Shown: piece by piece, positions 1 through 29,162 of the stretch
How positions within the stretch are numbered: position 1 is the first letter of the stretch
Layout: every line of letters starts with the position of its first letter
Origin: a virus
Virus record (IMG/VR): IMGVR_UViG_3300027824_000087
Span: 1-29,162 of that record
Reading direction: 5' to 3' (one strand)
Length of the DNA: 29,162 nt
Translations under genes and position numbers: made by a program
The notes under the pieces: generated by a model
Seen by the model: only the letters and a program-made list of their open reading frames with translations
What the model was told of the DNA's origin: nothing
Database searches by the model: none

Positions 1-61
1 CGAGCGGGGTGCCGTGCTCGCACCACGCGAACAGGTCGCCGTCAGGCAGGATGTGCGCCAC
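1..61 (-). CDS. N-terminus of a leftward gene, cut by the window edge
   Basis: Reading leftward from a GTG at 61 gives 20 residues beginning MAHILPDGDLFAWCEHGTPL with no stop before the window ends. The product is not recognised. The start is supported by a -10-like GATAAT on the minus strand (plus positions 68-73) that lies six bases before the GTG, the spacing of a leaderless actinobacterial gene. The gene diverges from the rightward block that begins at 150. Only 61 bases are visible, so a chance open frame cannot be excluded. Confidence 0.45.
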   Translation of the reverse strand, partial: MAHILPDGDLFAWCEHGTPL

Positions 62-149
62 CCCCCCATTATCGCGTCCCGCCCGTCTCGACGCGAGCAC
101 CGCCACCCCGGAGTTGCCCCCCACGCGAGACTGCATTACGATGAATTAC
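62..149. promoter_or_regulatory. Divergent promoter region with two leaderless-type promoters
   Basis: Rightward: TTGCCC at 114-119, a 17-base spacer, TACGAT at 137-142, then seven bases to the ATG at 150. Leftward: GATAAT on the minus strand (plus 68-73) six bases before the GTG at 61, with no clear -35. Both -10 boxes sit where transcription would begin on the start codon, giving messages with no leader. The rightward promoter argues for the ATG at 150 over the in-frame ATG at 141, which overlaps the -10 box. Confidence 0.5.
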
Positions 150-596
150 ATGACAGCATCCCGGGCCCTCCCCCGCGAGTCCTGGTGCGCGCAGCATCAC
201 CAGGACCGCGGCGAATGCGAGCCCTATGACCGCCACGGCCACACCATGCGGTTCCGCGAAGACCTGTGGGGTGAGGTGGAGAGCACCGCCGCGGCGGAGA
301 AATCCGACATCACCACGTTCCTCACCGAAGCCGCCGAAGCCATGCTCGGGTATATCCGCTGCCACCGCTGCCCACCCGGCGCTGATCCTGTCCCCGCGGA
401 GTACGGGGACCTGACGGGCAAGCCCCTGCGGGATTGGGTCGCCGGCGCGGTGAAGCAGGTCCAGCGGCAGCATCCCCGCCACGAACCCGTCTGGATCGGC
501 GCGGAACCCCCCGTACCCGCCCCGGTCGTGTTCATGCCCCCCACACCCGCCCCGGTCCCGGACCACGGCGGCAAGAAAGGACGGGCGAACGCATGA
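150..596 (+). CDS. Small protein with a possible ribbon-helix-helix segment
   Basis: A 148-residue product. Residues about 30-70 read as a beta strand (MRFREDLW) followed by two helices ending in FLTEAAEAML. This resembles the ribbon-helix-helix DNA-binding fold of small phage and plasmid repressors, in which a short strand contacts the operator. A C-H-x-C pair sits near YIRCHRCPPG, and the C-terminus is Pro-rich and then basic (GGKKGRANA). It is the first gene of the rightward block and overlaps the next gene by four bases (ATGA), so it is probably the promoter-proximal gene of an operon. The DNA-binding role is inferred from the pattern only; the family is not recognised. Confidence 0.6.
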   Translation: MTASRALPRESWCAQHHQDRGECEPYDRHGHTMRFREDLWGEVESTAAAEKSDITTFLTEAAEAMLGYIRCHRCPPGADPVPAEYGDLTGKPLRDWVAGAVKQVQRQHPRHEPVWIGAEPPVPAPVVFMPPTPAPVPDHGGKKGRANA

Positions 597-1186
597 GCAA
601 CCAGCCCGTCTACCGCCGGCCGCCACGCTCCCACGCCGGCTCCTGCCGGTGCCCCCGCTGCGCCCCCTTCGCGCCCAGCATGAAAAACGGTGACTACGGG
701 ATCATCGGCCCCCTCCTGCTGATCGGCGGCCCCATCGCCGTGACCTGCTTCTGGCCCGTGATGGTCTGGCACGGGTACGGCGGGCCCACCGGGACGGCGT
801 GGCGGTGGGACATTCACTCCACCATCGCCGAGGCCGCCTACCTCGGCATCATCGGCTTCTGCGGCTTCCTGGTGTGGCTCGGGAACAGGCCCGCGACAGC
901 CGTCCGGCCGTCGTCCGGCAGGCTTGACGTCGAGGTGATGCCCCCGCCGCCCGCCAGTATCAGCGTCACGCTCCTGCCCGCCTGCGAGCACCCGTGCGCG
1001 GGGCCGCTGGTCAACCGCTTCGCCCTCAGCCCCGTCGCATGGTACTGCCCGGAATGCGACACGGGCCTGCCCCGCGAGTTCGGGGACCCGCGGCGTCCCT
1101 GTTGCGGCACCCGGCCGGGAGATGAGCACTGGTGGAACTGCGTCCACGCGGCACGCTGGCACGAACTGAACAACCGGGAAGGATGA
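593..1186 (+). CDS. Membrane protein with two predicted helices and Cys motifs
   Basis: A 197-residue product starting at an ATG that overlaps the previous stop. The N-terminus is basic and Cys-containing (CRCPRC). It is followed by a hydrophobic stretch from about residue 35 (IIGPLLLIGGPIAVTCFWPVM) and another around residues 85-100 (AYLGIIGFCGFLVWLG), so two transmembrane helices are likely. The C-terminal half is soluble and carries several Cys (ACEHPC, YCPECD, RPCCG) and could bind zinc. The last residues end W-N-C-V-H-A-A-R-W-H. I do not recognise the family. Its place between two short genes in the leftmost operon gives no firm functional hint. Confidence 0.6.
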   Translation: MSNQPVYRRPPRSHAGSCRCPRCAPFAPSMKNGDYGIIGPLLLIGGPIAVTCFWPVMVWHGYGGPTGTAWRWDIHSTIAEAAYLGIIGFCGFLVWLGNRPATAVRPSSGRLDVEVMPPPPASISVTLLPACEHPCAGPLVNRFALSPVAWYCPECDTGLPREFGDPRRPCCGTRPGDEHWWNCVHAARWHELNNREG

Positions 1187-1311
1187 CCGTGGCTGAGGAG
1201 CAAAAGGTCAACGAGGAGTTCGCCGCCTTCGCCGACTGGTTCCGCGACATCAACCTGGAAGCCTCCGGTGTCCCGCCAGAGCAGATGGACCTGTGGCGGG
1301 ACCTGCGGTGA
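1183..1311 (+). CDS. Small acidic protein, 42 residues
   Basis: A short open frame starting at an ATG that overlaps the preceding stop (ATGA). The product begins MTVAEEQKVNEEFAAFADWF and ends MDLWRDLR. It is acidic, likely mostly helical, and has no Cys. The tight coupling to the upstream gene and the G/C-rich third positions favour a real gene. Its 3' end overlaps the promoter region of the lipoprotein gene that follows. Function unknown. Confidence 0.5.
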   Translation: MTVAEEQKVNEEFAAFADWFRDINLEASGVPPEQMDLWRDLR

Positions 1312-1337
1312 CCGGCATCCCCCGCTACGCTGGCCCG
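1303..1337 (+). promoter_or_regulatory. Probable leaderless promoter of the lipoprotein gene
   Basis: A -10-like TACGCT at 1326-1331 lies six bases before the GTG at 1338. A weak -35 (CTGCGG, 1303-1308) is 17 bases upstream of it. There is no purine-rich ribosome-binding site between the -10 and the GTG, which fits a leaderless transcript. Confidence 0.4.
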
Positions 1338-1889
1338 GTGAAACGCCTCCTCGCCGCCAGCGCGACCGCTCTGCTCCTCACCGGATGCGCCGCAGCCTCC
1401 GCATCCGCCACCCCGGCCGGTCATGGCCTGAAGAAAGTCCACGACCCCCGCCACGTCACCGGGACCATCCACGGCCACTGCGCCTACCGCGACCACGGGC
1501 AGCTGCCCGACCCCCGCTGCACCCCCGGGTCCATTGATCCGGCCGTCACCCAGGCGAACATCCACTCCACCATCTGCCGGTCCGGGTACACCAGGACAGT
1601 CCGGCCGCCCGAGGCGCAGACGGAACGGTTCAAGTTCCGCGTGGCCTACCCCGCTTACGGCGACCCGCATGCAGAGAAGACCGAACTCGACCACCTCGTG
1701 TCGCTGGAACTGGGCGGGTCGAACGACGCGGCCAACCTGTGGCCCGAGACTCCGCCGACACCTAACCCGAAGGACAGGGTGGAGAACGCGCTGAACCATG
1801 CTGTCTGCGACGGGCGGGTCACGCTCGCCGCGGCTCAGGACGCCATCGCCTCAGACTGGCTCACGGCCGAGGCGAAGCTCGGGCTGTGA
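1338..1889 (+). CDS. Exported lipoprotein with an HNH-nuclease-like domain
   Basis: A 183-residue product. Residues 1-17 form a lipoprotein signal: basic MKRLL, a hydrophobic core, then the lipobox L-T-G-C with Cys17 as the lipidated residue. The start is set at this GTG because upstream in-frame starts would bury the signal. Residues about 105-160 carry the core of an HNH (beta-beta-alpha metal) nuclease: DH at 118-119, LGGSNDAANLWP at about 125-136, then KDRVENALNHAVC. Other Cys (48, 61, 80, 157) could form disulfides outside the cell. HNH proteins near phage terminases usually help packaging inside the cell, so export is unexpected. It may instead degrade DNA at the cell surface. The domain call is a motif match. 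Confidence 0.7.
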   Translation: MKRLLAASATALLLTGCAAASASATPAGHGLKKVHDPRHVTGTIHGHCAYRDHGQLPDPRCTPGSIDPAVTQANIHSTICRSGYTRTVRPPEAQTERFKFRVAYPAYGDPHAEKTELDHLVSLELGGSNDAANLWPETPPTPNPKDRVENALNHAVCDGRVTLAAAQDAIASDWLTAEAKLGL

Positions 1890-2395
1890 GCGAGAATGGG
1901 ATCATCCCCTACGACCTGGCCGGCAACTGGTGCGAGGAGTGCGGCCGGGCCAAGAGCCTGCGCCTGTTCGGCTACCTCACGGGCTGCAGCCTCTGCGATG
2001 AGGTAGTCACCCGGCACAGGTGCACGAAACGGCCGGACCTTGAGAGCCTTGCGCTGGGCGAATCGTGGACCTGCCCGGACTGCGACACCCTCTGGACGAC
2101 GCGCGAGGAGGAAGAGACCTGCGGCGAATGCGGGCAGGGCATCGGCACCATGCGCAAGACATGGGACCGCGAACCGGGCGACCGGATCGATACCGCGCCG
2201 AGGCATGAGCCGCAGCCGTTCACGCCGTTCCGCAACGCCTTCTACAATTCGGCGCGGGTCCTGACGGACCGGCCCCAGCTCTCCCCGTTCTACGGGGTCG
2301 CCGCCACGTCCAGGCCCGGCCCGTTCGGGTCCTGCTACGAGACAGCCGGGGGCATCAAGGTCCACGTCAGGCCCGGATGCCGGTGCAAGACGTAG
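1886..2395 (+). CDS. Zinc-ribbon protein
   Basis: A 169-residue product with a GTG start overlapping the lipoprotein gene stop (GTGA). The first 95 residues carry at least three Cys pairs: CEECG near residue 12, CSLC near 32, then CPDC and CGEC around 59-80. This suggests one or two zinc ribbons. The C-terminal half is rich in Pro, Arg and aromatic residues and ends in a short Cys tail (PGCRCKT). Zinc-ribbon proteins of this size are common in actinophages and usually bind nucleic acid or protein. The family is not recognised and no enzyme motif is visible. Translation is probably coupled to the upstream gene. Confidence 0.6.
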   Translation: MSENGIIPYDLAGNWCEECGRAKSLRLFGYLTGCSLCDEVVTRHRCTKRPDLESLALGESWTCPDCDTLWTTREEEETCGECGQGIGTMRKTWDREPGDRIDTAPRHEPQPFTPFRNAFYNSARVLTDRPQLSPFYGVAATSRPGPFGSCYETAGGIKVHVRPGCRCKT

Positions 2396-2404
2396 CGCGT
2401 CGAC

Positions 2405-2440
2405 TTGGCATCACCCGCCCCGCTACACCATAGTTTGCCC
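2405..2440 (+). promoter_or_regulatory. Probable leaderless promoter
   Basis: TTGGCA at 2405-2410, an 18-base spacer, CATAGT at 2429-2434, then six bases to the ATG at 2441. The -35 matches TTGACA at five of six positions. No ribosome-binding site precedes the ATG, consistent with a leaderless start. This is the clearest promoter in the left third of the window. Confidence 0.6.
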
Positions 2441-3133
2441 ATGAGCAGCGAGGTTCCTTGCGATGGACCATGCAACTCCCGGTGGCGTAAGGTCGACGCC
2501 GAATACCGCAAGGCCATCCTGGAATACGACCCCCTCAACGCCGAGCAGTCACGCCCGTCACCCCCCGAACTCCAGCCTGTCTACGGCGACCCCTGGTGCG
2601 GACGGTGCAAGAACCAGATCCACGAGCAGCTCTCCCAGCTTGACGACCTCGCCTGCCTCCTGTCCGCGCTCCCCCCGAGCGTCAACGCCCGCAACGACGA
2701 CAAAGCCGGCAAGGTCAGCGGCAGCCGCGAAGTCCCGTCCCCGTCGCGGCGCATGGATGACCTCGCCGAACTCGGCCAGTGGCTCCGCGACTGGGAATCC
2801 GTCGCACGCGGAGACGACCCGAAACCGCACCGCGGCTACCTCGCCTCCGAGATCACCACCATCACCGCATGGCTCGTCGCCCACTTCGCCAGCCTGATCA
2901 CCCACCCGGACGTGGGGGTTGACTTCGGCCGGGAGACAAAACACTGGCACCGGGAACTGCTGGAGAAGTCGCGCGCCGGGCAAGTCGACAAGCACGTCAA
3001 ACGGCCGTGCCCCCGCTGCCGTCTTTACACGCTCTGGGCCCGTGACGGCGAGGACTACATCAGGTGTATCAACGAGGAATGCAACCGGCGGATGACCCGT
3101 GAGGAACTCGCCGCGCTTGACCCTGCGGCGTAG
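2441..3133 (+). CDS. Actinophage protein with a C-terminal zinc ribbon
   Basis: A 230-residue product. The ATG at 2441 is chosen over an upstream TTG at 2405 because the latter lies inside the -35 box of the promoter. The N-terminus has Cys pairs (CDGPC, WCGRC). The central helical part (MDDLAELGQWLRDWESVARG, about residues 115-134) is typical of a family of small phage proteins found upstream of terminases in actinophages. Residues about 185-218 form a zinc ribbon with CPRC and CINEEC. Such proteins are often annotated only as domains of unknown function (it resembles DUF7341). A DNA-binding or packaging-accessory role is possible from the position but not shown. Confidence 0.65.
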   Translation: MSSEVPCDGPCNSRWRKVDAEYRKAILEYDPLNAEQSRPSPPELQPVYGDPWCGRCKNQIHEQLSQLDDLACLLSALPPSVNARNDDKAGKVSGSREVPSPSRRMDDLAELGQWLRDWESVARGDDPKPHRGYLASEITTITAWLVAHFASLITHPDVGVDFGRETKHWHRELLEKSRAGQVDKHVKRPCPRCRLYTLWARDGEDYIRCINEECNRRMTREELAALDPAA

Positions 3134-3134
3134 C

Positions 3135-3163
3135 TTGTTCCCTGGTGGTTGTACAGATACAGT
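3135..3163 (+). promoter_or_regulatory. Candidate promoter upstream of the terminase block
   Basis: TTGTTC at 3135-3140 and TACAGT at 3158-3163 are separated by 17 bases. Transcription would begin near 3170, just before AGGAG at 3172-3176 and the ATG at 3181. This could be the late promoter of the terminase and downstream genes. Base composition here is locally A/T-rich compared with the flanking genes. Confidence 0.45.
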
Positions 3164-3180
3164 TTAGTCCCAGGAGAACC

Positions 3181-3303
3181 ATGTCCTCTGCCCGGAGACG
3201 GCGCGGAGGGCATTTTTTCATGTCCGGAGGTGTGTTCTGGTCGTCATCACGAGCCCGGGCATGCTCCTCACCGTCCCCGAGGCAGCCGAGGTCGCCGGGG
3301 TGA
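3181..3303 (+). CDS. Possible leader peptide, 40 residues
   Basis: A short frame with a good ribosome-binding site (AGGAG at 3172-3176) before an ATG at 3181. The product starts MSSARRRRGGHFFMSGGVFW and is very basic and Ser/Arg/Pro-rich, which is also what a chance reading of G/C-rich DNA gives. It spans a terminator-like hairpin and ends inside the next gene, so if translated it could act as a leader peptide affecting readthrough. Coding status is uncertain. Confidence 0.25.
   Translation: MSSARRRRGGHFFMSGGVFWSSSRARACSSPSPRQPRSPG
3184..3218 (+). terminator. Intrinsic terminator-like hairpin with a T run
   Basis: TCCTCTGC (3184-3191) pairs with GCGGAGGG (3203-3210), with G-T wobbles at two positions, across an 11-base loop. 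CA and six T follow (3213-3218). This is the only hairpin plus T-run I found in the window. It lies only about 20 bases after the -10 box at 3158-3163, so it could either end the upstream operon or attenuate the transcript that enters the terminase block. Confidence 0.45.
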
Positions 3304-3452
3304 AACCCGACCGGATCCGCAAGTGGGACCGCCGCGGCCACCTGGAGCGGGCAGGGCTGAACGAGCGCGGGTGGCCGTTGTACCGGGCACTGGACGTGGC
3401 GAAATGCAAACACAAGTTCCAGGGGTATGCGCGGGGCGAGGAAGCCGCGTGA
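3261..3452 (+). CDS. Small MerR/excisionase-type helix-turn-helix protein
   Basis: A 63-residue product. Residues 3-45 match the winged-helix pattern of MerR-like and excisionase-like proteins: LTVPEAAEVAGV (helix and turn), then a recognition helix around VKPDRIRKWDRRG, and a wing ending WPLYRALDV. The ATG at 3261 has no good ribosome-binding site. GGAGG at 3226-3230 is instead placed six bases before an in-frame CTG at 3237, which would add eight residues. Its position two genes before the large terminase makes a small-terminase-like DNA-recognition role conceivable, since lambda Nu1 has a similar winged helix, but it is much shorter than a usual small subunit. A transcription regulator is the plainer reading. 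Confidence 0.65.
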   Translation: MLLTVPEAAEVAGVKPDRIRKWDRRGHLERAGLNERGWPLYRALDVAKCKHKFQGYARGEEAA

Positions 3453-3646
3453 CCATCACCGCAGCGCAAGCCGAGCCCGGCGACATCCTCCTCGACACAG
3501 CGGGGACAGCATGGCAGCGGGGGCCTGAGGTTTTCACGTGGGCGAAGTTCAGCGGCCCCGTCGCCTACTACGGCCCCTGGTCCGACGCCTACGGCCCCCA
3601 GGGGGAACTCACCCTCCTGGTACGCGACGGGAAACCCGCAGCCTGA
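3449..3646 (+). CDS. Small conserved-looking phage protein, 65 residues
   Basis: A GTG start overlaps the stop of the HTH gene (GTGA). The product begins MTITAAQAEPGDILLDTAGT and continues through an aromatic segment (FTWAKFSGPVAYYGPW) that looks like short beta strands, with no Cys or catalytic motif. Upstream extensions of the frame run through the HTH gene and are rejected. The gene sits between a regulator and the terminase and is probably co-transcribed with both. Function unknown. Confidence 0.55.
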   Translation: MTITAAQAEPGDILLDTAGTAWQRGPEVFTWAKFSGPVAYYGPWSDAYGPQGELTLLVRDGKPAA

Positions 3647-3664
3647 CCGCACAGGGGGGCGCCC

Positions 3665-5458
3665 GTGGACGCCGCCGACCTCCCCGAAGGCTTCGAGCAG
3701 TGGCCACCCGAAATCCAGAAGCGGTTCCTCGAGGAATACCATGCCCTGTACTTCCCGAAGCTCCGCTGGTGGCAGCGCCCCGAGAGCGACGAGGAAGACA
3801 GCGGACCCCGCCCGAAGCAGCTGCCCCCGGATCACCCGCGTCACGGTGACCCCGACAACCGGGGTTACCGTTGCGGCTGCCCCCACGGCATCCCCGACTG
3901 CCCGGAATGCCCGCCGTGCCCAGGAAACCCTGACTGGTCCATCTGGCTCAACCTCACCGGCCGGGGGACAGGGAAGACAAAGGCCGGGTCCAACTGGACG
4001 CTGGAAATGGCGCTGTCCAAGCCGGACATCCACGTCGGCGTCTGCGGACCAACCTACGATGATGTCCGCGCGGTGTGCCTTGAGGGTGAGTCGGGGCTGA
4101 TCGCCGAGGCGAAGCGCAACGGCGTCGACATCGCGGACTACAACAAGAACCGGCAGGAGATCACCCTCCCGAACGGGTCCAAGATCCGCGGGTTCTCCGC
4201 CGAGAAACCGGACTCCATCCGGGGCCAGAACCTGTCCTACGTGTGGTTCGACGAGCTGGCCAGCATCCGCTACTTCGAGTTCTACCACGAGGGCCTCATG
4301 CCCGCGTTGCGTAAGGGTGACCGGCCCCGGCTGATGATCACCACGACGCCGAAGCGCATCCGGCTGATCCGCAAGCTCATCGAAGACGCCAAAAGTGAGT
4401 TCACCGGCAAGGATGGTGCTCCCGGCACCGGCGTCCACATCACCGAGGCCATCAGCGCGGAGAACATCCACTTCAGCCGGGCGCAGCGGGAACGGCTGGA
4501 ACGGGAGTACGCCGGCAACCCGGTCATGCTGCAGCAGGAACTCCAGGGCAAGCTCCTCGCCGACGCCGCCGGGTCCCTGTTCCCCGTCGAGCAGTTCAAC
4601 GAGACCCGCGTCTACCAGGACAAGGACAAGCTCCCCCAGTGGCGCAGGGTCGTGGTCGCCCTGGATCCAGCCACTACGTCCAAAGACTCCAGCGACGAGT
4701 CCGGCATCGTGGTGCTGGCCGAGGGAGACGACGGGGACTTCTACTGCCTTGAGGACTGCTCCGGGAAGTTCAGCCCCGACCAGCAGATGCGCGTCGTCGC
4801 CGAGGCGTACTACCGGCACAACGCGGACTGCGTAGTCGCCGAGGTCAACATGACCGGCGACTACATGCGCGCCCTCCTGTCGACCGTCGACCCGAACATC
4901 CCGCTCCGCACCGTGCACGGCATGAAAGGCAAGGTCAGCCGGGCGCAAGGCCCCTCGTCGCTGTTCAGTCAGGGGCGCATCCATCACGTCGGCGACAACT
5001 TCCGGCAGCTCGAGGACCAGCTCTCCGCGATGGCCGAGGGTGATGACCGGAACCGGATGCGGGACGACCGCGCCGACGCCTGGGTCTGGGCGATGATCCA
5101 CCTGTCCGGGTCCGGTCAGGGGAACTGGGCGCAGGTCTACGGGTTCCGCGACTGCCACAAGTGCGGCGCCAGGGTCAACGAGGACAAGGACAAGCGCTGC
5201 CACAACTGCGGCTGCGAGATCGAGCCCGTCAAGCCCAAGCACGCCGGGGGCAGGCCCGCGCAGGTCCCCTGGTCAGAGGCGTACCTGAAGACATGCCCGA
5301 AGTGCGAGGCGAAGTACACGCCGAAAGAGCGGTCCTGCCCTAAGTGTGCGCCGAGCCCGGAGACTTACCTGGCCCGCGCCTTGGCTGCGTCATCGCCGGG
5401 AGGGGCCGGGAAGCTCGGGTACACCGGGGGGAACTGGCTGGCCGGAAGACGACTCTGA
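3665..5458 (+). CDS. terL: Terminase large subunit (DNA-packaging ATPase/nuclease)
   Basis: A 597-residue product starting at GTG. It is the motor that cuts the concatemeric genome and pumps it through the portal. The ATPase domain has the Walker A GRGTGKT at 99-105 and Walker B VWFDEL at 193-198 (acidic pair D196-E197), followed by the coupling-motif region ITTTP. The RNase H-like nuclease domain shows D334 (ALDP), E393 (VAEVN) and D471 (RADAW), the expected three acidic residues. Beyond the usual end near residue 485 there is an extra tail with two Cys4 zinc-ribbon motifs: C497/C500/C512/C515 and C544/C547/C558/C561. A further Cys cluster lies near residues 70-90, before the ATPase. The gene is intact. 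No typical small subunit is visible directly upstream. Confidence 0.95.
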   Translation: MDAADLPEGFEQWPPEIQKRFLEEYHALYFPKLRWWQRPESDEEDSGPRPKQLPPDHPRHGDPDNRGYRCGCPHGIPDCPECPPCPGNPDWSIWLNLTGRGTGKTKAGSNWTLEMALSKPDIHVGVCGPTYDDVRAVCLEGESGLIAEAKRNGVDIADYNKNRQEITLPNGSKIRGFSAEKPDSIRGQNLSYVWFDELASIRYFEFYHEGLMPALRKGDRPRLMITTTPKRIRLIRKLIEDAKSEFTGKDGAPGTGVHITEAISAENIHFSRAQRERLEREYAGNPVMLQQELQGKLLADAAGSLFPVEQFNETRVYQDKDKLPQWRRVVVALDPATTSKDSSDESGIVVLAEGDDGDFYCLEDCSGKFSPDQQMRVVAEAYYRHNADCVVAEVNMTGDYMRALLSTVDPNIPLRTVHGMKGKVSRAQGPSSLFSQGRIHHVGDNFRQLEDQLSAMAEGDDRNRMRDDRADAWVWAMIHLSGSGQGNWAQVYGFRDCHKCGARVNEDKDKRCHNCGCEIEPVKPKHAGGRPAQVPWSEAYLKTCPKCEAKYTPKERSCPKCAPSPETYLARALAASSPGGAGKLGYTGGNWLAGRRL

Positions 5459-5471
5459 GGTTTCCCGCTAG

Positions 5472-5483
5472 TAGAGTGACGGC
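5472..5483 (+). promoter_or_regulatory. Leaderless-type -10 box
   Basis: TAGAGT at 5472-5477 lies six bases before the GTG at 5484. I see no convincing -35. The 25-base gap after the terminase has no other signal, and the GTG has no ribosome-binding site, so a leaderless start is the simplest reading. Confidence 0.4.
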
Positions 5484-5684
5484 GTGAACAAGAAGTGGCT
5501 CTCGGTCGAGGATGTCGTGGATGAACTGGGCATCGGCAAGATGACCGTCTACCGCCTGCTGCGAGCCGGAACTATCCCCTCTCACCAGTTCGGCCGTCTC
5601 TACCGCGTCAGGCCGGAAGACCTCAAGGCGTACATCCGCGACTCCCGCGTGGCAGCCGGGAAGGCTACTGCGGAGGGCACTTGA
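5484..5684 (+). CDS. Excisionase-family helix-turn-helix protein
   Basis: A 66-residue product matching the small winged-HTH proteins of the excisionase/MerR type (HTH_17). It has WLSVEDVVDELGIGKMTVYR followed by LLRAGTIPSHQFGR and LYRVRPEDLKAYI. The first helix-turn-helix occupies residues 5-23, and the wing and second helix follow. The family includes phage Xis and plasmid regulators; without an integrase in the window, a transcription-control role is more likely. The next gene starts within its stop codon (TTGA). With the gene at 3261 it makes two HTH proteins bracketing the terminase. Confidence 0.8.
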   Translation: MNKKWLSVEDVVDELGIGKMTVYRLLRAGTIPSHQFGRLYRVRPEDLKAYIRDSRVAAGKATAEGT

Positions 5685-5953
5685 GTCTCACCCGCCAGGA
5701 GAAGACCGCCGCCCAGGCCATCTTCACTACCCGCCCCGACAGGCCCTGCGAGTTCTGCGGCGGTTACCACCTCAGGCAAGGCGAAGCGGGAAGCGTCCAG
5801 AAGGTCTGCCCGCGCATCAAGCGGATGGTGTTCCACCCCAACGGCAACCTGATCGAGGTCGAGTACTGGCAGCACGGCCACTGGGACGAGACCGGCGTTA
5901 TCTGGCCTGAAGACGCATTCGACCCTGAAGACAGCGCCGGGAGCCGCGAATGA
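5681..5953 (+). CDS. Small phage protein with a CxxC motif
   Basis: A 90-residue product. The TTG start at 5681 overlaps the previous stop and is preceded by GGAGGG (5672-5677) at good spacing, which decides the start. Residues 22-30 hold CEFCGGYH, and a later Cys (KVCPRIKR) could complete a zinc site. The middle is a predicted beta pair (MVFHPNGNLIEVEYW) and the end is acidic. Similar short proteins occur near packaging genes in actinophages. Function unknown. Confidence 0.6.
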   Translation: MSLTRQEKTAAQAIFTTRPDRPCEFCGGYHLRQGEAGSVQKVCPRIKRMVFHPNGNLIEVEYWQHGHWDETGVIWPEDAFDPEDSAGSRE

Positions 5954-6219
5954 CCCTGTTCGGGAACCAGTCCATCCGCCCCGGGACCACCATCACCCGG
6001 GAAACCTGGGTCGTGGTCCGCAACACCGACCTCCCCGAACGGCTGAAGCACACCGAAGGGGACTTCGGTACCCGCGAGGAAGCACTGGAGAAGGCCGCGC
6101 ACCTCAAGGCGATCGGCATGCCCGGCCGGGTCGGCGTCCGCCATGAGATGACCATCACCCACGCCGACCCGGTGGAATGGCTGGAGCAGACCCTGGTACC
6201 CGGGGAGGGGGCCGCGTGA
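5950..6219 (+). CDS. Small hypothetical protein, 89 residues
   Basis: The ATG at 5950 overlaps the previous stop by four bases. The product has an N-terminal beta-rich part (TITRETWVVVRN), a helix with many charged residues (TREEALEKAAHLKAIG), and a further strand (VGVRHEMTITH). It has no Cys, signal or membrane segment. It appears to be one compact alpha/beta domain of unknown function, co-transcribed with its neighbours. Confidence 0.55.
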   Translation: MTLFGNQSIRPGTTITRETWVVVRNTDLPERLKHTEGDFGTREEALEKAAHLKAIGMPGRVGVRHEMTITHADPVEWLEQTLVPGEGAA

Positions 6220-6443
6220 ACGAAGGGCAGGTCCCCGGCCCGATGCCCCCCGACCCGTTCAGCCCGGCCGCCGTCCCTGACCTGGCCCAGCTCGCGGCCG
6301 GCAACTTCAACTGGTTCAGCGCGCACCTCGCAGCCGGGTTCACTGAAGGTCAGGCATTGCACCTGACCACCACGTACGTGACCGCGATCCTGTCGGTGAT
6401 GCTCACGAACGCGGCGCAGCAGCAGGCTCCTGGAGGCGTGTGA
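6216..6443 (+). CDS. Small hypothetical protein, 75 residues
   Basis: The GTG at 6216 follows a strong purine run (GGGGAGGGGG, 6202-6211) and overlaps the previous stop. The first 30 residues are Pro-rich and disordered. The rest is helical and amphipathic, with a hydrophobic stretch near the end (TYVTAILSVMLTNAA) that is too short to be sure of a membrane helix. The next gene begins immediately after its stop. Function unknown; it links the packaging genes to the carbohydrate cassette. Confidence 0.5.
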   Translation: MNEGQVPGPMPPDPFSPAAVPDLAQLAAGNFNWFSAHLAAGFTEGQALHLTTTYVTAILSVMLTNAAQQQAPGGV

Positions 6444-7583
6444 ATGAGGATAGTCTGGCACAGTAACAGCCCGACTACCAACAGTGGCTACGGCAAGATG
6501 ACCGCCCTGTTCGTTCCCCGGATCGCCTCCCTCGGGCATGAGATCGCCGCCATAGCCTCCCCGTATTCGTTCGGCGGTTCCCCGATCGAGTGGAACGGCA
6601 TCCCGATCCTGGGGACTGCCAGGGATATCGCGGGGAACGACGTCATCCTGCGGAACCACGAATATTTCGGCGCAGACCTGACGATCACCCTCGCGGACCC
6701 GTTCGGCCTGCTCAGGGCAGCCCGCGAACTGTCCCAGATCAATTTGGCGTCCTGGTTTCCCGTGGACGCGAGTCCCTGCGGTTACGGCGACGTGACGTTT
6801 CTCCGGGACAGCGGGACGGTCCCCATTGCGATGTCGGTGTTCGGCCGGACTGCCCTGGAAGATGAGGGCGCGGAACCCTTGCTGGTGCCGCATGGCGTTG
6901 ACCTGGACATCTACCACCCCGGTCCCCGCACGTACCGGGACACGCTACCCGGCGTCACAGATGAGACGTTCGTCATCGGCCTGTGCGCGATGAACCGCGA
7001 CCCGAACCGCAAGGGCTTTTTCGAGCAGTTCGCGGCGTTCGCCCGTTTCCACGGCCGGCACCCGGACAGTTTCCTGGCGGTGCACAGTTCCCCGGGGGGT
7101 AAGCCGGGCCTGAACCTGCACGGGATGGCGTGCCAGCTGGGAATCTCAACGGCCGTCGGCTTCCCCGACGGTTATAGCTACGACCTGGGGCTGATCACCG
7201 AGGAGCAGATGGCGGCCTGGTATAACGGGCTGGACATCCTCTCCTTGTGTTCGTACGGCGAAGGTTTCGGCCTGCCCCTGATCGAGGCTCAGGCGTGCGG
7301 CGTCCCGGTCATCACGACGGACGCGAGCGCCATGACGGAGCTATGCGGGGCCGGGTTCCTCGTCTCCGGTACCCCGTTCTGGTCGGACGGGCACACGTCG
7401 ATGTGGACGCGTCCTGACATCTCCGATATCGAGGAGGCGTACGAGGGCGCGTATTGCGCGTGGCAGAACAACGCCCTGCCGAAGCGGCAGGCGGTGGAGT
7501 TCGCGCAGCAGTTCGCGGTGGACCGGGTGTTCGAGGAACACTGGGTGCCTGCTCTCGCCGCGCTGGAGGAGATGTTCGGTTGA
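6444..7583 (+). CDS. GT4-type glycosyltransferase
   Basis: A 379-residue product with the two Rossmann-like halves of a GT-B retaining transferase. It would move a sugar from a nucleotide donor to an acceptor in the cytoplasm. The N-terminal half starts MRIVWHSNSPTTNSGYGKM, with the glycine-rich loop for the acceptor. The C-terminal half has the donor-site Arg/Lys region near residue 190 (PNRKGF) and the EX7E motif EGFGLPLIE (E273, E281), followed by AQACGVPVITT. Length is normal for the family. The gene begins directly after the preceding stop and opens the carbohydrate cassette. Donor and acceptor cannot be told from sequence. Confidence 0.88.
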   Translation: MRIVWHSNSPTTNSGYGKMTALFVPRIASLGHEIAAIASPYSFGGSPIEWNGIPILGTARDIAGNDVILRNHEYFGADLTITLADPFGLLRAARELSQINLASWFPVDASPCGYGDVTFLRDSGTVPIAMSVFGRTALEDEGAEPLLVPHGVDLDIYHPGPRTYRDTLPGVTDETFVIGLCAMNRDPNRKGFFEQFAAFARFHGRHPDSFLAVHSSPGGKPGLNLHGMACQLGISTAVGFPDGYSYDLGLITEEQMAAWYNGLDILSLCSYGEGFGLPLIEAQACGVPVITTDASAMTELCGAGFLVSGTPFWSDGHTSMWTRPDISDIEEAYEGAYCAWQNNALPKRQAVEFAQQFAVDRVFEEHWVPALAALEEMFG

Positions 7584-8362
7584 GGACCGACGATGAGCTC
7601 CGCGCCGCCCTCGGGGGCTACTTCTGGTGGCATTCGATCGAGCTCCGGCCGGGGATCACCACGCCTGGGGTGTCGGGGGATAACCGCAGGTGCCTCCCCC
7701 TGTACGCGCTGCCTGAGGACCTGACGGGCCGGTCGGTGCTGGACATCGGCTGCTGGGACGGGTTCTTCTCGTTCGCCTGCGAAGCCCGGGGCGCGGAACG
7801 GGTTGTCGCGGCGGACGTGTGGGAGACGGCGGGCCGGGACGCGTTCGATTTCGCCCGGGAGGAACTGGGCTCCAAGGTTGAGCCGGCGGAATGCAGCGTC
7901 TACGACCTCCCGGACAGGCTCGGCGGGGAGCGGTTCGACCTGGTGCTGTTCCTCGGGGTCCTGTACCACCTGCGGCATCCTCTTCTCGGGCTGGAGAAAG
8001 TCGCGGCGTGCGCGAAACCGGGCGGTTTGACGGTCATCGAGACGACCATCGACTACGACACGATGACCGTGCGGCGTCCTTTGATGGCGTTCTACCCGGG
8101 CCGGGAACTGAACGACGACCCGACGTCCTGGTGGTCCCCTAACCCGCACGGCCTGGCGATGATGCTCGGTGCGGTGGGGTATGCGGAGGTTCATAACGTC
8201 ATCCAGTTGTGGCAGGGTAACCGGGGGATCTACCACGCGGTGAAAGCATCCGACGCGGACGTTCAGCGGATGGAAGCCGCTGACCTGCGGGCCCGGCATC
8301 GTCACCCGGCTGATAAGAGGCGCCGTGCCGCTCGCCCGGACTTACGACCCCGCCCTCGGTGA
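7580..8362 (+). CDS. SAM-dependent methyltransferase, CmoB/DUF1698-like
   Basis: A 260-residue product. The TTG at 7580 overlaps the previous stop (TTGA) and is preceded by GGAGGA (7566-7571). The N-terminus (YFWWHSIEL, TPGVSGDN) and the SAM-binding motif I LDIGCWDGFF (from residue 54) resemble the CmoB/DUF1698 group. The post-motif LFLGVLYHLRHPL is also typical. CmoB itself modifies tRNA, but phage and cell-surface relatives sit in glycan clusters, and the neighbours here favour methylation of a sugar or related small molecule. The last 38 bases overlap the next gene, and the Arg-rich C-terminus lies in that overlap. Confidence 0.8.
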   Translation: MRTDDELRAALGGYFWWHSIELRPGITTPGVSGDNRRCLPLYALPEDLTGRSVLDIGCWDGFFSFACEARGAERVVAADVWETAGRDAFDFAREELGSKVEPAECSVYDLPDRLGGERFDLVLFLGVLYHLRHPLLGLEKVAACAKPGGLTVIETTIDYDTMTVRRPLMAFYPGRELNDDPTSWWSPNPHGLAMMLGAVGYAEVHNVIQLWQGNRGIYHAVKASDADVQRMEAADLRARHRHPADKRRRAARPDLRPRPR

Positions 8363-9686
8363 AGTGGTTTCGACTGCGCGGGACGGGTTCCTGGACCGGC
8401 TGTCAAGGGACAGTGACATCAAGGAGTATCTCCCGTTCCTGTTCGAGACAGCCGCGTCCTACCCGAACGTCCGGGTCCTGGAACTGGGGACCCGCCGGGG
8501 GAACTCGACTCTCGCGTTCCTCGCCGCCGCTGAGGCGGTGAACGGGCATGTGTGGTCCGTGGACATTGACCGGGTGACGGACGCCCCGGACGGGATGATG
8601 CCGTGGCGGAAATGCCCCGGGTGGACGTTCATCCAGGGCGATGACCTGCACCCGGCGGTACGGGCGAAACTCCCGGCTGAAGTGGATGTCCTGTTCGTGG
8701 ACACCAGCCACGAGTACGATCACACGCTGGAGGAATGCCGGGCGTACATGCCCCGGCTCGCACCCGGCGGGGTTGCCCTGTTCCACGACACGACGAGCTT
8801 CCCCCCGGTCGCGCAGGCCCTGGATACCTGGTGCGAGGAAACAGGACGCACCTGGGAGAACCGGCCCGGGGAATACGGCCTCGGGGTCATCCAGGGGCAC
8901 ACTGAGGCGGGAGACGGCGCGCATACCGGGGGGCCTGTCGCGGTGTCCGTGCTGATCCCCACTAGGGGCAGGGCGGAGAACCTCGCGGGCTCAGTGGAGA
9001 GCCTGCGGCGCCTCGCCCGGGATGTTTCCGCTGTCGAGATCCTCGTCGCCGCCGACCCGGACGACGAGGACACGATCACCGTGGCCCGGGACCTGTGTGT
9101 CACCTTGCATGTGGCGCCGTGCCGGTACGGGTATGAGGGGCTGCACCACTACTACAACTACCTTGCCAGCCAGGCGGCTGGTGAGTGGCTGATGCTGTGG
9201 AACGATGACTGCCGGATGCTCACCCGCCACTGGGATGACGTCATCCGGGACGCACCGCCGGGGATCCTGCACCTGGACACCATGAATTACATCCCGCAGC
9301 ACAACTCGTTCCCCGTCGTCCCGGCGGCGTGGGCGCGGCTGCTGGGGTACATCAGCCCCACGTTCGGGGTCGACCTGTGGTGGCACGCCCTCGGCCAGAT
9401 GACGGGACTGACGCAGCCGGTCCCGGTGAGGGTCCGGCATGCCCGCATCAACGATGACATGATCGCTGCTGAGCGGGACGCCCGGGACATCCGGGGGGAA
9501 CTGGACTCGTTCAACTCCCCTGAAGCCCAGCTGCGGCGGTGGAACGACGCGCAGAAACTCCAGGAACTGCTGGGGAGGCCTCCGCTGGAGCCGGGGGGGA
9601 CGGATGCGGTGGTGTTCCGGCTGCAGCCGGCGAGAGGGATAGAGAACATGTGGCAGGCTGAGGACACCCCGGAGGCGTGTGAGTGA
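8325..9686 (+). CDS. Fusion of a class I methyltransferase and a GT2-like glycosyltransferase
   Basis: A 453-residue product from a GTG. Residues about 1-195 form a class I methyltransferase of the Methyltransf_24 type: VLELGTRRGNS at about 50-60, then VDVLFVDTSHEYDHT and GGVALFHDT. Residues about 205-453 look like a GT-A glycosyltransferase: VSVLIPTRGRAENL, a run of acidic residues (AADPDDED), and a WNDDC motif near 292 in place of the usual DxD. Both enzymes are recognisable alone, and the fusion would join methylation and transfer of a sugar in one chain. The overlap with the upstream gene and the four-base overlap with the downstream gene suggest tight coupling. Substrates unknown. Confidence 0.8.
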   Translation: MPLARTYDPALGEVVSTARDGFLDRLSRDSDIKEYLPFLFETAASYPNVRVLELGTRRGNSTLAFLAAAEAVNGHVWSVDIDRVTDAPDGMMPWRKCPGWTFIQGDDLHPAVRAKLPAEVDVLFVDTSHEYDHTLEECRAYMPRLAPGGVALFHDTTSFPPVAQALDTWCEETGRTWENRPGEYGLGVIQGHTEAGDGAHTGGPVAVSVLIPTRGRAENLAGSVESLRRLARDVSAVEILVAADPDDEDTITVARDLCVTLHVAPCRYGYEGLHHYYNYLASQAAGEWLMLWNDDCRMLTRHWDDVIRDAPPGILHLDTMNYIPQHNSFPVVPAAWARLLGYISPTFGVDLWWHALGQMTGLTQPVPVRVRHARINDDMIAAERDARDIRGELDSFNSPEAQLRRWNDAQKLQELLGRPPLEPGGTDAVVFRLQPARGIENMWQAEDTPEACE

Positions 9687-10642
9687 GGTACCTGGTTACG
9701 GGCGGGGCGGGTTTCATCGGGACCGCGCTGGTTAAACGGCTGTGCGCTGAGGGGCATGAGGTCCGCGTCCTGGACGACATGTCCCGGGGTAAAGCGGAGC
9801 GTCTGGCCGGGTTGCCGTGCCAGGTGTGGCACGGGGATGTGCGTGATGAGGCGACCGTCAGAAACGCCATGCACGGCTGCGACTCGGTGATTCACCTGGC
9901 GTACCTCCAGGGCACGCAAGTGTTCTACGAGAACCCGCTGCAGGTCCTCGACGTGGCCGTGAAGGGCATATCGAACATCCTGGAAGCCTGCCGGGCAACT
10001 GGCACCGGGGACCTGCTGCTGGTGTCCTCATCCGAGGCGTACCAGGTCGCCGCTGAGGTGCCGACCCCGGAGACGGTGCCGCTGTCCGTCCCTGACCCGC
10101 TGAATCCCCGCTACAGCTACGGGGCCGGGAAAGTCATCAGCGAGGTCATGGGTAACGCCTGGCAGCGTGAAGGCATCCTCGACCGGCTGATCATAGCCCG
10201 CCCGCACAACATCTACGGGAACGCAGGCGGCTATGAGCATGTCATCCCGCAGATGGCCGTCAGGATGAACCAGCTCGCCGCCGGGCATGCGGGGGACGGC
10301 CCGGTGTCGTTCCCGATCCAGGGGACCGGCCAGGAGACGCGGGCTTTCTGCCACATCTCGGACTGCGTAGATGCCCTGGTGCTGCTGATGGAGAAGGCCG
10401 GGCCGCTCGGCATCTACCATGTCGGCACTCCCGAGGAAGTGACGATCGAGCAGCTGGCGCTCCTCATCGGGAAGCATTACGGCTATGAGGTGAAGGTCGC
10501 GCCGGGGAAGTTGCCGAAGGGGAGCCCGCCGCGCCGCTGCCCGGACATCAGCAAGATGCGCGCCCTCGGCTACGAGCCGAAAGTTTCGCTGGCGGAGGGT
10601 CTCGGCCCGGTGCTGGACTGGTACCGCGAGCATCCCGGATGA
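9683..10642 (+). CDS. NAD-dependent sugar epimerase/dehydratase
   Basis: A 319-residue product from a GTG overlapping the previous stop. It is a short-chain dehydrogenase of the extended type that acts on nucleotide sugars. The NAD-binding loop GGAGFIG is at residues 7-13. The catalytic Ser lies in SSSEAY (about 115-120), and the YxxxK pair is Y146 and K150 in YGAGK. Substrate-side motifs RPHNIYG and the late GTGQETRAFCHISD are as in UDP-glucose epimerases and NDP-sugar dehydratases. Length is typical. Epimerase or 4,6-dehydratase cannot be decided. Its place beside a C-methyltransferase and a cupin suggests building of a modified sugar. Confidence 0.88.
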   Translation: MRYLVTGGAGFIGTALVKRLCAEGHEVRVLDDMSRGKAERLAGLPCQVWHGDVRDEATVRNAMHGCDSVIHLAYLQGTQVFYENPLQVLDVAVKGISNILEACRATGTGDLLLVSSSEAYQVAAEVPTPETVPLSVPDPLNPRYSYGAGKVISEVMGNAWQREGILDRLIIARPHNIYGNAGGYEHVIPQMAVRMNQLAAGHAGDGPVSFPIQGTGQETRAFCHISDCVDALVLLMEKAGPLGIYHVGTPEEVTIEQLALLIGKHYGYEVKVAPGKLPKGSPPRRCPDISKMRALGYEPKVSLAEGLGPVLDWYREHPG

Positions 10643-11772
10643 CCGGCGTGACCGAAGTCACCTGCTGCGGTTCGTGCGGGGACGACCAGCTCAGCCCCGT
10701 CCTGGACCTGGGTGTGCAGCCGCTAGCCGAACGGGACAACGGGGAACGTTACCCGCTGCGGCTCCTGAAGTGCGCGAACTGCACCCTGGTGCAGCTCAGC
10801 CATATCCCGGACCAGCGGGAAATGTTCCCCCCGGACCACCCGTACGCGACCGGTAATACCAGGGCGCTGCGGGAGCACTTCGCGGGACTGGCCGGCAAGA
10901 TCACGCGCATGGTAAAGCCCGGCGATGTGGTAGTTGATCTGGGCGCGAACGACGGGACGCTGCTGGAAGCAGTCGGCGCCCGGGTAGCCGTACGGCGGGT
11001 AGCGGTCGAACCGACCGGGCAGGCCGACAAATGCTACGCCAAGGGGATCTTCACGGAGCGGGCGTTCTTCACCGCCATCCTCGGGAAGGCCCTGAGAGAG
11101 CAGCACGGCCCCGCGAAGGTCATCACGGCCACTAACGTGTTCGCGCACGTCCCGGATCCCCACGACTTCCTGGATGGCGTTCTGGCCCTGCTGGGTGACG
11201 ACGGCACCCTGATCATCGAGACGCACGACTGGGCGTCGGTCGTCAACGGGCTCCAGGTCGACACGATCTACCACGAGCACATGCGCTGCTACTCCGTCGC
11301 CAGCCTGACGTACCTGCTGGCTCAGCATGGCCTGCTGGTGTCCGAGGTGGAACCGATCGACACGCACGGGGGTTCGTTCCGCGCCTACGCTGTCCGCGAG
11401 CAGCCGCATCTGTCTTTCCGCGCCCAGAGGGTCCGCAATGACCTGCACGTCCTCGTCGGGGACGCGGCGGTCGAAGGCGCCGTCTACGGCATCGGTGCGA
11501 CCACGAGGGCAACCCCGCTGATCCACTACGCGGATATCGCCCCGTTCCTGACCTGCGTGTGCGAGGTCCCCGGCAGCGAGAAAATCGGGCAGAACATCCC
11601 CGGCACCTCCATCCCCGTCGTGGATGAGGCGAAACTGATCGCCGACCAGCCCCCGTACGCTCTGCTGCTCGCATGGCACTGGGCGGACAGCATCATCCCG
11701 GCGCTGCGGGCAAAGGGGTATCAGGGGAAGTTCATCGTGCCGCTTCCCGAGGCGAGGGTCCTGGATGCCTGA
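10639..11772 (+). CDS. Sugar C-methyltransferase with an N-terminal zinc site
   Basis: A 377-residue product, four-base overlap with the epimerase gene. It has the three parts of the NDP-hexose C-methyltransferase family (TylCIII/NovU type). First, an N-terminal zinc site with C10/C13 and C45/C48. Second, a SAM-binding core with VVDLGANDGTLLE near residues 96-108 and IIETHDW. Third, a C-terminal Rossmann-like domain from about residue 270 (VYGIGATTRATPL). The YHEHMRCYS motif near 210-218 carries the His-Glu-His used in catalysis by the family. These enzymes methylate C-3 of keto-deoxysugars, giving branched sugars. No dTDP-glucose synthase or RmlB is visible, so the substrate may come from the host. 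Confidence 0.88.
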   Translation: MTGVTEVTCCGSCGDDQLSPVLDLGVQPLAERDNGERYPLRLLKCANCTLVQLSHIPDQREMFPPDHPYATGNTRALREHFAGLAGKITRMVKPGDVVVDLGANDGTLLEAVGARVAVRRVAVEPTGQADKCYAKGIFTERAFFTAILGKALREQHGPAKVITATNVFAHVPDPHDFLDGVLALLGDDGTLIIETHDWASVVNGLQVDTIYHEHMRCYSVASLTYLLAQHGLLVSEVEPIDTHGGSFRAYAVREQPHLSFRAQRVRNDLHVLVGDAAVEGAVYGIGATTRATPLIHYADIAPFLTCVCEVPGSEKIGQNIPGTSIPVVDEAKLIADQPPYALLLAWHWADSIIPALRAKGYQGKFIVPLPEARVLDA

Positions 11773-12118
11773 CCGGCATGAGGACGATCGGGGTGTCATT
11801 CAGGATCTCCTCGGCCCCGTCGACGCCGTGACAGAAATCCGCACGCGCGCCGGCGCGATCCGCGGGAACCACGTCCACGCCCGGACTGACCAGTGGGTGT
11901 ACGTCGTCTCCGGGTCGATGCTGTTCGTCAGCGTGCAGGACGACGGGCGGCACGAGGAGACACGCGGGCCTGGTGACCTGATCCTCGAAGCGGCCGGCGT
12001 GACGCACGCCTGGAAAGCGGAAACGGACTGCACGGTCCTCGTCTTCACCAGGGGGCCGCGTTCCGGCGAGGCGTACGAGTCGGACACCCGGCGGCTAGAG
12101 GTGCCGCTCCTGACGTGA
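11765..12118 (+). CDS. Cupin, sugar-isomerase-like
   Basis: A 117-residue single-domain cupin. The metal-binding motif is seen in GNHVHARTDQWVYVVSG (H36, H38), with a following GPGDLILEAAGVTHAW that supplies the second-motif Pro-Gly and His. Sugar cupins of this size (FdtA/WxcM-like) isomerise or epimerise dTDP-keto-sugars, which would fit the adjacent epimerase and C-methyltransferase. A simple sugar-binding role is also possible. It overlaps the C-methyltransferase stop by eight bases, and the next tiny frame overlaps its own stop by four bases. Confidence 0.75.
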   Translation: MPDRHEDDRGVIQDLLGPVDAVTEIRTRAGAIRGNHVHARTDQWVYVVSGSMLFVSVQDDGRHEETRGPGDLILEAAGVTHAWKAETDCTVLVFTRGPRSGEAYESDTRRLEVPLLT

Positions 12119-12288
12119 AGCGCTGCAAGCAGTGCCAGGACAGGGAAAAGCAGGGACCGGCCGGGCCGGTGAGAATCCTCGAGGTTGTCCGCCGTGACGC
12201 AAACCACGTCCCGGTTGAGTTCCGGGAGTACCACGTTGAATCCGAGGCTCGCCGGGCTGCTGGAGAACGGCGAGTTCGACTGGGATAA
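12115..12288 (+). CDS. Tiny ORF with a CxxC, 57 residues
   Basis: Starts at a GTG overlapping the cupin stop (GTGA) and ends in TAA at 12286-12288. The product begins MKRCKQCQDREKQGPAGPVR and continues with a basic and acidic mix (ILEVVRRDANHVPVEFREYH). One Cys pair near the start could bind metal with a partner. Coupling to the upstream stop supports translation. It overlaps the next tiny ORF (12236-12406), and only one may be functional. Function unknown. Confidence 0.4.
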   Translation: MKRCKQCQDREKQGPAGPVRILEVVRRDANHVPVEFREYHVESEARRAAGERRVRLG

Positions 12289-12406
12289 CCCCAGGCACCG
12301 TGAGGCGTACCTGCGGGCCTGGGTGACGGGCGAACTGCCCGGGAATGCGGAGGGACGAGCACCTGATGACCGGCGACCTCCTGATAATCGTCCCCAGTCG
12401 CGGTAG
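12236..12406 (+). CDS. Tiny ORF, 56 residues
   Basis: A TTG at 12236 begins a frame whose first 36 residues (MNPRLAGLLENGEFDWDNPR through WVTGELPG) look like a compact, mostly helical domain with Trp and acidic residues. The last 20 residues overlap the start of the next gene and are Pro/Arg-rich, as expected of a shadow frame. The start has no strong ribosome-binding site. The protein-like character of the first part makes it more plausible than chance, but uncertain. Confidence 0.35.
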   Translation: MNPRLAGLLENGEFDWDNPRHREAYLRAWVTGELPGNAEGRAPDDRRPPDNRPQSR

Positions 12407-13073
12407 GCCCCAGAATGTGGCCAGGTTGCTTGACTCTGTTCATGAGACCAGCCGCCTGAAGACGCACCTGCATGTAGCCGTCGATGACGATGACGAGAAG
12501 CAGCCGCAGTACCGGGCGGTCATGGACCATGCGGGCGCTGAAGGGGACGTGCTCGAGGTGGGGCCGCGCAAGGGCTTGTGCGCCTGGACGAATGAGGTGG
12601 CGCTCAAGCGTGCCGCCGATTACCCGTTCCTGGCGTCCTTCGGGGATGACATGGTGCCCCGGACTCCCGGCTGGGATAAGGCCCTGTGCCGGGGGATCGA
12701 GCGGATGGGCGGCACGGGCATCGTGTACCCGTGGGATGGCACTAGGGAGGACATTCCCGAGGCGTGCGTCCTGAGCTCGGACATTGTGGCCGCGCTCGGC
12801 TGGATGTGCGAGCCGTCCCTGTCCCACTGGTACCCGGATAACGTCTGGGCCGACCTCGGGCGGGGTGCGGGATGCTTGCGGCACTTGCGGGCCATCGCCG
12901 TCGACCATCTCAACGTCGCCGCAGGCCAGGCCAAGCCGGATGCTACCGCCCGGGACAACGGACGGTCGCTCGACGCCGACCGGGACGCGTATTACGACTG
13001 GCGGCGCAACCGGATGGCCGGTGACATCGAGACGATCGTGAAACTACGCGCGCGGGCATTGCAGCCCGCCTGA
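12366..13073 (+). CDS. GT2-like glycosyltransferase (GT-A fold)
   Basis: A 235-residue product. The ATG at 12366 is taken, with GGAGGG at 12349-12354 before it; an ATG at 12345 in frame is the alternative. The N-terminus LLIIVPSRGRPQNVARLLDS is the nucleotide-binding start of a GT-A transferase, and an acidic stretch (VDDDDE) follows. ASFGDDMVPRTPGWD near residue 95 is a likely metal-binding D-D motif. It is shorter than a full GT2 enzyme and closest in style to the second half of the fusion at 8325. It closes the carbohydrate cassette before the surface-protein block. Confidence 0.75.
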   Translation: MTGDLLIIVPSRGRPQNVARLLDSVHETSRLKTHLHVAVDDDDEKQPQYRAVMDHAGAEGDVLEVGPRKGLCAWTNEVALKRAADYPFLASFGDDMVPRTPGWDKALCRGIERMGGTGIVYPWDGTREDIPEACVLSSDIVAALGWMCEPSLSHWYPDNVWADLGRGAGCLRHLRAIAVDHLNVAAGQAKPDATARDNGRSLDADRDAYYDWRRNRMAGDIETIVKLRARALQPA

Positions 13074-13094
13074 CAAGCATCCTCCCCGTTTTAC

Positions 13095-13130
13095 CCCGGC
13101 TTGCGTGCCGGGACATCACCATCCGGCACG
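13095..13130 (+). promoter_or_regulatory. Leader with two overlapping hairpins before the surface-protein block
   Basis: Two inverted repeats share the same bases. CCCGGC (13095-13100) can pair with GCCGGG (13107-13112). Alternatively CGTGCCGG (13104-13111) can pair perfectly with CCGGCACG (13123-13130). They cannot form together. The second ends directly before the purine-rich ribosome-binding site GAAAGG (13132-13137) and the ATG at 13148. This could be a switchable RNA or a dyad protein-binding site. No clear promoter is seen in the 74-base gap, and there is no T run. Confidence 0.4.
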
Positions 13131-13147
13131 AGAAAGGTATTCGAAAA

Positions 13148-13681
13148 ATGGCTCTGGCCAGGACTTACAACGTGGACGCGAACTCCACCACCGGCATCAC
13201 CATCGGGTCCACCACCCCGGGTTCCGAATACCCGATCCTCTGGGGTCAGACCACTTCGGAATTCAACATAAGCGCCATCCGGGTGGGAACCTACTCGGGT
13301 TCGTCGGCGTCGTACCCGAACAACGGGACGATCACGTGGCGGCTCCGCCGCATCGGCCAGGCCGCCACGTTCTCGGCGGGCCTGCAGGGCGGCACCGGCA
13401 CGGCGGTCACCATCGGCCAGTCGACCACCGCCGCCGTGTCCACCTGGTATTACTCGACGTGGACGAACGCGACCGGCACGTTCTCCGTCATGACGACCTC
13501 CCCGCTGTGGGAGCAGACGATCCCGTGCACCGCCGGCGCGAACTGGGGTGAGTGGTTCACCCCTGGTTTCGAATTGAACGTCGGACCTGGGCAGGCGACG
13601 CTGGCGGTCACGTACGAGTACGGCGCCTCCGGCACGTCCTCCGCGGTGAACCTGATGGCGGGCCTGGTCATCTCCGAGTAA
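13148..13681 (+). CDS. Probable structural or decoration protein
   Basis: A 177-residue product rich in Thr, Ser and Gly with alternating hydrophobic residues, as in an all-beta protein. There is no signal peptide. It starts MALARTYNVDANSTTGITIG, has an ITWRLRRIGQAATF segment, and ends WFTPGFELNVGPGQATLAVTYEYG. It has a good ribosome-binding site. As the first gene of the beta-rich block it is likely a virion surface or tail component; no family is recognised. The single Cys (IPCTAG) is not paired. Confidence 0.55.
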   Translation: MALARTYNVDANSTTGITIGSTTPGSEYPILWGQTTSEFNISAIRVGTYSGSSASYPNNGTITWRLRRIGQAATFSAGLQGGTGTAVTIGQSTTAAVSTWYYSTWTNATGTFSVMTTSPLWEQTIPCTAGANWGEWFTPGFELNVGPGQATLAVTYEYGASGTSSAVNLMAGLVISE

Positions 13682-13691
13682 CCCCGCTATC

Positions 13692-13728
13692 CCCCGTGCC
13701 GCTGGTCCCGTTTGCCGGCGGCGCGGGG
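13692..13728 (+). other. Strong intergenic hairpin
   Basis: CCCCGTGCCGC (13692-13702) pairs with GCGGCGCGGGG (13718-13728) over 11 base pairs with one G-T wobble and a 15-base loop. No T run follows, so it is not a classical terminator, though actinobacterial hairpins without T runs are known to stop transcription. It lies ten bases after one stop codon and before a G-rich ribosome-binding region for the GTG at 13751. It could end, process or stabilise the message of the first structural gene. Confidence 0.45.
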
Positions 13729-13750
13729 ATTCCGCAAGGGGGGGTGGCCG

Positions 13751-14497
13751 GTGCCTATCTCCTACAACACGGGTGTCGTCAACACTGCTGACGCCTCGTC
13801 GAATGTCACCCTGGCGCTCCCCGCGGGGATCCTCGTCGGCGACGTGATGGTCATGTCGCTGACGTGCTTCAACGAGAACGCCACCCCCCCGACGATCACG
13901 TTCTCCGGGGCGGGCGGTTCCTGGACGCTGGTTCCGGTCACCGTGGGCAGCAACCCGGAGATATCTTCCGGCGGCGGGAACTACTCCTACGGGTACGCCT
14001 ACTACCGGGTCGCGACTGCCGGGGACCAGGGCGCCACCCTCACCATCACCGGGTCCGGGTCGGGGTTCTTCGCGGGCACCACCTGGTGGGCGGCGGCAGT
14101 CGCGTCGTACACCACGGTGAACACCACCACCCCTATTGACGTCGCGGGCGGTGCCACGGCATTTACCATCGGCGCGCTGAATTTCTCGGTCACCTGCCCG
14201 AGCCTGGCGACGAACTGCACCGCCGATATGGGGGTTTACCTGGGCAGCGGCGCCCCCGGGATAGGCGGTGCTTACTACGTGCCGGACCTGACAACCCCCA
14301 GGAGCGTCGTCAACTCCGACGTGGGCATCGGCGTGGCCATCAGCGACTCAAACGGTTTCGCGGGCTTTTCCGTCGGTGGCGGCGCGTTCAGCACCAACAA
14401 TCAGGGCATTGCGTGGCTGACCGGGTTCACTGTCGGCCTGGCACCCGCTGACGGCGGCGGGAACGGCATCCGGATTACCGGCTACAGGGCGAACTAG
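13751..14497 (+). CDS. Stand-alone beta-sandwich adhesin-type module
   Basis: A 248-residue product; the GTG start follows a G-rich run. It consists of a single beta-rich module: SYNTGVVNTADASSNVTLAL, then IPAG-like LPAGILVGDVMVM, SWTLVPVTVGSNPEIS, YAYYRVATAGDQGATLTITG and TTWWAAAVASYTTVN. The same module occurs twice within the large protein at 16647 (about residues 789-1014 and 1155-1388), with the order of motifs kept. Such modules are frequent in actinobacterial surface and phage tail proteins. It probably binds carbohydrate or another module of a fibre. No catalytic motif is seen. Confidence 0.6.
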   Translation: MPISYNTGVVNTADASSNVTLALPAGILVGDVMVMSLTCFNENATPPTITFSGAGGSWTLVPVTVGSNPEISSGGGNYSYGYAYYRVATAGDQGATLTITGSGSGFFAGTTWWAAAVASYTTVNTTTPIDVAGGATAFTIGALNFSVTCPSLATNCTADMGVYLGSGAPGIGGAYYVPDLTTPRSVVNSDVGIGVAISDSNGFAGFSVGGGAFSTNNQGIAWLTGFTVGLAPADGGGNGIRITGYRAN

Positions 14498-14503
14498 GCG
14501 AAA

Positions 14504-15856
14504 GTGTCTTCTTTCTTCACGAAAATCCTGGGGTCCGGCACAAGCCAGTACCCGGCTGATGCGAACAATAACCCGTGGATGTTCCGGGGGGATTTCTGCT
14601 GGGGGCTGGTCACCAACTCCGGTCAGGGCGGATCCGGGGGCGGAACCTACCAGCAGGACATGACGAACTACCTGTCCACCCGGTGGGGGCAGGGGTACAA
14701 CCAGGCGTACTGCACGCTGGTGAACTGCACCGCCCTCGGCGGCCCCAATGACAACGGGGCGACGTTCGACGGGGTGGTCCCGTTCACCAGCGGTGTTGTG
14801 GGGAACCTGAACAACACGTACTGGAACCGGGTGGACTACCTGGTCAGCGCGGCGCAGTCGCAGGGCATGACGATGATGCTGAACGTCGCCCCGACGGAGG
14901 CGTTCAACGCGGGATGCGTGTTCAACGGCGCGACGACGGGGCAGTGCACGAACTACGGGGCCGCACTGGCATCCCGTTACGGGTCGGCGTCGAACATCTG
15001 GTGGAACTTCGGGGACGACTACTTCTCCACCTATGACACTCAGTACACGGCGATTCTGAATGCGCTGCGGTCCGGCGGGGACACTCACCCTGTCAGTATC
15101 GAGAATTTCGTCGAGTCCGACAGCCGGTATTACGCCTTCAACGGGTCCAGTAACGCGTGGGGGCTGGCGAACGCGACTGTCAACCTAGTGTACACGTATA
15201 ACACGCAGTACACGAATGTGGAGTATGCGTTCACTGAGCCGTCCCCGATCTGCGTGGCGCTGCTGGACGGCTGGTGGGATAACGGGACGGATTTCGACCG
15301 GAACCAGTTCTGGTGGAGCGTCTCCTCAGGGTCCCGGGGGCGTTACTACGGGAACGCGGGGAGTATCTCCTACACGCAGGCGGGATTCATCTCCGACCTG
15401 GCCACGGACACGAACGGGATCAACCAGGGCACCTATTTCGGGATCTTCCAGGGCCTGGGGAACTGGCACAAACTGGTCCCCGACACCAGCAGTCACCTGG
15501 TCACCGCCGGGCGGGGCACGCACCTCGGCCCGATCTCAGACGTCGCCGCCCCTTATACCGGGGGTAATACGTACGTCTCCGCGAGCCTGGCCACGGACGG
15601 GACCCTCGCGGTGATCTACAACCCGGCCGCGAACTCCCAGACGATCACCGTCAACGGGTCGCTGATGAACCCCGGGTACACCGCATCCTGGGTGGACCCG
15701 GCGACGGGGGCGAAGGCAAACGCGGGGATCTCCTCGACGTACACGAACTCGACCCTGAATTCGGTGGGGGAGCATGACTGGCTGCTGGTCCTGCAAGCCC
15801 CCGCGATCCCGTCGGGTCCAGCCACCCAGGTCGTGTCGAACATGAGGCTGATGTAG
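14504..15856 (+). CDS. Apiosidase-like glycoside hydrolase (DUF4038 type)
   Basis: A 450-residue product with no signal peptide. Residues about 15-330 fit the DUF4038/apiosidase-like TIM barrel: DANNNPWMFRGDFCWGL near the start, YLSTRWGQGYNQAYCTLVN, then NIWWNFGDDYF at about 164-174 as an acidic candidate active-site strand. ALLDGWWDNG followed by DRNQFWWSVSSGSRGRYYGN matches the barrel end of the family. Residues about 345-440 form a beta domain like the putative collagen-binding domain usually joined to it (LAVIYNPAANSQTITVNG, WVDPATGAK). In a phage it would be a tail-borne depolymerase cutting a cell-surface or plant-type polysaccharide. Enzyme activity is inferred. Confidence 0.75.
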   Translation: MSSFFTKILGSGTSQYPADANNNPWMFRGDFCWGLVTNSGQGGSGGGTYQQDMTNYLSTRWGQGYNQAYCTLVNCTALGGPNDNGATFDGVVPFTSGVVGNLNNTYWNRVDYLVSAAQSQGMTMMLNVAPTEAFNAGCVFNGATTGQCTNYGAALASRYGSASNIWWNFGDDYFSTYDTQYTAILNALRSGGDTHPVSIENFVESDSRYYAFNGSSNAWGLANATVNLVYTYNTQYTNVEYAFTEPSPICVALLDGWWDNGTDFDRNQFWWSVSSGSRGRYYGNAGSISYTQAGFISDLATDTNGINQGTYFGIFQGLGNWHKLVPDTSSHLVTAGRGTHLGPISDVAAPYTGGNTYVSASLATDGTLAVIYNPAANSQTITVNGSLMNPGYTASWVDPATGAKANAGISSTYTNSTLNSVGEHDWLLVLQAPAIPSGPATQVVSNMRLM

Positions 15857-15878
15857 GAGAAATCGGGGCGGTGATCCC

Positions 15879-16646
15879 GTGACCTCCTACACCGTCACCG
15901 CGACCGCGACGAACAACACGTTCACCGGGGGGCTCCTCAAGGTCTACGTGCTGGATAACGCGACCCTTGCGGGGACTCCCGCGACCGCGAACTCCGTGAC
16001 CGCATACAACTGCTCGATCACCACCACCCAGACGGGCTCGTATGTTTTCGGTACCGCGAACAACGAGACCGCGAGCACCGCGTTCACTGCGTCCGGCGGC
16101 ACCACCATCACCGATGACCAGTCCGTCAACGCGGGCGGCGCGGAAGCCTGCGCTTTTCACACGACCAGCGCCACGGGAACCCCTGGCGCGACCACAGTCG
16201 GCAGTTCTACCACATTCGCGGGCAACTACGGGGTTGTCGCACTGGAGGTGCTCAACTCCGGTGGCAGCCTTACTATCGACGCGAGTTCCCCCGCGGTTGT
16301 CTTCTCCACCACCCTGACCTCGTTTACCACTGCGAGTTTCACTCCCGGCGCGAGCAGTAACATCCTGGTCGCGGTGTTCGATGCCTGCGGGAACGGCAGT
16401 GCCAATGTCTGTGTCGGGACGGTTTCCAGCGTCCCCGCGCTGACCTGGACTGAGCGGATCAAGATTAACTCCACGGTGGGCGCGGCGAACTCCTACAACG
16501 GGGTGTGGACGGCGACTCTCCCCCCGGGAAACGCCCCGTTCTACCCCACGAACAGGGCGTTGCGTGCCCGGCTGCATTCTCAGGGGCAGCAGCTGAAAGA
16601 CCCGGGGCTGATTTACGCCAACTCCGTGTACGTCCCGGAACCGTAG
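15879..16646 (+). CDS. Beta-rich surface protein ending in one Pro/Arg repeat
   Basis: A 255-residue product from a GTG. Residues 1-215 are Thr/Ser/Gly-rich beta strands (SYTVTATATNNTFTGGLLKV, GVVALEVLNSGGSLTID, NILVAVFDACGN) and resemble the N-terminal module of the next gene. The last 40 residues contain NAPFYPTNRALRARLHSQ, a copy of the repeat that fills the large neighbouring protein. The stop is directly followed by the ATG of that protein. It may be a split-off or precursor module of the same fibre, or a partner protein using the same repeat to assemble. No enzyme motif is seen. Confidence 0.6.
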   Translation: MTSYTVTATATNNTFTGGLLKVYVLDNATLAGTPATANSVTAYNCSITTTQTGSYVFGTANNETASTAFTASGGTTITDDQSVNAGGAEACAFHTTSATGTPGATTVGSSTTFAGNYGVVALEVLNSGGSLTIDASSPAVVFSTTLTSFTTASFTPGASSNILVAVFDACGNGSANVCVGTVSSVPALTWTERIKINSTVGAANSYNGVWTATLPPGNAPFYPTNRALRARLHSQGQQLKDPGLIYANSVYVPEP

Positions 16647-19600
16647 ATGGCCACCGTCACCCACGGCGCTGCCACTTTCAACACCACCGCCGGGAACAAG
16701 ACCGCCACCGCCACGCCTGCCGTCGGCGACCTGATTGTCGTCGTCGCCCCTGCTACCGGGGTGGCGACAACCGTAGTCGCGGACAATAACGCGGACGGCC
16801 TTGGCACTTACACCAAGATCGGGTCGAGTTTCACCGGGTTCTCCACCGCTGGTGACCTCAGTATCTGGGTGCGTAACGCCTTCGTCGGGTCCGCGACCAG
16901 CACGGTGTTCACCGTCACCCAGACCAGCTCGACCGGCGGCGGCCTGGATGTGTACCGCGTCAGCGGGATGTCGCGGACGGGCGCTGGCGCTGTCCGCAGT
17001 TCCGGCGGCCAGTCCACCGGAACCGCCAGCACCGCCCCGGCTCCGGTCCTGAGTCTCACTCCGCTATCCGCCAACCCGATCATCACCGCCGTCGCCAGCG
17101 GCACCAACCCTCCGGGACTGACCGCCCCCAGCAGTTTCACCGCGACGGTAACCAACCTTGGCTATGCCACCCCGACAACCGGGATGGACACGACATACGC
17201 CACCTCGGGGATTACGACTGCCACCATCACCTGGGGCAGTACCTCAGCGACCGCGTTCGCGTCCATTGCCATCGAGCTGGACACCTCGATTCCCGGAGCC
17301 GCGCAGCAGGCGGTGCAGCCGCACCAGGCGAGGATCCCGCCTCGGCCCCGCCTGGCGGGCGTCTACATGGGCGTCGGGCTGCAAGATCAGTCCTACGGCA
17401 CCGGCCAGATCCAGTGGAACGCCGGCGGTCCGGTTCACAACCCCACCACCCCGAGCACCCCCCGTCCGAACGTCGTCCAGTCCGCCGGGTATTACTACAC
17501 CGGGCGGATCGGCGCGAACTACGGCACGCCTGGCCCGACGCAGGGTCCCACGATCCCGCAGCAGGGATTCCCCGTCCGGGCGAGACTCCCCAGGACCGGA
17601 CCCGCCGCCGGGGCGGTCGCCGGGAAGACAGCGCTTTACGGGCTGAACATCACCGGGACCCCTACCGGTGCTATCAGCGGCCCCGCCGGCGGGACCGGAT
17701 CCGGGCAGGGTACGGGGTGCTTCGGCGCCCCGGTTCACAACCCCCCGCCTGCTGTCACCAGCGTGCCCGTGGCGCAGCAGCTGGTCCGGGCGCGGATCCC
17801 GCAGACCCTCAAAGGCAGGATCGCCGCCCATTTCGGCGCACCCGTCCGCAACCCCGGCACGGGCCCGGTTTTCGTCGCCAAGCCGTTCCCGTGCCGGGCG
17901 CGCATCCCGCAGAGCCAGAACATCGCCGGGGGAGTCTTCGGCAGCACCGCCCCCGGCGCGGACGTTTCCTTCGGCACCGGCCGGATCATGTGGAGCCCCG
18001 GCGCCCCCGTCAACAACCCTGTTCCCCCGGTCATCCCCAGGCAGCGTCTCCCCGTCAGGGCTGTCCTCCCCCCGCCGCACCCCCGCGCCGGCCGCATCGG
18101 GAACAGTTTCGGCGGGCCGGTCGAGAACCCGACTCACGGGCCACCCGTCTACCCGCTCCACGGGCCGGCCCAGGCGCGATTCCCCCAGCTTCACCCGCGA
18201 GCTGGCAGGGTCGAGTCCAGCCCCGGCGCTCCCGTCAGCAACCCCACGACCGGTCCCGTTGTTTACGCGTTGCAGGGACCGGTCCGGGCGAGGATTCCGC
18301 AGCTTCACCCCCGTGCGGGCAGAAGCGCGTCGAGTCCCGGAGCCCCGGTCCGCAACCCCACCCAGGGGCCGGTGTTCCGCCCCCCCGCAGTGGCATTGCG
18401 GGCACGGCAGCCGCTTGCCCCCAGGGGTACGTGCCGGGCGATCTCCTCGTACACGATCACGTTCCCGACGTCTGGCGCGGTGTTCTACCCGGCGGATTCC
18501 CCGATCCGCGCGAGGATCCCCCAGAACGCCCCCAGGGGCCGCGTAAGCGCCAATAAGGGCGCCCCGGTTCATAACCCGACGACCGGGCCTGTCTTCACCC
18601 AGAAGGCTTTCCCCGCGAAGGCGCGCACGACACTGCCGCCACGCGGGCATGTCTACGCCCCGCCGCTGGCCAGGGTCGTCACGCCCCAGCCCGGCTCCCC
18701 GTTCTACCCGGCGACAAGCCCGGTCAGGGCGCGGCTCCCGCAGCAGCCGGTTCTCCGCGGTCGCAGCGCCTCTAATACTGGCGCTCCCGTCAGGAACCCC
18801 ACGACGGGTCCGGTCTTCCGGCAGAAGCCCTCCCCGGTGCAGGCACGGTTCCCCCTGCCGGCACGGGGCAGGGTCGCGTCGAATAAGGGCGCCCCGTTCG
18901 TCCCGGCTACGTCCGGACCCCCCGTTTACCCGCAGGGGCGCATCCGCCCGCAGCCGGGAAACATCGCGGGCCTGACCTACAGCACCACCCTGATCCCCCC
19001 GGCGCAGCCGTCGTCCGCGACGATCAGCTACAACACCGGGGCTACCGCCAGCGCGATCACCGCGACCAGCGTTAACCTGACCATCCCCGCCGGGGTCCTG
19101 GCCGGGGACCTGATGGTCCTCGGGGTCACGGTTTTCACCACCAGTTCCAGCGCCCCCGCGATCAGCATCACCGGGGGACCCTGGACGCTCGTCCCGGTCA
19201 CCACCGGGACGAACCCCGAAGTCCCCGCAGGTGCGGGCGTCTGGTCCTACGACTACGCCTATGTCAGGACCGCGACCGGGATAGACCCCGGTGCCACCAT
19301 CACCCTGTCCGAGACGGGCAGCGGCGCCGGGTCCACCTGGTGGGGTGTCGCGCTCGCCAGCTACACGGGCGCGGGCAGTGTCGATGTCGCGGGCGGGGCG
19401 AACGCTGAAGGCACCAACGCCACCGTCACCTGCCCCAGCGAGACCACCACCCACGCAGGCGACTGGGCGGTGTACGTCGGGGGCGGCGCCCCGGGCAGCG
19501 GAACCTCCTGGACGATCCCCGCGGGGACCACCCTGCGGCAGAGCGTCGTCAACGCCGCGGGCATCGGCGCTGTCATCTCCGACGGCAACAGCGCTCTCGG

Positions 19601-22217
19601 CAGCGGCAGCGGCATCGGCGGGGGCACGTTCGGGTCGTCGGCGACCGGCGCGACCTTGTGGCTGTCCGCGTTCACCCTCGGGGTAGCCCCCCAGGTCACC
19701 TCACCACCAGCGGTCACCCAGGCGTCAGGGTTCTTCACCGGGCGGACCGGGTTCTCCCATGGCGCCCCGGTAAACAACCCCGTCACGGGCCCGCCCGCAC
19801 CCGCACTGCATTCCCCCGTGCGGGCACGGCAGCCGCTCCCCGCGCGGGGCCGCACCGGATCCGGCCCGGGGACCCTTTTCATCCCGACCGTCACCGGCCC
19901 GGTCCTCTACCCGTTCCGGTCCCCGGTGCGAGTCCACCCGATCCCCCCGCCGCGCGGCCGCATCACCTCCAACGCCGGCGGCCCGGTCAGGAACCCCCAG
20001 CAGGGTCCCGCATTCCGGCAGGCCACACAGCCCGCACGATCAAGGATCCCGCAGAACGCCTCACAGGGCGTTTACGCTTCCTTCGCGCCATACCCCCCGA
20101 CCGCGCCGACCGGTGTCATCACCTTCAACACCGGGAACAAGAACAGCGCCGACACGGCGACCAGCGTCACCCTCGGGATCCCCTCCGGGGTCCTCCCGGG
20201 CGACGCGATGCTCCTCGCGGTCACCTGCTTCACCCAGGACTCCTCCGCCCCCGCGCTCAGCATCACAGGCGGCGGCGGCACCTGGAACCTGATCTCGGTC
20301 AGCACCGGGACCAACCCTGAGGTTGCCACCGCCGGCAGCAGCATCTGGTCCTACGACTACGCGTATTACAAGATCGCGAACGGGGCCGACCCGGGGTCCA
20401 CGCTCACCATCTCCGAGACAGGTTCCCCCGCCGGGTCCACCTGGTGGGCGGTCGCGGTCGCCTCCTACACCGGGGCAGCCGCCGCCGGCACCATCGACAT
20501 CGCCGGCGGTGCGAACGCCCAGGGTGGCGCCGCGACATTCGTCGCCTGCCCGGCGGAAACCACCGGGGCCGGCGGCGACTGGGCTGTCTACCTGGGTGGC
20601 GGTTCCCCGGGGACGGGCGCGAGCTTCACGACCCCCGCGGGGACCACTACCCGTGAGGCGATTGTCTCCGACGCGGGTGTCGGCGCTGTCATCACCGACA
20701 GCAACGGCCCCGCCGGGCCGGCGGGAACCACCATCGGCGGGGGGCATTTCAGCTCCACCGCGTCCGGGGCGGTATGGCTGACCGCGTTCACCGTGGGCCT
20801 GTCCCCGACGGTGCAGCCGACCCCCCGGCAGGAGTACTCCGGGTTCTACGCGACCGGGCGGATCGCCTGGAGCCCCGGTGGCGCAATCGAGAACCCCCCG
20901 GTTTCCGGCCCCCCGGTTTACCCGCTGCACTCCCCGGTTCAGGCGAAGGCACTGCCGCTGCGGCGGGCACTGACCCGGGCTATCCGGTTCGTCCCGCTGG
21001 CCAGTAACCCGCAGCCGGGACCGCAGTTCTACCCGGCAGTACAGCCCATCGCGGCGAAACTACCCAAACCGTTCCTCACCGGGCGGATTGTCGGTAAGGC
21101 TCCGGGAACCCCGCCGAAGAACCCTGTGAACGGCCCGGTTTTCCGGCAGGCAACCTCCCCGGTCAAGGCCCGGCAGCCGCTACCCCCAAGGGGCAGGACC
21201 AGTAGCAACAAGGGCGCCCCGGTCAGCAACCCCGCCACCGGGGTGCCATTCAGGCCGGCGAGCCAGCCCGCGCGGATCAGGCCCGCCCTCCCCCCGAAAG
21301 GCCGGATCAGCTCCGGGTTCGGTGCCATACCTGCCCACACGGTCAACGGGCCCGTGTTCCACCCGGCGGACTCCCCGATCCAGGCGAGGATCCCGCAGAA
21401 CGCCCCCAGGGGCCGCGTCAACGGCACCAAGGGCGCCCCCGTCAGCAACCCGACCACGGGACCTGTCTTCCGGCAGGCAAACCAGCGGATCGCGGCGAAG
21501 CTCCCCTTTCCAGTCCTTACCGGGCGCAGCCACACCACCCTCCCATCCCCGGTCCGCAACCCCGGTTCCGGACCTGCGGTTTACCCGCTGCATTCCCCGG
21601 TACGGGTCCACCCGAACCTGCCGCCGAGAGGGCGGGTCACCTCCGGCAAGGGCGGCCCGGTCCTCAACCCCCCCGCCCCCGTTTACCCGCTGGAAAGCCC
21701 CGTCCGGGCGCGGAAGCCGCTGCCGCCACGCGGGCGGGTCACCTCCGGCAAGGGCGCCCCGGTCTTCAACCCGACCGCCCCCATTTACCCGCTGCAACAC
21801 CCGGTCAGGGCGCAGAACCCGCTGCCGCCGAGAGGACACGCGAGCGGCAGCCCGGGGGTCGTGTTCACCGCCCCGGCGGGCCCGAAGATCTACCCCGCCA
21901 AGGGTCCGGTCCAGGCACGCACCCCGCTGCCGCCAAGAGGGCGCACCGAAGGCAACAAGGGCGCCCCGGTACGCAACCCGGCCACCGGCCCGGTATTCAG
22001 GCAGGCAGTCCACCCGGTCCGGGGAATCATCCCGCAGAACGCCCCCCGGGGCAGGACCGGCAGCAACCCCGGCGGGCCTGTCGCGAACATCCCGCAGGCC
22101 ACCCTGCGGTTCCGTTACGGGCTCCCGCACTACCAGTGGTCATACGGCAGCCCCGAATACCAGTGGTCGTACGGGGATCCCGTGTACCGGTGGTCGTACG
22201 GGGACCCGGAGAACTGA
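16647..22217 (+). CDS. Giant Pro/Arg-repeat and beta-sandwich surface protein (tail-fibre candidate)
   Basis: A 1856-residue product, the largest complete gene here. Architecture: a beta module (1-213), repeat zone 1 (214-788, about 13 units), beta module 2 (789-1014), repeat zone 2 (1015-1154, 3 units), beta module 3 (1155-1388), repeat zone 3 (1389-1820, about 11 units), and a C-terminal run of four 9-residue units (1821-1856). The repeat unit is about 35 residues: GPVFxQAxxPVRAR, then PLPPRGR, then xSxKGAPVxNP. The repeats are very rich in Pro, Arg and Gly and nearly free of acidic residues, so they should be extended and strongly positive. There is no signal peptide or catalytic motif. 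A long virion fibre or cell-binding protein is the best guess. The start is the ATG abutting the preceding stop. Confidence 0.8.
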   Translation: MATVTHGAATFNTTAGNKTATATPAVGDLIVVVAPATGVATTVVADNNADGLGTYTKIGSSFTGFSTAGDLSIWVRNAFVGSATSTVFTVTQTSSTGGGLDVYRVSGMSRTGAGAVRSSGGQSTGTASTAPAPVLSLTPLSANPIITAVASGTNPPGLTAPSSFTATVTNLGYATPTTGMDTTYATSGITTATITWGSTSATAFASIAIELDTSIPGAAQQAVQPHQARIPPRPRLAGVYMGVGLQDQSYGTGQIQWNAGGPVHNPTTPSTPRPNVVQSAGYYYTGRIGANYGTPGPTQGPTIPQQGFPVRARLPRTGPAAGAVAGKTALYGLNITGTPTGAISGPAGGTGSGQGTGCFGAPVHNPPPAVTSVPVAQQLVRARIPQTLKGRIAAHFGAPVRNPGTGPVFVAKPFPCRARIPQSQNIAGGVFGSTAPGADVSFGTGRIMWSPGAPVNNPVPPVIPRQRLPVRAVLPPPHPRAGRIGNSFGGPVENPTHGPPVYPLHGPAQARFPQLHPRAGRVESSPGAPVSNPTTGPVVYALQGPVRARIPQLHPRAGRSASSPGAPVRNPTQGPVFRPPAVALRARQPLAPRGTCRAISSYTITFPTSGAVFYPADSPIRARIPQNAPRGRVSANKGAPVHNPTTGPVFTQKAFPAKARTTLPPRGHVYAPPLARVVTPQPGSPFYPATSPVRARLPQQPVLRGRSASNTGAPVRNPTTGPVFRQKPSPVQARFPLPARGRVASNKGAPFVPATSGPPVYPQGRIRPQPGNIAGLTYSTTLIPPAQPSSATISYNTGATASAITATSVNLTIPAGVLAGDLMVLGVTVFTTSSSAPAISITGGPWTLVPVTTGTNPEVPAGAGVWSYDYAYVRTATGIDPGATITLSETGSGAGSTWWGVALASYTGAGSVDVAGGANAEGTNATVTCPSETTTHAGDWAVYVGGGAPGSGTSWTIPAGTTLRQSVVNAAGIGAVISDGNSALGSGSGIGGGTFGSSATGATLWLSAFTLGVAPQVTSPPAVTQASGFFTGRTGFSHGAPVNNPVTGPPAPALHSPVRARQPLPARGRTGSGPGTLFIPTVTGPVLYPFRSPVRVHPIPPPRGRITSNAGGPVRNPQQGPAFRQATQPARSRIPQNASQGVYASFAPYPPTAPTGVITFNTGNKNSADTATSVTLGIPSGVLPGDAMLLAVTCFTQDSSAPALSITGGGGTWNLISVSTGTNPEVATAGSSIWSYDYAYYKIANGADPGSTLTISETGSPAGSTWWAVAVASYTGAAAAGTIDIAGGANAQGGAATFVACPAETTGAGGDWAVYLGGGSPGTGASFTTPAGTTTREAIVSDAGVGAVITDSNGPAGPAGTTIGGGHFSSTASGAVWLTAFTVGLSPTVQPTPRQEYSGFYATGRIAWSPGGAIENPPVSGPPVYPLHSPVQAKALPLRRALTRAIRFVPLASNPQPGPQFYPAVQPIAAKLPKPFLTGRIVGKAPGTPPKNPVNGPVFRQATSPVKARQPLPPRGRTSSNKGAPVSNPATGVPFRPASQPARIRPALPPKGRISSGFGAIPAHTVNGPVFHPADSPIQARIPQNAPRGRVNGTKGAPVSNPTTGPVFRQANQRIAAKLPFPVLTGRSHTTLPSPVRNPGSGPAVYPLHSPVRVHPNLPPRGRVTSGKGGPVLNPPAPVYPLESPVRARKPLPPRGRVTSGKGAPVFNPTAPIYPLQHPVRAQNPLPPRGHASGSPGVVFTAPAGPKIYPAKGPVQARTPLPPRGRTEGNKGAPVRNPATGPVFRQAVHPVRGIIPQNAPRGRTGSNPGGPVANIPQATLRFRYGLPHYQWSYGSPEYQWSYGDPVYRWSYGDPEN
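17285..22110 (+). repeat. About 27 copies of a Pro/Arg repeat (about 35 codons each)
   Basis: The in-frame repeat has the core P-[VI]-[RQK]-A-[RK]-x-P, then P-R-G-R, and a linker ending G-A-P-V-x-N-P. Some copies have QNAPRGR (18520s, 21400s, 22040s) and others PLPPRGR or LHPRAGR, so there are subfamilies. Copies of one subfamily are close at DNA level, for example the GGCGCCCCGGT linkers and the units at about 18480 and 21350, which suggests recent duplication or gene conversion. The copies fall in three zones, split by two beta modules. Confidence 0.8.
22107..22214 (+). repeat. Four tandem 9-residue units at the end of the giant protein
   Basis: The last 36 residues of the giant protein are four units: RFRYGLPHY, QWSYGSPEY, QWSYGDPVY, RWSYGDPEN. 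The pattern is x-W-S-Y-G-x-P-x-Y, aromatic and different from the Pro/Arg repeat. Such a tail could be a carbohydrate-binding or anchoring tip. Confidence 0.75.
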
Positions 22218-22226
22218 GGGCGGGGT

Positions 22227-22565
22227 GTGAGCGCTTCCAGCCAGATCGGGCAATCACACCTCGCCCTGAAATACGTGTTCATCCCCGTGTCCGCGACAAG
22301 ACTCGGGGTCCCCTACAACCCGACCGCGGACACCGTGCAGTTCGCGTTCATGCCGACCGCCACGCAGGTCCCGCAGCCAACCGACCTGGTGCTGGGTACC
22401 TGGGATGTCTACGCGAACGACGTCCTGTACCCGTATCACGCGAAATGCCTCGTCGGCCCCGGCGGGATGATCACCCTCGGGATCGGGACGTACATCATCT
22501 ACCTGAAGATCACGGACAGCCCCGAGATCCCCTTCGACATTGTGGGACAGCTCCAGATCAGCTAA
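22227..22565 (+). CDS. Small beta-rich protein, 112 residues
   Basis: The GTG start lies nine bases after the stop of the giant protein. The product is beta-rich: LALKYVFIPVSATRLGVPYN, VQFAFMP, LVLGTWDVYANDVLYPY, GMITLGIGTYIIYLKITD, ending VGQLQIS. This pattern resembles small Ig-like phage structural proteins. The only Cys is in AKCLVG. It is co-transcribed with the fibre gene and may be a tail or fibre accessory. The family is not recognised. Confidence 0.55.
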   Translation: MSASSQIGQSHLALKYVFIPVSATRLGVPYNPTADTVQFAFMPTATQVPQPTDLVLGTWDVYANDVLYPYHAKCLVGPGGMITLGIGTYIIYLKITDSPEIPFDIVGQLQIS

Positions 22566-22579
22566 GCGGGGGAGGTCTG

Positions 22580-22807
22580 GTGACCGACGAAGAACGCGCG
22601 GCGTTCAAGGAGCGGATCCGCTCTATCGGGGTCATCTCCGGCCACCCGAGGCCGAGGGAATTCCGCAACGACGACGGACAGCGGGTCAAGGAAGTCACCG
22701 ACCACGCGGGGAACATCACCACCTACACCAACACCAGCGACACCGAGCAGGTCGGCGTGGAGATCCGCCCCCAGACCGTCGTGCAGAGGATGACGCCTCA
22801 GGGGTGA
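22580..22807 (+). CDS. Small charged protein, 75 residues
   Basis: The GTG at 22580 is preceded by GGGGGAGG (22568-22575), which decides the start against the longer upstream frame. The product is charged and polar: TDEERAAFKERIRSIGVISG, then VKEVTDHAGNITTYTNTSD and a C-terminal strand EIRPQTVVQRM. It has no Cys or membrane segment. Function unknown. A strong hairpin follows its stop. Confidence 0.5.
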   Translation: MTDEERAAFKERIRSIGVISGHPRPREFRNDDGQRVKEVTDHAGNITTYTNTSDTEQVGVEIRPQTVVQRMTPQG

Positions 22808-22974
22808 GGTAGCGGCCTGCGGCGCTCCATATTGTGCCGGGCGGCTTCACAGCCGCCTTCACAATCTGGGTCGGTGCAGGTCATGTCATCTGCAGGATCG
22901 GCGCGCGGCCGGGTGCAGGCCGGATCGCGGCACATGCTGTAGCCGTACCACGCCAGGTGCAAGTGTGATTCCAC
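22798..22974 (-). CDS. Cys-rich small protein on the opposite strand, 58 residues
   Basis: Reading leftward from a GTG at 22974 (or ATG at 22935) gives a product with Cys pairs in MCRDPAC, MTCTDPDC and EGGCEAARHN, ending near 22798. A -10-like TATTCT (plus 22983-22988) lies eight bases before the GTG, with TGGACC (plus 23006-23011) 17 bases upstream of it. This fits a leaderless promoter. It fills the only long gap in the surface block and overlaps the stop of the 22580 gene. It may be a small zinc-binding or regulatory protein, or a chance frame around a hairpin. Confidence 0.4.
   Translation of the reverse strand: MESHLHLAWYGYSMCRDPACTRPRADPADDMTCTDPDCEGGCEAARHNMERRRPLPHP
22831..22865. terminator. 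Long hairpin between structural genes
   Basis: ATTGTG (22831-22836) pairs with CACAAT (22860-22865), and GGCGGCT (22840-22846) pairs with AGCCGCC (22851-22857) across a TCAC loop. Together this gives about 13 base pairs with a small internal loop, 23 bases after the stop at 22807. There is no T run, so if it ends transcription it is of the T-less kind. It also lies inside the leftward Cys-rich frame. Confidence 0.45.
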
Positions 22975-22998
22975 AACTAAGGAGAATAGGCGGCGCCG

Positions 22999-23481
22999 AT
23001 GGCCTGGTCCACGTCCTACGTCGTCCCCTCCACCCTGGTCTCCGGGCTGGAAGCCAACGCGAACCGCATCAACCTGGACCTGTCCTCCGTAAACAACTCC
23101 AGCCTCTACCTGGCGTTGTTCGACAACACGGTCACCCCCAACGTCGACACCGACCCGCAGTCCTACAACGTCGCCCCGTGGAACACCGGGGAATCCACCG
23201 GCACCAACTGGAGTGCGGGCGGGGTCGCGCTGAACATGTCCGGCGCCGGGCTCGCCCACCTCACGGGGGGGAACCTGGTGTTCACCGCCGGGAATGTCTC
23301 GGTTGCGAACACCACCCTGTCTGACGCCATCTACGGGTGCCTGATCTACGCGTCAGGCCTGTCCCCGAAAGCCGCTGTGTGCGCCGTCTGGTTCGGCGGC
23401 TCCGGGTACACCACCAGCGGCGGCCCTTTCGGCATCACCTGGCCGGCATCCGGCGTCTGGACGATCGCGCTCGTCCCGTAA
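22999..23481 (+). CDS. Beta-rich structural protein, 160 residues
   Basis: The ATG at 22999 has AAGGAG upstream at about 22979-22984. The product starts MAWSTSYVVPSTLVSGLEAN and has LYLALFDNTVTPNVDTDPQS, GGVALNMSGAGLAHLTGGN and TTSGGPFGITWPASGVWTIAL, which read as an all-beta fold. Similar proteins with a short LYLALFD segment are seen among phage structural proteins of unknown role. There is no signal peptide. It is probably a virion component next to the adhesin genes. Confidence 0.55.
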   Translation: MAWSTSYVVPSTLVSGLEANANRINLDLSSVNNSSLYLALFDNTVTPNVDTDPQSYNVAPWNTGESTGTNWSAGGVALNMSGAGLAHLTGGNLVFTAGNVSVANTTLSDAIYGCLIYASGLSPKAAVCAVWFGGSGYTTSGGPFGITWPASGVWTIALVP

Positions 23482-23490
23482 AGGAGGGGC

Positions 23491-24648
23491 ATGCCAGTCT
23501 CGGCGCGCACGCCCCTCCCCTCACGGGGGCGTATCACCGAAAGCAGGAGCACCTACTCCACTGGTCCCGGCGCGAACATCCACCCTGCCACGATCGGCGG
23601 GGCGTTCACCCCGATGGTCGCCTACTTCCCCTCCCTGGTGGTGGAAACCCAGAACGGCGGCCGCATCAGCCAAGCCGGGTACGTCGGGTCCGGTGCCACG
23701 GTCGCCGCTGACGGATGGTACGTCTACAACGGGTCCACAACGGGAATCTCCGGGACATGGGCGCAGCTACCCTGGTCGGAAGACCAGAAACTGGACATCT
23801 GGTCCGGGGGATTCCGGAAGTTCTCCCTCGGGACGTGTGAACCACTCCCAGGGTACGAGAACCAGTTCGCCAACGACCCGCCGCCTGTGCCTTCCGCCCC
23901 GTCTCCCGGGGTAAGTTTCGTCGCCTACTACAACAACGACTTCGAAGCGGGACTCGTCGGACCATCCCAGTCCGCACTGCGCAACAGCAGCAACTGGGTG
24001 TCCACTCAGTACCAGCCCGCGCCTGGCATCCCGGTGGGCCTTGAAGGGGCAGTGAAATGCTACCCCGCGAATCAGGTGACATTCCCGTACCCGAATGGAC
24101 CCGCGATCTCCGCGTTCCAGAGCATCCAGGCGTACGCGAACGTGGTGAACCCCGCGACCCAGGTGAACCCCCAGGTTATCTACGAGGCAGCCTGGGACTG
24201 CTACGGGTTCGCCCACTGGGACAGGGGCACCCCGGCAGCCCCGCTGATCTCCCTGGAAGTCATGTTCTGGACGTACAACCACAATCAGTCCCCGAACATC
24301 GGCCCGCTGGTAGAAACGAGCGTGGACCTGCAAGACGGCAGAGGTCCCGTCTGGAACCTGTACATGACCGCGGACACCGCCGCGACCGGCGGAGTCAACG
24401 ACAAGTACTCCTACTTCATCTGGTACCTGCAGGATCAGCACCAGGTCAGCTCCGGGTACGTGGGATGGGTGAACATCCTTTACGGGATCCGGTACGTCTC
24501 CCAGTATTACGTGAAGACCACCGGGGGAGCCCCAGCTAACCCGCTGAACGTCCCCATGTACCAGATCACCCGCGGCTGGGAAGTCTGCTCCACGCAGTAC
24601 AGCCCCCTGGATTTCAGAATGAACGACTACAAGATCCTGATGACCTGA
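23491..24648 (+). CDS. GH12-like glycoside hydrolase with an N-terminal Pro/Arg repeat
   Basis: A 385-residue product with a strong ribosome-binding site (AAGGAGGGG, 23481-23489). It starts with MPVSARTPLPSRGRIT, one copy of the repeat of the giant protein. Residues about 145-385 look like a GH12 (endoglucanase/xyloglucanase) beta-jelly-roll. LEVMFWTY contains E256, the position of the family nucleophile in E-x-M-x-W. GWEVCST contains E364, the position of the acid/base Glu near the end. VWNLYM and the closing MNDYKILM also fit. In a phage it would be a tail depolymerase for a beta-glucan. The call is from motifs and order only, so the activity needs testing. The next gene overlaps its stop by one base. 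Confidence 0.65.
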   Translation: MPVSARTPLPSRGRITESRSTYSTGPGANIHPATIGGAFTPMVAYFPSLVVETQNGGRISQAGYVGSGATVAADGWYVYNGSTTGISGTWAQLPWSEDQKLDIWSGGFRKFSLGTCEPLPGYENQFANDPPPVPSAPSPGVSFVAYYNNDFEAGLVGPSQSALRNSSNWVSTQYQPAPGIPVGLEGAVKCYPANQVTFPYPNGPAISAFQSIQAYANVVNPATQVNPQVIYEAAWDCYGFAHWDRGTPAAPLISLEVMFWTYNHNQSPNIGPLVETSVDLQDGRGPVWNLYMTADTAATGGVNDKYSYFIWYLQDQHQVSSGYVGWVNILYGIRYVSQYYVKTTGGAPANPLNVPMYQITRGWEVCSTQYSPLDFRMNDYKILMT

Positions 24649-25868
24649 TGGCCGGGGCGACGGTTTCCCCGCTGGCCCGCTTCCCCCTGTTCACCAGCAT
24701 GGGCTTCCCGTCGATCCTCGCTGGCGGGATGTACCTCGGCACCCAGCCCACCTACCTGACGTACATGCCCTACCCGGACGGTCAGGGCGACGTCATCTGG
24801 CAGGGCAACCAGTTCGGGATGACCGCCCCCGCCGGGGCGAACGTCACCCTCATCCAGGTGAACATCACCCACCGGGTAAGCAACACCGCCGCATACCCGT
24901 CGGTGACCGCCCAGCTGTACGCGGGCGGTCTTGCGATAGGAAACGCGCAAAACCTCACCCCGAGCATCAACCTGATCACCGAGACGGTCACCTACACCGG
25001 GGGCATCCCCCCGGCGAACCTGTCCAGCCTCGCCGTGCAGGTGAAATTCCACTCCGCCGCGATGGGCCTCGCGTACGTCCACCAGGCCTATGCGACCGCG
25101 AACTACTCCTTCGCGAACTCCGTCGGAATCATCACCGTCACAGGCACCACGACAGTCGCTGACCCGCAACTCACCGTGCATTACCCGGCCGCCCGGATGA
25201 TCGCGGCGGGACCGGCGGTGCTGAGCCTGTCCCCGTCCTTCGGGCAGCCCACCACCGCCGGCTCCCTCCTCGTCGCGTACACGTTCAGCAACAGCGGCAG
25301 TGCCACGTTCGACACCACCTGCAACGACCCGAAATGGACTCTCATCGGGACTTCCGGCGGAGCGTTCGGGTGGCGCGGGATGTGGTACAAGAACAACTGC
25401 TTCGCCCATGAGGTCGCACCGATCTTCACCTCCACGGCGACGTTCCCCCAGTCGCAGCTGGCGGAATTCGCCAACGCGCGGGGACTCGACCAGTACGGGA
25501 CAGTCACCAGCCCCAGCCAGTCGAACTTCACCCTCACCGCGAACGCCCCCGACACGTTCTCCGGCGACCTGATCGTCGCCTGCCTGATCTGGGCCGGCGC
25601 GAACATGACCCCCGCCACCATCGGGGTAACCGGGGTGGACTCCGGCGGCAACGGATGCGGCGGCGGAGTTATCACCAACGCCACCACCACCGGGCAGCTC
25701 CCCTCCGCGATCTTCTGGGGGCAGGCCAGCCCCCCCGCAGGTCCCGGGGTGGACACCATCAACGGGACGCTGAACATCTTCGACGCCGGGGGCGGGGTCG
25801 TCGCGTCGTTCTTCGCCGTCCAGAACATCCCCCCGGTCGTTTACGCGGCATCCATGTCATCCATGTAG
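24648..25868 (+). CDS. Two-domain beta-rich surface protein
   Basis: A 406-residue product, coupled by a one-base overlap with the GH12-like gene. Residues about 1-180 form one beta domain (ANVTLIQVNITHRVSNTA, TAQLYAGGLAIGNAQ, SSLAVQVKFHSAAMG). Residues about 185-400 form a second, with TTAGSLLVAYTFSNSGSA, KWTLIGTSGG, SGDLIVACLIWAGANM and VVASFFAVQNIP. The second has the order of motifs of the beta modules at 13751 and 16647, but is more divergent. There are five Cys, some possibly paired. It is likely an adhesin or fibre part. It is the last gene before the portal. Confidence 0.6.
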   Translation: MAGATVSPLARFPLFTSMGFPSILAGGMYLGTQPTYLTYMPYPDGQGDVIWQGNQFGMTAPAGANVTLIQVNITHRVSNTAAYPSVTAQLYAGGLAIGNAQNLTPSINLITETVTYTGGIPPANLSSLAVQVKFHSAAMGLAYVHQAYATANYSFANSVGIITVTGTTTVADPQLTVHYPAARMIAAGPAVLSLSPSFGQPTTAGSLLVAYTFSNSGSATFDTTCNDPKWTLIGTSGGAFGWRGMWYKNNCFAHEVAPIFTSTATFPQSQLAEFANARGLDQYGTVTSPSQSNFTLTANAPDTFSGDLIVACLIWAGANMTPATIGVTGVDSGGNGCGGGVITNATTTGQLPSAIFWGQASPPAGPGVDTINGTLNIFDAGGGVVASFFAVQNIPPVVYAASMSSM

Positions 25869-25877
25869 GGGGGTGCC

Positions 25878-28800
25878 GTGAGCCGCACCTCCGGCGTCCT
25901 CGCCGCGATGAAAGCAGTTCCGGGAGGAGCGCGCTACACTCCTGCGCCGCAGTCGGGTGGCTGGGGATCGCTGAATTCGGTTGCGGCCAACGCTCAATAC
26001 GGCAACGCAGGGCAGGCCTCCTACGGGCCCTTCCTGCCGAGGCCGAGCAGGACCTTCACTAACGGCGCGTTCGGCCCCATGTCGCCGATCCAGCCGGTGC
26101 CCGTGGACGAACCCGCAGTCCCGGGCGGGTTCCCCGACCCGAGGCTCTGGCAGTACTCCGTCGGCTGGAACCTCCCGACCCAGCCCGGCAGCGAAGGCCT
26201 CAAACTCGCAAGCTTCTCGCAGCTCTACACCCTGGCCAACAAGTACTCCGTCGCCCGGCAGTGCATCGAACTCCGCAAAGAAGAAATCCGCGGCCTCGAA
26301 TGGTCGATCGAGATGACCACCCAGGCGGCCATGGCGTACCAGAACGACCACAAGGCCATGCGGGACTTCGGCGAACGCGCCGCGAAAGCGACAAAGTTTT
26401 TCAAGCACCCCGACCCGGACTTCTTTTCGTTCGGCCTGTTCCTCGACGCCCTGCTCGAGGAAATCTTCGTCTACGACGCCCTGTCGCTGATCTTCCGGCC
26501 CAAATACGGCAAGGGGCTCGGCCGGGGGCTCCTGGGCAGTGACCTGGACTCGCTGAACCTGATTTCAGGTCCGACGATCCGGCCGCTGCTGAACATGCAC
26601 GGCGGCAAGCCCCGCCCCCCCGCACCGGCCTACCAGCAGTTCCTGTACGGCGTCCCCCGCAGCGACTACCAGACCGTCCTCTCCGGCGCCGACATCGATG
26701 ACTACGGCCTCACGGGCGCTGAGGTCAACGACTTCCGCGCCGACGTCATGCTGTACGCCCCGCTGATTTCCCGCCGCGAAAGCCCTTACGGGTTCCCCCC
26801 CGTAGAAAGGGCCCTCCTGCCCATCATCTCCGGCTTGCAGAAGCAGGAATTCCAGCTCTCCTACTTCACTGAGGGCACCGTTCCGAGCGTCTACATCTCG
26901 CCCGGCGACCCCAACATGACGCCGACGCAGGTCAAGGAACTCCAGGACGCACTGAACGGCATCGCGGGCGACCCGGCCTACCACCTGCGGGTCATCGTCC
27001 TGCCGCCCGGCAGCAAGGTCGAGCCGCAGCGGCCGGTGGACCTGTCAGACTCCTTCGACACCCTCGTCCAGACCCAGGTGTGCATGGCGTTCGACGTCAT
27101 GCCCGATGAGCTGGGCATCCTCCCGAACGTCGGCAGCGCCGGCGCTGGCGGGTCATCGAACGCGTCAGCGCTGCGGTTCGCCGCCTCCGAATCCCGTGAC
27201 CCGAAAGGCCGCAAGTCCACCCGCCCCCTGCTGATGTTCCTGTGCGACATCTTCAACTACGTCTTGCAGGACATCTGCGGCCAGCAGGACATGCGTTTCC
27301 AGTTCGAGGGCCTGCAAGCCGAGGATGACAAGCAGTCGCTCGTCGAACGCGGCGTCCAGGGCATCCAGAACGGCCTGTACTCCATCGACGAGGTGCGCGG
27401 CTGGCTGGACCTGCCCCCGTGGGGTCTGCCGGAGACGAGCGAGCCGGTCGTGTTCACGGCGCAGGGGCCGGTGCCGTTCTCGATGGCCCCGGACCTCATC
27501 CGCGCCGCCATCACCGGGAACCAGCCGCCATCCGGCCAGGGAACCAACTCCGGGCAGCGCACCCCGTCATCCCGGTCGCGGACGAACCAGCCGAGCGTCC
27601 GCCGCGGTGGTGCCACGAAGCCGAACGGGAGTCATCCCGCGCCGGTCGCCGACCACCGGGAAGCTCCCCTCACGCCAGGCCACTCCGCCGCAGCCGGGGC
27701 GATCCAGTCACCCACCCCGCGCACCGGGGGCACGACCTCACGCTCATCCGTCGCCGGGAGCCGCAAGAAAGCGGTCGAGTCCGAGCTCGGCGCGCTGAAG
27801 CGGCACCTGCGGAAAGGCCGGCTGATCTCCACGTGGGTAGCCGAGCACATCCCGGAACGGGCCCTGGGGATGATCGCGGAGGACGTCGCCAAGGGCGTCC
27901 TGCTGGACGTCGCCGTCGAACGCGCCGAGGACATCTGCCTCGCGGCCCCTGACGACGGGGACGCTCCCGTATGGGCCGGGAAAGAGGTCCAGGGAGAGGT
28001 ACAGGAGCCTCACGTCTTTAAGAACGCGCACTGGCCCGGCTGGGAACGGGACCTCGGTCTCGTCGGCGCTTACAAGAACCTCATCGGGCAGGCTTTCCAT
28101 GACGCCGAGACTAGAGGCTCCGAACTCCGCAAGAAAGCCGCCACGGGGGGCATGTTCGTCAGTTCGGGCACCCTGCGGGGCCTGATCGGCGACGAGGTAC
28201 GGGACGTCTTCTCCGGCGTCCTGGAACCCCTGTGGACCGAAGCGTGGAACCTGGGGTACGCATCAGCCAAGTCCCTCGTCACCGGGGAGCCCGCCGACTT
28301 CACCGCCAAGCATGACGGGGAGGCGCTGCGGGGGTTCCTCGGCACCGAGGGAGAGCACTGGCTCGACCAGATCGCCCGCACCGGCCTGGGGAACAACTCG
28401 GCGCGGTCGGAGCTCATCGCCCGCACCGAGGTAGCCAGGGCGATCAACTCGGCGGCGATCCAGTGCTACCGGGACCATGGGGTCACCCACAAGCACCTGC
28501 TGACCGCACCCGATGCGTGCGACCTGTGCAAGGACGCGGCGGAGGACGGGATGATCCCCCTCGACGCGCCGTTCTCCAGCGGAGGCGTGCTGGGCCTCAG
28601 CCATCCAGGTGACCGCTGCTGCCCTGCTCCCAGCAGCGTCCACGTGGAACCTCCGCTAGCGGACCTCGGCAAGTCGGCGGTGGAGGACGAGAACCGGGTT
28701 GCGTGGCTGCTGATCCGCGCCCGCGACCAGGACGGCAAATGGCGTTACCTGCTCCAGCAGCGCCCGGATGGCCAGTGGGGGATGCCCGGCGGCACCTGCC

Positions 28801-29162
28801 ACATCGGCGAAGACGGATGGATGGCGGCGGTCCGTGAGACCACCGAGGAGATCGGCGACCTCCCCCGCCTGTCCGTCACGGCGACGCTGAATCATGTGGA
28901 CCCGGACGGCAAGCAGGTTTACCTGTACCTGTGCGAAGCCGAGATGTTCGACCCGAAGCTCAACGGGGCCACCCCGGAGGAAACGAAGGGCGTCGCGTGG
29001 TTCCGCCGGAAGGAAATCGGCGGCCTCAACCTCGTGGACAAGTTCCGCGATGACTGGGATCACACCATCGCCGACTGCCTCGACGGCCTCAAGAACGGCA
29101 CCGTCAAGAGCCTCCAGCGGATGGTGAACGAGAACGGGGAAGTCCTCGAGCTCACCCCGGCG
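25878..29162 (+). CDS. Portal protein fused to MuF-like and Nudix domains, 3' end beyond the window
   Basis: An open frame of at least 1095 codons from a GTG preceded by a G-run; no stop before the window end. Residues about 95-545 are a portal protein, the ring through which DNA enters the head: YSVARQCIELRKEEIRGLEW near 120, an ESPYGFPPVERAL segment near 300, and FTEGTVPSVYIS near 330. About 550-630 is a low-complexity Ser/Pro/Arg linker. About 633-920 is a MuF-like minor head region: SELIARTEVARAINSAA, then CDLC near 881 and HPGDRCCPAP. About 935-1075 is a Nudix hydrolase with a complete Nudix box at 972-994 (G-x5-E-x7-R-E-x2-E-E-x-G). Nudix enzymes cleave nucleoside diphosphate derivatives. 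Portal and MuF are often adjacent or fused; the Nudix part is unusual. Confidence 0.88.
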   Translation, partial: MSRTSGVLAAMKAVPGGARYTPAPQSGGWGSLNSVAANAQYGNAGQASYGPFLPRPSRTFTNGAFGPMSPIQPVPVDEPAVPGGFPDPRLWQYSVGWNLPTQPGSEGLKLASFSQLYTLANKYSVARQCIELRKEEIRGLEWSIEMTTQAAMAYQNDHKAMRDFGERAAKATKFFKHPDPDFFSFGLFLDALLEEIFVYDALSLIFRPKYGKGLGRGLLGSDLDSLNLISGPTIRPLLNMHGGKPRPPAPAYQQFLYGVPRSDYQTVLSGADIDDYGLTGAEVNDFRADVMLYAPLISRRESPYGFPPVERALLPIISGLQKQEFQLSYFTEGTVPSVYISPGDPNMTPTQVKELQDALNGIAGDPAYHLRVIVLPPGSKVEPQRPVDLSDSFDTLVQTQVCMAFDVMPDELGILPNVGSAGAGGSSNASALRFAASESRDPKGRKSTRPLLMFLCDIFNYVLQDICGQQDMRFQFEGLQAEDDKQSLVERGVQGIQNGLYSIDEVRGWLDLPPWGLPETSEPVVFTAQGPVPFSMAPDLIRAAITGNQPPSGQGTNSGQRTPSSRSRTNQPSVRRGGATKPNGSHPAPVADHREAPLTPGHSAAAGAIQSPTPRTGGTTSRSSVAGSRKKAVESELGALKRHLRKGRLISTWVAEHIPERALGMIAEDVAKGVLLDVAVERAEDICLAAPDDGDAPVWAGKEVQGEVQEPHVFKNAHWPGWERDLGLVGAYKNLIGQAFHDAETRGSELRKKAATGGMFVSSGTLRGLIGDEVRDVFSGVLEPLWTEAWNLGYASAKSLVTGEPADFTAKHDGEALRGFLGTEGEHWLDQIARTGLGNNSARSELIARTEVARAINSAAIQCYRDHGVTHKHLLTAPDACDLCKDAAEDGMIPLDAPFSSGGVLGLSHPGDRCCPAPSSVHVEPPLADLGKSAVEDENRVAWLLIRARDQDGKWRYLLQQRPDGQWGMPGGTCHIGEDGWMAAVRETTEEIGDLPRLSVTATLNHVDPDGKQVYLYLCEAEMFDPKLNGATPEETKGVAWFRRKEIGGLNLVDKFRDDWDHTIADCLDGLKNGTVKSLQRMVNENGEVLELTPA

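Follow-up and report, generated by a model that had tools for sequence, protein, structure and literature searches.

A Pro/Arg-repeat family in giant adhesin-like proteins of uncultivated phages

Analysis of an IMG/VR virus record of 29,162 bases (hereafter the window; 67% G+C) identified a giant protein in which a Pro/Arg repeat of ~36 residues recurs in ~26 units; the repeat is a new family inside the known class of phage surface adhesins. The open reading frame (ORF) is complete (16647–22217, 1,856 aa), beginning with an ATG at 16647 and closing with a stop codon that ends at 22217, and its 5' junction reads TAGATG, such that the stop of the preceding gene is followed directly by the start codon. 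The protein is ordered as an N-terminal beta domain, repeat zone 1, a beta module, a short zone 2, a further beta module, zone 3 and a C-terminal Trp tail (Table 1). We consider it probable that the giant protein is a virion-borne modular adhesin or depolymerase, most likely associated with the tail or with another surface appendage, that has basic stalks and is anchored at its C-terminus. The repeat and its conservation, the gene block around it and the positions of that block, the domain fusions, and the linkage between tail and partner gene were observed directly, whereas virion location, binding, stalk shape, direction of anchoring and glycosylation target are what we infer.

Table 1. Coordinates of the giant protein's domains and of neighbouring genes in the window
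Feature	Position	Strand	Evidence and remarks
RfaG-type glycosyltransferase	6444..7583	+	phrog_2170 E 1.4e-28; relatives 57-84% in all six compared phages
SAM methyltransferase and GT2 fusion	8325..9686	+	Methyltransf_24 1e-16, Glycos_transf_2 3.4e-9; methyltransferase part block-conserved
Second glycosyltransferase	12366..13073	+	phrog_14945 E 3.7e-35; 56-82% in all six compared phages
177-aa block-marker protein, beta-rich by sequence	13148..13681	+	27 related loci, 36-92%
Free-standing beta module	13712..14497	+	49% identity to internal modules; start more likely 13751
Apiosidase-like glycoside hydrolase	14504..15856	+	PF13204 E 2.1e-18, above cut-off
Probable beta-domain protein	15879..16646	+	C-terminus is half repeat FYPTNRALRARL; translation
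N-terminal beta domain	16647..17291	+	Residues ~1-215; from translation
Pro/Arg repeat zone 1	17307..18944	+	Residues ~221-766, first units degenerate; relatives-only profile
Internal beta module 1	19020..19691	+	Residues 792-1015; AlphaFold model, BFVD matches
Pro/Arg repeat zone 2	19737..20081	+	Residues ~1031-1145; relatives-only profile
Internal beta module 2	20115..20807	+	Residues 1157-1387; sequence homology to module 1
Pro/Arg repeat zone 3	20856..22097	+	Residues ~1404-1817; relatives-only profile; last unit conserved across phages (alignment)
C-terminal Trp tail	22098..22214	+	9-residue repeats FRYGLPHYQWSYGSPEYQWSYGDPVYRWSYGDPEN; 27-bp tandem repeat
Small conserved partner protein, 112 aa	22227..22565	+	~34 loci, including phages without repeat protein
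Structural-type protein	23491..24648	+	N-terminus is half repeat MPVSARTPLPSRGRI; profile match E 6e-4

Repeat zones and beta modules

Units of the repeat are 34–38 residues long (consensus GPVFRQATQPVRARLPQLPPRGRVASNPGAPVRNP), and a seed profile detected ~28 stretches. A profile compiled from 154 units, all of them from phages other than the window, scored 667.8 bits on the window protein (26 stretches above 10 bits and 31 above 0), compared with at most 6.1 bits in 200 full shuffles and 4.8 bits in 200 block shuffles. Because this relatives-only profile scored far above the shuffles, the repeat signal is neither circular nor compositional. Lag analysis gave peaks above the shuffle maximum at 38 and 36 for residues 461–765, and at 34 and 37 for residues 1401–1820. 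The 750 repeat residues comprise 107 K+R versus 6 D+E, along with 21% Pro, while charge outside the repeats is close to balanced (34 K+R, 39 D+E), limiting the charge contrast to the repeats.

A DNA-level search found a single 102-bp tandem among the Pro/Arg units, the others having mostly diverged, and the array is therefore old. Unit subtypes hold their position and order between phages: the best match of unit 25 is the last unit of five other phages, and units 4–6 match the corresponding early units of two relatives (L041 and L019). The best match of a full-length unit fell within its own protein in 44 of 181 cases (13 expected by chance), and hence most units are ancestral and not recent copies. 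When five repeats and the tail were modelled with AlphaFold, no secondary structure or confident fold was obtained (pLDDT 51), a result that demonstrates neither disorder nor the lack of an oligomeric fold.

Nothing meaningful was returned by searches of Pfam (six giant proteins), NCBIfam (three) or PHROGs (the window protein); sequence searches of the PDB gave chance matches only for the repeat, the beta module and the 112-aa partner protein, and no precedent was found in the literature on Pro-rich phage fibre repeats. Two candidate identities were rejected: a collagen-like fibre, given the 34–38-residue period and the absence of Gly-X-Y triplet runs and of a Pfam match, and an AT-hook (RGRP core), given that Pro follows RGR in 1/184 cases.

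The two internal beta modules share homology, both with one another and with a free-standing gene upstream (~49% identity). An AlphaFold model of the module, built from five input sequences, was all-beta with moderate confidence (pLDDT 71, pTM 0.77). Foldseek comparison of this model with viral models (BFVD) gave 67 matches at E ≤ 0.001, many of which were minor tail proteins from phages of Gordonia and Mycobacterium (E 2e-7 to 1e-5, 220–245 columns, TMq about 0.56–0.65). Judging from the model, the beta module would share the beta-sandwich fold of actinophage minor tail proteins over most of the domain. The 296-aa match from phage Tweety agrees in size with gp21 (891 nt), which lies in the tail region just after the minor tail genes. 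Structure comparison with the PDB reached a VIA Z of 5.3 at best (part of the GH86 structure 5ta1) and 4.7 for the lectin BC2L-C, values that are below trust level and name no family. The N-terminal beta-type domains of relatives belong to differing families, while the last repeat and the Trp tail are conserved. Inspection of the translated giant protein revealed no apparent signal peptide or membrane segment.

Much of the preliminary description of this DNA is thereby borne out. It had placed a giant Pro/Arg-repeat protein at 16647–22217, and both the exact ORF and the relatives-only profile agree; the three beta modules it reported correspond to one N-terminal (residues ~1–215) and two homologous internal modules (792–1015 and 1157–1387). 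The basic, Pro-rich character it gave the repeat matches the measured composition, and its claim that no described family covers the repeat held against Pfam, NCBIfam, PHROGs and PDB sequences. A search with a profile of the 35-residue repeat, which it had proposed together with the structure prediction of the repeats given above (pLDDT 51, no fold), found relatives in uncultivated phages and no match in cultured phages. Its fibre-like reading of the giant protein is plausible, and better supported after this analysis as an adhesin-like modular architecture in a phage structural neighbourhood.

Phage context and the surrounding gene block

The repeat-protein family occurs in more than 10 distinct uncultivated phages with its reading frame conserved (complete-looking members of 659–1,664 aa). 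Cultured phages and plasmids, searched with the whole protein and with the repeat, returned nothing, and scans of 84,980 bacterial and archaeal genomes for the repeat signature and block markers gave pattern matches but no relatives. Cultured phages include only distant relatives of the terminase and portal, such as those in the Arthrobacter phages Sonali and Mufasa8; with the portal as query, 34 related uncultivated contigs were recovered, the longest of them 135 kb. Based on these phage relatives and the G+C content of 67%, an actinobacterial host is likely. Tyrosine-integrase-like genes recognised by eye in two relatives (G002, 101086–102387; G003, near 88.8 kb) suggest that some relatives are temperate, and a tRNA scan of these putative temperate relatives found no integration site. 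A 135-kb relative that carries the repeat protein contains an array of 35 tRNA genes (L066; G001, 55001–75000).

Gene calls in seven phages delineate a conserved set consisting of an RfaG-type glycosyltransferase (GT), a SAM methyltransferase, a second GT, the 177-aa beta protein, variable modules, the repeat protein and the 112-aa protein. The giant gene lies among packaging and head genes and shares their direction, and no above-chance promoter or terminator candidate sets it apart. The block lies between TerL and portal in G000, G001, G005, G006 and G008. It follows a gene resembling that of the major capsid protein (MCP) and precedes the tape measure gene in G003, the portal of which is only 27% identical, and in G002 it is found at 87–96 kb, after tape-measure-like and Gly-rich tail genes, with portal and terminase near 40–48 kb; the MCP-like and G002 tape-measure-like labels reflect position, size and sequence by eye, a profile match being available for the G003 tape measure only. 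Given these three arrangements, the block therefore changes position as a whole inside the structural region. Identities within the block (57–84% for the RfaG-type GT, 56–82% for the second GT, and 50–92% for the 177-aa beta protein, which matched no family) can exceed those of the surrounding head genes, for example in G003. The position before the portal does not in itself imply a head protein, because Arthrobacter AK phages keep minor tail genes ahead of the terminase (PMC11468179).

Inside the block, the window also encodes an epimerase, a C-methyltransferase and a cupin (9683–12118) that resemble a branched deoxysugar pathway; in G002 this trio is located elsewhere (56–60 kb, 65–75% identical). 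Outside the block, a fusion of portal, MuF-like region and NUDIX hydrolase domain occupies 25878–29162 and is interrupted by the contig end (the fusion is about 1,500 aa in G002 and G005). A small protein at 1308–1889, ~80% conserved in the same two relatives, combines an N-terminus of the secretion type with an HNH-like motif (weak phrog_589).

The apiosidase-like hydrolase is encoded two genes upstream of the giant ORF and matches the apiosidase structure 8t9w in the PDB (E 2.4e-4). An Asp (GDD/GND) and a Glu (TE/LE) that are invariant in three apiosidase-like phage sequences are plausible candidates for its catalytic residues. In one relative (L092), an apiosidase domain (6e-27) occurs inside the repeat protein itself, following the N-terminal beta domain and preceding the repeats; G002 has a GH16 (5e-11) at the place equivalent to the hydrolase, and a relative in G003 contains large inserted domains recognised by no profile. 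Half repeats were found at the ends of neighbouring genes, namely at the C-terminus of the probable beta-domain protein and at the N-terminus of the structural-type protein (Table 1), and a G005 gene (19901–21211) likewise starts with one. Repeat units therefore seem to be joints where modules fuse or split.

The Trp tail and its partner gene

The giant protein terminates in three 9-residue repeats (YQWSYGSPE, YQWSYGDPV and YRWSYGDPE), encoded by a 27-bp tandem repeat at 22119–22208. Of 29 phages, 21 had a motif of the [FY]xxGxPxxxW type within the 240 bases that precede the partner gene, versus 42 of 800 control stretches (5%), a control rate being given in place of a p-value as the pattern was picked after viewing the sequences. 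The protein bearing the motif is the repeat protein in some cases, an unrelated protein in others and, in still others, the small protein, at its own N-terminus. G005 is an exception in that its partner gene is 3.3 kb downstream of the repeat gene and not adjacent to it. Tail and partner together recall a fibre whose C-terminus has a protein for assembly or docking. The partner protein had no match in PHROGs, NCBIfam or the PDB, and homology to known chaperones was not found. On a 130-kb contig (L029), the Trp-type tail just upstream of the partner gene follows a basic repeat of a different kind (HPGFTALRRHGNYRSALLGI...), which is possibly an analogous stalk of another family.

One speculative extension of these observations is a plug-and-socket display, in which interchangeable surface proteins of uncultivated soil phages (Pro/Arg-stalk adhesins or unrelated proteins) would each finish in a Trp tail, a single small conserved partner would recognise that tail, and the stalk repeat would serve as both charged spacer and module-swap joint. 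That such a display system is previously undescribed is a similarly tentative suggestion. The preliminary description was right that a different 9-residue repeat is present at the C-terminus, and missed its apparent role as a swappable tail linked to the gene at 22227–22565. It likewise passed over the conserved block of GT, beta-protein, glycoside-hydrolase and partner genes around the giant gene, and the half repeats at the ends of genes 15879–16646 and 23491–24648.

Proposed function and relation to known systems

As an adhesin, the giant protein would use its beta modules, together with the neighbouring or fused glycoside hydrolase, to bind and trim host surface polysaccharide. The Pro/Arg repeats would form extended positive stalks that space the modules and make weak electrostatic contact with an anionic cell-surface polymer, and the Trp tail and adjacent small protein may couple the adhesin to the particle or assist its folding. 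The two GTs and the methyltransferase could decorate the giant protein or another virion protein, either being a putative target. Because the block is accompanied by glycoside hydrolases, one of them fused into the repeat protein in a relative, the case for polysaccharide as receptor is as good as that for teichoic acid. The adhesin reading draws on the encoding of the protein among virion structural genes in three arrangements, and on its modular build, including the fused apiosidase domain of L092 and beta modules with a predicted minor-tail-like fold. It also draws on the restriction of the charge contrast to the repeats, the linkage of Trp tail and partner gene, the conserved reading frame and the lack of an apparent N-terminal signal sequence. 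A classical tail fibre, with its conserved N-terminal anchor and variable C-terminus, is argued against by the variable N-terminus and conserved C-terminus found here; anchoring, if any, is likelier to be C-terminal.

Several of these observations also bear on other explanations. Most block copies lie between TerL and portal, the G003 block comes right after the MCP-like gene, and the Pontimonas phage phiPsal1 has a GT, methyltransferase and GT2 set directly after its MCP, as might be expected if the giant protein were a fibre or decoration of the head surface, with beta modules and stalks radiating from the capsid and making weak contact with glycans in the manner of the Ig-like domains on some phage heads. 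In mycobacteriophage Douge, glycan-binding Ig-like domains are borne by the capsid and tail-tube proteins (PMC13033339). However, the G002 block is behind tail genes, the fold matches of the beta module are minor tail proteins, and minor tail genes precede the terminase in AK phages (PMC11468179), and we regard a head location as unlikely. It is conceivable, if doubtful, that the repeats are passive, disordered linkers that take no part in binding, and that function resides wholly in the beta modules and hydrolase: AlphaFold found no order in them, and genes end inside repeat units as interchangeable joints would predict, but position-specific unit subtypes across phages and a fixed charge pattern exceed the needs of a plain linker.

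The adjoining sugar-biosynthesis and GT genes, and the integrase-like genes seen by eye in two relatives, could instead point to a non-virion product, that is, a glycosylated cell-surface or secreted protein of lysogens or infected cells involved in host coat change, superinfection exclusion or biofilm. With neither a signal peptide nor a membrane segment evident in the giant protein, and with its gene co-directional among packaging and head genes and isolated by no above-chance promoter or terminator, this seems quite improbable. Least credible of all is a basic internal protein that binds or compacts DNA and is packaged with the genome: the repeats are suitably charged (107 K+R versus 6 D+E) and nearly every unit has an RGR-like core that might act as an AT-hook, yet the Pro that an AT-hook has after RGR occurs in only 1/184 cases, and the beta modules and hydrolase fusion are unfitting for an internal protein.

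If the giant protein is indeed an adhesin, a conserved, strongly basic Pro/Arg stalk combined with hydrolases, GTs and a shared Trp tail would be a novel means of constructing and varying the parts with which phages recognise hosts. Such phages recur in metagenome assemblies, but no cultured member was found, and the 177-aa beta protein, the partner gene and the Trp tail could serve as markers when phage genomes without annotation are searched for adhesins.

The shafts of known phage fibres are, for the most part, trimeric beta-helices, triple beta-spirals, coiled coils or collagen. The block resembles virion-associated depolymerases in its apiosidase-like or GH16 enzymes, one of which is fused to the repeat protein, but here the enzyme would sit on a Pro/Arg stalk and not on a beta-helical trimer, and its activity is predicted. 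Tail fibre genes of the Tfa type are paired with a chaperone gene, and in the window, similarly, downstream of a large modular fibre-like gene lies a small conserved one tied to its C-terminal end; unlike in Tfa-type pairs, the small protein has no PHROGs match, and its folding role is putative. Minor tail proteins of actinobacteriophages infecting Mycobacterium (Tweety, Hawkeye, Shauna1) and Gordonia (GodonK, Beyoncage) are similar in predicted beta-module fold and structural-gene location, but no sequence match links them to the giant protein, and the Pro/Arg repeat, Trp-tail partner and giant size were not found there.

As in Douge (PMC13033339), beta-sandwich modules would be displayed on the particle as glycan binders; those of Douge sit on the MCP, TTP, BppU and CFP, whereas the ones described here are arrayed along a separate protein with basic repeats. 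Glycosylation of mycobacteriophage capsid and tail-tube proteins has been reported in work cited in PMC12619734. Related GT genes also occur right after the major capsid gene in two cultured phages, phiPsal1 (L097) and the Microcystis phage Mae-JY09 (L096). The repeat protein and beta block were not found in either phage, but the RfaG-type GT in their head-region GT sets is 33–37% identical, and phiPsal1 additionally encodes a methyltransferase and a GT2 after the MCP, making the two phages tractable systems for virion glycosylation.
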